From positions 1 through 62,795 of the forward strand of contig CALUPY010000012.1 in NCBI GenBank assembly GCA_944322755.1: a stretch of 62,795 bases of DNA, read 5' to 3'. Below are positions 1 to 62,795 of the stretch, in pieces. The DNA comes from Candidatus Gastranaerophilales bacterium (GTDB lineage Bacteria > Cyanobacteriota > Vampirovibrionia > Gastranaerophilales > Gastranaerophilaceae). Each line of letters opens with the position of its first letter. The stretch's first letter is position 1. The notes beneath the pieces were generated by a model. That model was not told the DNA's origin. It made no database searches and saw nothing but the letters and a program-made list of their open reading frames with translations. The position numbers and the translations under genes are program-made.

Positions 1-17
1 TATTATGTGATGTTTTA

Positions 18-30
18 TTTCAGGATGACA
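18..30. repeat. partial intergenic TGTCATCCTGAA-type repeat
   Basis: TTTCAGGATGACA is one arm of the palindromic intergenic element seen more fully at 39522-39548 and in a variant at 57783-57802. The remainder of 1-171 shows no gene I can support; an open frame ending near 93 could be the tail of something cut by the left edge, but nothing in it is recognisable. Confidence 0.4.
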
Positions 31-171
31 ATGAACTTTGGAAAAAATACACATGCCTATCATCACCACGAGATTATTCTTTTGAATAGGTAACTCTAGC
101 ATCCTCGCTTTTTGTGGGAAGAATAAATTCTCTTCGATTTTTCTGCAATCCTGTGCAAGTGACAAAAAACT

Positions 172-372
172 CTATTTAATACTTGCTTCAAGATTATCTG
201 GAAGCTCCATAGAAACATCCATATTCTCTTTCGAAAATTTCTCAACGAGCTCGATAAACGAAATAGCTTCCTGTTTGGAGTCAGCTTTGTATAGAGCATG
301 CTCCAGCAAATACATTATATACTGGGTGTTTTTCTGTATTAATATCAATAGGTCAAAAATTTCTTGTTTCAT
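172..372 (-). CDS. small hypothetical protein (66 aa)
   Basis: The product is not recognised. It is a soluble, mostly helical-looking 66-residue protein with no signal peptide or membrane segment; the N-terminal half is rich in Leu/Ile and could form an amphipathic helix. Upstream of the ATG there is only a weak purine-rich stretch (GAAAAAGTG) as a ribosome site. It is divergent from the broken XRE gene at 463, so it may be an orphaned neighbour of that regulator. It overlaps no better gene, which is the main reason to keep it. Confidence 0.4.
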   Translation of the reverse strand: MKQEIFDLLILIQKNTQYIMYLLEHALYKADSKQEAISFIELVEKFSKENMDVSMELPDNLEASIK

Positions 373-462
373 ATCACTTTTTCTTTTGTGTGTATTATAT
401 TGCTCTTATTGTGTGTTATAATGTCTCTGATGCATACTGTCAAAACATATAATTAATATATT

Positions 463-678
463 ATGGATTTAAAGACTTTTAGACAAAAAGTAGGAAAATA
501 AAAATAAATTCGTGTAAAACGAGATTTAAAGCAGGATGAGTTAGCTGATTTTGCTCTATTATCAAAAGGTTCAATCGGGAAAATAGAACGTGGACAACAG
601 AATTTTACAATTGACACTCTTTATGCAATAGCAGAAGTGTTAAGGGTTGAGCCTAAAATTTTTCTCGACATGGATTAA
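463..678 (+). pseudogene. XRE-family HTH regulator broken by two in-frame stops
   Basis: Reading from the ATG at 463 gives MDLKTFRQKVGK, then TAA (499-501), one Lys codon, TAA (505-507), and then in the same frame a well-preserved HTH_3 core (IRVKRDLKQDELADF, followed by SKGSIGKIERGQQNF) to the stop at 676-678. The total, about 70 codons, is the usual size of a single-domain Cro/C1-type repressor. The pair of stops falls in the loop before helix 1 of the HTH, so no full-length product can be made. Initiation at a non-ATG codon after the stops cannot be excluded but would remove helix 1. It sits 110 bp upstream of gyrB. Confidence 0.75.
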
Positions 679-734
679 AAAAATTGTAACACTGCTTTAC
701 CTATATGAAATTTTTTTGTTTTTGTATTACTATA

Positions 735-3229
<2,495 letters not shown>

Positions 3230-3262
3230 TAATATGCTAGTTTGAACAATGGCAATAAAGAA

Positions 3263-3291
3263 AAACTGTCGGATAAAACCGGCAGTTTTTT
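3263..3291 (+). terminator. gyrB intrinsic terminator
   Basis: Stem AAACTGTCGG / CCGGCAGTTT (one G-U pair), 6-nt loop, followed by a T run. It sits 34 bp after the gyrB stop. Confidence 0.85.
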
Positions 3292-3323
3292 GTACATGAT
3301 TGTTTTTGCGTCTGTTTTATACT

Positions 3324-4361
3324 TTACGAGTCGTTTCTGTATTTATTGCTTAACTGACCGCATGCTGCATCTATATCAGCACCCCTCTCAAGACGAATGG
3401 TAACTTTTTTGCCTGACTGTTCAAGTATATACTTAAATTTTTGCACAGTCTGTTTTTCAGGTTTTTGAAAGTTGTCTTTGTCATTGGGATTGTAGATTAT
3501 AAGATTTATGTTTGACTTTATGCCAGCAAGCAATAATGCCAGTTTTTTTGCACATTCTACAGAGTCATTGCAGTCCCGAATCAGTGTGTATTCTATCGTA
3601 ATCCTGCGTCCTGTATCTTCTGCATAGTTTTTCAATACGGGCATTAATTCAGACAGCGGATATTTTTTTTCAACAGGCATAAGCTCTGTTCGCAACTCAT
3701 GTTCAGGCGCATGCAATGATATAGCGAGAGTCGGTTGAAAATCCATTGCCGCAAGTTTTTTTATCTGAGGAATGATACCGCAGGTCGAGACAGTTATTCT
3801 TCTGATTCCTATTTGAAAATTTTTGTTTAAAATTTCAATTGCACTAAGCACATTATCAAGATTTAAAAGAGGTTCTCCCTGTCCCATAAAAACTACATTC
3901 GAGACTTTTAATCCTGTATCCCGCTGGATTGTAAGAATCTGTTCAACAATTTCTCTTGTTGTTAAGTTTCTGACAAATCCGAGTTTTGCCGTAGCACAAA
4001 ACTTACATCCGCAGGCACATCCTACCTGAGAGCTTACACAGGCTGTCAGATTTGCCCTGTTATCAAAACGCATAAGCACAGTTTCTACACAGTTGCCGTC
4101 TGCATATTCAATAAGATATTTTATGGTGCCGTCATGGCTTACCTGTTTATTTTTTATTTTTACATCGGTTATAACCGCAATTTCGGCAAGTTTTTCACGG
4201 GTTTTCTTTGACAAATCTGTCATTTGCTCAAAGTCCGAAACGGATTTTAAATAAATCCAATTGTGAATCTGTCTTGCACGAAAATCTGATTCTCCAATGG
4301 ATTTTGTGAAAGCCTTGAGCTCGTCGAGATTTTTTCCTGATAAAATTTCTTTTTCTTCCAT
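3324..4361 (-). CDS. rlmN: dual-specificity 23S rRNA (A2503)/tRNA (A37) C2-methyltransferase
   Basis: Radical-SAM methyltransferase that methylates C2 of adenosine 2503 in 23S rRNA and of A37 in some tRNAs. The protein is 345 aa, the normal length. The cluster-binding CxxxCxxC appears as CACGCKFCATAKLGF, followed by VFMGQGEPLLN, a typical radical-SAM GEPL segment. The conserved C-terminal cysteine needed for the methyl-cysteine mechanism is present (AACGQLS). Convergent with gyrB; the stop lies just beyond the gyrB terminator. ATG start at 4361. Confidence 0.95.
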   Translation of the reverse strand: MEEKEILSGKNLDELKAFTKSIGESDFRARQIHNWIYLKSVSDFEQMTDLSKKTREKLAEIAVITDVKIKNKQVSHDGTIKYLIEYADGNCVETVLMRFDNRANLTACVSSQVGCACGCKFCATAKLGFVRNLTTREIVEQILTIQRDTGLKVSNVVFMGQGEPLLNLDNVLSAIEILNKNFQIGIRRITVSTCGIIPQIKKLAAMDFQPTLAISLHAPEHELRTELMPVEKKYPLSELMPVLKNYAEDTGRRITIEYTLIRDCNDSVECAKKLALLLAGIKSNINLIIYNPNDKDNFQKPEKQTVQKFKYILEQSGKKVTIRLERGADIDAACGQLSNKYRNDS

Positions 4362-4474
4362 AATCTAATTATACTGTAAAAATTTTTTACGATTTTATGT
4401 TTGTACAGTTTTATGTTATCATTTTGTTTTAATATATTATGTATATGCTGTTAGGCTGAAAAAATTCAAGAAAG

Positions 4475-5374
4475 TTGGGGAAGTTGGAAACTACAGACCA
4501 GAAAATTTCATCGGATATAAAAACAGATGCAAACAATGAAATGCATGCTAAAAAAAATAATTTTCCGATGATAGTAAAAATTGTTGAGAGTGTAAAAAAA
4601 ATATTGGAAGAGGACAGACAGCAAAAACATCCTCTGTTTATTAATGTTAAAGAGTCTGTGATTTTTAACATTGCAAGAAAAGCGCTAAGCGATCCTGACA
4701 TGAGAATTTTGATAGGTATTGCAGGCGAATCGGCATCCGGAAAAACTACTTTCGTACAGAATGCAATCCGCTCTTGTATTGCTGAAGAACATTCAGAACT
4801 CTATACAATAGTCTGCTGCGACGATTATTATCACGACTGGTCAAAAGAACTCGAAGAAGCCGGAAGCTATGAGGCATTTTTTGCAAAGGGCTATAGTTTC
4901 GACACACCTGCTGCAATAAATCTGGAACTGATGAAAGAGCATCTTGTTTCGTTGAAAAACGGAACTGCAGTCAGAAGCCCTGACTACAATTTTACAACTT
5001 GTGAAAGCAAACCTCACGGAGTTTTGAAACGTCCGGCAAAAATAATTGTAAACGAAGGGCTGTATGTCCTAAACGAAAATGTAAGAGATGTTATGGATGT
5101 GAAAGTCTATGTTTTCACGCCATTTAATGTAATAAAAGACCGCTGGTACAGACGAGCTGAATCCAGAGGAAAAACCGGTGCGGCTGCTGACATGCAGTTT
5201 GAAAATGTAAACACAACTGCCCAGACTTATATTCGCCCGGCAATGCAATGCGCGGATATTGTAATGAATGGTGTAGTTTCTAGTGAATATATCCAGGAAA
5301 TTACAGAAAAAATATTTCGTACTATTGATAATATTGCAAAATCAATGCGCCAACAGGTTTCTCCTGTTGAATAG
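4475..5374 (+). CDS. uridine kinase / phosphoribulokinase-family P-loop kinase
   Basis: A P-loop kinase of the PRK/uridine kinase superfamily, so probably an NTP-dependent nucleoside or sugar kinase; the exact substrate is not visible. The Walker A motif is GIAGESASGKTT near residues 79-90, followed by CCDDYYHDW, the acceptor-binding Asp-Asp-Tyr-Tyr of uridine kinases, and SFDTPAAIN, equivalent to the DHP/DxP region. At 299 aa it is longer than bacterial Udk (about 210), with roughly 75 extra N-terminal residues. The start is uncertain: TTG at 4475 gives the full frame, but ATG codons at residues 23 and 32 are also possible. Single gene, with no clear operon partner. Confidence 0.7.
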   Translation: MGKLETTDQKISSDIKTDANNEMHAKKNNFPMIVKIVESVKKILEEDRQQKHPLFINVKESVIFNIARKALSDPDMRILIGIAGESASGKTTFVQNAIRSCIAEEHSELYTIVCCDDYYHDWSKELEEAGSYEAFFAKGYSFDTPAAINLELMKEHLVSLKNGTAVRSPDYNFTTCESKPHGVLKRPAKIIVNEGLYVLNENVRDVMDVKVYVFTPFNVIKDRWYRRAESRGKTGAAADMQFENVNTTAQTYIRPAMQCADIVMNGVVSSEYIQEITEKIFRTIDNIAKSMRQQVSPVE

Positions 5375-5440
5375 CAATGTAAATGTTAGTTTCGTTTGAT
5401 GAACTGCTTATTTTAAATTAGTTTTAAAAGTGTAAACTTC

Positions 5441-5468
5441 TTGCTAAAACTCATTTTTAAGGTAAAAT
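5441..5468 (+). promoter_or_regulatory. candidate promoter for the membrane pyrophosphatase
   Basis: TTGCTA (5441-5446), 16-nt spacer, TAAAAT (5463-5468), about 58 bp before the ATG at 5526. Confidence 0.4.
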
Positions 5469-5525
5469 AGAGGGGTGGTTAGTAAAAGGAGTTTTACTAC
5501 AATAGTGTTTAGAAGGAGAAGAGAA

Positions 5526-7946
5526 ATGGCTTACTCAAAAAAAGGTGCTTTAAGCATGCTTGCAATGTTTGCTGCGCTTTTTGCATCTAATGCTACTTTC
5601 GCAGGAGAAGCTGATCTGGTCGTGCCTAATCTGGCTGCAGACCCTCACAGCTTTAATCTTCTGCTTGTAGGTATCGGTATTTCCGTTCTTGGCCTTGTTT
5701 TTGGACTTATTGAATTTATCAAAGTCAAAAACTACAAAGTCCATGAATGTATGGCAAATATCGGAAATACTATTTTCGAAACCTGCAAAACTTACCTTAT
5801 CCAGCAGGGTAAATTTTTATTAGGTTTGGAAATCCTGATTGGTCTGTGTATTGCGTTCTACTTTGGCGGACTGCAGCACATGGGCTTAAAAGGTGTGCTG
5901 ATTATTCTGGCTTGGTCAGTAATCGGTATTCTTGGTTCTTACGGTGTTGCCTGGTTCGGTATCAGAATGAACACATTAGCTAACGCAAGAACAGCTTTTG
6001 CTTCACTTGAAGGCAATCCTTTAAAAGTTTTGAACATTCCGTTAAAAGCAGGTATGAGTATCGGCGTGCTGCTCGTCAGCGTTGAACTTATTATGATGCT
6101 TGTAATTCTTTTGTTCGTACCCGGACATCTTGCAGGCGCTTGCTTTATCGGTTTTGCTATCGGTGAATCTTTAGGTGCTTCCGCACTTCGTGTTGCAGGC
6201 GGTATCTTCACAAAAATTGCCGATATCGGTTCTGACTTGATGAAAATTCAATTCAAAATTAAAGAAGACGACCCGAGAAACCCCGGCGTTATTGCTGACT
6301 GTACAGGTGACAACGCAGGCGACTCCATCGGACCTACAGCTGACGGTTTTGAAACTTACGGCGTAACCGGTGTTGCTCTCGTTTCATTTATTCTTCTCGG
6401 TGTATTCCCTGAATATCAAATCCAGCTGTTAACATGGATTTTCACAATGAGATTCTTGATGATTGTGACATCTGTTGTTGCATACTGGATTAATACAGGT
6501 TTGACACAGTTGTTCTTCGGCAAGGCTGAAAAACTCGACTTTGAAAAACCTTTGACTAACCTCGTTTGGATAACTTCCGTACTATCCATTATCATGACTT
6601 TCTGCGTAAGCCACTGGCTGCTTGCAGATATGGGAGAAAGCCTCTGGTGGGTGCTCGCAGGTATAATTTCTTGCGGTACTTTAGGAGCTGCATTGATTCC
6701 TGAATTTACAAAAATATTCACAAGTCCGAACGCTACTCACACAAAAGAAGTTGTTACAGCTTCACGTGAAGGCGGTTCATCTTTAACAATCCTCTCGGGT
6801 ATTGTTTCAGGTAACTTCTCAGGCTTCTGGATAGGTATGGTAATCGTGTTCCTGATGGGATTAGCATACGTATTCAGTCTGCAAATTCCTGATACCGTAA
6901 TGATTTACGCATCAGTATTTGCATTCGGTCTTGTTGCATTCGGCTTCCTCGGTATGGGGCCTGTCACAATTGCTGTAGACAGCTACGGTCCTGTTACCGA
7001 CAACGCTCAATCAGTATACGAACTTTCACTGATTGAAGAACGTGAAGGAATTGCTGATGAAATCGAAAAAGACTTTGGTTTCAAACCAAACTTTGAAGTT
7101 GCAAAAGCACAGCTCGAAGAAAACGACGGTGCCGGAAACACCTTCAAAGCTACATCAAAACCGGTTCTTATCGGTACTGCTGTAGTCGGTGCAACCACAA
7201 TGATTTTCTCATTGATTCTGGTTATCAAAAACACACTCGGTATTCAGCCGGAACAGGTTCTTAACATGCTCAACCCTTACACAATCCTCGGATTGCTCGC
7301 AGGCGGTGCTGTTATTTACTGGTTCTCGGGTGCTTCAATGCAGGCTGTTACAACAGGTGCATACAGAGCTGTTGAATACATCAAAAACCACATCAAATTA
7401 GACGATGAAAACGTAAAAACAGCAAACGTTGCAAACTCAAAAGAAGTTGTTAAAATTTGTACCCAGTACGCTCAAAAAGGTATGATAAACATCTTCATCG
7501 CACTGTTTGCATTTGCTCTTGCGTTTGCTTGCCTGTCAGCTCCGGCTTGCAAAACTGTTGCGCCTGTAGCATTCTTTGTAAGCTACCTGATTGCGATTGC
7601 CGTATTCGGTCTGTTCCAGGCTGTATTTATGGCTAACGCAGGCGGCTGCTGGGATAACGCTAAGAAAATCGTTGAATGCGACCTTTGCGAAAAAGGAACT
7701 CCGCTTCACGACGCTACAGTAGTCGGCGACACAGTTGGCGACCCGTTCAAAGATACTTCATCGGTAGCTATGAACCCGATTATCAAATTCACCACACTGT
7801 TCGGTTTGCTGGCTATGGAAATCTCTATCAATGAATCATTCAGACAAATCGCTCCGATTGCCGGATGGATTTTCCTCGTGATTGCATTGATATTCGTATG
7901 GAGATCATTCTATGCAATGAGAATTCCTCAGAAAAAAGAAGATTAA
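5526..7946 (+). CDS. hppA: membrane-bound ion-pumping pyrophosphatase
   Basis: Integral-membrane enzyme that couples PPi hydrolysis to H+ (or Na+) export. The 806-aa protein has about 16 hydrophobic segments. Family motifs are present but divergent: DIGSDLM (usually DVGADLVGKVE), EDDPRNPGVIADCTGDNAGD, and near the C-terminus VGDTVGDPFKDTSS. At the ion-selectivity site the sequence reads GNTFKATSK; Lys at this position is the mark of K+-independent enzymes, where K+-dependent ones have Ala. The residue DxxGD motif lacks the usual CAGMAAD continuation (it reads SIGPTADGFETYG). ATG at 5526 is preferred over the upstream GTG at 5475 because AGGAGAAG lies directly upstream. An N-terminal hydrophobic segment ending at ATFA resembles a signal/first membrane helix. 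Confidence 0.93.
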   Translation: MAYSKKGALSMLAMFAALFASNATFAGEADLVVPNLAADPHSFNLLLVGIGISVLGLVFGLIEFIKVKNYKVHECMANIGNTIFETCKTYLIQQGKFLLGLEILIGLCIAFYFGGLQHMGLKGVLIILAWSVIGILGSYGVAWFGIRMNTLANARTAFASLEGNPLKVLNIPLKAGMSIGVLLVSVELIMMLVILLFVPGHLAGACFIGFAIGESLGASALRVAGGIFTKIADIGSDLMKIQFKIKEDDPRNPGVIADCTGDNAGDSIGPTADGFETYGVTGVALVSFILLGVFPEYQIQLLTWIFTMRFLMIVTSVVAYWINTGLTQLFFGKAEKLDFEKPLTNLVWITSVLSIIMTFCVSHWLLADMGESLWWVLAGIISCGTLGAALIPEFTKIFTSPNATHTKEVVTASREGGSSLTILSGIVSGNFSGFWIGMVIVFLMGLAYVFSLQIPDTVMIYASVFAFGLVAFGFLGMGPVTIAVDSYGPVTDNAQSVYELSLIEEREGIADEIEKDFGFKPNFEVAKAQLEENDGAGNTFKATSKPVLIGTAVVGATTMIFSLILVIKNTLGIQPEQVLNMLNPYTILGLLAGGAVIYWFSGASMQAVTTGAYRAVEYIKNHIKLDDENVKTANVANSKEVVKICTQYAQKGMINIFIALFAFALAFACLSAPACKTVAPVAFFVSYLIAIAVFGLFQAVFMANAGGCWDNAKKIVECDLCEKGTPLHDATVVGDTVGDPFKDTSSVAMNPIIKFTTLFGLLAMEISINESFRQIAPIAGWIFLVIALIFVWRSFYAMRIPQKKED

Positions 7947-7968
7947 TTAATATTTAATCTATAATTTT

Positions 7969-7999
7969 ACACCCTTGCCTTTTGGCAGGGGTGTTTTTT
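7969..7999 (+). terminator. hppA intrinsic terminator
   Basis: ACACCCTTGCC / GGCAGGGGTGT stem with a TTTT loop and T6 tail. Confidence 0.85.
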
Positions 8000-8067
8000 G
8001 TTAAGAAATATTAACCGGCTAAAAGGCTTGTAAATATTGTATATTTGAAAAATTTTTCTTATAAAAG

Positions 8068-8099
8068 TCAATTTTTTAAACAATATATACTTTATATAT
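8068..8099 (+). promoter_or_regulatory. 32-bp promoter element shared by the two EF-hand/LysM genes
   Basis: TCAATTT, 12 nt, then ATACTTTATATAT ending at 8099, 32 nt ahead of the ATG. An equal-length copy lies at 21510-21541, 30 nt ahead of the paralogue; 25 of 32 positions match, with the two ends identical. It probably carries the -10 region (TTTATATAT) and suggests co-expression. Confidence 0.55.
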
Positions 8100-8130
8100 T
8101 TATAACGACTGAGGATATAAGGAGAGTAAC

Positions 8131-9939
8131 ATGGGGATTTTTTCATCAAAACTAAATATTACAAGAGGAAAATACAACCTTAGCAAAGTTTCGGGAAATC
8201 CGATTCAAAAAAGTGATGTATTAAAAGGCGCAAAAAATCAGGCTTTGATGACAGCACTGTTTAATATGTTTGACGTAGACGGTGGAAAGCCGGACGGCAT
8301 TTTAACTTCATATGAACAATGCAGACTTGTTGAGGTATTTAAAGATCTCGATACAGACCATGATGGAAAACTTTCAAAACAGGAATTTGACGACGGCGCT
8401 GCCGGTACAAAACTGGACGGTGATATGCTGCGAGATTTCTTTAAACGTGTTATGAAATCAATGAAACGAAAAGAAAAAGTCGATGCAAAAGAAGTATATG
8501 AATTTGAACAGAATATCAGAGGTCTTAATAACAACAAAAAATCAAAAACAGAAAATACAACTCCGGAAGAAAAAGAATCAACGAAAGATACACCTGTCAC
8601 AACAAAACCGGTAACCGAAAAATCTGCTGATAAAACTTCTAAAGAAGAATATGAAGCGCCAGTAAAACCGGCAGTTCAAGAACAAGAAGACAATGCAAGC
8701 AACTCAAGAGCTATAGAGTCACAGGTTGAATTGGCAGGAGTATTTGAAGAAGAACCGCCTGTTGATGAAGTTCAAGAACAAGAACAGACTACACCTAAAG
8801 GTCCTTCTGCACAGGTACCTGAAGCAAAACATACTGAAAGTCCTGCTGTAGAAAATCACGTTCAAGAGACACAGAAACCTGAAACAACTCAGAAAAAACC
8901 AGAACTTCACAAATACACAGTTCAGTTGAACGAAACATTTACTAATATAATAAAGAAATCACTTGCAGCCCAAGGCAATACGAATCCTACTAAAGCAGAA
9001 ATAGAAGCTGCAAAAAAAGAATTTAAAAAGAATAATCCGAACGCTGTTAAGAGAACAAGAGCAGGTTATGAATATCTTCTTGTAGGGGCGCAAGTAAAAT
9101 TGGCAGGAAATGTTGAAAATAAAAATAATGCAAAATCACAAATTGATGCCTGGTCAGCAAGATACGGAAATGGCACTAAAAAGGCAGCTCAAAAAACAGC
9201 AAGCAATGCTGCTGTTAAAGAAGAAAGCAAACAAACAGAAAAAGCTGCAGATATTCCTGCACCTGCTTTTGAAGTCGGTGTAACAGCAAGCGGCGATACA
9301 CTGTATATAGAAAATAACGGAAGTTTAAAAACAGAAACAAGGTATGGTCAGGACGGAACGATTCTCGGTACTGATGAAAACAAATATACAGACTCCGGTC
9401 TGCTTGCTTCAAAAACAGTAAAAGATAAAGACGGAAATGTACAACAAACCATAAATTATCTCTACTATGAAGATGGCAGAGAAGCGCAAAGAACATACCA
9501 GGATAAAAATGGCAATATTACCGGAACTGTAGAAGTTTCATACGAATCTAAAGACAATCCGAATATTGTTAAAAAAGAATTTCTTAAAGATACAAATGGA
9601 AAACCGACCGGAGGTGTCGTTCAGTACAAAGACGGAAGTCTGAGCTATCATTTCTACAACTCTGACGGTAATCCGATAAATGAATACACAATGGATAAAA
9701 ATGGCAAAGTAATAAAATCATCCACTAATGTTTATTATGAAAACGGTTTTCCACAAAGAACAACTTACGTAACAGATAAAGGAACAGAAATCTTCTGGTA
9801 CAACAAGGATGGAAGCTATGAGCACTCTATTCTGGACAAGAATAACAAACCGATAAAACTAGAGTATGCAGATATAGAAGATAAACCGATTACAAAAGAA
9901 GAGTATTTAAGACGCAAACCGGTTGAAATTACAAAATAA
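8131..9939 (+). CDS. EF-hand / LysM-like repeat protein, paralogue A
   Basis: 602 aa. Residues 1-115 hold a conserved head (NITRGKYNLSKVSGNP) and an EF-hand pair: the second loop, DTDHDGKLSKQE, is canonical, while the first (DVDGGKPDGILTS) has extra residues. Residues 115-255 are a low-complexity Pro/Glu/Thr/Lys linker. Around 255-330 is an expanded LysM-like unit (HKYTVQLNETFTNIIKKSL ... YLLVGAQVKL). From about 400 to the end are short repeats of the YD/RHS type built around D-x-x-G-N/K (DKDGNVQQT, DKNGNITGT, DTNGKPTGG, DKNGKVIKS). No signal peptide is visible, so location is unclear. It shares head, EF-hands and LysM-like unit with the protein at 21572. Calcium and glycan binding are inferred from the domains; the function is unknown. 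Confidence 0.85.
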   Translation: MGIFSSKLNITRGKYNLSKVSGNPIQKSDVLKGAKNQALMTALFNMFDVDGGKPDGILTSYEQCRLVEVFKDLDTDHDGKLSKQEFDDGAAGTKLDGDMLRDFFKRVMKSMKRKEKVDAKEVYEFEQNIRGLNNNKKSKTENTTPEEKESTKDTPVTTKPVTEKSADKTSKEEYEAPVKPAVQEQEDNASNSRAIESQVELAGVFEEEPPVDEVQEQEQTTPKGPSAQVPEAKHTESPAVENHVQETQKPETTQKKPELHKYTVQLNETFTNIIKKSLAAQGNTNPTKAEIEAAKKEFKKNNPNAVKRTRAGYEYLLVGAQVKLAGNVENKNNAKSQIDAWSARYGNGTKKAAQKTASNAAVKEESKQTEKAADIPAPAFEVGVTASGDTLYIENNGSLKTETRYGQDGTILGTDENKYTDSGLLASKTVKDKDGNVQQTINYLYYEDGREAQRTYQDKNGNITGTVEVSYESKDNPNIVKKEFLKDTNGKPTGGVVQYKDGSLSYHFYNSDGNPINEYTMDKNGKVIKSSTNVYYENGFPQRTTYVTDKGTEIFWYNKDGSYEHSILDKNNKPIKLEYADIEDKPITKEEYLRRKPVEITK

Positions 9940-9950
9940 TTATTATGACG

Positions 9951-9988
9951 AACAGGGTCTAAATCTAAAAAAAAGAGACCCTGTTTTA
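9951..9988 (+). terminator. terminator of EF-hand/LysM gene A
   Basis: AACAGGGTCT / AGACCCTGTT perfect 10-bp stem, 15-nt A-rich loop, TT tail, 12 bp after the stop codon. Confidence 0.8.
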
Positions 9989-10017
9989 TTGACTGAAAAC
10001 AGCATTTATCTTATTAT
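9989..10017 (+). promoter_or_regulatory. strong sigma-70-type promoter
   Basis: TTGACT (9989-9994), exactly 17 nt, TATTAT (10012-10017). It lies directly after one terminator and about 60 bp before the next, so it probably drives a short transcript, or reads through into the small gene at 10194. Confidence 0.6.
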
Positions 10018-10024
10018 AAAATTG

Positions 10025-10107
10025 TTTTTATGGAAATTTTTATATATCTTTTAATCAAAAAAAAAGATGTATTTTGACGACATACATAGATGTAAGTCGT
10101 CTTTTTA
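10025..10107 (+). ncRNA. candidate ~83-nt small RNA
   Basis: The interval is bounded by the promoter at 9989-10017 and by an intrinsic terminator at 10076-10106: stem GACGAC/GTCGTC continuing through TACAT/ATGTA (one mismatch between), 2-nt loop, T5 tail. No open frame of useful length lies inside. The 5' part is AT-rich and unstructured by eye. No known RNA family is recognised. Confidence 0.45.
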
Positions 10108-10193
10108 TTTATATGTGTAACAAAATGTATCTTTTTTATATCATTTATATTAGTTTTTAAGGTATTTTTTGAAAAAAGGTTTAAAATAAGAAT

Positions 10194-10427
10194 ATGCGTA
10201 TCGTCAAAAACCTTAAAGATTTAAGTCTAAGTGAAGACCAGAAATTTTTCGCATCCATAATAAAAGATGAATTTGGATGCGACACATACTGTGAAGAAAT
10301 TACTAATACAGAATTTCTTAAACGGCATGCCCAGCCATTGAATGAATTTGTTGTTTATAATACAGCTGCTCCGTCAGCCGAAGGCGCAAGGCTGCTGGGC
10401 TGGAGACGCAAAAAACAAAATTCTTAA
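10194..10427 (+). CDS. small hypothetical protein (77 aa)
   Basis: Not recognised. A soluble, charged 77-residue protein with a single internal CDTYC cysteine pair and a basic tail (GWRRKKQNS). The ATG at 10194 lacks a strong ribosome site (AAAAAAGG about 13 nt upstream). It is followed within 15 bp by a bidirectional terminator shared with the convergent gene at 10476. Gene-like ending, and no competing frame, support it moderately. Confidence 0.55.
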   Translation: MRIVKNLKDLSLSEDQKFFASIIKDEFGCDTYCEEITNTEFLKRHAQPLNEFVVYNTAAPSAEGARLLGWRRKKQNS

Positions 10428-10436
10428 TTTTTATAC

Positions 10437-10472
10437 AAAAAACTGCGGCATGACTACAGCCGCAGTTTTTTT
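10437..10472. terminator. bidirectional terminator
   Basis: AAACTGCGGC / GCCGCAGTTT stem flanked by A and T runs, between convergent genes 10194-10427 and 10476-10847. Confidence 0.85.
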
Positions 10473-10475
10473 ACA

Positions 10476-10847
10476 TTAATTTAATCTGTCTTCAACAGCT
10501 TTGCATATTTCTGCACAAGCCTGTTCATAAGGATGTTTTGCACCATCGTTAAGTAAAAGTTCATGGTTTGTGTCAAAGGATTTGTTCATTGCCATTGCAA
10601 CAAACTCGGGATTTTTCATAAAGACTTGCAAATCTTCATCAACCTTTGAAGTAAAACTAGGACGTTTTATCTCAACTACCGAGCGGCCAATGACCTCAGC
10701 ATGTTCAAGACCAGTTGCCTCAGTTTTTGTTTTGGGTTCTTCATCTTGAATTATCTCAGGTTTTTGAGGCTCTTCTTTTTTTATTTGTGGCTGAAAGTTT
10801 GTATGCAAACTTCCGGCTATGTTGTTTATATTATTCATATCTGCCAT
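10476..10847 (-). CDS. hypothetical protein (123 aa)
   Basis: Not recognised. The N-terminal 50 residues are a disordered, Lys/Glu/Pro-rich stretch (KKEEPQKPE, DEEPKTKTE) and the C-terminal half is a likely helical domain ending AEICKAVEDRLN. No signal peptide or membrane helix. Start: the in-frame ATG at 10859 has no ribosome site, whereas GGAGAG lies 4 nt before the ATG at 10847 (MADMNN), so 10847 is chosen. Confidence 0.65.
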   Translation of the reverse strand: MADMNNINNIAGSLHTNFQPQIKKEEPQKPEIIQDEEPKTKTEATGLEHAEVIGRSVVEIKRPSFTSKVDEDLQVFMKNPEFVAMAMNKSFDTNHELLLNDGAKHPYEQACAEICKAVEDRLN

Positions 10848-11055
10848 ATGTCTCTCCATTTTTGTTTTTTGTTATTATGTTTCGTTTTATGCTTAAAAAC
10901 ATGAACAAAAATTTTTTTGCTAGTAAATTAAAGAAAATATATACAAATTTTTTAAATTTTATTCTGAATTTGCTTAAAAGTCAACTATATTAAGAAAAAA
11001 TTTTTTTTATTATATTATATACTTTTTTAATATTTCTTAACAATAAAACTGATAA

Positions 11056-11087
11056 TAAAAAATCCCGTTATTTAAACGGGATTTTTA
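11056..11087 (-). terminator. terminator of the XRE regulator gene
   Basis: AATCCCGTT / AACGGGATT stem with A and T runs on both sides; the T run on the minus strand follows the stop at 11092 by a few bases. Confidence 0.8.
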
Positions 11088-11091
11088 TTTT

Positions 11092-11754
11092 TTACTTATT
11101 TAAATCCATGCCTTTTAGCATAAGTTTTAGTTTTTCCGCAGCTTCTTTATTGTCAAATACCTGAAGAGCTATTTTAATAAATTCAAGTTTTGCTGGAGAC
11201 TTTGCAAATTTTTTAAGTTCAGCGCAAAGTGCTTTGTACTCTTCATTTTCCTGTATATCTACCTCTGTCAGCAGATTTTCAATTTTTCCGTTCGGATAAT
11301 ATGTTTTTATGTTTGCCCGCTTTTTGTTTATGAAGTATTCAACAGTCAAAGGTTTGTTAATTTTTTTTGCAATTTTTTTCATTGATTCTTCTGACTGTGT
11401 AACCGGGAAATGTTTTGATTCCTTTACTTCTTCAGCAATTACCGGTGTATATGATTTTATTGTAACAACTTCATTGTTTTGCACCAGTCTAAGCAAAGGT
11501 TTAGCGTCAGTTCCTGTTGCCAACATTGCAATCTCTGGATCCCAATCAAAGTCGAACATATACTTTACATCCAAATCAAGTGCCATGCTCAATTTTACAA
11601 GCGTATCAGAAGAGGGAAAGTTCTCACCTGTTTCTATCCTTGTCAGCTGGCGCGGATTGAGCCCGATTATCTCTGCAAGTTTTTCTTGTGTTATACGTCT
11701 GTTTTTCCTTAGTAGTTTTATTCTTCTACCGAAAGCTTCTCTAAATTCCTTCAT
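11092..11754 (-). CDS. XRE-family HTH transcriptional regulator
   Basis: DNA-binding regulator of the Cro/C1 family. Residues 1-65 are a clear HTH_3 domain (RRITQEKLAEIIGLNPRQLTR, split as helices 2-3, then IETGENFPSSDTLVKLSMAL). The remaining 155 residues have no domain I recognise; they include a basic stretch and may be an oligomerisation or ligand domain. Start: the frame extends to 11823, but GGAGAAGCT immediately before the ATG at 11754 (MKEFREAFG) and the start of homology fix 11754, giving 220 aa. Two GACGTC palindromes upstream could be an autoregulatory operator. Unlike the XRE genes at 463 and 39680, this one is intact. Confidence 0.85.
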   Translation of the reverse strand: MKEFREAFGRRIKLLRKNRRITQEKLAEIIGLNPRQLTRIETGENFPSSDTLVKLSMALDLDVKYMFDFDWDPEIAMLATGTDAKPLLRLVQNNEVVTIKSYTPVIAEEVKESKHFPVTQSEESMKKIAKKINKPLTVEYFINKKRANIKTYYPNGKIENLLTEVDIQENEEYKALCAELKKFAKSPAKLEFIKIALQVFDNKEAAEKLKLMLKGMDLNK

Positions 11755-11812
11755 AGCTTCTCCGTTTAATATATTATTACAATTTTGTAGCTGGATGTTA
11801 AGGAAGCAAAAC

Positions 11813-11847
11813 GACGTCAACACGACCCATTGAGAATAAATGACGTC
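11813..11847. promoter_or_regulatory. paired GACGTC palindromes, possible operator
   Basis: GACGTC occurs at 11813-11818 and 11842-11847, 29 bp apart, in the AT-rich gap upstream of the XRE gene and the divergent flippase gene. Spacing near three helical turns and the position suggest an operator; this is inference only. Confidence 0.3.
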
Positions 11848-12029
11848 TAAAGTCTTATGAATAGGTTATTTCAAGACTTTTTCACTTCATCCATCATTTG
11901 TTTGGATAATTGAAACTTAAAAATCAATGTTCAGTTTTTTTATTACATTTTAGACCTTGTTATTATATAATTATTTTAGCATGATAGGAGCTATGTTTGT
12001 ATAGGTATTAGATATGGAAAAAATTTGTC

Positions 12030-13490
12030 ATGCATGAATCGGTTGAAAAATATATTAATAACGTTGTAAAACCATTAAATGACATATTTAAGGATATGTT
12101 AAAATATTTTCCATCAAAACTTTTTGGAATTTTAGGAAACACTATACTTATTCCCATATATACAAATCTGCTTTCTCCAGAACAATATGGACTGTATACA
12201 CTTTCAATTGCAGTTTTATCGTTTCTTTGTATAATTTTCTCGGATTGGGTTGGTCTGAGCGGTTTGAGATTTTTTAGACATCATGAGATAAATGATGATG
12301 TGCCCAAATATTTGTCCACACTCATAGTTTTGTTACTGACAAATATTTCTTTAATGTTTATAGTTACATATTTTTTACGGAATAATTTTTATGAATTTTT
12401 TAAAATCCCACCCTCTGTATTTATTGCAATACTTGTGCTGATAATACCTGTTGCATTCAGAGCTCTTTTGTTTCAAATTCTCAGAGCGCAAATTAAGCCC
12501 AGCGCTTTCACAATTTCGACTATAGTAAACCAGATTTTGACTATTTGTATTGCTGTATTTATTATAAAAATTTACAATCTCGGAGCAATGTCAGTTTTAC
12601 TGGCAATGGGAATATCTATAACTATAATAGATGTTATACTTATGTTTCAATGCAATATATTTTCATATTTAAAATTTGAAAGACTTAAATTTAATATCTT
12701 TTCTTCGTTATATAAATACGGACTGCCGCTTGCCCTGACGTCTATCAGTCTGTGGTTGATAACACAGAGCAATAAGTTTATACTCCAACATCTTAACGGG
12801 TATATCGAAGTCGGATATGTCGGTGTTGCATATAGCATGACATTTTCTATTTTAATGACTCTGTTTGCTGTAATACCTATTGCTGCAGTTCCTCGAATAA
12901 TTAATATGTATGAAGAACAACAAGATGTAAGACCTATTATTTCAAAACTTACTGAATATTTCCTGCTAATTGCATTGCCGGTAGTTGTTATAATGTCATT
13001 ATTTGCAAAAGAAATTGTTCTTTTGCTTGCGAACAAAAATTTTTCAGGTGCATACGTTCTCATACCATATCTTGCTTTTTCTGCTTTCTTTTTGAGTTTT
13101 GCAGAATACACCACTCTCCAGTATCACCTGATTAAAAAAACATACATTGATACGGTTATTCGTGTTATTTCAGGAATAATCGGAGTTGTTTTAAATATTA
13201 TACTGATAATAAAAATGGGGTTAGTCGGATTAGGAATAGCGACATTAGCCGGCAATGCTCTATATTTTGTTCTGAGTGTGATTATTATTATACCGAATCT
13301 TGAATGGAAGATCCCATACAGAAAAATATTGAAGATTTTAGTTTGTTTTATCCCTGTAGTGATATTGTACCTGCTGTTTCAAAAAATTGAACTTCATTTT
13401 GGAATGCAGATAGCAATTTTGTCAGTTATTTATTATCTGTCCTACTTATGGATTCAAAAACTTGTTCCTGACAGACTTGCTATTGATTAG
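12030..13490 (+). CDS. oligosaccharide flippase (Wzx / MOP superfamily)
   Basis: Inner-membrane exporter predicted to flip a lipid-linked sugar unit. The 486-aa protein has 12-14 hydrophobic helices spread over its length and starts with the family signature region (SKLFGILGNTILIPIYTNLLSPEQYGLYTLS, as two adjacent segments), where the P-x-Y-T-x-x-L-x-P-x-x-Y-G pattern is characteristic of polysaccharide biosynthesis proteins. The ribosome site is weak, so the ATG at 12030 is the likely but not certain start. No glycosyltransferases adjoin it; other envelope genes lie at 26-31 kb. Confidence 0.88.
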   Translation: MHESVEKYINNVVKPLNDIFKDMLKYFPSKLFGILGNTILIPIYTNLLSPEQYGLYTLSIAVLSFLCIIFSDWVGLSGLRFFRHHEINDDVPKYLSTLIVLLLTNISLMFIVTYFLRNNFYEFFKIPPSVFIAILVLIIPVAFRALLFQILRAQIKPSAFTISTIVNQILTICIAVFIIKIYNLGAMSVLLAMGISITIIDVILMFQCNIFSYLKFERLKFNIFSSLYKYGLPLALTSISLWLITQSNKFILQHLNGYIEVGYVGVAYSMTFSILMTLFAVIPIAAVPRIINMYEEQQDVRPIISKLTEYFLLIALPVVVIMSLFAKEIVLLLANKNFSGAYVLIPYLAFSAFFLSFAEYTTLQYHLIKKTYIDTVIRVISGIIGVVLNIILIIKMGLVGLGIATLAGNALYFVLSVIIIIPNLEWKIPYRKILKILVCFIPVVILYLLFQKIELHFGMQIAILSVIYYLSYLWIQKLVPDRLAID

Positions 13491-13697
13491 TTATTTTAAC
13501 GGGTCATATCCGCCGGGATGAAAGGGATGGCACTTTAGTATTCTTTTAATGCCAAGCATACATCCTTTTAATATGCCGTATTTTATTATGGCATCTTTTG
13601 TGTATTGCGAACATGTGGGATAAAATCGACATGTTGGTGGTGTAAGAGCCGAAAATTTTTGATACAAATTGATTGTTTTTACAAGAAGTTTTTTCAT
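13491..13697 (-). CDS. yidD: membrane protein insertion efficiency factor YidD
   Basis: Small peripheral membrane protein that helps YidC insert inner-membrane proteins. At 68 aa it is the usual size and has the family core [12 protein letters not shown] followed by [12 protein letters not shown]. It normally sits between rnpA and yidC near the origin; here it is downstream of rpsI, separated by a terminator at 13755-13788, and convergent with the flippase gene (stop codons one base apart). Confidence 0.92.
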
Positions 13698-13754
13698 AAA
13701 TTCATTATATTATTATAATTATATATTATAGCGCAAATCACGGAAAGTAATAAA

Positions 13755-13788
13755 ACAAACAAGACACCATTTCTGGTGCCTTGTTTGT
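13755..13788 (-). terminator. terminator after rpsI
   Basis: ACAAACAAG / CTTGTTTGT stem with an inner CACC/GGTG extension, TTTTA tail on the minus strand, 20 bp after rpsI. It closes the ribosomal-protein operon. Confidence 0.75.
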
Positions 13789-13808
13789 AATGTTTTGTGA
13801 AGTAAAAA

Positions 13809-14201
13809 TTAACGTTTTGAGAACTGGAATCTTTTTCTAGCTCTTTTTCTACCGTATTTTTTACGTTCTTTAACACGAGCGTCTCTTGTGAGCAACCCTT
13901 CTGCTTTAAGAACAGGTCTCAATTCCGGATTGTACTGAAGCAGTGCTCTGGAGATTCCGTGTTTGATAGCGCCTGCCTGAGATGCAATACCGCCGCCTAC
14001 TGCTTTAACTTTTACATCAAAGTTTTCCATGTTTTCTGTCAAAGCCAGCGGTTTGAAAATCATCATCTCCAGTGCCGGTCTGTTTCCGATATAGTTAGCA
14101 AGTGTTTTGCCGTTTACGAAAACTCTGCCTTTACCTTTAACAAGTTTTACAACCGCAATAGAGGTTTTTCTTCTACCAGTTGCTTTAATTTCTTCTGCCA
14201 T
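13809..14201 (-). CDS. rpsI: 30S ribosomal protein S9
   Basis: Component of the small-subunit head whose C-terminal tail reaches the P-site tRNA. The 130 aa include TGRRKTSIAVVKL at the N-terminus, GGGIASQAGAIKHGISRAL in the middle, and the basic tail ending KRFQFSKR (SKR end as in other S9). The start overlaps the rplM stop by one base, so the two are translationally coupled. Last gene of the alpha-operon block. Confidence 0.98.
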   Translation of the reverse strand: MAEEIKATGRRKTSIAVVKLVKGKGRVFVNGKTLANYIGNRPALEMMIFKPLALTENMENFDVKVKAVGGGIASQAGAIKHGISRALLQYNPELRPVLKAEGLLTRDARVKERKKYGRKRARKRFQFSKR

Positions 14202-14638
14202 TATTTAACCTCCATTTCGTAAACTTCAGGTTTTTGTGCAGCATGGGGATGTTCAGCTCCTGCATAAACTTTGAGTTTTGTGAACTGCTGTGCGCCAAGA
14301 GTATTGTGCGGAAGCATACCTTTTACTGCTTTTTCAATTGCTTTAGTCGGATCTTTTTCCATCAAATCTTTGAAGGAAATGGCTTTTAATCCGCCCGGAT
14401 ACATTGTGTGATGATAATAAATTTTGTCAGTTTCTTTTTTTCCTGTAACCTGAATTTTGTCCGCATTGATAACGATGACAAAATCACCTGTATCAACGTT
14501 CGGAGTATAATTCGGCTTAGTCTTTCCTCTGAGAAGATTTGCAGCAACAGTAGCCAATCTACCAAGGGTTTTTCCTTCTGCATCGATTACATACCATTTT
14601 CTTTCAACTTCAAGAGGTTTTGCTGAATAAGTTTTCAT
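14201..14638 (-). CDS. rplM: 50S ribosomal protein L13
   Basis: Early-assembly large-subunit protein. 145 aa with the family features [35 protein letters not shown] and MLPHNTLG. It overlaps truA by 4 bp upstream and rpsI by 1 bp downstream. Order truA-rplM-rpsI is the common bacterial arrangement. Confidence 0.98.
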
Positions 14639-15435
14639 CTTTCAGTTATCTCCATAGTGTTATTAATTTTTCTACAATAGGGCTCGTACCCTACTTCCAT
14701 AAGTGTAAGTCCGTCAGGACTTACTGTCGGTCCTGCTTTTGTCCGGTCTTTTGCATTGAGAATTTTTTTCATCAACCCGGGTTCAAGGTCGTTTTTCTCA
14801 ATGTACAATAATGTTCCCACTATTGTTCTGACCATATTGTATAAAAACCTGTTTGCAACAATTTCTATAATGATTTCATTATCGGATTTTGTGCATTCGG
14901 CCTTGTATACAATGCATACACAAGCTGGATCTGTCGCCTGAGCCGATTTAAACGACGTAAAATCATGTTCACCGAGTAAATAGCCCAGAGCTTTATTCAT
15001 CCGCTCTATGTCAAGTTTTTTCCTGACAAGAAGAGAATGACCATCCCAGACACTCCTTTGCTGCCTGTTGATAATGCGGTACTGATATCTTCTGTAACGT
15101 CCGCTTTTCTGGGCATGAAAATCATCAGACACTTCAAAAATTTCAGAAACGCTGATATCTTTCGGAAGAAGTCCGTTTAGAGAATTAAGAAACCTTGAAG
15201 CAACAATGGGCTCCTTTATCTCAAAATGAACTATCTGCCCTTTAGAATGGACACCTGCATCGGTGCGTCCTGAGAATATAGTTTTTATCGGTCGGGATAA
15301 ACTGCTATTGCAGCTCCCTGTCAATGTACAAAGTGCGCGTTCAAGCTCTGACTGTATCGTTTTTTGTTCCGGTTGAATCTGAGAGCCTGCATAGTTTGTG
15401 CCTATGTATTCAACTTTTAGCGCATATTTAGGCAT
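14635..15435 (-). CDS. truA: tRNA pseudouridine(38-40) synthase
   Basis: Converts uridines 38-40 of the anticodon arm to pseudouridine. 266 aa; the catalytic aspartate lies in [13 protein letters not shown] and the family motif [13 protein letters not shown] is present. The reading frame extends to a TTG at 15444, but the ATG at 15435 ([12 protein letters not shown]) fits the family start; its first bases follow the rplQ stop directly, so it is probably coupled to rplQ rather than having its own ribosome site. Confidence 0.96.
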
Positions 15436-15436
15436 T

Positions 15437-15865
15437 TTACACAATTTGAATTAAAGCCATTTCAGTAGCGTCGCCGCGTCTTGGTGGCATTCTGTAAATT
15501 CTGGTGTATCCGCCGTTTCTGTTTGCATATTTTTTGCCGATTTCTGCAAAAAGTTTTCTTAATACAGTTTCCGGCATAACTTTTTTGCCTTCTTCTTTTG
15601 ACTCAACAATCGCACTTGTTTCTGCATCCATCAATCTTCCTGTTTCTTTGTCGAAGATGAATTTTGCAGCCTGTCTTCTTGCATGAAGGTCACCGCGCTT
15701 TGCAAGCGTGATAAGAGATTCAGCATACGGCTTCAGAGCTTTTGCTCTGGACATAGTAGTTCTAATTTCGCCGTGCAAGAAGAGTTCAGTTGCCAAAGAA
15801 CGCAATAATGCTTCTCTCTGGTCTTTTGCTCTTCCGAGTCTGTGTCTGTTACACTGGTGTCTCAT
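15437..15865 (-). CDS. rplQ: 50S ribosomal protein L17
   Basis: Large-subunit protein near the exit tunnel. 142 aa, starting MRHQCNRHRLGRAKDQREAL, with ELFLHGEIRTTMSRAKALKP and a C-terminal GGYTRIYRMPPRRGD. Slightly longer than the short (about 120 aa) form because of an insertion in the middle. Between rpoA and truA; a hairpin lies in the rpoA-rplQ gap. Confidence 0.97.
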   Translation of the reverse strand: MRHQCNRHRLGRAKDQREALLRSLATELFLHGEIRTTMSRAKALKPYAESLITLAKRGDLHARRQAAKFIFDKETGRLMDAETSAIVESKEEGKKVMPETVLRKLFAEIGKKYANRNGGYTRIYRMPPRRGDATEMALIQIV

Positions 15866-15905
15866 TTTTATGTCCTTTTTCTTTTTGTCTAATCTGATGG
15901 TTGTT

Positions 15906-15927
15906 CTGCCCGCAGTTTGGCGGGCAG
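15906..15927. other. intra-operon hairpin between rpoA and rplQ
   Basis: CTGCCCGC AGTTTG GCGGGCAG, a perfect 8-bp GC-rich stem with no T run, so not an intrinsic terminator. It could be an RNA-processing or mRNA-stabilising element separating rpoA from rplQ. Confidence 0.6.
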
Positions 15928-15938
15928 AGTTTATAAAT

Positions 15939-16931
15939 TTATAATACTTCTTCTAAATCAACACCTTCGGGGTTTGGCATGAGATCCAATCCGAACTGGT
16001 GAAGTTTTTCGATTACTTCATCTGATGATTTTTTACCGAAGTTTTTAATATTTAATAAATCGTGCTCTGATTTTTTCAGCAGCTCAGCCATTGAGTTTAT
16101 GCTTGCTCTTTTCAGGCAGTTGTAAGCTCTTACAGAAAGCTCTAAATCTTCAATAGATATTGAAGGAGCTTCTTCTGATGTTTCAACAACTTCTTCTGCT
16201 ACTGTTGTTACAGTCTGTGGAACAGAAACAGTAACAGGCTGTCCGGTAATAGAAGCAATTTGCATAAAGTGTTCAATAAGCATATTTGCAGCTTGAGACA
16301 ATGCATTGTTTACATCTATGCTTCCGTTTGACCAGATTTCCAAAACAAGTTTATCAAAATCAGTAATATCACCGACACGTGTATGCTCAACGTTGTAAGA
16401 AACACGTTTTATGGGCATAAATGTAGCGTCTATTGGCAGCATATCAATAGGCATGCTTCCTTTATTTTCTTTCAATACATCCTGGGTAATATAACCTTTG
16501 CCGGTATCAACAAGAATATCAGCATGAATACTGCCGCCTTCTGCAATTGTACAGATAACCCAGTCAGGGTTAACTATTTTAACACCTGCAGGAAGCTGGA
16601 TATCAGAAGCAAGCACTGGACCTGCTTTTTCTACATCTAATCTTAAATGCTGTGTTTCTTTGCTGTCTGTTTTTACAACAAGACCTTTAAGGTTGAGCAT
16701 AATATCGATTACATCTTCAACTACACCAGGGATAGCTGTATATTCATGAGTAATACCCTCAATTCTGACAGCAGTAACAGCTGCTCCTTCAAGTGAAGAA
16801 AGAAGAACACGTCTCAGAGCGTTGCCGATAGTAGTACCGAAACCTCTTTCCAACGGTTCGATTACGAATTTTCCGTACTGTGAACCGTCTGAGTCAGTTG
16901 TTGTATTTACGCATTTAATTTTTAATTCCAT
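15939..16931 (-). CDS. rpoA: RNA polymerase subunit alpha
   Basis: Assembles the polymerase core and contacts UP elements and activators through its C-terminal domain. 330 aa. The N-terminal domain has FVIEPLERGFGTTIGNALRR and LLSSLEGAAVTAVRIEG; the C-terminal domain is intact (LSVRAYNCLKRASINSM, then LLNIKNFGKKSSDEV). The linker is Ser/Glu/Val-rich. Positioned between rpsD and rplQ as usual. Confidence 0.98.
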   Translation of the reverse strand: MELKIKCVNTTTDSDGSQYGKFVIEPLERGFGTTIGNALRRVLLSSLEGAAVTAVRIEGITHEYTAIPGVVEDVIDIMLNLKGLVVKTDSKETQHLRLDVEKAGPVLASDIQLPAGVKIVNPDWVICTIAEGGSIHADILVDTGKGYITQDVLKENKGSMPIDMLPIDATFMPIKRVSYNVEHTRVGDITDFDKLVLEIWSNGSIDVNNALSQAANMLIEHFMQIASITGQPVTVSVPQTVTTVAEEVVETSEEAPSISIEDLELSVRAYNCLKRASINSMAELLKKSEHDLLNIKNFGKKSSDEVIEKLHQFGLDLMPNPEGVDLEEVL

Positions 16932-16958
16932 AATTTAATCTCCTAATTATTTACCGGA

Positions 16959-17561
16959 TTACTTAGAGTAGTACTCAATTACGAGCTGTTCTTTGAATTC
17001 AGGATCGAGTTCTTCTCTTTCAGGAATTCTGTCGAATGTAATTTTTTGTGCTTCTCTGTCAACAGTCATCCATACAGGTGCCATAGCGGCGTCAATGGGT
17101 TCAAGTACAGATTTGATAAAATCTGTGCTTCTTGTTTTTACTGTTATTACATCACCGGCTGAAACCAGGAATGAAGGGATATCAACTTTTTTACCGTTAA
17201 CAAGAATGTGACCGTGGCTTACAATCTGTCTTGCCTGTTTTCTTGTTGCGGCAAATCCTGCTCTAAATATTACGTTATCAGCTCTGCGTTCGAGCATTTG
17301 AAGCAGAACAGTACCGGTTACACCTGCACTCTTAGCAGCTTTGTGATAATATTTTGCAAATTGTTTTTCACTTACGAGATAAGTAAGTCTGATTTTTTGT
17401 TTTTCATTTAAGTGAACGGCATATTCAGAAAGTTTTTTTCTTGCAGCACCATGCTGACCTGAAGCAGTCTGTCTCAATGAAGAAACGAGCTTTCTGTTAG
17501 ACAAATCCGTAACGCCGTAGTTGCGGAAAAGTTTGTTTGTAGGTCCTGTATATCTAGCCAA
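16959..17561 (-). CDS. rpsD: 30S ribosomal protein S4
   Basis: Primary 16S rRNA-binding protein and, in many bacteria, the translational repressor of the alpha operon. 200 aa with the central S4 RNA-binding domain (ERRADNVIFRAGFAATRKQA, RQIVSHGHILVNGKKV). The N-terminal zinc-binding cysteines found in some S4 forms are absent. It lies 26 bp after rpsK. Confidence 0.98.
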   Translation of the reverse strand: MARYTGPTNKLFRNYGVTDLSNRKLVSSLRQTASGQHGAARKKLSEYAVHLNEKQKIRLTYLVSEKQFAKYYHKAAKSAGVTGTVLLQMLERRADNVIFRAGFAATRKQARQIVSHGHILVNGKKVDIPSFLVSAGDVITVKTRSTDFIKSVLEPIDAAMAPVWMTVDREAQKITFDRIPEREELDPEFKEQLVIEYYSK

Positions 17562-17587
17562 TTTTGACTCCTTTGTCTTTTTATTAA

Positions 17588-17974
17588 TTATACTCTACGT
17601 TTTTTAGGCGGACGACATCCGTTGTGCGGGATAGGGGTAACGTCCTTTATTAATGTAATTTCAAGCCCGGCAGCCTGAATAGCTCTTATAGCTGTTTCTC
17701 TGCCTGAACCCGGACCTTTGATATAAACTTCAACTTTTTTCATACCTTGGTCTGCTGATTTTTTTGCTACGAGAGCAGCTGCAGATTGAGCGGCAAACGG
17801 AGTACCTTTTCTGGCACCTTTAAAACCGCAGGCACCTGCTGATGCCCATGCAATAGCATTACCTTGTGTGTCACAAGAAGTTACGATTGTATTATTGAAT
17901 GTTGACTGAATATGTACAACACCCTGTAATACATTCTTTTTTTCTTTCTTTTTAGTTTTAATTGGTCTTGCCAT
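17588..17974 (-). CDS. rpsK: 30S ribosomal protein S11
   Basis: Platform protein of the small subunit near the mRNA exit. 128 aa with [40 protein letters not shown] and [19 protein letters not shown], ending in the basic PPKKRRV. Situated between rpsM and rpsD. Confidence 0.98.
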
Positions 17975-18040
17975 TTTTATATCCTTTAATTATTACTATT
18001 AATTTTTTACCTGTTTGAGATTCTTAACACCGGAAGCTAA

Positions 18041-18406
18041 CTATTTTTTCTTAGCTATCGGGCCTGTTTTTTTGCCGCGTCTGGTTCTAGCATTAGTTTT
18101 TGTTCTCTGACCTCTTGCAGGGAGTTTTCTTCTGTGACGCATTCCTCTGTAAGAGTTGATTTCTGAAAGTCTTTTTATGTTGAGAGATTCTTCTCTTCTT
18201 AAATCACCTTCGATATGATAATTTGACAGTTCATCTCTCAGCTTTTTGATATCATCATCTGTGAGATCATCTGTTCTCAAATCAGGTGATATTGAGCAGG
18301 CTTCCAAAATCTTAGCAGAACGTGTCGGTCCTATACCGTAGATATAGGTCAAAGCTATTATCATTCTTTTGTTACGGGGTAAATCAACCCCAGCTAATCT
18401 TGCCAT
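18041..18406 (-). CDS. rpsM: 30S ribosomal protein S13
   Basis: Head protein that contacts tRNA and the 50S subunit. 121 aa beginning [20 protein letters not shown], with [10 protein letters not shown] (helix-hairpin-helix) and [20 protein letters not shown] in two adjoining parts, and a basic tail. The 102-bp gap to rpmJ contains two short inverted repeats (GTTCCG/CGGAAC and TTGTG/CACAA). Confidence 0.98.
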
Positions 18407-18508
18407 TTTTTCTCCTTGTATTGTACTTATTGTGATTATTTTTTATAATTCTGTTCCGTCAGCCGCCCGGAACTTTTAGTTCGTTGTGGAGTACACAACC
18501 TGTAAAGA

Positions 18509-18622
18509 TTAACCCTGTCTCTGTTTGTGTTTAGGGTTAGAGCAGATAACTGTAATTCTGCCTCTTCTTCTGATTACTTTGCAATCTTTGCACATTCTTT
18601 TAACTGATGCTCTGGTTTTCAT
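18509..18622 (-). CDS. rpmJ: 50S ribosomal protein L36
   Basis: 37-residue large-subunit protein, found by translating the gap between infA and rpsM: it begins [20 protein letters not shown] and ends KHKQRQG. This is the zinc-ribbon form: Cys pair CKDC, then C and H in CSNPKH. Start ATG at 18620-18622, TAA at 18509-18511. It sits in the canonical infA-rpmJ-rpsM order. Confidence 0.97.
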
Positions 18623-18642
18623 TTTTTATTCCTTTTATTTTA

Positions 18643-18858
18643 TTACTTTAATCTGTATGTAATCCTGCCGCGGGTGAGGTCATATGGTGTCATTTCTACT
18701 TTAACCTTATCACCGGGCAGAATCTTTATGAAGTTTTTTCTGATTTTTCCTGATATATGGGCTAAAATTTCGTGACCATTTTCCAATTCAACTTTAAACA
18801 TTGCATTCGGAAGTGATTCTAGAATTTTCCCTTCAAATTCAATTACATCTTTTGACAT
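18643..18858 (-). CDS. infA: translation initiation factor IF-1
   Basis: S1/OB-fold factor that occupies the A site during initiation. 71 aa, [20 protein letters not shown] ... [20 protein letters not shown], i.e. full length. First gene of the transcription unit here; map and adk, which usually precede infA, are instead at 55-57 kb. Confidence 0.98.
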
Positions 18859-19190
18859 TTTACCTTCTTTTCGACTATGTTTTTATTAAATTTTGGTAAT
18901 TATGGTTCTACCATCCTTTTCAGGCACAATAGCACCCACAAATTTTATTCTACATGCTAAAATTTCAAAAACAAGCGTTAAACGCTGATTATATTAAATC
19001 TTTGACGATTTTTTGCAAACAGAGCAGTGTTTGTTTTTTAAAAATAATGGCATAATTAATGTTTGTCAGAAACTCGCACACGCCCTTGCTACAACTTTTT
19101 TCAGAATTTTTATTAAGTTATGTTAATTTTCTAATTATTTTAAATTAATAAAAACAAACAATGGCTGTCTACAAACTTATTTCACTTCTA
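18859..19190. other. intergenic region upstream of infA
   Basis: About 330 bp with no supported gene. It contains the infA leader and candidate promoter; a short ATGG/CCAT hairpin lies in the leader (around 18903-18915). The part from about 19020 to 19190 is AT-rich and shows nothing further. Confidence 0.6.
18974..18993 (-). promoter_or_regulatory. candidate infA-operon promoter with palindrome at the start site
   Basis: On the minus strand a TATAAT -10 (18988-18993) is followed immediately by the palindrome AGCGTT A AACGCT (18974-18986), which would cover the transcription start. A TTGCAA lies 19 nt upstream of the -10, so the -35 spacing is long. The leader to infA would be about 120 nt. 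Confidence 0.4.
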
Positions 19191-19219
19191 TAAAAAAACG
19201 CCGGCTTAAAACCGGCGTT
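19191..19219 (-). terminator. terminator of the dfx-ftn operon
   Basis: AACGCCGG / CCGGCGTT perfect 8-bp stem, 7-nt loop, T7 on the minus strand. Confidence 0.9.
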
Positions 19220-19235
19220 TTGGGTATTGGGAAAA

Positions 19236-19745
19236 CTAACCTATTGTCGGGGCTACAAATGTTCTTGCTCCGAGTTCGTTGTCTATTAAGAGCAGTGCAT
19301 TCATATCAGCACCTGCAAAATTAAGCTTTGCAAGGATGTCTTTTGCTGTTGATTCTTCTTCAACCTGCTCTTTTATGTACCATTGCAGGAAAGACAAAGC
19401 GGCTCTGTCTTTTGCTTCTTCAGCAACATCCATAAGTTCTGAAATTTTTGAAGTGATGAACTGCTCGTGTTTAAGGGTTGCTTCAAAAACTTCTATAGGC
19501 GAATTCCATTCACAATTCGGTTTTTGAATTGCATCAAGAACCACTTTTCCGTCTCTTGCATGAAGGTAATCGTAGAGCCCCATTGCATGGGCAATTTCTT
19601 CCTGAACTTGAATTTTCATCCAGTTTGCAAATCCTTTCAATGACATTTCTTCAAAATAAGCTGACATCGAAAGATACAAATAAGCGGAGTACATTTCTTC
19701 GTTGATTTGTTTGTTAATTGCATTGTTTAATGTTTCTTTAATCAT
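19236..19745 (-). CDS. ftnA: non-haem ferritin
   Basis: Iron-storage cage protein with a di-iron ferroxidase centre. 169 aa; the four-helix core carries ferroxidase-type residues in NEEMYSAYLYLSMSAYFEE and VQEEIAHAMGLYDYL (E-x-x-H pattern), with Q-W-Y and EQVEEE later. Start: ATG at 19745 (MIKETLNNAINKQ) has GGAG 8 nt upstream and overlaps the dfx stop region, which implies coupling; the longer frame to 19766 is not needed. Works with the upstream superoxide reductase in iron and oxygen protection. Confidence 0.95.
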   Translation of the reverse strand: MIKETLNNAINKQINEEMYSAYLYLSMSAYFEEMSLKGFANWMKIQVQEEIAHAMGLYDYLHARDGKVVLDAIQKPNCEWNSPIEVFEATLKHEQFITSKISELMDVAEEAKDRAALSFLQWYIKEQVEEESTAKDILAKLNFAGADMNALLLIDNELGARTFVAPTIG

Positions 19746-20130
19746 TTTCACTACTCCATAATCCATGTATATTACACAATTCTCTGGCTTTTATTTTATC
19801 ACAACCGCATTTAAAATCCATAACGGGTTCTTCATGAGGATGTAAAAATTTTCTTTTCATATACCTGCCGTCAGGAGAAATAGCTTCTATAAATTCAATA
19901 TAGTGGATATCTTCCATTGGATGCTGTGTTGAACCGACTTTTATCCTGATTGTATCATTATCACTCTTTTCAATAACAGGAACATGCTTTTCCTGAGCGG
20001 CGTCTACCGTATTTTCGTTATACAATTTCATTGTCTCGCCGCAGCATACGAGTTCACCTTCCCCTGCATGCAAAACTTCTACTATATTTCCACAAATATT
20101 GCATTTATAAATCTGTAATAACTCTGTCAT
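19738..20130 (-). CDS. dfx: desulfoferrodoxin (2Fe superoxide reductase)
   Basis: Reduces superoxide to peroxide without releasing oxygen, typical of anaerobes. 130 aa with both iron sites: the N-terminal desulforedoxin-like centre (CNICG ... LVCCGETM) and the catalytic His4Cys centre (QHPMEDIHYIEF, then CNIHGLW at the C-terminus). It overlaps ftnA by 8 bp and faces away from prx-trx, so peroxide made here could be removed by the divergent peroxiredoxin. Confidence 0.96.
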   Translation of the reverse strand: MTELLQIYKCNICGNIVEVLHAGEGELVCCGETMKLYNENTVDAAQEKHVPVIEKSDNDTIRIKVGSTQHPMEDIHYIEFIEAISPDGRYMKRKFLHPHEEPVMDFKCGCDKIKARELCNIHGLWSSEND

Positions 20131-20320
20131 TTTTATACCTTTCTTATGAACAACAATAAAAGTATAAAATCAGAATAAATTTTTTGCATTCTGCGACAGA
20201 GCTGTTGAGAAAAATAAAAAATACTACTTTCGTTTATAAACAGAAAAGGTAATGAAAAAGCAGTGAATATGTATGAAACTGTATTATAAATTCTAAAAAT
20301 AAATTTTGAAAGGTGGATAT

Positions 20321-21082
20321 ATGTTCAAAAAAATATTATTACCGGTTGCATTATTTGCCCTTGGGGCATACAGCGTAAAGCAACAATTTTCAAAAACACC
20401 TCTAATAGGAGATACAGCTCCCTCTTTCAGGGCAGATTCTACACAGGGAAAAATAAACTTTCCCGAAGATTTTAAGGGAAGCTGGACAATATTTTTCTCT
20501 CATCCTGCCGATTTTACACCGGTTTGCACAACAGAGTTTATGATATTCCAGTCCATGGCATATGAGTTTGATAGGTTAAACACAAGACTGCTCGGACTTT
20601 CTGTTGACAGTCTAAATTCTCATTTAGCATGGCTAAAAGAAATTAAGGACAAAATAAAATATAACGGTCTGGAAAATATTGAAGTAAACTATCCGGTTAT
20701 AGATGACAAAAAAATGGAGATAGCAAAGCTGTACAATATGATACATCCTACAGCTTGCAATACTAAATCTGTACGTGCTGTATATATAATAGATCCAGAC
20801 AGTATTATAAGGGCGATTCTTTTTTATCCCGGCTCAAACGGACGAAATCTTCATGAGATAAAAAGACTGCTTATTGCATTGCAAACAACAGATATGTTTG
20901 ATGTTGCTACTCCTGCAAACTGGGAGCCCGGAGATGAAGCTATTATCCCTCCCCCGGAGTCCTGGGAGGAAGCTATTGCACGGGTAGAGCACAAACCCAA
21001 AGATGCAAAATGCATTGATTGGTTTTTATGTTTCAGACAGTTATCCATAGATGATATAAGAGAAAAACTTTTCAATAAATAA
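20321..21082 (+). CDS. membrane-anchored peroxiredoxin (Prx6/1-Cys-like)
   Basis: Thiol peroxidase. 253 aa: residues 2-18 form a hydrophobic segment (FKKILLPVALFALGAY) that is probably a signal anchor; the AhpC/TSA domain follows, with the active-site HPADFTPVCTTE and a C-terminal Prx_C region (PANWEPGDEAIIP). Two further cysteines near the C-terminus (KCIDWFLCF) could act in resolving. Start: ATG at 20321 with AGGTGG upstream; the frame opens at 20306. Eleven bases ahead of trxA, its likely reductant. Confidence 0.9.
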   Translation: MFKKILLPVALFALGAYSVKQQFSKTPLIGDTAPSFRADSTQGKINFPEDFKGSWTIFFSHPADFTPVCTTEFMIFQSMAYEFDRLNTRLLGLSVDSLNSHLAWLKEIKDKIKYNGLENIEVNYPVIDDKKMEIAKLYNMIHPTACNTKSVRAVYIIDPDSIIRAILFYPGSNGRNLHEIKRLLIALQTTDMFDVATPANWEPGDEAIIPPPESWEEAIARVEHKPKDAKCIDWFLCFRQLSIDDIREKLFNK

Positions 21083-21093
21083 AAGGAGCAAAA

Positions 21094-21426
21094 ATGTCGA
21101 AAATAATTGAACTTACAGATGAAAATTTCCAGATTCAGCTTGATAACACGGATAAGCCGGTGCTTGTTGATTTTTATGCCCCATGGTGCGGTTATTGCAG
21201 AAAGCAGATGCCTATTGTAAGAGAGCTTGCTGGTGAAATGGAAGGAATTGCAGAGGTTGCCACATTAAATATAGACGAAAATGAAACAACAGCTGCAGAT
21301 TATTTTATCAGCGGAATACCTGCTCTCTTAATTTTTAAAAATGGCAAACTAATGGAACAGATGTCAGGACTACAGCAAAAAGAGCCTTTAAAAAAAGCTT
21401 TGGAAAAATATTCAAATCAAAACTAA
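21094..21426 (+). CDS. thioredoxin with WCGYC active site
   Basis: Small dithiol reductase, 110 aa. The thioredoxin fold is clear (VLVDFYAPWCGYCRKQMPIV and the cis-proline in SGIPALLIF). The active site is CGYC rather than CGPC, a change expected to shift redox potential. AGGAGC ribosome site 6-7 nt upstream. Cotranscribed with the peroxiredoxin and closed by a terminator. Confidence 0.93.
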   Translation: MSKIIELTDENFQIQLDNTDKPVLVDFYAPWCGYCRKQMPIVRELAGEMEGIAEVATLNIDENETTAADYFISGIPALLIFKNGKLMEQMSGLQQKEPLKKALEKYSNQN

Positions 21427-21429
21427 ACA

Positions 21430-21462
21430 CCCAAAAAGAGCAGATAATCTGCTCTTTTTGGG
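21430..21462 (+). terminator. terminator of the prx-trx operon
   Basis: CCCAAAAAGAGCAG / CTGCTCTTTTTGGG, a 14-bp perfect stem with a 5-nt loop. Confidence 0.9.
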
Positions 21463-21509
21463 TTATATAAAAATTTGTAACAATAATTTATGCATCCTTT
21501 TCTTTTATA

Positions 21510-21541
21510 TCAATTTGTCACTAAAAACATACTTTATATAT
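21510..21541 (+). promoter_or_regulatory. second copy of the 32-bp EF-hand/LysM promoter element
   Basis: TCAATTT, 12 nt, ATACTTTATATAT; matches 8068-8099 at 25 of 32 positions and lies 30 nt before the ATG at 21572. Confidence 0.55.
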
Positions 21542-21571
21542 ACAAAGGTATCAGAGAGAGGACTTAAATAT

Positions 21572-23320
21572 ATGACAGCAAATTTTGACATTACCAAAGG
21601 CAAATACAGCCTTAATCGCGTTTCTGCAAATCCGGTGCCCCAGCAGGATGTAATAAAAGCGGGAGATAAAGATGCGGAAAAATTACAAAAATATTTTAAC
21701 GCTTTTGATATAGACAGAAACGGCGTAATTACTACAGAGGAACAGGTCGAATTTGCAAAATTGTTCAAGAGTTTTGATACTAATAATGACGGAAAACTCT
21801 CAACAAAAGAATTTGATGCTTACGAAGAAGGCAATATTATACGCGACTTCTTTCAAAGGATGATGAAATCTATTAACAAAAGTGAATCAGTGCCTCTGGC
21901 GGAAGCAGAAGCATTTGCAAATGAGCATAAACCTGTTGTTTCTGAAAATACAGAAGAGGAACAAAACAAACCTGCAAAAAAAGAAACAGTTTCTGAGAAA
22001 CCAGCAGAAGTTAAAGAAAATCAAAATGTACAGCCGACCTCTGTTGCACAAAGGAATGAAGAAAAATCAGAAAAACCCCAACTTCATAAATATATTGTAC
22101 AAATGGATGAAAGTTTTACACAAATAATTAAAAAATCATTAAAAGCACAAGGTATTGAAAATCCGACACCGGAACAAATAAAAGAAGCAAAAGCGCAGTT
22201 TAAACAGGATAACCCCAAAGCAGTAAAAACTAATAAAAAAGGATATGAATTCCTGCTGGTAGGCGCAGAAGTAAAACTTCGCGCAGAAGTTGCATATGCG
22301 AAAGATTCTGATGCCACAATCGCTGATTGGTGCGAAAAGTATCCGAATCTTGTACTTTACCCGCCTAAAAAATCAAAAACAGAAAGTTCTGCACCGGCAC
22401 AGAAAAGGTCTGTAGAAACTGTATATGTTCCGGCAAAGACAAAAGAAGAAAGAACCAAAGAAATAGAAAAGAATTTCCAGAGTGTAACTGCAGATTTGAC
22501 TCCGAAGGAAACAATAAACGAACAACTCCAGACTGAATCTAAATCGATTGATAAAGCCCGGGAAATTGCACCTAAATTGAAAGAATCTTTGGATAGTATA
22601 CTGACGCATGACTGGTTTAGCGCAGACAGTGCCCGTGTTTCGATGGGAGACGTAAACAAATATAATGTTGCATATATAACAGATGAAACAATTGCAGAAA
22701 GAATCGATAATGTATTCGGACTGAATAAAAACGATGTTAAAAAGCGGATATTGGGTCCAATGCTGGAAAGAGCAGCAGAGCTGGGCGCATTATCCGATGA
22801 CGAAAAAACTGCGCTTGAAGGAAATCTATCTCTTGAAGACATGCAAGGCTGGATAAATAAGCTGTCTGAACGCATAAAATCAATCGACTCTGCATTGTTG
22901 CAAGAAGCAGAAGAAAACAAAACTGCTGTAGCATCAGAAGAGAAAACATTAAAAGCAATACAAGACAATAAAAATCTTATCGAAACTTCTCTGATTTCTC
23001 TTACAAACGTCATTGATATAGCTGAAAATGAACCGAAAAAAGTAGAAAAAACAGTTCACAATAATCAAGAATCAGCTGTGTTGGCAGACGGAACAACGAT
23101 TAAGATAAAGAGAGATGATTCCGGTAAAATAATTGCCGTAGGTATTACAAATCCAAACTCTAAAAACAAAACAGATGTTGCGTTTTTTAACGGCGCCATT
23201 GCCTTTTCCGGTGAGGGTGAAAGCAAATCTGCTGAATACAAAACTGAGGTATTCTCTTTTGATCAAATCAGATTACTTGCTGAAAAAATTTTCGGAAAGA
23301 AAGATGAGAAAACTGAATAA
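21572..23320 (+). CDS. EF-hand / LysM-like protein, paralogue B
   Basis: 582 aa. The head (DITKGKYSLNRVSANPVPQQ) matches that of the protein at 8131, followed by two canonical EF-hand loops (DIDRNGVITTEE and DTNNDGKLSTKE), a Glu/Lys/Pro-rich linker, and the same expanded LysM-like unit (HKYIVQMDESFTQIIKKSL ... FLLVGAEVKL). From about 270 on it differs: a long helical region instead of YD-like repeats. Start: ATG at 21572 with GAGAGGA upstream; the open frame back to 21458 runs through the previous terminator region and is rejected. Function unknown; calcium binding is inferred from the loops. Confidence 0.87.
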   Translation: MTANFDITKGKYSLNRVSANPVPQQDVIKAGDKDAEKLQKYFNAFDIDRNGVITTEEQVEFAKLFKSFDTNNDGKLSTKEFDAYEEGNIIRDFFQRMMKSINKSESVPLAEAEAFANEHKPVVSENTEEEQNKPAKKETVSEKPAEVKENQNVQPTSVAQRNEEKSEKPQLHKYIVQMDESFTQIIKKSLKAQGIENPTPEQIKEAKAQFKQDNPKAVKTNKKGYEFLLVGAEVKLRAEVAYAKDSDATIADWCEKYPNLVLYPPKKSKTESSAPAQKRSVETVYVPAKTKEERTKEIEKNFQSVTADLTPKETINEQLQTESKSIDKAREIAPKLKESLDSILTHDWFSADSARVSMGDVNKYNVAYITDETIAERIDNVFGLNKNDVKKRILGPMLERAAELGALSDDEKTALEGNLSLEDMQGWINKLSERIKSIDSALLQEAEENKTAVASEEKTLKAIQDNKNLIETSLISLTNVIDIAENEPKKVEKTVHNNQESAVLADGTTIKIKRDDSGKIIAVGITNPNSKNKTDVAFFNGAIAFSGEGESKSAEYKTEVFSFDQIRLLAEKIFGKKDEKTE

Positions 23321-23327
23321 AAATAAA

Positions 23328-23356
23328 GAAAGCTCTGTTAATCCGGAGCTTTTTTA
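23328..23356 (+). terminator. terminator of EF-hand/LysM gene B
   Basis: AAAGCTC / GAGCTTT stem, 10-nt loop, T run, 8 bp after the stop. Confidence 0.8.
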
Positions 23357-23585
23357 TCATTTCGTTTTTACAAAAAACTGGACATAAAGATTTTTTTATT
23401 ATATAAAAATAAAAGAGACTTAGAGGAATTTTCCTTTTTATAATGAACAAAGAGGATTCTGCTGAGTATCTCGTGGCGGGTAGAGCATTCGACTCTGCTA
23501 CAAAACATTGATAATCATTTTGACCATGGCATCCAGAATAAACGAAATGCTTTGTCACAAATACGTTACAGTTTCATATTAATTT
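23357..23585. other. intergenic region upstream of tRNA-Leu
   Basis: No supported gene. It includes a GC-richer stretch around 23465-23550 (GTGGCGGGTAGAGCA, resembling the D-arm of a tRNA, and CATGGCATCCAGAATAAACG) that looks like decayed tRNA-like or repeat sequence; not assignable. Confidence 0.4.
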
Positions 23586-23671
23586 GCCCTGGTGGCGGAA
23601 CCGGTAGACGCGTTGGACTTAAAATCCAATTAGGGTCAAACCTAGTGCCAGTTCAAGTCTGGCCCAGGGCA
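23586..23671 (+). tRNA. tRNA-Leu(UAA)
   Basis: Acceptor stem GCCCTGG (23586-23592) pairs with CCAGGGC (23664-23670), discriminator A. Anticodon stem TTGGA/TCCAA encloses CTTAAAA with anticodon TAA at 23620-23622. A long variable arm (GGGTCAAACCTAGTGCC) marks a class II tRNA, and the T-loop reads GTTCAAGTC. CCA is not encoded. Confidence 0.96.
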
Positions 23672-23765
23672 AGTATTTTAAGGAAGTTTTTAAACTTCCT
23701 TTTTTGTTTATCTCAATTTGTAGATAATTTCACTATTTGAATAAAAAATAAACACGATTAAAGTA

Positions 23766-24986
23766 TTACCATAATCCAGGAATAAATCTGTATTTTACCT
23801 TTTTTATGTATTCTCTGTATTCTGGATCTTTAAGCAGGTGTCTTTCTTCTGTTAATGCACGGAAGTAGTAAACACTGCCCCACACAAACAAGCTAAGCAG
23901 CATAATTGATGAGACAAGAATATATTTATATAAATCAAAAGATTCTGATTTAAAATTTACAATGAATAACGGCAGCGCGCAGCAAATCCAATAGCTGAAT
24001 TTACAAACATACGCAGGATGCCGAACCATACTATACGGCCATCTTGAAACAGTGCCTCTGTTTGTCAGGTTGCTTGCCTTAGTAAAAAGGGCTACTGATG
24101 CTGTTGCGTATATAAAAATAAACCCAAGTGCCAATACATGCAAAAGTACTGTTAACCAATGATATTGATTTCCAAAAACACTAAGGTCATTTCTGTCAAA
24201 AAACATACCGAAATAAGAATTTGTTACATTTAAAAAAGGCGGATAGCATATCACGCAAAACAAAATACCCGCAGGAGTATTATCAACAGAACGAACTTTG
24301 TTCTTCAAAAAAGCCGCTTCTGTAAAATAACCTATAGTAAAAACAGAAACATCTATTAAAAATATAATATTTATTGCTGAAATATAAAATTGCCAGCTAA
24401 AATTACCAAGAAATGTATATAAAGCTTCTGCACTGAACGTTTTGGCTATTTCCAAAAGAGCGGGAATCTGTTTCATCATTAATGAAAAGTCTGCAAATGC
24501 ATATGAAATCATTTGAGTCCCAAAGAACAGTTTAATCATAAACAGGATTATAGATTGAGATTCTTTGTAATTAGGTTTATAGAATTCAAGTTGTTTATTA
24601 ATTTCCTCAACAGTAAGAGCTCTCAATTTATTTTTTTCTTTAAATATTCTTTTTAAGTAATCGACGATTACAATATTATGTGAATGCCATATTGTTTTGG
24701 GTTTGAAGCAAAAATAAATTATTGGCGCAATTACTATATATGCAAAATAAATATAAGTAAGAAATTCCTTTGCTGAAACACCATAAATATCAGGCCTCAT
24801 CAAGTCAGCAAACCACGGATTCAGCCAAAACAATGTTACACAAAATCCATACAATACAACTGAACACAAACAATGCTTTAATATAACTTTATTATCAGGC
24901 ACCGGCTGTTCAGAATCAACATAGGAAATATTTACATTTTTATCAAAATATTCCTGCTCCGTTAAAGTTGAATGATTGTCCGACAT
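23766..24986 (-). CDS. multi-pass membrane protein with C-terminal ICMT/PEMT-like domain
   Basis: 406 aa with about 9-10 hydrophobic helices. The last 120 residues match the isoprenylcysteine carboxyl/phospholipid N-methyltransferase type pattern: SRWPYSMVRHPAYVCKFSYW, then EERHLLKDPEYREYIKKV and a terminal RFIPGLW (R-H-P ... E-E-x-x-L ... Y-x-x-Y pattern). The N-terminal half is unassigned. A SAM-dependent methylation of a lipid or membrane substrate is inferred; no partner gene is adjacent. Flanked by tRNA-Leu and tRNA-Ala. Confidence 0.7.
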   Translation of the reverse strand: MSDNHSTLTEQEYFDKNVNISYVDSEQPVPDNKVILKHCLCSVVLYGFCVTLFWLNPWFADLMRPDIYGVSAKEFLTYIYFAYIVIAPIIYFCFKPKTIWHSHNIVIVDYLKRIFKEKNKLRALTVEEINKQLEFYKPNYKESQSIILFMIKLFFGTQMISYAFADFSLMMKQIPALLEIAKTFSAEALYTFLGNFSWQFYISAINIIFLIDVSVFTIGYFTEAAFLKNKVRSVDNTPAGILFCVICYPPFLNVTNSYFGMFFDRNDLSVFGNQYHWLTVLLHVLALGFIFIYATASVALFTKASNLTNRGTVSRWPYSMVRHPAYVCKFSYWICCALPLFIVNFKSESFDLYKYILVSSIMLLSLFVWGSVYYFRALTEERHLLKDPEYREYIKKVKYRFIPGLW

Positions 24987-25038
24987 ATTCTATCTATCCT
25001 TTTATACCAAAAAAGAGCCTTACGGCTCTCTGATTAAA

Positions 25039-25114
25039 TGGTGGAGGATAGGAGAATCGAACTCCTCACCCCCTGCGTGCAAAGCAGGTGCTCTACCAAA
25101 TGAGCTAATCCCCC
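25039..25114 (-). tRNA. tRNA-Ala(UGC)
   Basis: On the minus strand: acceptor GGGGGAT pairs with ATCCTCC (one G-U), D-arm TTAGCTCATTTGGTAGAGCA, anticodon stem CCTGC/GCAGG with loop TTTGCAC (anticodon TGC), T-loop GTTCGATTC, and an encoded CCA (TGG at 25039-25041 on the plus strand). A partial duplicate lies immediately upstream. Confidence 0.97.
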
Positions 25115-25119
25115 ACAGC

Positions 25120-25228
25120 GTTATTAAATTTTCACCGCACCTGCAAAGCAGGTGATAATCTCATGTTCGAGAAGCTGGGCTTCTCTGGGGCAAATGAGCT
25201 AATCCCCAACTGAGTTATTAAATTTTCA
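25120..25228 (-). pseudogene. partial tandem duplicate of tRNA-Ala and its upstream sequence
   Basis: The 17 nt covering the tRNA 5' end (25097-25113) recur at 25191-25207, and GTTATTAAATTTTCA upstream (25120-25134) recurs at 25214-25228: both with a 94-bp period. Between them, TGCAAAGCAGGTG of the anticodon arm recurs at 25142-25154, now inside a perfect hairpin CACCTGC AAA GCAGGTG, and a second hairpin GAGAAGC TGG GCTTCTC (25169-25185) replaces the D-arm side. The T-arm and acceptor 3' strand are missing, so it cannot be a functional tRNA. Confidence 0.75.
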
Positions 25229-25286
25229 TTCGTCGGAAACGACATTTATTATAATACATGCTGATTTTTTTTTGTAAAGTCATTTT

Positions 25287-25958
25287 TTATAAAAAATTTT
25301 TCTGATGCAATGAATCTATTCCAACAACCTCTAATCCCTGATATTCAGCTTTGATTTTATATTCGTATTGTTCATCGCTGCTGTACATAATATAGCCGAG
25401 ATATGCCCCAAGTATCGATTCCAGCTGGGAAGCAGGTATCATATTCGTAGGCAAATCATAAATTTTAAATTTATATTTTAATGCACTTTGAAAAGCTTTA
25501 CAGTCAATAGGACTCCTGTCTTTGTACATGCCGGAAAGCCCGAATGAACTTTTTAATTCACCTATTTCATATCTATAGATATCAATGCCGGCATGCTTAC
25601 ATTCTTTAAAAAACTCACTTCCTCTGGTTGAAAACCGGTGTGTCCAGTCGAGTTTTTCAACATCAATAAGTTCACTGCTTTGAATAAGCTGATATTCTCT
25701 TGAGATAAGCTTCCATTTTGCATTCAGCATAGTCGGATTTTCTGGAATAGATACAGTAAAAATTGCTTCCTGTTTGCCCGTAAAATTGTTTATAAAATAT
25801 CTTACATCATCCATTGTATAAAGCTTATCCAGCCTGATTACATTAAGATTTCTGTCCAAAACTGCCGCTCCGGAATCAACAGATGCTCCGGATGCAAGAG
25901 AAATACCGACAAAGTAATGTTTATTAAAAAATTTATTTGTTGATTTAGTGATATTCAT
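25287..25958 (-). CDS. DUF429-like (RNase H-fold) protein
   Basis: 223 aa. The N-terminus (YFVGISLASGASVDSGAAVL) has the look of the actin/RNase H-fold start of DUF429 proteins, with a beta-hairpin and a small-residue turn, and RSPIDCKAFQSALKYKFKI may be the later conserved helix. The biochemical function of this family is not established. It starts 4 bp after the preceding single-pass membrane gene (25963-26550), so the two probably form an operon divergent from the heptose-kinase-like gene. Confidence 0.5.
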   Translation of the reverse strand: MNITKSTNKFFNKHYFVGISLASGASVDSGAAVLDRNLNVIRLDKLYTMDDVRYFINNFTGKQEAIFTVSIPENPTMLNAKWKLISREYQLIQSSELIDVEKLDWTHRFSTRGSEFFKECKHAGIDIYRYEIGELKSSFGLSGMYKDRSPIDCKAFQSALKYKFKIYDLPTNMIPASQLESILGAYLGYIMYSSDEQYEYKIKAEYQGLEVVGIDSLHQKNFL

Positions 25959-25962
25959 AATT

Positions 25963-26550
25963 TTAGTATGGCGTTCTTTTTATTGGTTCTATACTCGGTT
26001 TACCTTTGCTTTCATATAATTTTTCAAAATTATATTGTACATCTTTATAATTTTTAACAGTAAGCTCTATTGATTTGTTTACAACAAAAAACATAATCGG
26101 CAGTGAAATCAGGATAGTCATTATAGCAACAAAAGTATGCTTTGTGAACTTCAACAGGTGCTTTCTTCTTCCCTCTGACACAACACCTGTTCGATATTCG
26201 GTAAGCATCTCGTTGAAAACTTTTGTCCTTTCATCCATAGGTATACCGTCAAAATAGGGAATATTATCCGGTTCAACCATTACAACAAACTTCTTGGCCT
26301 TTGGTTTTCTGTTTGTAACAACAGGTTGCTCTATAGCCGCATAAGGGTCAAATTCTTCATCACCTTCTGCCGGTGCAAATTTGTCTGATGCACTTTGCAT
26401 AAGCATCTGGGGACTCTGTGAAAGAAATCCGTCCGAGTCATCAGTAAAATTGCTCATATTTTTGATAGTTTCCTGAAGTTTTTCTATCTCCAGTTTCTCA
26501 TCAAAATCTGACATCTTATAATCATTTATATCTTCATCATCGGGTGCCAT
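25963..26550 (-). CDS. hypothetical single-pass membrane protein
   Basis: 195 aa. The first 140 residues are acidic and soluble (DEDINDYKMSDFDEKLEIEK), then a basic patch (EGRRKHLLKFTKH) precedes one transmembrane helix (TFVAIMTILISLPIMFFVV) and a short C-terminal tail of about 45 residues. By the positive-inside rule the acidic N-terminus is cytoplasmic. Start: AGAGGA before the ATG at 26550 (MAPDDED) is the best ribosome site; ATGs at 26577 and 26598 are also in frame. Not recognised. Confidence 0.65.
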   Translation of the reverse strand: MAPDDEDINDYKMSDFDEKLEIEKLQETIKNMSNFTDDSDGFLSQSPQMLMQSASDKFAPAEGDEEFDPYAAIEQPVVTNRKPKAKKFVVMVEPDNIPYFDGIPMDERTKVFNEMLTEYRTGVVSEGRRKHLLKFTKHTFVAIMTILISLPIMFFVVNKSIELTVKNYKDVQYNFEKLYESKGKPSIEPIKRTPY

Positions 26551-26685
26551 CTGATCCTCTTGCTCGTGTGTAAACATGTAAACATTTTTTATACACAAAC
26601 TTTTTATGCTAAACTATATATATTATACAACATTTTGAATAAAATGTTGTATATCATAAATATCGAGACATTGGAGAGTAAATAC

Positions 26686-27720
26686 ATGTTTGATTTTGAT
26701 AAGGAAAGACTGGAAGGTTACATAAAAAAACTTAGCGAGCCGAAAGTTTTGATTATTGGGGATTTGGCTATTGATGAAATGGTATACGGTGATACGGAAA
26801 GAATCTCAAGAGAAGCCCCGGTTATCATCCTAAGACATTCAAATACAAAAATTATTCTCGGGCAGGCGGCAAACGCAGCGCACAACCTATCCACAATAAA
26901 CAACGGAAAAGTCTCGGCCATTGGTCTTTGCGGAAATGACTATTACGCACCGGTTCTTATAAATGCACTCAAAGAAGCAAAAATTAACACCGAGTTTATG
27001 GTCGAAGATTCTTCCCGCACAACCACAGTAAAATCAAGAATTTCCGGTGCAAGCTTTCATTCTGTTACGCAGCAGATTGTAAGGGTCGACAGAGTCGAAA
27101 ATGCAGCGCCATCGCCAGAAATAGAGGCTAAAATTATCAAAAATATAGAAAAAGCAATTCCATTGCATGACGCAGTCATACTCTCTGATTACAATATCGG
27201 CATGCTAACTGACAAAATAATCAGAACAACAATAGATTCTGCTAAAAAACATGGAAAAATTGTTGTAGTAGACGCTCAGAAAGATTTGGAAAGATATGAA
27301 GGTGCATATGCACTTACCCCTAATCAGCCTGATACAGAAAAATCAGTAGGTTTCTTTATCCGGGATGAACAAACACTGGAAAAAGCAGGAAGAGATCTTT
27401 TGAAAAAAACGAATGCAGAAGTTCTTCTGCTGACAAGAGGAGGTGACGGCATGGCCGTATTCGACAGAAAAGGTGCTCATGACGATGTTCCTGTTTTTAA
27501 TAAAACCAACGTTTTTGATGTAACAGGTGCCGGAGATACGGTTGTCGCAACATTCACACTTGCTCTTGCGGCTGGTGCATCTCCAAAATACGCAGCTATC
27601 ATAGGGAATCTTGCTGCAAGTATTGTTATTCGGTCTTTCGGATGCGCAACTACATCTATCGATGAAATATTAAAAAATTTAAAGAAATTAGATATGGAGA
27701 ATTTTATAATTAAGGTATAG
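26686..27720 (+). CDS. PfkB-family sugar kinase, RfaE1/HldE-kinase-like
   Basis: Predicted to phosphorylate C1 of a sugar 7-phosphate, most likely D-glycero-D-manno-heptose 7-phosphate, in the ADP-heptose pathway. 344 aa: VLIIGDLAIDEMVYGD at the N-terminus, GQAANAAHNLSTI as the substrate glycine-rich region, and NVFDVTGAGDTVVATF with the catalytic Asp of the GAGD motif. The C-terminal cytidylyltransferase of bifunctional HldE is absent, so it is a stand-alone kinase. ATG at 26686 follows GGAGAG; the open frame back to 26560 overlaps the divergent gene and is rejected. First gene of the envelope operon 26686-31349. Confidence 0.85.
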   Translation: MFDFDKERLEGYIKKLSEPKVLIIGDLAIDEMVYGDTERISREAPVIILRHSNTKIILGQAANAAHNLSTINNGKVSAIGLCGNDYYAPVLINALKEAKINTEFMVEDSSRTTTVKSRISGASFHSVTQQIVRVDRVENAAPSPEIEAKIIKNIEKAIPLHDAVILSDYNIGMLTDKIIRTTIDSAKKHGKIVVVDAQKDLERYEGAYALTPNQPDTEKSVGFFIRDEQTLEKAGRDLLKKTNAEVLLLTRGGDGMAVFDRKGAHDDVPVFNKTNVFDVTGAGDTVVATFTLALAAGASPKYAAIIGNLAASIVIRSFGCATTSIDEILKNLKKLDMENFIIKV

Positions 27721-27729
27721 GAGATTTTT

Positions 27730-28248
27730 ATGAAGAAGTTTATTCAAAAATTCAAACCGCTGGATATTGCAATACTCGGTGCAATTCTCGTTATTATTGT
27801 AATCGGAGTGCTTGTATATTTTGGCAAAAACAAAATATTCTCAAACAGCCCTGTTGAATTCACAAAGAAGATTGAATTTGAAGTTATGGTAAGAGGGGTC
27901 ACGCAGACAGATCCGAACATTCCATTTGTAACCGGTCAGGAAACTTTTATCACAATTAGAAATGTTCCTTATACAAAACTTAAAATTACCGGCGTTAAAT
28001 ATGCGCCAAAACAAATGGTAATCCCGGTAAAAGACGGGGACAAACCCTATATGATTGTACAGGATTTCAGCCAGCTTTATATGTATGACTATATTATAAA
28101 ACTGCAGGATATGGCTAAAATCACGAAAGACGGCGCTGTTGTCGGCGGAAACAAAATAAAAATCGGTATTCCGATTGTGCTTGAAGGTTTCAACTATCGT
28201 GTTAACGGAACTATTTCCAATGTTCAGATAATAGAAGATGTAAGATAA
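27730..28248 (+). CDS. DUF4330-like single-pass membrane protein
   Basis: 172 aa, with a cytoplasmic basic start (MKKFIQKFKPLDIA), one membrane helix (ILGAILVIIVIGVLVYFG) and a roughly 130-residue external beta-rich domain. Length, topology and the F-K-x-L-D-I-x-I-L-G start resemble DUF4330 proteins, which are common in cyanobacteria. The stop overlaps the ATG of the next gene (TAATG), so it is coupled to the O-antigen-ligase-like gene; a role in the same envelope process is inferred. Confidence 0.7.
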   Translation: MKKFIQKFKPLDIAILGAILVIIVIGVLVYFGKNKIFSNSPVEFTKKIEFEVMVRGVTQTDPNIPFVTGQETFITIRNVPYTKLKITGVKYAPKQMVIPVKDGDKPYMIVQDFSQLYMYDYIIKLQDMAKITKDGAVVGGNKIKIGIPIVLEGFNYRVNGTISNVQIIEDVR

Positions 28249-29633
28249 TGAGTGAAAGTACATTTTTAGACTTAGGCAACAAATTTATCGGTTTCTGCCA
28301 GAATAAACTTTCTTTTTTCTATGAAAAGAGCTTTATTCTCGGCAGTATAGACAATATAATTTTCTTTTTCATAGCAATGACGCTTATCTGCTCTACTTTT
28401 GTTCAAAGTGAACAGATTGGTATTCTTGCTATAGCAACAGTTCTTTTAACAATAATAAAACTGTTCATTAAAAAAGGCGCTGCTCTCAGAATTACCAAAG
28501 GGGACGGAATGCTGATTTTATATTTTCTTTTATGTATAATCAGCGTAATCAATTCAACCCTGATTCCTCAAAGCATACACGGATTTTTAAAAACCGTAAT
28601 ATATATAACATTCTATTTTGCAGCAGCAAATTATTTCTATGACAATAAAGGAAAAATAAAATACATACTCGGTTTAATAGGCCTCCTTTGTTTTATAGAA
28701 AGTATTATTGCAATTTTCCAGAATATACACGGAGTTGCGGCTATTGCGAAATGGCAGGACTCCCATTATGTTAATCCAGAAGATGTTATTTCAAGAGCAT
28801 ACGGAACACTAAAGCCATACAATCCAAATTTGCTTGGCGGATATCTGGTTTCCGGAATATCTTGTATTGCAGCGACAGGACTCCTGGCTGTTGCTAAAAA
28901 ACATTACAAAAGTTTTATATACAGCCTTATTATGTTTCTTGTCAGTGCTTATGCAATCTTTGTAACAGGTTCGCGCGGAGCATATCTGGGACTCGCCGTA
29001 ATAATAATCGGACTGCTTGTCATCTCCGGAAAAATCATATTCTCGGACTTTAATGCAGCAGAAAAAATTAAAAAATACTGGATGATAGTTACATCAGCAA
29101 TAGTAGCAGCCGTGATTGCTGTAATGATTGCTGTGCCAAAAGTAGCAAAAAGACTTTTTTCAATATTTTTGCTGCGAGGGGATTCTTCTACGTCTTTCAG
29201 AATGAATGTTTATCATTCATCTCTAGAAATGCTTAGAGATAACTGGATTCTCGGAATTGGAGTCGGAAATCAGACATTCCGCGAAATATACGGGTTGTAT
29301 ATGATGACGGGGTTTGACGCATTGAGCACCTACTGCGTGCCATTAGAAATTGCGGTAGAAAGCGGAATTTTTGCGCTTTTGTCTTTTGTTGCATTCCTCG
29401 GATACTTTATTGTGGATGCAATTAAATTTATCTCTCGTCCGAATGACCTAACCGGAAAGATAATACTTTCGTCGGTAATATTAACAGTTCTGGGTGTGAT
29501 GACGCACGGGCTGTTTGATACAATATACTTTAGACCGCAGGTTCAATTTGTTTTCTGGACAATGATTGCAATTGCTTCCGCAATTATAATCAGTTCCCGC
29601 GAGTGTGAAAAAGAGGAAGAAAAAAATGGATAA
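28248..29633 (+). CDS. O-antigen ligase-like / IctB-family membrane protein
   Basis: 461 aa with about 11 hydrophobic helices. Wzy_C/O-antigen ligase features are present: SRGAYLGLAVIIIGL before a large external loop, and GIGVGNQTFREIYGLY after it. Cyanobacterial homologues are annotated IctB (putative bicarbonate transporter), but O-antigen ligase/polymerase family membership is what the sequence shows. The gene overlaps the VKOR-DsbA start by 8 bp. Glycan transfer in the envelope is the more likely role, given the heptose-kinase-like gene upstream. Confidence 0.8.
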   Translation: MSESTFLDLGNKFIGFCQNKLSFFYEKSFILGSIDNIIFFFIAMTLICSTFVQSEQIGILAIATVLLTIIKLFIKKGAALRITKGDGMLILYFLLCIISVINSTLIPQSIHGFLKTVIYITFYFAAANYFYDNKGKIKYILGLIGLLCFIESIIAIFQNIHGVAAIAKWQDSHYVNPEDVISRAYGTLKPYNPNLLGGYLVSGISCIAATGLLAVAKKHYKSFIYSLIMFLVSAYAIFVTGSRGAYLGLAVIIIGLLVISGKIIFSDFNAAEKIKKYWMIVTSAIVAAVIAVMIAVPKVAKRLFSIFLLRGDSSTSFRMNVYHSSLEMLRDNWILGIGVGNQTFREIYGLYMMTGFDALSTYCVPLEIAVESGIFALLSFVAFLGYFIVDAIKFISRPNDLTGKIILSSVILTVLGVMTHGLFDTIYFRPQVQFVFWTMIAIASAIIISSRECEKEEEKNG

Positions 29634-30813
29634 ATCAAAGAGAATTACGCTGACAATACTGGCCTTAATAGGCTTTGCCCTTTCTATAGAGCTTTGTGTT
29701 GTTTATATAAATGCAAATTTTAATCCTTATGCGCTTTCCAGTTTTTGTTCTGTCAATGATCTTATCGACTGTGACGGCGCTGCGAAAACCGTACACTCCC
29801 AGTGTTTTGGTGTACCATTATGTTTTTGGGGAATATTTTTGTACTTCTTGTTCGCTTTCTTTACATATGTGGACAAAATTTCAAACCTCAAATTCCTCGG
29901 ATTTTTAAAAGTGTTCAAACATCCGGAAAGCTACCTGACAGCCCTAGGGCTTATTGCTTTTGTTCTGTCAATGGTACTTGCTGGTATATCTCTATTTGAA
30001 ATAAACAAAATATGCATACTCTGTTTCTGTACATATTTTATAAATCTTTTTGTTGCATTAGTCGCAAAACCGGCTGATGAAAGCTTTGTTGATGTTATAA
30101 AAACAAGTTTTGCCGACTTTATTGATGCACTAAAAGTTAAAAGATATGCAATATCATTCTTTATATTAGTACTCATCGCTATAGGCTTTTTGACCTACAC
30201 AACTATATCTAATGTCTTTACACCACAGGTCAAACAGTATAAGCAGCTTACTAAAACAGCAAAAGACTCATATAATGTTTCTGGCAATATACTCGGTGAT
30301 CCGGATGCAACGCTTGTTGTGGACTCATATACAGATTATCACTGCCCGTTCTGCTTTGTTCTGAATACAATGCTATACAGAGCTGCATCAGAACTTGATA
30401 ATGTAAAAATTGTCCATCATAATCTTCCTCTCGACAATGCCTGCAACAAATACATGCCCGGACCAATGCATGACGGTTCGTGTCTGATGGCAAAATATGC
30501 AATAGCAGCAGGAAAGCAGGGCAAATTTCTTGAACTGAACACAGCAATGTTCGATAAAGAAGCAGAGATTAAAACAGAAGAAGACATTTTAGCAGTGGCT
30601 AAAAAACTTAATCTTGATATGGAAAAACTTCAAACTGATGCCCACAGCAAAGCGGTAGAAGAAGAGCTTTTAAAAGATATTGATAAGGCAAACGAGCTCG
30701 GCATAGACGGAACACCTGCTCTGCGTATAAATATGGAAACAAAAGTCGGTATAATCAGCTATGATGAACTCAAAGAAAAACTGATAAAAGCCGGAGCAAA
30801 GGAAAGGAAATAA
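29626..30813 (+). CDS. VKOR-DsbA fusion (disulfide-bond formation)
   Basis: 395 aa. The N-terminal 180 residues are a vitamin K epoxide reductase domain with 4-5 helices: the loop cysteines (SSFCSVNDLIDCDG, then SQCFGVPLCFWG) and the quinone-side CxxC (NKICILCFC). Residues ~205-395 are a periplasmic DsbA-type thioredoxin domain with active site DYHCPFCF, joined by a further helix. It should oxidise cysteines of exported proteins and pass electrons to quinone. ATG at 29626 follows GAGGAAG within the upstream gene. Likely clients include the cysteine-containing exported proteins at 32958 and 33327. Confidence 0.93.
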   Translation: MDKSKRITLTILALIGFALSIELCVVYINANFNPYALSSFCSVNDLIDCDGAAKTVHSQCFGVPLCFWGIFLYFLFAFFTYVDKISNLKFLGFLKVFKHPESYLTALGLIAFVLSMVLAGISLFEINKICILCFCTYFINLFVALVAKPADESFVDVIKTSFADFIDALKVKRYAISFFILVLIAIGFLTYTTISNVFTPQVKQYKQLTKTAKDSYNVSGNILGDPDATLVVDSYTDYHCPFCFVLNTMLYRAASELDNVKIVHHNLPLDNACNKYMPGPMHDGSCLMAKYAIAAGKQGKFLELNTAMFDKEAEIKTEEDILAVAKKLNLDMEKLQTDAHSKAVEEELLKDIDKANELGIDGTPALRINMETKVGIISYDELKEKLIKAGAKERK

Positions 30814-30815
30814 AT

Positions 30816-31349
30816 TTGGCAGAATCTTTATTGCTTCATGCCTGCTGTGCAGTGTGTATGGCATATCCGATACAAAAACTTATTGAAAACGGTTACGATG
30901 TGACCGTTTTCTTCTTCAACCCGAATATTTCCCCCGTTGAAGAATATGAAAGACGACGTGATGAACTCATTAAATACTGCAAGAAAATGGGTTACAAATA
31001 CATAATCGGAGACTGCAATCATTCAGACTGGCTTGAATATATAAAGGGATTCGAGAATGAACCCGAAAAAGGCAAAAGATGCAATCTCTGTTTTAAATTC
31101 CGATTAGAACAGACTGTAAAAAAAGCAATTGAACTCGGGATAAAGAATTATACAACTACGCTGACTGTAAGCCCTCATAAGGTTTCACGCGAAATTTTCA
31201 ATGCAGCTGATTCCCTCTCAGATTACGGAATAAATTTTATCCGTGAGGATTTTAAAAAACAGAACGGTTTTTTAAAAACTATGCAGCTTGCGCGAGAAAA
31301 TGAATTTTACCGCCAGCAGTATTGCGGATGTGAATTTAGCATCAGATAG
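30816..31349 (+). CDS. queH: epoxyqueuosine reductase QueH
   Basis: Catalyses the last step of queuosine formation in tRNA, replacing QueG in many bacteria. 177 aa with all cysteine motifs: LLLHACCAVC at the N-terminus, RCNLCFKFR, and QQYCGCEFS near the C-terminus, the ligands of the [4Fe-4S] cluster and adjacent iron. The start is TTG at 30816 with AAAGGAAA upstream, 2 bp after the VKOR-DsbA stop. Last gene of the operon. Confidence 0.95.
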   Translation: MAESLLLHACCAVCMAYPIQKLIENGYDVTVFFFNPNISPVEEYERRRDELIKYCKKMGYKYIIGDCNHSDWLEYIKGFENEPEKGKRCNLCFKFRLEQTVKKAIELGIKNYTTTLTVSPHKVSREIFNAADSLSDYGINFIREDFKKQNGFLKTMQLARENEFYRQQYCGCEFSIR

Positions 31350-31398
31350 AAAACTTTTAACAGCAAAAGGCCAATGTCTTAGATTCAAAGAATCGAAA

Positions 31399-31860
31399 TC
31401 AATAACCGATAGACCACTGGAATGGTTTTTTAGTGGGTTTTTGAAGCGCTTTTTTGGCTGGAGCCGCAGCAACAGCCGATTCTTTGACTTCAATTACATT
31501 CTGTGCTTTGTGCAAAAGGTTTTTCTTTTGCATAGCTTTATCAACATTATAATAAGATTTTAGGTAGTCAAGTTTGTTTTGCAATTCTACATTTTCGTCA
31601 TTGAGCGTGAGTGTCTGTTTTCTATACTTATTAAGCGTGACTTCACTGGCTGTCACGAAGTAATAACTAACCGCAGACATCATAATAAACAGTATTAAAA
31701 TTGAGCACAATGTTCTGTTGACTCTAGCCACTGCCATTTCCTTGTAAGTTTTACATTTGGGGAAATATCCATCTATAATCGGATTTTGATTATAAGTTTT
31801 CTGTGTATTTTGCTGTTTGTATACTGTGTATTGCGAATTTCCAATTGCCGGTCTAGTCAA
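31399..31860 (-). CDS. FtsL-like cell-division protein
   Basis: 153 aa single-pass membrane protein: about 45 cytoplasmic residues, a membrane helix (TLCSILILFIMMSAVSYYFV), then a coiled-coil segment (LTLNDENVELQNKLDYLKSY) and an Ala/Lys/Pro-rich tail. Topology, size and position directly after rsmH match FtsL, the septal scaffold that pairs with FtsB; sequence identity of FtsL is always low. It overlaps rsmH by 8 bp. Confidence 0.75.
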   Translation of the reverse strand: MTRPAIGNSQYTVYKQQNTQKTYNQNPIIDGYFPKCKTYKEMAVARVNRTLCSILILFIMMSAVSYYFVTASEVTLNKYRKQTLTLNDENVELQNKLDYLKSYYNVDKAMQKKNLLHKAQNVIEVKESAVAAAPAKKALQKPTKKPFQWSIGY

Positions 31861-32809
31861 TTTCGTTCTCCCATGACGATATTTTTCTGGCCACTCTCAG
31901 CTTTGCACTGCGAGACGGCGGATTATCCTTCACTTCTAATTCTGTTGCTAATAGCGGTTTTTTGTTTATCAACTCCAGCATCGGCGGCTTGCAGTGACAA
32001 ATCGGGTCATTCGGTTTGCAGTGACATTTGGCCGAATAGTACTTGAAAATTTGCTTTACCAGTCTGTCTTCAAGTGAGTGAAAACTTATTATACTTATTA
32101 TAGCACCAATTGATAATAATGTAAGCACATCATTCAATGTATTTTTTACATTTTGAAGCTCGTGATTTACTTCTATCCTAATTGCTTGAAACACACGGGT
32201 TGCGGGGTGAATTTTCTGTCCTGTAAACGGAACTGATTTTTTTATCAAATCCGCCAATTCCGTTGTGGTATCAATGGTTTTATTTTTTCTGTAATTTATA
32301 ATATTTTTTACAATTCTTTTTGTAAATCTTTCTTCACCATATTCGCTTATAATCCGTATAAGCTCGTCCTCACTGTATTTATTGACAACATCATATGCAC
32401 TAAAATCCGAATCCCTGTCAAATCGCATATCCAGAGGAGCTTCTTTTGAAAATGAAAAACCGCGTTCCTGTTTTGTCAACTGGTGATAGGATGCCCCCAG
32501 ATCAAAAATGATTCCGCCCGTGATTTCTTTTATCCCTAAATCATGTAAAACATTCTTAATATTTGTATATGAATCTTTAACAATTGTTAAATTACTGTAA
32601 CCTTTGAGCCTTTCCCTGGAATATTCGATTGCGTCACTATCCACATCAAAAGCAATAAGATGTCCGTCTGGCTGGATTCTTTGAAGTATCAGCTCTGAAT
32701 GTCCGCCGCCGCCTAAAGTTGCATCGACATATATTTTCCCGTTTTCACACTCTAGCGCGTCCACAGCTTCATGTGCCATTACTGTATAATGTTTAAAATC
32801 CTTCAACAT
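31853..32809 (-). CDS. rsmH: 16S rRNA (cytosine1402-N4)-methyltransferase
   Basis: SAM-dependent methyltransferase acting at the P site of 16S rRNA. 318 aa; N-terminal HYTVMAHEAVDALEC, the SAM-binding VDATLGGGGHSELIL, GGIIFDLGASYHQL (D-L-G-x-S), and ISFHSLEDRLVKQIF near the C-terminus. First gene of the partial division/cell-wall cluster (rsmH-ftsL). Confidence 0.97.
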   Translation of the reverse strand: MLKDFKHYTVMAHEAVDALECENGKIYVDATLGGGGHSELILQRIQPDGHLIAFDVDSDAIEYSRERLKGYSNLTIVKDSYTNIKNVLHDLGIKEITGGIIFDLGASYHQLTKQERGFSFSKEAPLDMRFDRDSDFSAYDVVNKYSEDELIRIISEYGEERFTKRIVKNIINYRKNKTIDTTTELADLIKKSVPFTGQKIHPATRVFQAIRIEVNHELQNVKNTLNDVLTLLSIGAIISIISFHSLEDRLVKQIFKYYSAKCHCKPNDPICHCKPPMLELINKKPLLATELEVKDNPPSRSAKLRVARKISSWENEID

Positions 32810-32957
32810 ATTTTAATCATAATATAAAAACAAATTTTAATGTCAGACAGTCGGGTATATTTTACATGACACGTTGGGAATTACTGTTTCATCTTTAAAG
32901 ATTATAACTTTTTCTAATTAATACGTCTTTGTTATAATGTATAAAAATGGAGTTTTT

Positions 32958-33326
32958 ATGAAAAAATATATATCAATTCTAATGCTTTTTGTATTTGCAG
33001 GTATGAATGCAGCATTTGCTGACTTTGACAAAGAAAACCTTAATAATCTGGGCAAACATTTTGCGGATTGCACACCATACAAAAGCCCTGCCTTCCCGAA
33101 CGGAAAACATGGAATAGCACAGCAGGAGATATTCGGGTATGAAAACGGAAAATGTCACTATCAGGAATACGGTTACTTTGGACCGCAAAGAAAAAAGATT
33201 ACCGAGGACTGCTATTTTAGCAAAGACGATTTAAAAGTATTGGGAACAGTAAATAGCAAGAATCATGCAGCTATAATGATTCCTTATTTAAATGATCCGT
33301 ATTCCTGCAAACGAAAGGAAAACTAA
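32958..33326 (+). CDS. small exported cysteine-containing protein
   Basis: 122 aa with a signal peptide (MKKYISILMLFVFAGMNAAFA, cleaved about residue 21). The mature part has four to five cysteines (ADCTPY, GKCHYQ, EDCYF, YSCKR). The CTPY ... GKC-Y ... DCYF spacing is repeated in the next gene, so these are diverged tandem paralogues. Start at 32958 with GGAG upstream, not 32937. Family not recognised; disulfide-stabilised periplasmic protein is inferred. Confidence 0.75.
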   Translation: MKKYISILMLFVFAGMNAAFADFDKENLNNLGKHFADCTPYKSPAFPNGKHGIAQQEIFGYENGKCHYQEYGYFGPQRKKITEDCYFSKDDLKVLGTVNSKNHAAIMIPYLNDPYSCKRKEN

Positions 33327-33785
33327 ATGAAAAAGATTATTATTACGGTTTTATTGTGTGCGCTATGCAGCGGCTGCACTGCAGGGAAAAAACAAGTGCA
33401 TAAAGCATCACCAAAAGACGATGCTTTGATAGAAAGCATTCTGAACCAGCCTGTCGATGATGAAAAAGAGCTGGAAATCGCAAGAAACATAAAGAATTGT
33501 ACACCGTTTGTGCAGGTTAACAATGGTGAAACAAACCAATATGGTACACTGTCCACAAAAAAGCTTGTTCTTGGTTTTGAGGGAAACACTTGTGTTTATA
33601 AAATTTTTGTTAACGGCAAGCCGGATACAGAATGCAGATTTCCGAAAAACATATTACATAAGCTTTCTGACACATCAACAAAACGGGTACATTTACAGAA
33701 TTGGACAGAAGAAAGTATAAAATACTGTAAATACTATAATCGACCTGACAATATTGAGCTCAAAAACAAAAAATCAAACTCTTAA
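33327..33785 (+). CDS. predicted lipoprotein, paralogue of 32958
   Basis: 152 aa beginning MKKIIITVLLCALCSGC, where LCSGC serves as a lipobox (lipidated Cys17). After a short linker, NCTPF, GNTCVYKIF and ECRF align with CTPY, GKCHY and DCYF in the preceding protein. The ATG follows the previous stop with no gap, so the two are cotranscribed. Outer- or inner-membrane anchoring is inferred; the function is unknown. Confidence 0.78.
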   Translation: MKKIIITVLLCALCSGCTAGKKQVHKASPKDDALIESILNQPVDDEKELEIARNIKNCTPFVQVNNGETNQYGTLSTKKLVLGFEGNTCVYKIFVNGKPDTECRFPKNILHKLSDTSTKRVHLQNWTEESIKYCKYYNRPDNIELKNKKSNS

Positions 33786-33830
33786 AAACGTAAAACTCAC
33801 AGCGGCCGGATAATAGGCTGAATACGTTCA

Positions 33831-34865
33831 CTAATCTGTTATAGCAATTTTCAAAAGGCCGTTGCCCTTGTTTGCGAAGATTTTGTAGGCATCTTTTATT
33901 TCACTGAGCTTCATTTCTTTTGAAATAAGAAAATCGGTATTTAGACGGTCATCTGAAATATATTCAAGAAGTTTTCTGCTGTGAACAGCGTCTACACCGC
34001 CGGTTTTAAACGTCAAATTTTTTCCGTACATGTCAGGCAGAGGAAGAATCTGTGATTCTTCATACATTGCAACTATTCCTACTATTGCATTCGGACGCGC
34101 AATTTCCCATGAGAGCCTGAAGGTATCTTTTGTTCCTGCGGCTTCTACAACTCCGTCTGCACCTCTGTTGTCTGTCATTGAAAGTACAATGTCCAATGTA
34201 TTGTGCAGAGAAGAATTGATTATAACATCGCAAAGACCGTTATCTTTAGCAATTTTAAGCCTGTTCTCATCTATGTCTATTGCTATTATTTTTCCTGCGC
34301 CCATCAGCTTAGCACACTGCATTGCACACAGCCCGACCGGCCCTGCACCGATAACAGCTATCGTGTCGCCTTTCTTTACTTCGCACATCTCTGCGCCAAA
34401 ATACCCGCTGGCCAGTATGTCACCTACAAACAAAGCATTTTTATATGTTACATTTTCAGGAAGTTTTGTTAAACCGGTATTTGCATAAGGAACTCTTACA
34501 TATTCGGCCTGACAACCGTCAATGCTGCATCCTAGCTTCCAGCCTCCGTTAATACAGTTGTTTATATAACCTCTTTTACAGAAAAAGCATTCACCGCAGA
34601 ATGTTTCGCAGTTTGCACTAACCCTGTCGCCTGCTTTCAAATTCTTTACAGCAGAACCGGTTTCAACAACTTCTCCGACAAATTCATGTCCCAGAACAGT
34701 TCCCGGTATAGCTTTTGGCACACAACCGCTGATGATATGCAAATCGCTTGTACAAATTGAGGACATTGTAACTTTGACAATCGCATCATTCGGGTCTGTT
34801 ATTTGAGGAATCGGTTTGTCGACCAGCTCAAGAGTTCCGTCTTTATTCCAAATTAAAGCTTTCAT
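33831..34865 (-). CDS. zinc-dependent medium-chain dehydrogenase
   Basis: 344 aa MDR-superfamily alcohol/polyol dehydrogenase. Catalytic-zinc residues: CTSDLH and GHEFVGEV; structural-zinc cysteines in NCETFCGECFFCKRGY; the NAD(P) Rossmann motif is AVIGAGPVGLCAM followed by an acidic end of strand 2 (AIDIDENR), which favours NAD+. Substrate not determinable. Two bases downstream of the patatin gene, same strand, so cotranscribed. Confidence 0.9.
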   Translation of the reverse strand: MKALIWNKDGTLELVDKPIPQITDPNDAIVKVTMSSICTSDLHIISGCVPKAIPGTVLGHEFVGEVVETGSAVKNLKAGDRVSANCETFCGECFFCKRGYINNCINGGWKLGCSIDGCQAEYVRVPYANTGLTKLPENVTYKNALFVGDILASGYFGAEMCEVKKGDTIAVIGAGPVGLCAMQCAKLMGAGKIIAIDIDENRLKIAKDNGLCDVIINSSLHNTLDIVLSMTDNRGADGVVEAAGTKDTFRLSWEIARPNAIVGIVAMYEESQILPLPDMYGKNLTFKTGGVDAVHSRKLLEYISDDRLNTDFLISKEMKLSEIKDAYKIFANKGNGLLKIAITD

Positions 34866-34867
34866 AA

Positions 34868-36085
34868 TTAGCTCTCCATCGATTCAATGTAGGCTTTCAA
34901 TTCCATACATCTGTCAAGAAGCCTGATATTCAGCTGGTTTGCATAATATTCCACCTGTCGTTTATCTTTTAGGCTTGTTCTTTTTAAGACCGGAGAGGTT
35001 TTTATATTATTAAAAAAGTAATCCTTAAATTTCACGATGTCATCATAAATCGCAATATCAATGTATCTTTTCGCTTCGCAAAGATAAACAAACATCTCGC
35101 AGATTCGCGATTTTGCTTTGTCTATATGATTCAGGGTAATGTTATTTTTTGCTCGTATAAGCTTATCCAAAAGCACTTCATAGTGAGGAAGAAGTTTTTT
35201 CCGCTTTTCTACCAGTGTATTTTTAAAATAATCAATAGTAGTGTTATATCCTATTTCTATTAGCTTTATTCTCTCTTCATATGGAAGAGTAAATTGTACA
35301 GGCAGAACCTTATCCGTGTCTATTTTTATATAATCGAATTTGTCCTTAGGCTGATATGTGGATTCTATATAGTCTGTTGCAAAATTAGAAAGAATTGCAA
35401 AAACAGCGTTCAAATATTCAATGGAATTTTTTACTTTATCCCAGTTTTTGCTGCCTTCCAGACGGAATTCAAGAATTCTGTATTCATCAGGACACAGCGG
35501 ACTATCAACCCGCCACATGGGCCAGCTTTTCATCATATCTCCGTCTATCAAAAGTTTTCCGTCATACTCAAACGGTTCAAACAGCCCGGGAAGGGCAGTT
35601 GAAATTCTGACAGCCTGGGCAATTTCAAAATCCGGAGTGGAATATTTTGAAAAGACAAACGGAGTACATCCGTTCATATTACTGGTTATAACCATAATAT
35701 CTTCTTTTAAATCCTTAAAAGTAACAGGATTGTTCTTGTCTTTTTCATAGTCTGAACCATAGAATTTTTTTTCAATACATTCTCTTATCCAGTCCAGAAA
35801 AAACTCGCCTTTACTTATAGCGAAGTTTTTTGCAATATTAAACTGAACATCCCGGAAAAGATCAAAATTTACATCATCAAAAACTTTATGCAGCTCGTCA
35901 ATTGTGTACCCGACAGCAGCAAAAGACGCAAAAACAGCGCCTACGGAAGAACCGGCAAATCCCTTTATTTCAATACCGACTTCCTGCATTGCCATCATTG
36001 CACCGAGATAAGCAAATCCTCTGATTGCACCACCGCCAAAGATACAAAGATATTTTTTCGAATTTTGCAGAGCTGTATTATCCAA
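34868..36085 (-). CDS. patatin-like phospholipase
   Basis: Predicted lipid acyl hydrolase, 405 aa. Oxyanion-hole motif IFGGGAIRGFAYLG at residues ~14-27; the nucleophile serine in GFAGSSVGAV (G-x-S-x-G); the partner aspartate in LLIDGDMM (D-G-D rather than the usual D-G-G/A). The C-terminal 180 residues are helical and unassigned. No signal peptide, so cytosolic or exported by another route. Forms an operon with the dehydrogenase. Confidence 0.88.
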   Translation of the reverse strand: MDNTALQNSKKYLCIFGGGAIRGFAYLGAMMAMQEVGIEIKGFAGSSVGAVFASFAAVGYTIDELHKVFDDVNFDLFRDVQFNIAKNFAISKGEFFLDWIRECIEKKFYGSDYEKDKNNPVTFKDLKEDIMVITSNMNGCTPFVFSKYSTPDFEIAQAVRISTALPGLFEPFEYDGKLLIDGDMMKSWPMWRVDSPLCPDEYRILEFRLEGSKNWDKVKNSIEYLNAVFAILSNFATDYIESTYQPKDKFDYIKIDTDKVLPVQFTLPYEERIKLIEIGYNTTIDYFKNTLVEKRKKLLPHYEVLLDKLIRAKNNITLNHIDKAKSRICEMFVYLCEAKRYIDIAIYDDIVKFKDYFFNNIKTSPVLKRTSLKDKRQVEYYANQLNIRLLDRCMELKAYIESMES

Positions 36086-36164
36086 ATTCCATCCTTACAG
36101 TTTGTATTTTAATTATTCTAAACACAAATACAAACCGTTGTAACCCTCCGGTTAAAGTATAGAA

Positions 36165-36908
36165 CTACAGATAATCCGGGCGGGGCGTGTTCGGATGATT
36201 TTTAAAGAATTCATCAATTGATTTATTCAGCTCTTCTCTTGTCAAATATCCACTTTCCGGGGATATTTCAGCCATTGTTTCATAATACTCATCCATATCA
36301 TCCAGCGCAATCAATTTTTCTCTGTCAAGTTTGTCCAGTTTTTTTATTCTTTCAGGAAGTGTTTCCACGCGATGTTTTGTATAATCTATCATTTTCTTTG
36401 CAATATCTGCAGCGACTTTGTCGTCATCACCCCAGCGTCTTACATCCCTTCTGAGATTTAAATACTCAAACACTACAGGCTTCGTTGCGCAGTAATTCGG
36501 GCATACATGATATTGCACAACGCTGTGCCACCACAAAGGAATTGCGTCAGGAAAAGAATTGAAGAATGTAGTTTCAAACACATTTTCTGTATTAACGTGA
36601 ACCTCTGCATTATATTCAATACCGTTATTGTTTTCAGCTTTTGTGATTTCGTCAACTTCCGGCTTTGCCAAAGCAAGCGCCTTCATAATAATGTCTCTCT
36701 GACGCCGTGATATTTCGCCGTCCTTTCTTTTTCTATCAAGGTATATATTAAAATCCGCATTAGGTATACCTTCATCAAACCACATCATTTCTTTATCTTT
36801 GATGCCGTCTATAAGTTTGCCAAAAGATTGTTTTTTCTGCTGTGCAGGATTTGTCTGTTTTCTGTTGTTATTGTAAACAGGATATGCTGAAATGTTCTGG
36901 ATTCTCAT
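36165..36908 (-). CDS. lineage-specific protein with N-terminal QSFGK motif
   Basis: 247 aa, function not recognised. The N-terminus is low-complexity (YNNNRKQTNPAQQKKQ) and contains QSFGK at 27-31, one of seven similar Ser-Phe motifs in this window. The rest is soluble and largely helical, with a central WWHSVVQYHVCPNYC segment and an acidic C-terminal region. Start MRIQN follows a ribosome site (AAAGGAGC). Upstream of the 37009-39107 pair on the same strand, separated by a 100-bp gap. Confidence 0.65.
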   Translation of the reverse strand: MRIQNISAYPVYNNNRKQTNPAQQKKQSFGKLIDGIKDKEMMWFDEGIPNADFNIYLDRKRKDGEISRRQRDIIMKALALAKPEVDEITKAENNNGIEYNAEVHVNTENVFETTFFNSFPDAIPLWWHSVVQYHVCPNYCATKPVVFEYLNLRRDVRRWGDDDKVAADIAKKMIDYTKHRVETLPERIKKLDKLDREKLIALDDMDEYYETMAEISPESGYLTREELNKSIDEFFKNHPNTPRPDYL

Positions 36909-37008
36909 CGTTGATGCTCCTTTGAATGGGGGTTAGGTGAAATGACTAAGTTTAGACTGAAATAAAAATTTTTTATGATTATACTTTTTTTTCAGCAAAA
37001 TTGCAAGG

Positions 37009-37575
37009 CTATGCCGCAACATTTATATTTTGTTTTAGACTTTCAGCCGGTTCAAGCGGCTGTGCCTGATTGTTCTGTGATTGTTTTTCTTTCTGTTTTG
37101 CTTCGCGTTTTTCTGCGAACTCTTTAAAATAATGCGCCATCGGAGTAGCACAGAACGGTGTGACCACTCGTTTTAAGAATACCTGGGTAAAGGCAAGAAC
37201 AAGAAGCAGACTGAATCCACCGCTTGCGAGTTTTCTCAATGTCGGCTCTTTGGGGATGTATTTGCCGAACAGGAATTTGTAGATTTTTTCGGCATTATCT
37301 TTTACATAATTACCGAGCAAAAGCTGCGTTGAGACATTCATTATACCGTTAGCAAGGTCAAGACCTGCAACGAATTTTCTGTTCTTTTCAGGTATCTTTT
37401 CATTTTCAAGACTTTGTTTTGTATAATAAATACAGTTTACAAGGTCTTTTGTAGTCGTAGAAATAATAGCTACAGTCGCAGCCATATCTCCGGCTCTTTC
37501 AGGTATCAGTTTTTCCAGAAATTTGGAATTTGCTACTTTATTTACAGTTGAATTAATTATCGGACGTATATTCAT
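37009..37575 (-). CDS. hypothetical membrane protein
   Basis: 188 aa with two to three hydrophobic segments (AATVAIISTTT, NGIMNVSTQLLLG, GGFSLLLVLAFTQVFL) and a Lys/Gln/Glu-rich C-terminal tail. Not recognised. The ATG overlaps the stop of the 511-aa gene upstream by 4 bp, so the products probably work together. Confidence 0.65.
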   Translation of the reverse strand: MNIRPIINSTVNKVANSKFLEKLIPERAGDMAATVAIISTTTKDLVNCIYYTKQSLENEKIPEKNRKFVAGLDLANGIMNVSTQLLLGNYVKDNAEKIYKFLFGKYIPKEPTLRKLASGGFSLLLVLAFTQVFLKRVVTPFCATPMAHYFKEFAEKREAKQKEKQSQNNQAQPLEPAESLKQNINVAA

Positions 37576-39107
37576 GCACTAACCTCCTTTTGTTGTTCAG
37601 GAGTCTTTGCACTAAGTCCAAGCATTGATTCAAAACTACTGAATACTTTATTTTTCTGGAATATGTTAGGCATTTTTATATTAAGCGGTTTAAGCTCGGG
37701 TATAGGTTTTTTGTCACTATTTTCTTTGGAATGCGCAAGTTGCGGGAACCATTCTTCCATAATTCTCGGATAAGCCCAGTTCAATAGTCCACAAGAGAAT
37801 GGGAGTATCGCCAATCCGACAACAAGTCCTGATTTCTGTTTAAAATCAGATAAGAATTTTTCTGAGTGGTTGATTCTGGAGGTAAGCCATTTTTTTATCC
37901 GAACACTTCTAAGAGCTGTTTCATAAGTAGTTCCGTGTTCTGTTTTCAGATGGTTAACTAAATGGTCTTCTCTTTTTGGAGATTCAAGCTTAATTCTGAG
38001 TTTTTCAACAAGAGTTTCGGCTTCGAGCTTGTTCATTACCCTGCTGTCCGGTTCTACGTACTCAGGAGCTTTGTCTCTTAAAGCTTTTGCTCTTTCCATT
38101 ATACCGTCCATAAGCTCATCATTTTTGATATCTAAGAGTCTTGCGATTTCTTCTTTGGACTTATTCTGTATCAATAACTGTCTGCGGTACTCTTTTAGCT
38201 CATCTTGTGCTTTCATGGCCTCAAGAGATGTATGCAATTTTATTTTTGCGTGTGAATGCATAAGAGCATTTATGTCTCTCATTGCAATTGCATCAGTATT
38301 TTTCGCAATATATTCTTTCAGTTCCTTTTTAGCTGCTTTATCTATTTTAATACCGGCATTTTTTAATTTTTCAATATTTTTCTTTTTATCAAGATCCTTT
38401 GCCGCTTTCATTGAATATTCAGAGACATCGATATTATATTTATCTTTCATATATGTTGCAAAAAGTTCTTTTTGCGCGTTTTCAACATCCGCCGGTGCAA
38501 TAAGCAATTTGTCAGGAATTTTCCCGTCCTTAAGCTGTCTTGCAAAGAACTCAGGGAATGGCTTGTCAAAAAGAGCCGCAAGCCTGATTTGTTTCAACTG
38601 TGCCTGAAAGGCTTTGTTCTGTTGTTCATCAACATGAATTTTTCTGAATTCCTGTTTCGATATAAGCTTTCCGTCAGTTTCGGGATTATAAGAATCTTTG
38701 TATGCTTTATACTGATAATCAATCAATTCTTCCAGATAAGATTTTTGAGGTTTTGCAGACAAATCACAACGATCAAGATGGTAGGTCATTGCTATCCTGT
38801 CGAGCATTTTGTTATAAGCATTCATTATTGGCAGCTGGAATGCGAGAGTGATAACGGCAGAAATTGGTTGTCTTGCTGCAGTGTATTCTTTAGTCTGTTT
38901 GTCCTCTTTAGCAAGCGGATTGTTAATAATAAAAATAGGAGCCACACCGGCAGTACCGACTGCAGTGACAACATTGTTGAGGTTTTCGCCTTGTCCGGTT
39001 TTGCATTTTACCAAAAACCCCTGAACGCCTTTGCACTTTGACGATGCTTCGAGCATTTCCTTTTTTATTTGAAAATAATTCCTATTTAAGGTTTGTATCC
39101 TTGGCAT
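37572..39107 (-). CDS. large hypothetical protein, two hydrophobic ends and a charged helical core
   Basis: 511 aa, not recognised. A hydrophobic stretch near residues 45-65 (VVTAVGTAGVAPIFIINN) and another near 435-455 (GLVVGLAILPFSCGLLNWA) flank about 350 residues of highly charged helix (for example KKNIEKLKNAGIKIDKAAKK). This suggests a membrane-tethered, elongated cytoplasmic or periplasmic helical domain. Start: GGAAG 9 nt before the ATG at 39107 (MPRIQTLN). Coupled to the small membrane protein at 37009. Confidence 0.65.
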   Translation of the reverse strand: MPRIQTLNRNYFQIKKEMLEASSKCKGVQGFLVKCKTGQGENLNNVVTAVGTAGVAPIFIINNPLAKEDKQTKEYTAARQPISAVITLAFQLPIMNAYNKMLDRIAMTYHLDRCDLSAKPQKSYLEELIDYQYKAYKDSYNPETDGKLISKQEFRKIHVDEQQNKAFQAQLKQIRLAALFDKPFPEFFARQLKDGKIPDKLLIAPADVENAQKELFATYMKDKYNIDVSEYSMKAAKDLDKKKNIEKLKNAGIKIDKAAKKELKEYIAKNTDAIAMRDINALMHSHAKIKLHTSLEAMKAQDELKEYRRQLLIQNKSKEEIARLLDIKNDELMDGIMERAKALRDKAPEYVEPDSRVMNKLEAETLVEKLRIKLESPKREDHLVNHLKTEHGTTYETALRSVRIKKWLTSRINHSEKFLSDFKQKSGLVVGLAILPFSCGLLNWAYPRIMEEWFPQLAHSKENSDKKPIPELKPLNIKMPNIFQKNKVFSSFESMLGLSAKTPEQQKEVSA

Positions 39108-39378
39108 TTTACACACTTCCTATATATATAAAAAAACAAACAAAATGAAATTTGCGGCATGTATATACTCTTTGTTAAGAAATGTAAATCCGAGTTTAGG
39201 TTGTCATTACTACACTTTTAGCATAATTAGTATTTCAAAAACAACTGTTAAGAATTATTACAGTTTTTGTTCACATGCGTTTTAAAATCTTAACAAAGTG
39301 GAATAGTTATTATAGAGGAAATAAAAAAAGTTTCAAATTCTCTCTCTCTAATTCCTCTCTAATATGTGGTAAAGTTTT

Positions 39379-39402
39379 AACCGGCGCAGCCGGTTTTTTT
39401 TT
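39379..39402 (+). terminator. orphan plus-strand terminator
   Basis: AACCGGC GCA GCCGGTT followed by T9. No plus-strand gene precedes it. A weak promoter (TTAACA 39290-39295, 15 nt, TATAGA 39311-39316) lies about 65 bp upstream, so a very short transcript is conceivable. Confidence 0.7.
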
Positions 39403-39521
39403 GCGGATTCGAGCCGGGCTACCGATTTCATTAAATTATTCTCCTCTCGCCCCATTGCGTATGGATAGGATAAAGTGGGGAGCGATTAAATGCAACCATT
39501 GTATTTTATGCAAAAAATTTC

Positions 39522-39548
39522 TGTCATCCTGAACTTGTTTCAGGATCT
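39522..39548. repeat. intergenic palindrome TGTCATCCTGAA type
   Basis: ATCCTGAA CTTGT TTCAGGAT hairpin within TGTCATCC...GGATCT. Partial or variant copies at 18-30 and 57783-57802. Confidence 0.6.
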
Positions 39549-39679
39549 TAACTGTACAGCGTATACAACTTACTGAGCCAGTGAGATCATTAGGCACACA
39601 CTATTGATTAATAAATCCAGCGACAAAGACGACACTAGACTCGTGTAATTAACATACACAATAAGATAGAATTAACTAT

Positions 39680-39891
39680 GGCAAGATAGAAACAGGAAAA
39701 ATTATCCATCATTAGACAATTTTTTGAAAATTATAGAAGTATTAGGCTTATCCTTAAAAGATTTTGGCTTAAAAGAAACAAATATCTGTTCGGAAAATAA
39801 AGAACAACTGTTAAAGATTATCAATACTTCAACAGAAGCACAACTTAGCCTTTATATAGATATGATCAATATGTTGAAAAAGCATTTTTAA
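39680..39891 (+). pseudogene. C-terminal remnant of an XRE-family regulator
   Basis: GKIETGK (39680-39700), then, after loss of one A in an A5 run, YPSLDNFLKIIEVLGLSLKD and on to the stop at 39889-39891. IETGKNYPSLDNFLKIIEVL is the typical helix 3-5 region of HTH_3 domains. Helices 1-2 and the start codon are missing. The tail (about 45 residues after the HTH) is unrelated to the two other XRE genes here. Confidence 0.65.
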
Positions 39892-39986
39892 TAACAAATT
39901 TCGCCAAGGTTTTTGAGATAGTCCATATTAGCCTCAATAGCCTCTTTTTTGCCTGAAATCATATAATGTTTGCCATTTTTTTTCAT
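39888..39986 (-). pseudogene. short open frame, probable C-terminal gene remnant
   Basis: From the ATG at 39986 it reads MKKNGKHYMISGKKEAIEAN and ends LKNLGEICY; the frame continues upstream without a start (to about 40065). It overlaps the XRE remnant tail to tail. It looks like the end of a larger protein and has no recognised family. Confidence 0.25.
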
Positions 39987-40138
39987 AAATTCAGTAGATA
40001 AGTGATAGTTATTTTGTAATGCTCTAAAAAAATAACTCAAAAATTGTAAAAAAAATTCATAAAATTATAAAATACTAACAAATATAATTATTCAGGATTT
40101 TTAAATGACTAAATAACTAATTATAATTAGGAGACATC

Positions 40139-41626
40139 ATGAAAGTATATTTAAACACTACAACAAAAGCAAACTATTCTAACAATTTAAACCGGTATAA
40201 CAATACAAACAGCCCTTATTCAACTTTTCTTCAAAACAGCGACAAATTGGAACTTTCAGGCAAAACCAACCCGAATCTCTCTTTTAAAGCAACCTTTTGG
40301 AAACATGTTACCGCCGGAATCTCCGCAGGAGCAGCAAGCGGCGCGGCAATAGGAACAAAAGTCGGCGGTGTTGTTGATTTAGGCACTGCGGGGGCGTCAT
40401 TGGGAGTTCCAACTGCTACAGGAGCAACTGTTGGAACAGTTCTAGGCGGTATAACAGGCGCAATTGGCGGAACCGTCTCATACTTTACTTGCCAAAGCCG
40501 TGAAGAAATAAAAAAAGCTGCTGCTGAAGAAGCTGCCAAAATACAAAAAGAAAAAGCTGCTCTTGAAGCAAAAGCAAAAGCACTTGAAGAACAACAAAAC
40601 ATTGCAGATGCCAAAAATCAAGAAGCCCTGGAGAAAAAACAAGCTCAACTTGATGAATTAAAAGAACAAAACAGAATTTTAGAAAAATATGCAGTCAAAA
40701 AATACGAAGAAGCTAACGGTGTGGGTTTGGGCAGAATTGCAGGGTATTATGAAGATAAAAATCTTCTAAACGCTGCATTTATTTCACCTTATAAAAAAAG
40801 TTTTAACCCGGAAACAAAATACGAATCTTACAATGTTCCTAACGGCGTTTTGCTGTACGGTACTTCAGGAAACGGTAAAACAACATTAGCTGAAGGTATT
40901 ATTGAAGAATTAATGAATACAACTGATACAGAGTATTACAATTTATCACATTTAAATAGAGCAAAACTTGAGGACAAACTCAGTGAAATAAAAGAAAAAG
41001 CACAACAAGATTGGGAAAATAACCACAAAAGAACAATTATATTTTTAGATGAATTTGACAGATTTGCGCCAAATCCAAGTATTATTAAAAGAACACTTCA
41101 AGGCGATGATGCCGAAAATCCGTCAAACGGCTATCTTAAAAGCTTTATGAACGATTGTTCTAAATTCGGTATTACGATAATTGCAACAACAAACTATCCG
41201 AGAAATATCGAAAAACCGTTTATCGACAACGATAGCAGATTTTCTGTAAGAACAGCAATAGAACCGCCGAAAGCTGAAGATATTACACAAATTTTAAATT
41301 ACTATCTTGAAGGAGTATCAGATGATACGGTTAATTTGAAAGAAATTACAGATATTTTAATCAAAAAAACGGATAAGGATAAAGCTATGTACTCTTCTTC
41401 AAAAATCGAAAAGCTTGCAGAAAAAACAAAAGACAAAGCTAGAAAAGAAAAAAGATTTGTTTCTCAAGAAGATTTGTTAAAAATAGCAAATAAAACCAAT
41501 CCAAATATTGATAGTGAAGATATAGAAAGCTTCAAAGAGGATTTTGAATTTATAACAAATATGACTTATGAAGAATATCTTGACGAGAAAGAAGAACTTA
41601 AACAAAAAGAAAATACAGAGGAATAA
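40139..41626 (+). CDS. AAA+ ATPase with glycine-zipper membrane segment and LSFKA motif
   Basis: 495 aa. Residues 1-46 are Asn/Thr/Ser-rich; LSFKA is at 47-51. Residues ~57-115 form a Gly/Ala-rich glycine zipper (GISAGAASGAAIG, GATVGTVLGGITGAIGG) that probably inserts in a membrane. A charged coiled coil follows (~120-185). The AAA+ module has Walker A GTSGNGKTT at 241-249, Walker B IIFLDEFDRF (Asp304-Glu305), sensor 1 IIATTNYP, and an arginine in DNDSRFS. An acidic tail ends the protein. AGGAGA precedes the ATG. First gene of a four-gene operon (gaps 2, -4 and 1 bp). ATP-driven remodelling at a membrane is inferred; the family is not named. Confidence 0.88.
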   Translation: MKVYLNTTTKANYSNNLNRYNNTNSPYSTFLQNSDKLELSGKTNPNLSFKATFWKHVTAGISAGAASGAAIGTKVGGVVDLGTAGASLGVPTATGATVGTVLGGITGAIGGTVSYFTCQSREEIKKAAAEEAAKIQKEKAALEAKAKALEEQQNIADAKNQEALEKKQAQLDELKEQNRILEKYAVKKYEEANGVGLGRIAGYYEDKNLLNAAFISPYKKSFNPETKYESYNVPNGVLLYGTSGNGKTTLAEGIIEELMNTTDTEYYNLSHLNRAKLEDKLSEIKEKAQQDWENNHKRTIIFLDEFDRFAPNPSIIKRTLQGDDAENPSNGYLKSFMNDCSKFGITIIATTNYPRNIEKPFIDNDSRFSVRTAIEPPKAEDITQILNYYLEGVSDDTVNLKEITDILIKKTDKDKAMYSSSKIEKLAEKTKDKARKEKRFVSQEDLLKIANKTNPNIDSEDIESFKEDFEFITNMTYEEYLDEKEELKQKENTEE

Positions 41627-41628
41627 AT

Positions 41629-42231
41629 TTGTCCACACCCGTTTTTAAAGACTTTTATAACCACCTGGCAGCAGTTGATAAAACGAATTATCAACTGCCT
41701 GTTGCTTCGAAAAAAAAGCAAAAATATACTATGCTGCTAACTCTTGCAGGAACTGCGGCAGGTATAATTCAACCTTCTTTAAAAGTCAATAAAAACATAA
41801 ACATGCAATACGCTGTTTTTGCAAAAGAAAAACTAAAACCAATAATGACACCAGAGTTTGACAAAACACACAGGCATCAATGCATACCAAGATTCAGCAA
41901 AAATCCGATTACGCATATAAAACAAATTAAATACAGCATAAAAAATTATGATGAAGATATATTCAGTTATCAAGAAAGTCTCTCTAAATCCAAAAATGAC
42001 ATTGAACTTGAAAAAACACTTATAAATATTCAAATGAAAAAACTCAAGCTACAACAGTTTCTGGCTGAGTATAAATATATTTTTGAAGATATAAACTTGC
42101 AATTTAAAGCAAAAATGCGTGAAAAATTTGTGAAAAAAACTATTAGTGGGATTTTAATTTGGTCAACAATTGGTACTCTTGCCGGAATTGCATTAGATAA
42201 AATAAAAGAAAAAGGCTCTGCTGTAAAATGA
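41629..42231 (+). CDS. small membrane/coiled-coil protein of the AAA+ operon
   Basis: 200 aa, not recognised. A first hydrophobic stretch (YTMLLTLAGTAAGIIQ, ~34-49), then a charged coiled-coil-like region (~100-160, KNDIELEKTLINIQMKKLKL), and a second hydrophobic helix near the C-terminus (TISGILIWSTIGTLAGIAL). This predicts a hairpin-like membrane protein with a helical domain between. It starts at TTG (41629) with GAGGAA upstream, 2 bp after the ATPase stop. It lacks the Ser-Phe motif of its neighbours. Confidence 0.75.
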   Translation: MSTPVFKDFYNHLAAVDKTNYQLPVASKKKQKYTMLLTLAGTAAGIIQPSLKVNKNINMQYAVFAKEKLKPIMTPEFDKTHRHQCIPRFSKNPITHIKQIKYSIKNYDEDIFSYQESLSKSKNDIELEKTLINIQMKKLKLQQFLAEYKYIFEDINLQFKAKMREKFVKKTISGILIWSTIGTLAGIALDKIKEKGSAVK

Positions 42232-43157
42232 AAATAAGTTCAGTACAATATACAATAAGACAATATCAATCTTCTTGGTCATTTAAAGGAAAAACTATAA
42301 ATGGTCACTATTATACCGATCAAGAATACGTTGATGCAATGAAATATAAATCATACGGTCGGGTCGATTATTCATACTTTATTGACAGATATGGTTTTTT
42401 TGAATATGTCTTTACAAAAAACCCTGAAAGACACGCTAATGAAGTAAATAAGTGTATTAATGATATTAAAGAAGAGGAAAAACGGAAAAATGCTATAAAA
42501 GAAGAAAAATCAAGAGCGATAGAAAAAGCAAAACAGGAATTATCAAAAAAAATAGAAAATATTGAGAAAAAAGAAAATGATAGAAAAAAAATTATAGCAA
42601 AATATACCAACCTTGATAAAAATACAGAACTATTATCGTGCGGTTTGTCGCAGGAGAACATAGAACAACTATCTGAAGAACTTTTCCATCCTTATGGCGA
42701 AAGTATTGCGAATGAGGCGCAATACCCTAATACGCCTAATGGTGTACTTATACAGGGTGGCAACGCCGCACAGAATGAAAAAGCTGCAAAAGCGATTGCC
42801 AGTCAAATACAACAGGAAAACATAATGTCAAACTTCCAACAAGTAAATTTTGATGGGAATATTGAAAAATTCCAAAATGATTTACAAAGAATTAAAGCAA
42901 TTGCAAATCAAAAATATCCTCAAAAAAAAGAGATGACTGTAATTTATATACCTGATTTTGATAAAATTGCACTAAAACCTAACAAAGCTGATTACATACC
43001 TGAATTAAACAGTTTTTTAAAAGTTTATATGTTAAATTGTGCTAAAAACGGATGCATTTTATTAGCGACAGCTAAAGACGGAAGTAAAATAGAATCTCCG
43101 TTTTTGATAAATGATAAACGCTTTGGTGTTGTTATAAATTTAGAAAACGAGGATTAA
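42228..43157 (+). CDS. pseudo-AAA+ paralogue with degenerate Walker motifs, WSFKG motif
   Basis: 309 aa. WSFKG at 17-21, a coiled coil at ~75-125, then a domain that aligns along its whole length with the AAA+ module of the first gene. PNGVLIQGGNAAQNEKAA replaces PNGVLLYGTSGNGKTT (the P-loop Gly-Lys-Thr is lost, residues 177-187); VIYIPDFDK replaces IIFLDEFDR (Walker B Asp-Glu becomes Pro-Asp); the sensor region ILLATAKDG replaces IIATTNYP; FLINDKRFGV keeps the following Arg. It should bind or hydrolyse ATP poorly or not at all and may be a structural partner in a mixed ring. ATGA overlap with the preceding gene. Confidence 0.85.
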   Translation: MKISSVQYTIRQYQSSWSFKGKTINGHYYTDQEYVDAMKYKSYGRVDYSYFIDRYGFFEYVFTKNPERHANEVNKCINDIKEEEKRKNAIKEEKSRAIEKAKQELSKKIENIEKKENDRKKIIAKYTNLDKNTELLSCGLSQENIEQLSEELFHPYGESIANEAQYPNTPNGVLIQGGNAAQNEKAAKAIASQIQQENIMSNFQQVNFDGNIEKFQNDLQRIKAIANQKYPQKKEMTVIYIPDFDKIALKPNKADYIPELNSFLKVYMLNCAKNGCILLATAKDGSKIESPFLINDKRFGVVINLENED

Positions 43158-43158
43158 G

Positions 43159-46100
43159 ATGAGAATTACACTAAATTTAAGCCAGAAAAATACCATGGCA
43201 ATAAAGAAAAAAAGCTCGCTTAATTTACAACAATTAAAAACAGTGCCAATAAATGATGTTAATACAAACAACATTACACTGAGCAGTTTTATATTTCCTG
43301 CAGCACAAATATCTTTTGGGCAAAATCAATTTCAACCTGATGAGGATAATGCTCTTTTTAATGAGGAAGATGCAACCAGCTTTAGCATAAAACTTTTTAA
43401 CGACATAAATAAATTTTTATCAACATATAAAAACAAAACTCCTGAATCTGAATCATTATACCTGTTAAATCAGGATATAAAAGACAAAGCAATCTCAACA
43501 AAAAATATAACAATAATGAATAATGCTTCTGCAAAACAAGTAAATGCAGAACTTGTCGATATGTTTAACTTTGCGTCGGCAAATAAAATTCAAACAAATA
43601 TGCATACATATCTTTTTGATAATTCTACTGCTGATGAAATAAAAGCAAAGAAAATTTATCTCTCAGACAAAGCTTTTTCTTCAAAAAACGAAGCAGAAAC
43701 AGTCTGGCTTAAGGATAACGCAACAGCTGAAAACATTATAGCTAATAATGTTTATCAAAGGAACAACTCTAAAACTAATGCAATTTCAACAAAAAACTTT
43801 TTTGCTGCAGACAATATTAACTGTGAAAATTTAACTGCCAACAACATTTTGCTTAAAAATTCTGCTAATGTTCAGAATGCAATTATAAAAGGCGGAGAAG
43901 TTGTCCTGTATAACAATGCAAAAATTAACAATTTAAATACCAAAAATTCCAAAATAATATTAAATAAAAATACATCTATTACAAATATTACATCTGAAGG
44001 TAATCTTACAATTACAGGCAACGGAACTATCGGTGACGTAGATATAAATGGCACTCATTTATTTCTAAACGGACCGGTAAAGATAAACGGAAAAATAAGA
44101 TTTTCAACTCCTGACGGAGTAGTAATAGCTCAAAGGGGTAAACAAAATATATTTCCAAAAATTGATTCATCAATGGTAGAAAACGGAATACTCCAATTTT
44201 TAATCAGTGATAAAAATAATGTATATTTAGGAAACCCCGTAGATGTTTTTGCTTCAGGTTTAAGCATTCTGAATAATAACATAGCAGAAGAAAAGAATAA
44301 AGAACAAATTCCGGTCTATTTAAACGACAGCTCTATAATCTCAGAGATTAACAATAATCCTGAAATAAAAAGTCTTTATGTTGATTTTTATAAAGACAAT
44401 CTGCAATTATTATCAAATGATAACAAAGCAAAAGTTTTCTCTTTGTTCTGGACAAAAAATGCAAAACTGGGAGAAAAAAAGCTGGCAGACTTGTGGATGG
44501 AAATATTGGGCAAACAAGCAGAATCAATACCTGATACCCAAAAAACATACAAAATAAACAATCTCTCTGAGAGTGAAAGAAAACTTTTATTGGAAAAAAC
44601 AACACTGTACTGGTTCAAAAATCTTTTGCCTCAAATAACAACAGAACAAAATTTTAATGATTTTAATTGTTACAAACAAAATTTGGATACAATTGAAAAA
44701 TTGTTAGATAATTTAGACCAAGATAAAGAAAATATCCAAAAGACCTTGAGTGATAACAAAATTTTGTATGAAAAACTCAATTCACTACAACTTGATAACC
44801 AATCTCTTCTTGACTTTTGGTTAAAGAACGACAATCAAAAATTTACTCAAGATATAACAGAAAGATTAAAAAAGCAGCATTTGAATGAACTTCTGGAAAG
44901 TAAAAACAGACGCCAAAAAATTATTAATATAACTAAAGATGAACTAAAAAATCAAAAGAACTTTATAGAAGCTTATGAGTTTGCCTGTGATGATTTGATT
45001 AAAAACGAACCTGAACTTGATAAATTGCAGCAAAAATTGCTTGAAAAATACAAAAATAGTAAAGTGTTCTACCAAATTATTTCAGAAACAGCAAATAAAA
45101 CAAATGATACAAAAAAAATAGAAATTGAAATAATAAAAATCTTGCAATCTTTAACTAATGAATACAGACAGTTATCTATTGATGCAAGAAAAAATATATT
45201 CGACAAGACCTTGAATGTAGCGAATGTAATAACAGCAAAACCGAACACAGAGTTAGACAACTATGTAAACTTTGTATTCACCGCTCTATCACAAAATGTC
45301 CACAAAATGCAAAAAGAAGAACTGTTTGATTTTGTAAATGACACTAATGCTTTCAAAAACTTTGTAAGTAAAAATTCTGCATATTTTAGTGACTATTGGC
45401 TGGATATGGTAAAAAACGCATACCGGTTTTATGACACAAAAATGCTTGATATGATTACAAAAAACAATCTTAAATTGTTATATTCAAATGAACAAAACAA
45501 GAAAAATTCCTCAAATAAAATTGCAGAATTTGTAAACACACTGCAAAAAAATTCGGCTGATACAATTGAACAAAAAGAATTTGTCTCTCGTTTCAAAGAT
45601 AATATCAATTTTGAAAAATTGATGAATAACAGCGGTATAGATCAGAAAAAAGCACTAACTGACTTGTTAATGACAGAAGCTTTAAACGAAAACTTATATC
45701 TAAATCGTCTTAATTCCTACCCAAAATCTATTACACCGGATTCTGTAAAAGAAAATCTGGATTTAACTGATAAATACCTTGTTCTGTTAGACAAAGACTA
45801 TTCAGATATGTCTATTCAAGAAAAATACCAAACTATTTCAAAAGTGCCGGATGAAGAATTCAGATTAATGAACCGATTAATTTTTAGTGATTGGAAAAAA
45901 CACGAACTCCAAAATCTTTTAAATAATAAGTTTGTATTAATGCAGCTTGAATATAATGCCAATGCGCAGAGTAAAAACATAAAAGACAATTTAGAAACAA
46001 TAAATCATAACCTTAACAATATAAGAATAAATATCGCAGGTCAAAATTATACTTTACAGGAAATGGCAGCAAACCTTGATACTCTTGTTAATATAAGCCA

Positions 46101-46542
46101 AAAATCTTTTAAGGAGCTATATTTCATAGGTGAAAATATTGAGGCAATAAACGGCAATACACAGAGCATAAACGCTAACACAAGAGCGGTTTTGTATGCA
46201 ACTATGCAAAACTCCAAATTTAGGGATCCTGAATTGTCTAAAACAATTGAAGAATTGCTTCCTGTTACCGAAAGAGGTTCCTTTTCTGACTTTTTATCCG
46301 AGGTTGAAAAAAAATACAAAAAAATGAAAGATGAAAAAAAGAAAAAAGAACTAAAACAAATTGCAAATCTAGCAATGATTGCAGCGGCAGCTTCTGGTAT
46401 TGGATATATTGAACCATCAGTTATAACAGGCTTTTTAGGCGGGGGAGAAATTCTTACCCATGCAATTTCAGCAATAAAACCAATAGCAGACACCCTAAAA
46501 CATGTCGCTATTTTCAAAGCTGCAACAACAGGAATGAAATAA
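43159..46542 (+). CDS. large beta-solenoid/helical protein of the AAA+ operon, ISFGQ motif
   Basis: 1127 aa, no family recognised. ISFGQ is at 51-55. Residues ~105-330 are a repetitive beta-solenoid: short turns such as ISTKNITIMNNASAKQVNA, AKKIYLSDKAFSSKN and TAENIIANNVYQRNN repeat about every 20 residues, like bactofilin or pentapeptide-type polymers. Residues ~370-1050 are charged helix. The C-terminus (~1070-1127) has a lysine-rich stretch and two hydrophobic, Gly/Ala-rich segments (IANLAMIAAAASGIGYI). ATG is 1 bp after the preceding stop. As the last and largest gene of the operon it may be the client, track or scaffold for the AAA+ pair; this is inference. Confidence 0.8.
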   Translation: MRITLNLSQKNTMAIKKKSSLNLQQLKTVPINDVNTNNITLSSFIFPAAQISFGQNQFQPDEDNALFNEEDATSFSIKLFNDINKFLSTYKNKTPESESLYLLNQDIKDKAISTKNITIMNNASAKQVNAELVDMFNFASANKIQTNMHTYLFDNSTADEIKAKKIYLSDKAFSSKNEAETVWLKDNATAENIIANNVYQRNNSKTNAISTKNFFAADNINCENLTANNILLKNSANVQNAIIKGGEVVLYNNAKINNLNTKNSKIILNKNTSITNITSEGNLTITGNGTIGDVDINGTHLFLNGPVKINGKIRFSTPDGVVIAQRGKQNIFPKIDSSMVENGILQFLISDKNNVYLGNPVDVFASGLSILNNNIAEEKNKEQIPVYLNDSSIISEINNNPEIKSLYVDFYKDNLQLLSNDNKAKVFSLFWTKNAKLGEKKLADLWMEILGKQAESIPDTQKTYKINNLSESERKLLLEKTTLYWFKNLLPQITTEQNFNDFNCYKQNLDTIEKLLDNLDQDKENIQKTLSDNKILYEKLNSLQLDNQSLLDFWLKNDNQKFTQDITERLKKQHLNELLESKNRRQKIINITKDELKNQKNFIEAYEFACDDLIKNEPELDKLQQKLLEKYKNSKVFYQIISETANKTNDTKKIEIEIIKILQSLTNEYRQLSIDARKNIFDKTLNVANVITAKPNTELDNYVNFVFTALSQNVHKMQKEELFDFVNDTNAFKNFVSKNSAYFSDYWLDMVKNAYRFYDTKMLDMITKNNLKLLYSNEQNKKNSSNKIAEFVNTLQKNSADTIEQKEFVSRFKDNINFEKLMNNSGIDQKKALTDLLMTEALNENLYLNRLNSYPKSITPDSVKENLDLTDKYLVLLDKDYSDMSIQEKYQTISKVPDEEFRLMNRLIFSDWKKHELQNLLNNKFVLMQLEYNANAQSKNIKDNLETINHNLNNIRINIAGQNYTLQEMAANLDTLVNISQKSFKELYFIGENIEAINGNTQSINANTRAVLYATMQNSKFRDPELSKTIEELLPVTERGSFSDFLSEVEKKYKKMKDEKKKKELKQIANLAMIAAAASGIGYIEPSVITGFLGGGEILTHAISAIKPIADTLKHVAIFKAATTGMK

Positions 46543-46552
46543 GTTTTTTTAA

Positions 46553-47158
46553 CTAACACAAAGCAAACATAAAGTTATTTAAGAAAGCTACATCAGGCTT
46601 TTCCATATCAAGATATCCTAAATTAACAGAAGTTTGCTTCAGATCTGTAAGCAGATTTGTGCTGTCTTTAATATATATTTTTAAATCATCGCTAAATTTT
46701 GATTTAAAAAATTTATTTATATTATTTACACAGTCGAAAACATTTGTATTGGCTTGAAAAAGTAAAACATCAGGAATCATTACAGGTCTGTAATAAGGTG
46801 ACGAAACAGTTGCCATTGCATTTTGTTTTTTTTGTTCCAGTGTAGATACTATTGTCGTCAGTTTTTTAAAATCGTGCGGGGAATTGAAATATTTACTTTC
46901 GGCCAATTCTCTAAATGCAGGAGTTTGAAGATATTTTTGTACATAATATGCCTGATTTGAACCATCCAGGCAATCTTGAATAGCTACCAATTTGGCATAT
47001 TCTTTTTGTCTAAGCAGGTTTATCTCAGTATTTTCGTTATAAGGTCCAATATTTAAACTTTTAAGCAAATTATCAAGCGGATTTGGCAACGGCTGCATAG
47101 GTGTCATTATATAATTAGTTTTACATTTATTCGCCGCCTGAATCGTTTGAATAACCAT
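46553..47158 (-). CDS. hypothetical protein downstream of the metallopeptidase
   Basis: 201 aa, not recognised. Soluble, helix-rich, with three cysteines and no signal peptide. It lies 1 bp after the metallopeptidase stop (47160) on the same strand, so the two are an operon and this may be a partner, chaperone or inhibitor. Convergent with the AAA+ operon; only 10 bp separate the stop codons. An alternative ATG at residue 18 (MTPMQPLPNP) is possible. Confidence 0.6.
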   Translation of the reverse strand: MVIQTIQAANKCKTNYIMTPMQPLPNPLDNLLKSLNIGPYNENTEINLLRQKEYAKLVAIQDCLDGSNQAYYVQKYLQTPAFRELAESKYFNSPHDFKKLTTIVSTLEQKKQNAMATVSSPYYRPVMIPDVLLFQANTNVFDCVNNINKFFKSKFSDDLKIYIKDSTNLLTDLKQTSVNLGYLDMEKPDVAFLNNFMFALC

Positions 47159-47159
47159 A

Positions 47160-48047
47160 CTAACCTCCTGCTATATTATACCAAGCATTGTTAACAAGAT
47201 CAGCCAATTTTTTATCATGTTTTCCTGCCTGATAAAAAGGATTGCGTGTAACTGTCAACGTGTCAGGATCTAAAACATCCACAACCTCTTTTGTTATTGC
47301 TTCAGCAATAAGTTCAAAAGGATTCCCTCCTTTTATGATATCCGAGCGTAATCTTATGCCTGCAGCATATTCACTGATTTCTTTTTTTATTATTTCCATT
47401 TGTTGCGGAGTATATCTTGATGATTGCATTTGTTTGAGGTGTTCTATTCCTGAAACATAAGGATTAGGGTCATAATATGCCCCATTAAAAGTATTATATC
47501 TTTGTAATGTTTTGGGGCAAGTTCCGTCATAACCAAATACTCTATATAACAAATCATTATGAATATTATGAACCCATTCATGTATTATTGTATGAAGAAA
47601 ATGGTTCGTTGAATTACATCCTGAGCGATGCTGCGACTCTGCCAGTGCATCCATTTCTGCCAAAGTTTTCATTTTTTCATTATTGTAAAATATAGATCTG
47701 GTTTCATAAACACCTTTGCCTGAAATAATTTTTTCAGAATCAGGCAAACAAAAACCAAGACAACCTGTATTATTATAATTAATCAAGTCCCAATCGTGGT
47801 ACACTGTCAAACAAGGAGGCTTTACCCCAAATGGCAATTTGTATTTATTAGTTAATGTTTCAAAAATATCATTAACAATACCGCAACAATATGCAATGGC
47901 TCGATTGTTTTTAAAATCTGCATTAACCCCTTGCTTTTTGAACAATCGTTCTATACCTGCAGCAGAATACTGCGCTGCTCGAAATTTTATTGTCGGCGTC
48001 AGACCGGCTTTAAATGAAACTCTTTGTGGATTATTTTTTATTTTCAC
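47160..48047 (-). CDS. predicted zinc metallopeptidase (HEXXH) with VSFKA motif
   Basis: 295 aa. VSFKA at 10-14, right after the MKIKNN start. The zinc motif is HTIIHEWVHNIHND: His156, Glu157 and His160. A second acidic segment, NPFELIAEAITKE (Glu245/Glu249), is placed like the third ligand of gluzincins. Nine or so cysteines are scattered in the first two thirds. There is no signal peptide, so either it acts in the cytosol or the N-terminal motif has a targeting role. Substrate unknown. Cotranscribed with the 201-aa gene at 46553. Confidence 0.72.
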   Translation of the reverse strand: MKIKNNPQRVSFKAGLTPTIKFRAAQYSAAGIERLFKKQGVNADFKNNRAIAYCCGIVNDIFETLTNKYKLPFGVKPPCLTVYHDWDLINYNNTGCLGFCLPDSEKIISGKGVYETRSIFYNNEKMKTLAEMDALAESQHRSGCNSTNHFLHTIIHEWVHNIHNDLLYRVFGYDGTCPKTLQRYNTFNGAYYDPNPYVSGIEHLKQMQSSRYTPQQMEIIKKEISEYAAGIRLRSDIIKGGNPFELIAEAITKEVVDVLDPDTLTVTRNPFYQAGKHDKKLADLVNNAWYNIAGG

Positions 48048-48196
48048 TTTAGTTCCTCTGATATTTTAAGTTTAAAAAAAATATTTTTTGCGGATACTTT
48101 GTATTAATTTTAACAATTGTTAAAATTAATACAATAAAATAACAAATTTAAAAATTTTTAAATATTATACAAGTAGTATTAAAAGAGAGGCATAAT

Positions 48197-48700
48197 ATGA
48201 TAAAAGCAATTTCTTTGGCAATGAATTATGGATTAACTAAAACTACATCAAAAAAAACTATTCAGCACAAATCAAATTATCAACAATCACCAATTTCTTT
48301 TTCCGGAATAATGGATAACCCTGGAGCAAAACGAGTTACAGATGCAAACGGAAATACATACATAATTGAGTCTGGAGGTACTCTTGTAATACATAACGGT
48401 GATAAAGAAAATAAAAGAGGAGTCCAAGATGCATTAACAGGGGCAGGCATTGGCGCTGCAGGTACTTCCGTAGTTAACAAAAAAGTAAACCAGAACAACA
48501 ATCACACGCAAACAACAGACCAAGATGATAAACAACCTCACGAATATACAAAAAATGAAACAGATAATATTGACGATATTAAAAATACTGGTTCCTCAGA
48601 TGATATAAAAGATGAGTCAGATTATAATCATGATACAAACTATGATGATGACGATGATGATTCTATTTTTGACGACTCACATTCGATTTATGAATTCTAA
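48197..48700 (+). CDS. hypothetical protein with ISFSG motif and acidic tail
   Basis: 167 aa, not recognised. ISFSG is at 33-37 after a Lys/Thr/Ser-rich start. Next come TDANGNTYIIESGGTLVIHN, a possible beta-hairpin, and a small Gly/Ala stretch (DALTGAGIGAAGTS). The last 60 residues are strongly acidic and disordered, with a run of Asp (YDDDDDDSIFDD), which could bind divalent cations or a basic partner. Ribosome site AGAGAGG before the ATG. A terminator follows at 48775-48811. Confidence 0.65.
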   Translation: MIKAISLAMNYGLTKTTSKKTIQHKSNYQQSPISFSGIMDNPGAKRVTDANGNTYIIESGGTLVIHNGDKENKRGVQDALTGAGIGAAGTSVVNKKVNQNNNHTQTTDQDDKQPHEYTKNETDNIDDIKNTGSSDDIKDESDYNHDTNYDDDDDDSIFDDSHSIYEF

Positions 48701-48774
48701 ACCCTATCTTTTAAAATTGATTTTGAAATTAAGGATATAAAATACAAAGTGCTTTACCCCGCACCTCGAAATTT

Positions 48775-48811
48775 TAAAAAGAGACTTTTTTTAAGAAAAA
48801 GCCTCTTTTTT
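48775..48811 (+). terminator. terminator after the acidic-tailed protein gene
   Basis: AAAAAGAG (48776-48783) pairs with CTCTTTTT, with an inner CTTTTT/AAAAAG extension, followed by T6. Confidence 0.75.
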
Positions 48812-48891
48812 AGTATTAAAAGTCTCTAAATTTTGTCTCTAAAATAAATAAAACAGCCGCAAATCCACAGCAGGTCAAGACAATTCCGCAT

Positions 48892-48924
48892 TAAAAAGTC
48901 CACCTCAAAAATCTGGGTGGACTT
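48892..48924 (-). terminator. minus-strand terminator beyond the tRNA-Ser repeats
   Basis: AGTCCACC (48897-48904) pairs with GGTGGACT (48916-48923); T5 on the minus strand. It would catch transcription reading through from tRNA-Ser and its repeats. Confidence 0.7.
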
Positions 48925-48928
48925 AAAA

Positions 48929-49370
48929 TCGGAGAGGGTGGGATTGTCTTGGATTTTCTTCTGGCTCACAGAGATTCGCCTTTTGAGCTATGCTCAAGTC
49001 GGCTCATTCTGCTCGCTCTCCGGGCTGGGTTCACTTCGTTCACACGGCGCCCGTCCGAAAATCCGCTCGAACCATTACAAGGCTTCGCCTTGTGGTTCTC
49101 ATCCCACGGAGACGAAAAAGACCCTTACGGGTCTATAATCTTTAAAAAATCGGAGAGGGTGGGATTGTCTTGGATTTTCTTCTGGCTCACAGAGATTCGC
49201 CTTTTGAGCTATGCTCAAGTCGGCTCATTCTGCTCGCTCTCCGGGCTGGGTTCACTTCGTTCACACGGCGCCCGTCCGAAAATCCGCTCGAACCATTACA
49301 AGGCTTCGCCTTGTGGTTCTCATCCCACGGAGACGAAAAAGACCCTTACGGGTCTATAATCTTTAAAAAA
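48929..49370. repeat. two identical 221-bp tandem repeats that start with the tRNA-Ser 3' end
   Basis: Units 48929-49149 and 49150-49370 appear identical. Each begins with TCGGAGAGGGTGGGATT, which is the reverse complement of the acceptor 3' strand and part of the T-arm of tRNA-Ser; the third occurrence (49371) is the real tRNA. The rest of each unit is GC-richer than its surroundings and carries small hairpins: TTGAGC TAT GCTCAA, CAAGGC TTC GCCTTG, and AGACCC TTAC GGGTCT. Open frames through it are artefacts of the repeat. Confidence 0.9.
49335..49355 (-). terminator. tRNA-Ser intrinsic terminator
   Basis: On the minus strand AGACCC GTAA GGGTCT followed by T5, 17 nt beyond the tRNA 3' end. 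The same hairpin is repeated one unit away at 49114-49134. Confidence 0.7.
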
Positions 49371-49371
49371 T

Positions 49372-49458
49372 CGGAGAGGGTGGGATTCGAACCCACGGTG
49401 GACTTGCGCCCACACAGACTTTCGAGGTCCGCACCTTAAACCACTCGGACACCTCTCC
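49372..49458 (-). tRNA. tRNA-Ser(CGA)
   Basis: Minus strand: acceptor GGAGAGG pairs with CCTCTCC, discriminator G as expected for serine. Anticodon stem CGGAC/GTCTG with loop CTCGAAA gives anticodon CGA. Long variable arm (GTGTGGGCGCAAGTCCACC) of class II, T-loop GGTTCGAATCC. CCA not encoded. Its 3' 17 nt are repeated twice downstream. Confidence 0.96.
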
Positions 49459-49513
49459 TAGATACAGCTATTTTACTACAATATTTTTTATATGTCATTT
49501 TCTAAATTAACTT

Positions 49514-51007
49514 TTAACCAATTGTTCTAATTGCATTTTCAAATATATGGTAAACATTATTTGTATACTGATATGCAGCAGGGTCTGTATCAAATACACC
49601 ATCCCAATGACGTTCACATTTTGTCCAGGCATCATATGCTTCCATTTTTTTTGCCCCGAGCATCTGTTCATGTGTATTTGTATAAGGAGACAGCGGGAAA
49701 ATATCTGTTAACTGCATATATGAGGGCAGTTTATCTTCTTTGTAATCATAGCCGAAAAGACAAGAATTGAGTCTATTCAACCTTTTCCAGGATTCATGCT
49801 TTGCACTGCCTTCATCGTTGTCATTAGAAACTTCGGGACCTGCAGCATATTCCCTTGAATACTTCTGTTTTTCCGCTTCCCATCTTACGCTTGAAAAATC
49901 ATCAGCTTTTCCCCAGTCTGTGCCGGCTGTCAGCCCCATTTCTTTGTATCCGTAATAATCATTGCATTTTTCACCAATAAATGACAAATCATGCCGTCCT
50001 GTTTGTTCACGGATTTTGTATAGTATGTATGCCATTTGCATTTTATTAGGCAAACTACCCAATCCGCAGTATCCATTAAGATCTATAATGTGTTTTCCAC
50101 TGTCAAAATAAATTGCATCAAAACCGAGCTCTATTCCCCAGATACAAGCATCAATAAACGCTTTTTCATGGTCATACCAGTTAAAAGCATGTCCTTGTAT
50201 ACGAAGTTGATTTGCGGACAAAGGCATTCTGAAGCCTGTTTTAAATCCCAGTAAATGTGCCATATCATTAAAAGCTTTGACTTGTTCGTCCGGTCCCATT
50301 CTATGATTTAATCCGTCATCACTTAGTGTTGCACTAATACCAGTATGAAGATTTGCACAATATAGTGACGCAGCATCGTCATAACCGTCTCCATAGAACG
50401 CAGGATAAAGTTGGGAAAGTATAATGCAATTTGCAAAAGAATTTGGAGAAGTCGGAATTGCTGGAAGAATTTTCATAACACCCAAAAGCCCGCCTGTCAA
50501 TCTATTATTGTTATTATCATAGGTTGCAAGAATTCTTGGATTCACTTCGATATAATTTGCATATCTACCCCATTTATCACCAAAATTCGGCGATGGGATA
50601 TATGAAGGAATCCCCGGATACTGACTGTCAGGTTTTATTATAGTGCATAATGATTGGATTACCTGCTCTGTTGTTCTACGGAGCAATTCAGAAGGACGAG
50701 CATTCACCCATTTTTTCGCTCCTACCTGATATAAATGTTCTTTTGTCCAGTTATCTTCATATACATCATTCCTTCCGCTTGAAATCCAAAAAAGTTTTTT
50801 TAGTGGCTGCTGGTCTCCATAATAACCTTTAAAGGATATGTTTAGCTTGTTAATACTACTTTTTAGCGTATCAAAAACAGCAAAGCTGTTGCTTTGTTGT
50901 TTTATTTTTGAGTCTAAACTTCCTGTTTCTTTAGTCTCATGCTTTTGGGATTTTGCAGAAAACATATGCGCAGGATAATAATTTGTTATATTTAATTTAA
51001 CCAGCAT
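49514..51007 (-). CDS. GH13-like TIM-barrel glycosidase with ISFKG motif
   Basis: 497 aa. ISFKG is at 57-61 after a Ser/Lys-rich N-terminus. The body looks like an alpha-amylase-type barrel: LGFDAIYFDSGKHI resembles the beta-4 nucleophile segment (G-x-D-G-x-R-x-D-x-x-K-H) but without the usual Arg, and LSFIGEKCNDYY resembles the beta-5 acid/base Glu. There is no signal peptide. Start at 51007 (MLVKLN) is chosen on the M-x-V/I pattern of its neighbours; no good ribosome site is visible and the frame opens at 51025. Glycoside hydrolysis or transglycosylation is an inference. Confidence 0.6.
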   Translation of the reverse strand: MLVKLNITNYYPAHMFSAKSQKHETKETGSLDSKIKQQSNSFAVFDTLKSSINKLNISFKGYYGDQQPLKKLFWISSGRNDVYEDNWTKEHLYQVGAKKWVNARPSELLRRTTEQVIQSLCTIIKPDSQYPGIPSYIPSPNFGDKWGRYANYIEVNPRILATYDNNNNRLTGGLLGVMKILPAIPTSPNSFANCIILSQLYPAFYGDGYDDAASLYCANLHTGISATLSDDGLNHRMGPDEQVKAFNDMAHLLGFKTGFRMPLSANQLRIQGHAFNWYDHEKAFIDACIWGIELGFDAIYFDSGKHIIDLNGYCGLGSLPNKMQMAYILYKIREQTGRHDLSFIGEKCNDYYGYKEMGLTAGTDWGKADDFSSVRWEAEKQKYSREYAAGPEVSNDNDEGSAKHESWKRLNRLNSCLFGYDYKEDKLPSYMQLTDIFPLSPYTNTHEQMLGAKKMEAYDAWTKCERHWDGVFDTDPAAYQYTNNVYHIFENAIRTIG

Positions 51008-51102
51008 ATGAATATCAAAGCACAAAAATTTATCATTTTGCTAGTAACAAAATAATAAGTTTTCCATAGTTTTATTGTACAAAACACACTTATACAACAA
51101 AA

Positions 51103-51130
51103 TAAAAAAAAGCCACTCAATTGAGTGGTT
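51103..51130 (-). terminator. intrinsic terminator
   Basis: CCACTC AATT GAGTGG with flanking A-T pairs and T7 on the minus strand. The remainder of 51269-51441 holds nothing I can identify. Confidence 0.75.
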
Positions 51131-51235
51131 TGTTTTCTGCATCCTAATGGTCTCTTTTGTGTTTATTATTTAGGAGTTTATATGTGTTCGGGGTTATTAA
51201 TGTTATTTAGTGTTTCGACTACACTTAACCTTACT
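51104..51235 (-). ncRNA. candidate ~130-nt small RNA or attenuated leader
   Basis: A strong promoter (51241-51268) and an intrinsic terminator (51103-51130) on the minus strand bound this interval. Inside, AGTGT/ACACT can form a 5' hairpin; no useful open frame. The next minus-strand gene (51007) begins about 100 nt beyond the terminator, so the element could be an independent RNA or a terminating leader of that gene. Confidence 0.45.
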
Positions 51236-51240
51236 ATTTA

Positions 51241-51268
51241 ATTATGACATCACAAAAAATATTGTCAA
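51241..51268 (-). promoter_or_regulatory. strong sigma-70-type promoter
   Basis: Minus strand TTGACA (51263-51268), 16-nt spacer, CATAAT (51241-51246). No coding gene begins within 200 bp downstream. Confidence 0.6.
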
Positions 51269-51441
51269 CCCCTATTGTAATATTTGTTTACAGAAAGCAA
51301 AAATAGAATAACAACAGTAAATTAAGAGCTTTTTGAATATATGAATATAATCTAAATTCCAACTACTACAAGGACCGTTCATGTATCACAAGAAACTAAA
51401 GCCTTAGCACAGTTTAACCGACACAAATTTTTTCGGCCAAT

Positions 51442-51738
51442 TTAATGACATATTTTATCCACAAATTTTTCTAATGCCTCATCTCGATATTCTTTATCAT
51501 TATACAATACCGCATCCGTATCAGGTATGAAATACCTCTTCGATGGTTTTATTTTATATTCAAAAAAGCCTGACGTTTTGCAAAACTCAACATCAAATAC
51601 CCTATTTAAATAAGCCCTTCTTTCTTTCTCACTAAGATTGGAGAATTCTTTTGTGATTTTTGCTTCTATTTTTGAATGCGAACTTTTAAAAGACTGTTTC
51701 TTTTTTAATAAATTTCTAATTCTCTCTATAAATAACAT
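51442..51738 (-). CDS. small hypothetical protein (98 aa)
   Basis: Not recognised. Basic, soluble, helical N-terminal half (MLFIERIRNLLKKKQSFKSS) and a C-terminal half with alternating aromatic residues (FFEYKIKPSKRYFIPDTDAV). QSFKS at 15-19 resembles the Ser-Phe motif of the neighbours but the surroundings are more basic, so it may be chance. Single gene, divergent from the GH32 gene. Confidence 0.5.
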   Translation of the reverse strand: MLFIERIRNLLKKKQSFKSSHSKIEAKITKEFSNLSEKERRAYLNRVFDVEFCKTSGFFEYKIKPSKRYFIPDTDAVLYNDKEYRDEALEKFVDKICH

Positions 51739-51868
51739 ATAAAATCTCTTTATTCCAATTATTCTTTAATTAACTATCAATTATACTGTATATGATAAAA
51801 AATGCAATAATAATTTTCATTTTTGACATTTATGGTATGATAAAAAGATAAGCAAAAGGAGATTGCAA

Positions 51869-53698
51869 ATGAAGAGATTGAATGCCTCGGTAATTGCAGC
51901 TGCTATCTTATTTTCTGCAATGTGTTTAACTGCTGCTGCGACTGACGTAAAAACAGAAGCTCAAACTAATATACAGACTTCTGGAAAGGCTGAACACTCA
52001 CAGCCGGTTAAAACCGGGGGCAAGCCGGCAGAAAAATCAGAAACAAAAACTGCCACTGAATCTTCATCAAAAATCGACACAAAAATAACAGAAAAAGCAG
52101 ATTTAAGCACAACTTCCAAACAAAATAAAAAAACGGAATCGGCCGTAATAGAAAAACAGGAAGTTAAAGAAATATCATTTGCAGTTCCTGCTCCGGAGCG
52201 TGAAAATTCAATATTACAGCATAAAAATGCATTAAAATATGCAAATGAGAAACTTGCAGCTTCAGTAAAGAATATGCCGGAAAAATACTGGTATCCTGTA
52301 TACCATGCAGCCCCGCCGGCAAACTGGATGAGCAGCCCGAGCGGATTTTCATACTTTAATAAAGAATATCATTTATTTTATCAGCATAATCCGTTTGCGC
52401 CTCAATATGGAAAAATGTACTGGGGACATATGTCCAGCAGTGATATGATAAATTGGAAAAATCTCCCGGTGGCACTTGCTCCGACTGATAACTATGATAA
52501 AAATGGCGTGCTTTCCGGAACTTCTATTGTAAAAGACGGACTCTTATATCTTTTGTACTCGGGCAGTCATAATATGAATGGCAACAAATCACAAATGGTG
52601 AACCTTGCAATGAGTAAGGATGGCCTAAATTTTGTAAAATCTGCAAACAATCCTGTTGTTTTAAAACCACCGGCAATCAGAGGTCTTAAGGTCTCGAATG
52701 AACATTTTAGAGATCCTTTTGTATGGAAACATGGTGATACTTTTTATTCATTAATAGGTACTCAAAATATTCCGACAAAAGATGGCATGGTTTTAATATA
52801 TAAATCATCTGATTTAACAAACTGGAAATTTAACGGAATTACTGCTTTGGGAAATAAAAGCGAAATTGGATATATGTGGGAATCTCCGGCTCTGGTTCGT
52901 GTAGATAATATGGATGTTCTGGCAATATCACCTCAGGGAATAAAGCCAAACGGCAAGAATTTTTTGAATAAACATCAGTCCGGATGGTTTGTTGGAAATT
53001 TAGATTACAATACCGGGAAATTTAAACAGGTCGGTGCATTCGGAGTATTCGATAAAGGATTTGATTTTTATGCGCCGCAGTTTATAAAAACGGAAGACGG
53101 AAGAGTCGTTATGATAGGCTGGCTTGGCATGGCGGATTCAGCGATACCCGAAAAAGCAGAAGGCTGGAGCGGCATGATGAGCATACCGAGAGAGTTAAAA
53201 ATAATAAACAAAAAAGTTTATACTTTACCGGTTGAAGAAATGAAAAAACTCAGAGCTCAGACGATTTGTTTAAAAGATAAAATTATAGAATCAGAAAAAA
53301 GCTTTTTACAGATTAACGGTGACTCATACGAGCTGGATATAGTTGCGGATATGTCAGAGGCAAAGAGTCTTGGGATTGAATTAAGAGCTTCAGACACTCA
53401 AAAAACAATACTCTCATATGACAAAGAAAAAGGCGCTCTGGTGCTTAACAGAGATAAATCAGGTAAAGATCTGACAGGAGAACGGGAAGCACCGCTGAAA
53501 TTAAGCAACAATTTATTAAAACTGAGAATTTTCGTTGACAAATCTTCAGTTGAAGTTTTTGCTAACGATGGAGAGATCGTAATGAGCAGCAGGATTTATC
53601 CCGATAGAAAATCCACAGGCATAAAATTTATTGCAAACGGAAAAGTAAAACTTCAAAGTTTGAATTTCTATAAATTAAAGCCGGTTGCGGAAAAATAA
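51869..53698 (+). CDS. exported GH32-family protein lacking the catalytic nucleophile
   Basis: 609 aa. Signal peptide at 1-24, then a 100-residue Lys/Thr/Ser/Glu-rich linker, then the five-bladed propeller of GH32 (invertase/levanase/inulinase family) and its C-terminal beta-sandwich (LRIFVDKSSVEVFANDGE). The family W-M-N-D-P-N-G motif reads WMSSPSG (153-159): the nucleophile Asp is Ser156. The transition-state FRDP motif (280-283) and the acid/base Glu in WESP (Glu338; usually W-E-C-P) remain. Hydrolysis of fructans is therefore doubtful; a binding or altered role is possible. Ribosome site AGGAGA before the ATG at 51869. Confidence 0.88.
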   Translation: MKRLNASVIAAAILFSAMCLTAAATDVKTEAQTNIQTSGKAEHSQPVKTGGKPAEKSETKTATESSSKIDTKITEKADLSTTSKQNKKTESAVIEKQEVKEISFAVPAPERENSILQHKNALKYANEKLAASVKNMPEKYWYPVYHAAPPANWMSSPSGFSYFNKEYHLFYQHNPFAPQYGKMYWGHMSSSDMINWKNLPVALAPTDNYDKNGVLSGTSIVKDGLLYLLYSGSHNMNGNKSQMVNLAMSKDGLNFVKSANNPVVLKPPAIRGLKVSNEHFRDPFVWKHGDTFYSLIGTQNIPTKDGMVLIYKSSDLTNWKFNGITALGNKSEIGYMWESPALVRVDNMDVLAISPQGIKPNGKNFLNKHQSGWFVGNLDYNTGKFKQVGAFGVFDKGFDFYAPQFIKTEDGRVVMIGWLGMADSAIPEKAEGWSGMMSIPRELKIINKKVYTLPVEEMKKLRAQTICLKDKIIESEKSFLQINGDSYELDIVADMSEAKSLGIELRASDTQKTILSYDKEKGALVLNRDKSGKDLTGEREAPLKLSNNLLKLRIFVDKSSVEVFANDGEIVMSSRIYPDRKSTGIKFIANGKVKLQSLNFYKLKPVAEK

Positions 53699-53829
53699 CA
53701 TTGTCATGCTTTATGTTATAGTGCAAAATAAAATGTAACATTATATTTACAAAACAGATGAAAAAAGCAATTTTTTCTAACATCTTAACTTATTATAAGT
53801 GTAGATTATAATGTGTGAGGTAGATAAAT

Positions 53830-54189
53830 ATGAATTTTGATTCAATTAAAGGAACAGCAGCTACAGGTGCTGAAAAGGCTAAGGAGTTTATTAACAAAGG
53901 CGCAGCCAAAGCTGAAGAGTTAGGCAAAGAAGGCTATAATACAGCAAAAGAATATGGAAAAAAAGGTTTTGAAGCATTAAAAGATTTTGGCGTAAAAGCC
54001 GGTGAAAAACTGAAACCGCTTGCGCAGGATACAATTGCTTTAGGTAAAGATGCTGTTAAATATGCAAAAGCTAATCCCGGAAAAACTGCTCTTATTGCAG
54101 CAGGTGCAATGGCTCTTATAGCCGGAGTTACAGCCTTTATACACACAATTACACATAAAACACCTGAAAAAACAACAGAAAAAGCCTAA
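53830..54189 (+). CDS. helix-rich protein with one membrane segment
   Basis: 119 aa. Residues 1-70 are an Ala/Lys/Gly-rich amphipathic helix with repeats such as AEKAKEFINKGAAKAEELGKE in 11-residue periodicity (phasin/LEA/YtxH-like). A hydrophobic helix (KTALIAAGAMALIAGVTAFI) follows, and a short Thr/Lys tail. Surface coating of a membrane is a possible role; no family is assigned. Closed by a strong terminator. Confidence 0.7.
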   Translation: MNFDSIKGTAATGAEKAKEFINKGAAKAEELGKEGYNTAKEYGKKGFEALKDFGVKAGEKLKPLAQDTIALGKDAVKYAKANPGKTALIAAGAMALIAGVTAFIHTITHKTPEKTTEKA

Positions 54190-54208
54190 TTAAAAGATTT
54201 TATTTCAT

Positions 54209-54237
54209 AAAAAAGCCGGCTTAAGACCGGCTTTTTT
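54209..54237. terminator. bidirectional terminator
   Basis: AAAAGCCGG / CCGGCTTTT stem with A and T runs, between convergent genes 53830-54189 and 54239-55219. Confidence 0.9.
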
Positions 54238-54238
54238 G

Positions 54239-55219
54239 TTATATATTTATGTCCTCTCTCAACTGTATTACAAAATCCGCATTTTTAGGTATGGTGATTG
54301 ACCCTCCTTTTGAAAATATAGCCAGCACAGGAGAAGCTGCTACGTTAAGAACATAAACTACAGTACCGCTAATAAATGTAACAGGAGTGAGCAGGATTTC
54401 TACCCCGTTGTCATTTTTCCAGTATTTGCATGTACAACGCCACATTTTTTTGAAAAATTTATATCCCGGAGTAGTCGATTTGACCAGCCCTTTCCAGAAC
54501 TGATGTTTGCCTTTTATATTATTGAAAAATATCCTTTTTTCGTTAGCAACACTAATTTTTGCGTCTATTTTATAAGTTTTACCCTTATAAACCATTTCAT
54601 CAACTTCTATAACAATGAGTCCGCCGTTGCCTGTAATATTAGGCGGATGAGAGTCTGTGACTTTGCCTTTGAATACTGTTCCTGACGGAATAGTTATGTA
54701 TGTGGCTATTTCAGGATACTGGCTTATGAAAGAAAGTCTTGTACCTACAGGCGTCCTGTCTGAAACAGAAGAAGCAATTCTTACCCTGAATTTTTTACCT
54801 TTGGGCATTTTTATTGAAGTTTTCAGCACAATTGGCATTGTTTTGGGGGTTGTTACGACTGTTTTTGCTGTGTTTGCCGGTTTCTTCGTAACAGCCGGCA
54901 CTGGTGCCGTAGCCGCCGGTTTTGTATTTTGTACATTTTGTACTGGTTTTTCTGTAGGCTTTGGCAGCTCAGATGCCTTTTGTGCAGGGGTGGATGAAGG
55001 AGAAAAAATATCGATATCAGACGGTATCCCATCATCAAAGTCAGGAAGATTTTCAGGCAAAGCCGGAAGCAAATCCTCTTCTATCTTTTTTGTATCATAT
55101 TTCTGCCTTAACCCTTTATCAATCGAGTCGTCAATATAGTCAAGTGCAAAACAAACACCTGAATTTAGATAAAATACCAACAACAGCAGTGATAAAACCT
55201 TTTTTATAATATTTCCCAT
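54239..55219 (-). CDS. exported protein with Pro/Thr-rich linker
   Basis: 326 aa. Signal peptide (IIKKVLSLLLLVFYLNSGVCFA), an acidic region (LPDFDDGIPSDIDIF), an Ala/Pro/Thr/Lys linker (~80-135), and a beta-rich C-terminal domain. The latter has YITIPSGTVFKGKVTDS and VIEVDEMVYKGKTYKIDA, ending FVIQLREDI; this resembles the beta-barrel of TrbI/VirB10-type proteins (I-P-x-G-T-x-x-x-G-x-V), but no secretion genes adjoin it. Periplasmic or outer-membrane location inferred. Confidence 0.7.
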   Translation of the reverse strand: MGNIIKKVLSLLLLVFYLNSGVCFALDYIDDSIDKGLRQKYDTKKIEEDLLPALPENLPDFDDGIPSDIDIFSPSSTPAQKASELPKPTEKPVQNVQNTKPAATAPVPAVTKKPANTAKTVVTTPKTMPIVLKTSIKMPKGKKFRVRIASSVSDRTPVGTRLSFISQYPEIATYITIPSGTVFKGKVTDSHPPNITGNGGLIVIEVDEMVYKGKTYKIDAKISVANEKRIFFNNIKGKHQFWKGLVKSTTPGYKFFKKMWRCTCKYWKNDNGVEILLTPVTFISGTVVYVLNVAASPVLAIFSKGGSITIPKNADFVIQLREDINI

Positions 55220-55269
55220 ATTATAATTTTATCACCGTCAGTACGCTTCACATCGAACAGAAATATTAT

Positions 55270-56022
55270 TTAGTGCAAAACAGTCAACGGCTCCGGCCCA
55301 TCGTCTGTAACAAGAATAGTATGTTCAAAATGCGCTGATGGTTTGTCATCATTGGTGACTACTGTCCAATTGTCCTCAAGGGTATGAACATCATCGCAGC
55401 CAAGATTCAACATCGGTTCTACGGCAATAGTCATCCCCGATTTCAAAACAAAACTGCTTCCTACTCTGTAATTGAAAACAAACGGTTCTTCGTGCATTGA
55501 ATGACCTACACCATGCCCGCCGTACTGTCTGACAATACCGAGATTCTTTTCTTTAGCAACATCTTCAACAGCTCCTGAGACATCATCAAGAAGCGCACCG
55601 TCTCTCATTTTGCTCATACCGGCCATAAGAGAGCGTTCTGTTGTTTCGAGAAGCATTTTGCATTCATCGGAGATATTACCGACAGGGTATGTCCAGGCGC
55701 CGTCTCCAACAAGTCCATGGTAAGTCGCACCAACGTCAATACTGATAATGTCGCCTTCTTTAAGTATGCATTCTTCAGATGGTATACCATGTACAACCTG
55801 TGAATTAACAGATGCACATATAGTTGCAGGAAAACCGTTGTAACCCAGGAAAGTAGGAATACATTTGTTTTCTTTAATAATTTTTGCAGCAGCTTCATCA
55901 AGAAATTTTGTAGAAACACCCGGCTCAATTATTCTTGCCATTTCCTGATGTACAAGTGCAACTACATTTCCTGCGTAGCGCATCAATTTTAATTCTTCTC
56001 TGGACTTTTTGTGAACTGACAT
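55270..56022 (-). CDS. map: methionine aminopeptidase type I
   Basis: Removes the N-terminal Met from nascent proteins. 250 aa with the five metal ligands in their usual contexts: SIDVGATYHGLVGDGA (two Asp), GGHGVGHSMHEEP (His), VEPMLN (Glu) and AHFEHTILV (Glu). It follows adk with no gap. In most bacteria adk-map lies directly ahead of infA; here the pair is 36 kb away. Confidence 0.97.
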   Translation of the reverse strand: MSVHKKSREELKLMRYAGNVVALVHQEMARIIEPGVSTKFLDEAAAKIIKENKCIPTFLGYNGFPATICASVNSQVVHGIPSEECILKEGDIISIDVGATYHGLVGDGAWTYPVGNISDECKMLLETTERSLMAGMSKMRDGALLDDVSGAVEDVAKEKNLGIVRQYGGHGVGHSMHEEPFVFNYRVGSSFVLKSGMTIAVEPMLNLGCDDVHTLEDNWTVVTNDDKPSAHFEHTILVTDDGPEPLTVLH

Positions 56023-56676
56023 CTAAATCACATCTTTCAATCTTTGATAAATCTCGTCTATGCTTCCTACTGCATCTATTCTTTTCAAAATACCTCTTTT
56101 TTCATAGAAATCAATGAGAGGCGCAGTTTGAGAAAAATATGTTTCGAAACGTTTTTTTGCAATCTCTTCCGTATCGTCTTTTCTCTGTACAAGTTCTGTC
56201 TGGCAGTAGTCACATACACCCTCTTTGATAATCGGCATTGTTTTTATGTTAAAAATAGCGCCGCATGCCGGGCAAGAACGTCTGTAAACAATTCTTTCCA
56301 TAAGATTATCAATCGGTATATCAAAATAAATGACTTCTGTTTTCGCTTCAACATCTTTGTCTATTTTTTCAAGCATTTCATCAAGAATTTCAGCCTGTTC
56401 AAGACTTCTCGGAAATCCATCCAGAATAAAACCTTTTGCGCAGTCCGGCTGTTTTAATCTGTCTTCAATAATTGCAGCAACGACTTCCACGGGAACCAGC
56501 TGTCCGTTTTCAACGAAACCCTTTGCTATTTTTCCGGCCTCTGTGCCTTCTGCCATTGCTGCTCTCAACAATGAACCGGTATCCACATGAACAAGTCCGG
56601 TTTCTTGTGCAAGCTTTGTCGTTTGTGTGCCCTTTCCGCTTGCCGGAGGTCCCATAAAAATCAATTCTTTTTTCAT
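56023..56676 (-). CDS. adk: adenylate kinase
   Basis: Interconverts ATP+AMP and 2 ADP. 217 aa, long-lid form: P-loop FMGPPASGKGTQ, AMP-site DTGSLLRAA, FILDGFPRS, and a zinc-type lid with four cysteines (RRSCPACG ... CDYCQ). Start at 56676 (MKKELIFMG) with a GGAAAGAAG ribosome site; the frame back to 56739 is rejected. Cotranscribed with map. Confidence 0.97.
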   Translation of the reverse strand: MKKELIFMGPPASGKGTQTTKLAQETGLVHVDTGSLLRAAMAEGTEAGKIAKGFVENGQLVPVEVVAAIIEDRLKQPDCAKGFILDGFPRSLEQAEILDEMLEKIDKDVEAKTEVIYFDIPIDNLMERIVYRRSCPACGAIFNIKTMPIIKEGVCDYCQTELVQRKDDTEEIAKKRFETYFSQTAPLIDFYEKRGILKRIDAVGSIDEIYQRLKDVI

Positions 56677-56783
56677 ATAAACTCTTCTTTCCTTGTTATT
56701 AGATGAAATCATTCTAACACACGTCAATTTGTTATTCAACAGAATTATGATATAATTTTTTTTGTAATATCAGGAGTTATTAT

Positions 56784-57776
56784 ATGCCCGATTATGCTAT
56801 AGGAATTGATTTAGGCGGAACAAAAATACTGGCAGGTCTGGTAAACAGAACAAACGGTGAAGTGCTTTTATCCGTAAAACATAAAACAAGAAGTGAAAAC
56901 GGCTGTGACTATGTTATTGGAAAACTTAAACAGTCAATATCAGAAGTCATTGAAGAGTCGAGGCTGGATATATCCCAAATTTCCTGTATCGGTATCGGGG
57001 CTCCGGGGCAGGTTAACCGCACAAAGGGTATCCTTATTTCCGCGCCTAATCTCGACTGCGACAATGTAAATCTTAAAGCTATTTTAGAGCGCGAATTTTT
57101 TATTCCGACATTTCTGGGCAACGATGTTGAAATAGCCGCCATTGGTGAATACAAATTCGGCGCGGGCAGAGATTACAATAATATGGTCTGTGTTTTTGTA
57201 GGTACAGGAATCGGTTCCGGTATTATAAAAGACGGAAAAGTATACTACGGAAACAGCGGTACAGCAGGGGAAATCGGACATATCATAGTTGACTCCGGCG
57301 GACGTCCTTGCGGCTGCGGCGGCAATGGCTGTCTTGAGGCTTACGCCTCCCGTTCTGCAATCGAAAAACGAATAACCGGTGCATTAAAAAAAGGCAGAAT
57401 GTCTATTATTACAGAGTTTATGAAAGATTCAAAACAAATCAGTTCTAAAATGATAAGAAAAGCACTTGAACACAACGACGAACTGGTTATGCAGGTTCTT
57501 CTTGAAGCCTCTGATTATCTCTCAAACGGACTTGCAACTATTATAAACTTCTATAACCCCGAGGCAATTATTATGGGCGGCGGGCTTATTGATGCAATAG
57601 ACGAGTTTTACCAGCGTTCCATAAAAAAAGCAAAACTTAAAGCATTGCCGACGCCTGCACAAACTACTATTTTCAAAAAAGCTGAACTAGGTGATTTCTC
57701 CGGCGTAATCGGTGCTTGCTTCCTTGAAGAACAGAACAAATTTCTGAAACCTTCAACTATGCCTGTTTCAAAATAA
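56784..57776 (+). CDS. ROK-family sugar kinase (glucokinase-like)
   Basis: 330 aa. N-terminal ATP-binding IGIDLGGTKILAGLV, a GAPG segment, substrate region LGNDVEIAAIGEYKFGAG with the catalytic Asp, VGTGIGSGII, EIGHII, and the ROK zinc motif CGCGGNGCLEAYAS. These features fit a glucokinase or N-acetylhexosamine kinase; no HTH domain, so not a ROK repressor. Divergent from adk-map. CAGGAG ribosome site upstream. Confidence 0.92.
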   Translation: MPDYAIGIDLGGTKILAGLVNRTNGEVLLSVKHKTRSENGCDYVIGKLKQSISEVIEESRLDISQISCIGIGAPGQVNRTKGILISAPNLDCDNVNLKAILEREFFIPTFLGNDVEIAAIGEYKFGAGRDYNNMVCVFVGTGIGSGIIKDGKVYYGNSGTAGEIGHIIVDSGGRPCGCGGNGCLEAYASRSAIEKRITGALKKGRMSIITEFMKDSKQISSKMIRKALEHNDELVMQVLLEASDYLSNGLATIINFYNPEAIIMGGGLIDAIDEFYQRSIKKAKLKALPTPAQTTIFKKAELGDFSGVIGACFLEEQNKFLKPSTMPVSK

Positions 57777-57782
57777 ATCACT

Positions 57783-57802
57783 ATGCTCGCTTCAGCATGA
57801 CA
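57783..57802. repeat. variant intergenic palindrome
   Basis: ATGCT CGCTTC AGCAT followed by GACA; reverse complement reads TGTCATGCTGAAG, a variant of the element at 39522. Confidence 0.5.
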
Positions 57803-57807
57803 GACTC

Positions 57808-57836
57808 TTGAAATTTTGTGAACAATAATATATAAT
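57808..57836 (+). promoter_or_regulatory. flagellin promoter, sigma-70 type
   Basis: TTGAAA (57808-57813), exactly 17 nt, TATAAT (57831-57836). No sigma-28 type (TAAA-N15-GCCGATAA) match is convincing, although CCGATTTT occurs at 57873. Confidence 0.65.
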
Positions 57837-57839
57837 ATT

Positions 57840-57860
57840 TATAGATGTTTTACATCTATA
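57840..57860. promoter_or_regulatory. perfect inverted repeat at the flagellin start site
   Basis: TATAGATG TTTTA CATCTATA, 8-bp arms, beginning 4 bp after the -10 so that it spans the predicted transcription start. It could be an operator or a 5'-end mRNA hairpin. Confidence 0.5.
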
Positions 57861-57898
57861 CCCCATAAACTCCGATTTTTCTAAACAGCAGGCTGATT

Positions 57899-60800
57899 AT
57901 GATTTCCATTAATCTGGACACGAATGTGCTTATGGCACAGCGTAATATGAATATTGCTTCCAATTACGTTAACGAAGCTTTGCAGAGGCTTACCACCGGC
58001 TTTCGCATTAATTCGCCTGCTGATGATCCCGCCGGATATTATCTTGCTTCAAACTTAAACACTGAGTTACGCGCATTTGCTATTGCGCAGCAGAACGTCG
58101 CTGACGGAATTAATTTTATGACCACTGCACAAGATTCTCTTTTTCAGATGGGGGATATTATTAACAGGCTGAAAGATCTTGCTGCTCAAGGGGCTAACGG
58201 CACTTTGGACAGTGCGGTCAGAAACAATATTCAAGAAGAGACTGATGCTTTGCTTGAGGAGTTGTTCAGGTTAAAGAACGATTCTAAGTTCAATGATATA
58301 AATGTTTTTGGTGCAGACGAAGCCTCGAATTACGCGCTGTCAGCAGGTTCTGCATCTACCCCCCCCCCCCCAATGCGTCTCAAACCAGCTCTATATCCGC
58401 ATTTGCGCCTAGTTTAGCAGCTGTAAATTCTAATATTTCGACACAGGCGGATATCACGATAACGGTGATGCAGGGTTCCTCTTCCGGGCTTAGTGAAGAT
58501 GTTCTTGTGCTCGGGGGGAGTATAGAGGTTGCGGGCGGAGGTGTTATTGATGCAAAGGGCAAGACTTTAGGGGAGATTGCGCAGGAGATAACAGCGCAGG
58601 GCAATGTTACTGCATTGATTCAGGATGGAAAGTTCACGATAAAAAGCGACAATGGAGAGGTTAATATAACTGCGCTGGGGGATTTGGCCAGGGTGACGGG
58701 CATGGGGAGTTACACCGTCAGTACTGCAACAATATCTAATACTATCTCCGCAAACAGAAAAGTTATACAGCAAGGTACAAACAGTTCACTTACCGGTGGG
58801 GAAACAATATTGAGCGGTACTATAAAAATCGGCAATGGAGCAGAAATCAATGCAAAAGGTTTGTCATTAAATAATGTAATCTCTATGATAAATAATCAAA
58901 AACTGGATGGCGTTACAGTTTCTATTAATAGCGGAAAATTTACCATAGAAAGTAAAACCGGGGTAGATATATCTGTAACAGGAGACCTTGCAAGAGTTAC
59001 TGGTCTTGCTGACTACGAGGTCGAAGCTGGTACAAGCATTACTGATACCCCAACTAATATTGTACTCCAGCAAGGAGCAAATGATAAACTCATCGGTAAC
59101 GAGAACATTTTAAGCGGTACAATAAAAATAAATAATGGTGCTGAAATCAGCACAAAAGGGAAAACGCTAAACACAATCATTTCAGAGATAAACAGCCAGG
59201 GACAATTCGGCATCTCCGCTTTTATATTAAACGGTAAATTCACTATCCAAAGCAGAGATCCTGTAACTATCACTGCAACCGGAGATTTTGCGAGAGTTAC
59301 GGGGCTTGATAATTATACCGTAACCGCAAGCACAACGACAAACGGAGAAAGTGTACCAACTGCAACAACAAAAGAAATCACAATACAACAAGGTTCAGCC
59401 ACAAATCTGACAGGCTTTGAAACGGTAATTGGCGGCACTGTACAAATAAACTCCGGAGCTGAGATTAGTACAAACGGCAAAACCTTAAATGAAATAGTAC
59501 TAGAAATTAATCGTCAAGGCAGCGGTGTAACAGCTTCTGTAACCGAGGGAAAATTCACAATAAAGAGTGATTCTTCTGCTACAATTAATGCCACAGGTGA
59601 TTTTGCAAGAATCACAGGATTAGGCAGCTATACTGTATCGCAAGGAACACAGACGACCACACCGGAGGGTACAACAGCGCTGCAAGGTTCATTAGATACA
59701 AGAGATCTAGCAGACGCTGCCTTCCATGGACAAAAAAACGGAACAATTACCTTTTCTGATGGCACAACTGTCTCTGTGTCCATGAGTGACTCAAGAACAG
59801 ATATTCTCACAGACATACAAAACAAAGGTATAACCGTAGAAATTGATGAAAATGGAAAAATTGTATTATCAAAAGACGGCGTTACTGATTTGAGTATAAC
59901 AAGTGACACATCAAATTTCAGTGCCTTCTATGGTCTACTTTCTACAGATACAATATATACAGGCACAATAACATCTTCACAACAAACAGTTAATGACACA
60001 TCATTTATACAGACAGTAGAGCAGATTACATCAGACAGTGATATACCAGCAGGTTATACGGCAATATACACGGCAGATGATCTCAACAATATCAGAAATA
60101 ATCTATCCGGAAAATACATACTGATGGCTGATATAGACCTCTCCTCCATAACAAACTGGACCCCAATAGGAACTTCTTCAAGCTCATTCAGGGGCACTTT
60201 CGATGGAAACGGACATGTGATAAAAAATCTAAACATTGACTCAACAAGCGATTATACAGGGTTATTCGGATATACCTCAGGAGCAAAAATACAAAATGTC
60301 GGACTTGAAAATGTAAATGTTAAAGGCTTTGGTGATACAGGCGGTCTTATAGGTTACAGCGACAATACAACCATATACAACTGTTATGTCTCAGGTTCTG
60401 TTCAAGGAAGAGACAATACAGGAATGCTTGTAGGCTACTTCAAGTCAGGTTATGCATCATTCACTCACACAAGTGGTGATGTTACCGGAAGAAATGACCG
60501 AATTGGAGGCAGTATTGGTTTTCTTTATAAAGGAATGATAGAAAAATCGTATTCCGATGTAAATGTTAAAAGCAGTTCTAAAAATACAGGCTTTTCTTAT
60601 CTTATTGGTGGTCTTGTTGGTACTTTGTCATATAATGGAATCATGAAAAACTGTTATAGCACAGGTACTCTAAGTGGTAGACCAGGGGGTCTTGTCGGTT
60701 GCCTTCAAGGCAAAATTCAAAACAGTTACATAATAGGAGATTCAGTCTGTGGTTATTCTCAGAATGGTGGTTCATATACAGACTGTTATGCAAACACAGA

Positions 60801-62795
60801 CCCTTCTAATTTTACAAATTGGGACACAGATATATGGGATTTGTCAGGCTCACAACCTCTACTAAAATCACCTACCACAAAATCCTCAACCATCACAGGT
60901 TCTGTAGACACGAGAAATACTAGCGGTTCATCTACAGCATTTTATGGAAGTCAGAACGGCACAGTCACCTTCTCTGATGGAACAGAAGTTTTCATTTCAG
61001 GAGGATATTCTTACGTAATAAATACCTTAAAAATTTATGGGTTCGATGCTGGTATAGATGCAAACGGAAAAATATATATAACAAAATACGGCGTATCTGA
61101 TTTGACGATAGTATCTGATACTTCTGGATTTTCTGAATTTTACGGACTAATGCCTACTGGAAAAACATATAACGGAAATACAGTCACAACCCCAAAAACT
61201 GTTGATAATATATGCAAAAATGATTTCAGTCAATCTATATACAGACTCAGCGAATCTGATGCCATCTCACAAGGATATACAGTTATAAAAACTGTAGCAG
61301 ACTTTGAAGCAATCAAAAATAATCTTTCAGGAAAATATATACTAATGAACGACATTGACCTTTCTTCCGTGCAAAATTGGACAGGTATAAAAGACTTTAC
61401 CGGAGAACTTAACGGGAACGGATATGTTATAAAAAATCTAAACAGCAGCACAGGACTCTTTTCTACTATTCAAACTACTGCTACTATTCAAAATCTGGGA
61501 TTGGAAAGTATAAATATCAATAATAGTACTACTACAGGTGGATGTATAGGTACACTTGCAAATTATAATTATGGTAGAATTGTCAATTGTTATGTAAAAA
61601 ACAGCCAATTATCGATGACATATCAATTCAATAGTTATATGGGCGGACTAGTGGGACAAAATAAAGGAAATATCTCTTATTCTTATGCAAAAGACTGCAC
61701 TATGACAGCAGATACAGGAAATATATATGCAGGCGGGTTGGTCGGACAACTATATTCAGGTGAAATAAATATGTCTTTTGCTGACTGTTCTATAACTACT
61801 ACAGGTAGTGCCGGTGGATTAGTTGGATATAGTACAGGATCCGGTATTATTCGCAATTCATACGCTACAGGTACTCTCATCAGTACAAATGACTATGCCG
61901 GAGGATTGGTCGGTTATGGAAATGATATTGAGATTTATTACTCTTATGCTGCTGCTTATGTAAATGGTACGGATGGAAGCGGAGGAATAAGCGGATACCG
62001 CAATGATGGACTTGATTCATTTGCATATTTTGATGCAGATAAAGCAGGAACTCAATGTTATACAGGAACTTCTCAATCAACATCGCCATATGCTCTTACA
62101 ACAGAAGAAATGTCAAAAAAAAGCAGTTTCTCGCGCTGGTCTGATTCAATATGGAATTTTTCCGGAGCAGCCCCTGTTCTTATCGATACAACAGCTGCAG
62201 TACCTGCATCAAGTATTACAGGCTCTGTAGATACAAGGAATTTTTCTGACAAACGTTTTAGCGGACAACAAAACGGAACGTTAGAACTCTCAGACGGCAC
62301 GACAATAAATATCAACTCTTATGATTCAAGGACAAACGTTTTGACCTCCCTTCGCAATGCAGGCTATTCTGCCCAAACAAATGCGGAAGGAAAAATAGTC
62401 ATATCTAAAAATGGAGTATCTAACTTGTCGATAATTTCTGACTCATCAGGCTTTTCTGAGTTCTACGGGCTCATGAGCAATGAAAAAGTTTATACAGGAG
62501 GTGTAAATGAAACAGTCATCGGCTCTGATAAAGATACCTCCACCCTCACCGGCTCTGTAAACACAAGCTCTCTTGCCGACAACTATTTCTTCGGGCAAAA
62601 GGACGGGCAGCTCTCTTTCTCTAACGGTGTAAATGTCTCAATCAGCGCTACTGACACACGCTCGGACGTTATTCAAAAAATTAACGACGCAGGACTTAAT
62701 GCTCAAATAAACTCCGATGGTAAAATTCAAATCACCGCACAAGGCGTCTCTGACCTGAACGTTACATCTGATTCTTCCGGCTTCTCCGATTTCTA
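57899..62795 (+). CDS. giant modular flagellin, off-frame at a C13 tract, truncated by the window edge
   Basis: Residues 1-150 are a flagellin D0/D1 N-terminus: AQRNMNIASNYVNEALQRL, TTGFRINSPADDPAG, QQNVADGINFMTTAQDSLFQ, INRLKDLAAQGANG. At 58359-58371 thirteen C residues shift the frame; as written the product is 172 aa ending at 58418. From 58372 the next frame (positions 1 mod 3) is open to the right edge, over 1,470 codons without a stop, starting NASQTSSISAFAPSL. A tract of 14 or 11 C would join them. The long part contains four ~100-residue beta units (A1-A4), four flagellin-IN-like units (B1-B4) and two GLUG-like beta-solenoid blocks. The C-terminal D1/D0 lies outside the window if present. 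Confidence 0.85.
58359..58371 (+). repeat. C13 homopolymer, candidate phase-variation switch
   Basis: Thirteen consecutive C in an AT-rich genome, inside the flagellin coding region, coding for a Thr-Pro run. Gain of one or loss of two C restores a frame of over 1,600 codons. Confidence 0.8.
58465..59640 (+). repeat. four ~100-residue beta repeats (A1-A4) in the flagellin
   Basis: Units begin near 58468, 58768, 59068 and 59386. Shared pattern: QQG ... LSGTIKIxNGAEI, KGKTLN, GKFTIxS, then TGDFARVTGL and YTV. The first unit uses many GC-rich codons (gcg, ggg), the others AT-rich ones. Confidence 0.85.
59689..59943 (+). repeat. flagellin-IN-like unit B1
   Basis: GSLDTRDLADAAFHGQKNGT, FSDGTTVSVS, SRTDILTDIQNKG, LSITSDTSNFSAFYGL. 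Related units: 60898-61152 (B2), 62218-62475 (B3) and 62548 to the edge (B4). Confidence 0.8.
60049..60870 (+). repeat. GLUG-like beta-solenoid block 1
   Basis: Starts YTAIYTADDLNNIRNNLSGK, then LMADIDLS, FDGNGHVIKNLNI, and turns such as GGLIGYS, GGLVGTLS and GGLVGCLQ with NCYVSGS/NCYSTGT. This is the pattern of GLUG-motif surface proteins. Confidence 0.8.
60898..61152 (+). repeat. flagellin-IN-like unit B2
   Basis: GSVDTRNTSGSSTAFYGSQN, FSDGTEVFIS, LTIVSDTSGFSEFYGLM; separates the two GLUG-like blocks. Confidence 0.75.
61264..62175 (+). repeat. GLUG-like beta-solenoid block 2
   Basis: TVADFEAIKNNLSGKYILMN, LNGNGYVIKNLN, then turns GGCIGTLA, GGLVGQNKG, GGLVGQLYS, GGLVGYSTG, GGLVGYGND, closing with LTTEEMSKKSSFSRW and IWNFSGAAPVL, as in other GLUG proteins. 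Closely parallels block 1. Confidence 0.8.
62218..62475 (+). repeat. flagellin-IN-like unit B3
   Basis: GSVDTRNFSDKRFSGQQNGT, LSDGTTININ, LSIISDSSGFSEFYGLM. Confidence 0.75.
62548..62795 (+). repeat. flagellin-IN-like unit B4 (cut by the edge)
   Basis: LTGSVNTSSLADNYFFGQKD, FSNGVNVSIS, TRSDVIQKINDAG, LNVTSDSSGFSDFY at the last base. Confidence 0.75.

What the first reader, a model, noticed from the sequence alone, without database searches (positions are those of the whole stretch)
40139..46542. Four-gene operon: active AAA+, membrane protein, pseudo-AAA+ and giant beta-solenoid protein
Seen: gaps of 2, -4 and 1 bp; gene 1 has intact Walker A/B and a glycine-zipper segment, gene 3 aligns to the AAA+ module of gene 1 with Walker A and Walker B destroyed, gene 4 is an 1127-aa protein with a beta-solenoid region, a long helical region and a hydrophobic end. 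Three of four share an N-terminal Ser-Phe motif. Established: paired active/inactive AAA+ subunits form asymmetric motors (e.g. origin recognition, dynein-like and some secretion ATPases). Inference: a membrane-associated machine, perhaps for assembly, secretion or contact-dependent interaction. No component matches a system I know.
Basis: partly seen in the sequence, partly recalled or inferred. Interest (0 to 1): 0.87.

Follow-up and report, generated by a model that had tools for sequence, protein, structure and literature searches.

The report
Gut bacterial paired AAA+ membrane machine
A gut bacterium related to cyanobacteria carries a previously undescribed gene cassette that appears to build a membrane-bound protein motor from one working and one broken motor subunit plus a giant partner protein, and the same kit recurs, reshuffled, across its bacterial order.

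Summary
Genes 1-4 have the stated coordinates and spacing. Gene 1 is an intact classical AAA+ ATPase; gene 3 is its paralogue with both Walker motifs lost. Gene 4 is a right-handed beta-helix, a ~570-aa helical domain and a hydrophobic tail. Beyond that: (i) three more genes (5-7, one a HExxH zincin) travel with the operon in identical order in five genomes, under purifying selection. (ii) Gene 4's C-terminal half defines an order-restricted family of at least three subtypes (27 of 383 Gastranaerophilales genomes; one borderline fragment outside). 21 of 25 such loci sit beside, or are fused to, AAA domains; the other four are truncated. (iii) The pseudo-AAA keeps the arginine finger; in two relatives the active AAA lacks it while the pseudo-AAA has it, as in Torsin/LAP1. 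(iv) The 'Ser-Phe' motif is a lineage-wide N-terminal signature ([IVL]SFK[GSA]) in 66 of 122 system proteins (shuffles: mean 7, maximum 16). Best explanation: a membrane-tethered hetero-AAA+ protein-remodelling machine with gene 4 as dedicated adaptor/scaffold. Substrate and biological role are unknown. A strong, testable finding; the function remains inference.

The parts
40139..41626 (+). gene 1: active classical AAA+ ATPase (495 aa) with N-terminal SFK motif, glycine-zipper segment (~60-117), coiled coil, AAA module (~195-470)
   Evidence: PF00004 E 3.8e-16; closest solved relatives VCP-like/Cdc48 and CdvC/Vps4; alignment A5
40859..40882 (+). gene 1 Walker A GTSGNGKT (residues 241-248)
   Evidence: sequence; invariant core GNGKTT in 5 orthologues
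41036..41059 (+). gene 1 Walker B IIFLDEFD (residues 300-307)
41237..41239 (+). gene 1 putative arginine finger R367
   Evidence: invariant in 5 orthologues; alignment position, not shown functionally
41629..42231 (+). gene 2: 200-aa protein with two hydrophobic segments (~37-55 and ~174-190) and helical middle; probable membrane anchor
   Evidence: no family match; conserved in five genomes
42228..43157 (+). gene 3: pseudo-AAA+ (309 aa), no P-loop, no Walker B, no lid domain, arginine finger kept
42756..42782 (+). gene 3 degenerate P-loop GGNAAQNEK (residues 177-185)
42936..42962 (+). gene 3 degenerate Walker B TVIYIPDFD (residues 237-245)
43119..43121 (+). gene 3 retained arginine-finger position R298 (NDKRF)
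   Evidence: R298 and F299 invariant in 5 orthologues; aligned with NDSRF of gene 1
43159..46542 (+). gene 4: 1127-aa giant partner
43606..44232 (+). gene 4 beta-helix head (residues 150-358)
   Evidence: AlphaFold pLDDT ~90; pertactin Z 13.7, rmsd 3.6, 233 aligned
44236..45963 (+). gene 4 helical domain (residues 360-935), core of the order-restricted CTD family
46348..46428 (+). gene 4 Ala/Gly-rich hydrophobic stretch (~residues 1064-1090)
   Evidence: sequence; similar stretch in all subtypes
46553..47158 (-). gene 5: 201-aa protein of unknown family
   Evidence: co-inherited in five genomes
47160..48047 (-). gene 6: zincin-type metallopeptidase (295 aa)
   Evidence: alignment A7 of 15 copies
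47568..47582 (-). gene 6 HEWVH motif (residues 156-160); H163 and E245 also invariant
48197..48700 (+). gene 7: 167-aa protein with SFSG motif and acidic tail
   Evidence: co-inherited in five genomes
40277..40291 (+). SFK motif of gene 1 (LSFKA)
42276..42290 (+). SFK motif of gene 3 (WSFKG)
43309..43323 (+). SFK motif of gene 4 (ISFGQ)
48006..48020 (-). SFK motif of gene 6 (VSFKA)
48293..48307 (+). SFK motif of gene 7 (ISFSG)
39404..49366 (.). accessory segment absent from the three congeneric genomes; homology with them stops sharply at both edges
   Evidence: congeners lack genes 3 and 4

Best explanation
The operon encodes a membrane-tethered, ATP-driven protein-remodelling machine. Gene 1 is the ATPase (Cdc48/Vps4-like classical AAA) and probably sits on or in the membrane through its glycine-zipper segment. 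Gene 3 is a nucleotide-free AAA+ subunit that joins gene 1 in a mixed ring and lends its arginine finger, activating or polarising it as LAP1/LULL1 does for Torsin. Gene 4 is the dedicated partner of the ring: its helical C-terminal half docks on the AAA module (in subtype B the two are one polypeptide), its Ala/Gly tail anchors to the membrane, and its exchangeable N-terminal head (beta-helix here, HEAT repeats or a pseudo-AAA elsewhere) recognises or scaffolds the substrate. Gene 2 is a second membrane anchor. The zincin gene 6 probably cleaves or processes what the motor unfolds or extracts. The N-terminal SFK motif shared by most subunits is probably a common localisation or recognition tag. 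Shown: genes, homology, motif loss and retention, conservation, fusions, predicted folds. Inferred: ring assembly, activation, membrane topology, docking, substrate, the protease partnership and the motif's role.
For: Gene 3 is an AAA paralogue without nucleotide motifs but with an invariant arginine finger. In G138 and G217 the active AAA has no arginine there while the pseudo-AAAs have one, a complementary pattern, as described for LAP1/Torsin (PMC4358337). AAA and CTD are fused in L060, and degenerate AAA and CTD in L062-L064. 21 of 25 CTD loci carry AAA genes, the rest being truncated. Identical seven-gene order in five genomes with dN/dS 0.14-0.48. Closest solved relatives of gene 1 are protein unfoldases/disassemblases. 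Zincin genes recur in subtype A and C clusters.
Against: No interaction, ATPase or localisation data. In the window itself gene 1 keeps its own arginine finger, so it might work alone. In subtype C both AAAs keep Walker A, so the dead partner is not universal. The zincin family is far commoner than the CTD (87 of 286 genomes) and often stands without AAA or CTD genes, so it may be an independent passenger. Membrane anchoring rests on hydrophobicity only. Gene 4's C-terminus was predicted with low confidence.
Confidence: 0.5

Rival explanations
1. An exported or injected protein set: the SFK-containing, polar, acid-poor N-terminus is an export signal, and the AAA pair, zincin and repeat-headed giant act outside the cell, for instance inside a eukaryotic or bacterial target.
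For: Carriers of the motif rarely have signal-peptide-like cores (4/111 against 69/476) and have Asn/Ser/Thr/Gln-rich, acid-poor N-tails. Other carriers include ankyrin and HEAT proteins, proteases, CheR-like methyltransferases and a phosphatase, a list that resembles effector repertoires. FliP/FliQ/FliR/FlhB-like genes lie near the block in G133, possibly by chance.
Against: An ATP-dependent motor would work only where ATP is present; several subunits have membrane segments; no chaperone, no export system co-inherited with the block; AAA, TPR and HEAT proteins are equally ordinary in the cytosol.
Confidence: 0.18
2. An anti-phage or other conflict module: a patchy accessory cassette in a variable site, with AAA motor, membrane-active giant and protease, analogous to AAA/protease defence pairs.
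For: Patchy distribution (27 of 383 genomes; absent from three congeners), low GC, sharp edges of the accessory segment; weak PADLOC matches of gene 1 to IetA and TRIP13; a phage-like gene and a helicase/restriction-like gene near one distant locus (L068).
Against: The PADLOC matches cover only the generic AAA domain; no other gene matches any defence model; no serine protease, HORMA or nucleotidyltransferase partner; no relatives in phage, viral or plasmid collections.
Confidence: 0.15
3. A machine that assembles or dismantles a submembrane polymer: gene 4's beta-helix head polymerises like a bactofilin and the AAA pair remodels the filament, as Vps4 does for ESCRT-III.
For: The gene 4 head is a beta-helix and is related to L023 proteins, one of which matches PF04519 Bactofilin at 8.9e-11; Vps4/Cdc48-type AAAs are the closest solved relatives of gene 1.
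Against: The gene 4 head itself has no Bactofilin match even at E 10, and the link scores carry strong composition bias. The head is replaced by HEAT repeats or a pseudo-AAA in other subtypes, so polymerisation cannot be the shared core function.
Confidence: 0.12

Closest known systems
Torsin with LAP1/LULL1 (nucleotide-free AAA+ activator domain), PMC4358337
   Same: An AAA+ ATPase paired with an AAA-like, nucleotide-free, membrane-linked partner that keeps the arginine finger; in G138 and G217 the active partner lacks its own finger, as Torsin does.
   Different: Gene 1 is of the classical AAA clade (Cdc48/Vps4-like), not Torsin; in the window gene 1 keeps its finger; giant partner, zincin and SFK motif have no Torsin counterpart.
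Vps4/CdvC and Cdc48/VCP (classical AAA disassemblases)
   Same: Closest solved relatives of the gene 1 AAA module; best NCBIfam match is CdvC, far below its cut-off.
   Different: No MIT or Cdc48 N-domain found; instead glycine-zipper segment and coiled coil; single AAA module with a dead paralogue.
FtsH-type membrane AAA proteases
   Same: AAA motor, membrane link and a zinc protease in one gene neighbourhood.
   Different: Protease encoded separately and convergently; gene 6 matches no peptidase family in Pfam.
IetAS anti-phage system
   Same: AAA ATPase next to a protease gene; weak IetA match of gene 1.
   Different: Match limited to the AAA core; protease is a zincin rather than the serine protease known for IetS (own knowledge); giant and pseudo-AAA absent from IetAS.
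Bactofilin (PF04519)
   Same: Right-handed beta-helix; related order-specific proteins match the family.
   Different: Gene 4's own head does not match the model; large extra helical and hydrophobic parts.

Membership tests
Classical AAA ATPase (gene 1) | AAA module with Walker A and Walker B | tested here: met
   PF00004 60.2 bits against cut-off 21.2; GTSGNGKT and IIFLDEFD
Classical AAA ATPase (gene 1) | sensor 1 Asn and arginine finger | tested here: met
   TTN at 350-352 and R367 invariant in five orthologues
AAA+ ATPase, catalytic (gene 3) | Walker A and Walker B | tested here: not met
   GGNAAQNEK and IYIPDFD; none in five orthologues
Nucleotide-free AAA+ activator (LAP1/LULL1-like, gene 3) | AAA-like domain without nucleotide motifs but with a conserved arginine finger | tested here: met
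   R298 invariant, aligned with R367 of gene 1; alignment-based only
Torsin/LAP1 system | active ATPase lacks its own arginine finger | tested here: not met
   gene 1 keeps R367 in the window type; the feature is met in G138 and G217 relatives only
Torsin/LAP1 system | alternating hetero-hexamer in which the pseudo-AAA stimulates ATP hydrolysis | not testable with these tools
   needs complex prediction and biochemistry
FtsH-type AAA protease | AAA and M41 zinc peptidase in one chain | tested here: not met
   separate genes; gene 6 has no Pfam peptidase match
IetAS | IetA ATPase at full-length score with its IetS protease | tested here: not met
   best IetA match E 2.1e-7 over part of the AAA domain; no IetS-like gene among genes 1-6
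Zincin metallopeptidase (gene 6) | HExxH with a third metal ligand | tested here: met
   H156, E157, H160 invariant, with H163 and E245 as candidate ligands in 15 copies; activity not tested
Bactofilin (gene 4 head) | PF04519 match | tested here: not met
   no match up to E 10 for three gene 4 heads; only relatives in L023 match
Known fold for gene 4 helical domain | significant structural match in PDB | tested here: inconclusive
   no Foldseek hit with E under 0.001; best VIA Z 6.9, confined to the low-confidence C-terminal part

The most novel reading that the evidence does not exclude
Gastranaerophilales possess a lineage-specific N-terminal sorting or recognition tag ([IVL]SFK[GSA] after an Asn-rich tail) that defines a large protein network, and the hetero-AAA+/giant-partner machines described here are the engines that sort, export or remodel the tagged proteins: a new protein-targeting system.
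Probability: 0.2. Interest if true: 0.92.

Novelty: new variant of a known kind. Interest (0 to 1): 0.72.

Why it matters
It is an undescribed, modular, order-restricted multi-gene machine in largely uncultured gut relatives of cyanobacteria. It offers an apparent bacterial parallel to the Torsin/LAP1 principle (a dead AAA+ lending an arginine finger) that can be tested with two proteins. It also exposes a lineage-wide N-terminal motif on many unknown proteins; explaining that motif would help explain a sizeable set of proteins of unknown function in these genomes.

Tried and rejected
Pfam, NCBIfam, PADLOC and PHROGs on the cassette's proteins: nothing credible beyond the AAA domain; other matches to gene 1 are low-complexity glycine-zipper hits. 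PDB by sequence: gene 1 only; one chance hit for the zincin, none for gene 4, only coiled-coil-like chance hits for gene 3. Fold searches of the full gene 4 model and of its C-terminal part: the head matches generic beta-helices (pertactin, GlmU, LpxA); no significant Foldseek hit; for the C-terminal part the best Z is 6.9 to SLC9C1 in a low-confidence region, treated as noise. Viral, phage and plasmid collections: no gene 4 relatives. Class and phylum outside the order: only one borderline 53-residue match (E 1e-3, G427), treated as chance. A whole-genome DNA pattern for MK[IV]..SFK was too loose and too close to its control to use. Literature searches on these bacteria with secretion, AAA, effectors or metalloproteases found nothing relevant. 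A simple empty site could not be shown: left and right flanks lie on different contigs in the three congeners, so a rearrangement or, less likely, a contig mis-join remains possible; the block itself is replicated in four other assemblies. The whole genome was not available as a file, so motif statistics use the window and fetched stretches only, not a full proteome.

Full report
Observation. Gene 1 is a classical AAA ATPase (PF00004 E 3.8e-16) whose closest solved relatives are archaeal VCP-like/Cdc48 and CdvC/Vps4 proteins. Gene 3 is homologous to the AAA module of gene 1 (BLASTP ~4e-17; profile comparison 99.1%, E 1.3e-18). Its P-loop reads GGNAAQNEK instead of GTSGNGKTT and its Walker B IYIPDFD instead of IFLDEFD, while the arginine-finger segment NDKRF matches NDSRF of gene 1; R298 and F299 are invariant in five orthologues. 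Gene 3 ends where the AAA lid would begin.

Gene 4. AlphaFold2 with 14 homologues gives a beta-helix (residues 150-358, pLDDT ~90), a long helical domain (360-935, ~85) and a poorly predicted C-terminus with an Ala/Gly-rich hydrophobic stretch. The head resembles generic right-handed beta-helices (pertactin Z 13.7, rmsd 3.6, 233 aligned). It is related by sequence to beta-solenoid proteins of G054 (E 1e-17, with strong composition bias but a shared capping motif), one of which matches Bactofilin at 8.9e-11; gene 4 itself does not. The helical domain gave no significant structural match.

The unit is larger than four genes. In G045, G133, G240 and G008 the operon is followed, in the same order and orientation, by a convergent pair (gene 5; gene 6, a zincin) and by gene 7. 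All seven genes are under purifying selection (dN/dS 0.14-0.48). In gene 6 the HExxH residues, a further His and a downstream Glu are invariant across 15 divergent copies. The block has 31.0% GC against 36.8% for the rest of the window. It lies in a segment (39404-49366) whose edges are sharp against three congeners that lack genes 3 and 4. The flanks of that segment are not adjacent in the congeners, so the site is a variable one rather than a clean insertion.

A family of systems. The C-terminal half of gene 4 (CTD) defines a family with at least three subtypes: A (window type, and HEAT-headed versions in another family of the order), B and C. Profile comparisons give 100% (E 6e-61) for A against B and 98.7% (E 2.6e-16) for A against C. 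The union of three searches is 27 of 383 genomes of the order. Outside the order there was one borderline 53-residue match, and none in viral, phage or plasmid collections. The window's own genome holds a second, subtype C system (G000:C7). Of 25 CTD loci examined, 21 have active and/or degenerate AAA genes in the cluster; the other four are cut by contig or fetch ends. Subtype C clusters repeat a fixed order: TPR protein, giant, membrane-HEAT proteins, two AAAs, zincin.

Why the AAA pair and gene 4 look like one machine. In L060 an active AAA is fused to the CTD; in L062-L064 a degenerate AAA is fused to it, with a separate Walker A-bearing AAA in L063 and L064. In L065 an AAA ORF overlaps the CTD ORF in another frame, so that gene is probably frameshifted. 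In L060 and L061 the active AAA has no arginine in the finger position while the neighbouring pseudo-AAAs keep one, the complementary pattern described for Torsin and LAP1 (PMC4358337). In the window both keep it, and in most subtype C clusters both AAAs keep Walker A, so the dead partner is chiefly a feature of subtypes A and B.

The Ser-Phe motif. Of 122 proteins of these systems, 66 have [SA]F[KGTSQ][GASRNQ] in the first 75 residues (shuffles: mean 7, maximum 16 of 300), against 24 of 598 internal segments of the same length; the consensus is [IVL]SFK[GSA]. Related genes count separately here, so the number of independent events is smaller. Its Phe is invariant in 15 zincins whose N-termini otherwise vary in length and sequence. 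Carriers begin MK[IV]-like in 53/111 cases against 61/476, and rarely have a signal-peptide-like core (4/111 against 69/476). Samples from two genomes of the class outside the order show no enrichment. Other carriers include M16 peptidases, CheR-like methyltransferases, a HAD phosphatase and ankyrin proteins. The motif is therefore not special to this operon; its function is unknown.

Interpretation. I commit to a membrane-tethered hetero-AAA+ remodelling machine with a pseudo-AAA activator and gene 4 as dedicated adaptor/scaffold (0.5). The rivals are an exported set, a defence module, or a polymer-handling machine. Assembly, activation, topology, substrate and the role of the zincin are inference. 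'Works like Torsin/LAP1' is supported by motif logic; 'is a Torsin system' is not claimed, because gene 1 is closest to the classical AAA clade and, in the window, keeps its own arginine finger.

Noticed in passing
window 39697-39888: Remnant of an XRE-type regulator (95% identical over 64 aa to an intact 107-aa one at G133:C3:15314-15637) just upstream of the operon, not found upstream of the operon in the other four genomes.
   Followed up: partly
window 48925-49387: Perfect 242-bp tandem duplication at the right end of the accessory segment.
   Followed up: no
L079 (G000:C7) 6049-17487: The same genome carries a second, subtype C system: zincin, two intact AAAs, three membrane-HEAT proteins, giant, TPR protein.
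   Followed up: partly
L024 (G027:C2) 8159-12205 and 5065-8142: A 1348-aa protein with SFK motif and four tandem AAA modules, next to a 1025-aa ankyrin protein that also carries the motif.
   Followed up: no
L133, L137, L139: SFK-type zincins also stand without AAA or CTD genes, with a ~905-930-aa protein close by that resembles the M16 peptidases of L019 and L124 (M16 assignment of these three not tested).
   Followed up: no
L141 (G136:C3) 3915-10100 and L138 (G187:C6) 9213-13522: Further AAA plus zincin clusters (L141 also with a pseudo-AAA) without a recognisable CTD protein: possible additional subtypes.
   Followed up: no
L017 1-8218 and L122 1110-7328: In two genomes a subtype A and a subtype C system lie beside the same conserved gene group, which also occurs at window 25287-31349: a possible insertion hotspot.
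   Followed up: no
L023 (G054:C57) 10030-15275: Three consecutive SFK-type beta-solenoid genes; two match Bactofilin, and two are detectably related to the gene 4 head.
   Followed up: partly
L065 (G288:C39) 6256-9199: AAA and CTD lie in overlapping ORFs of different frames, suggesting a frameshifted fused gene or an assembly error.
   Followed up: no
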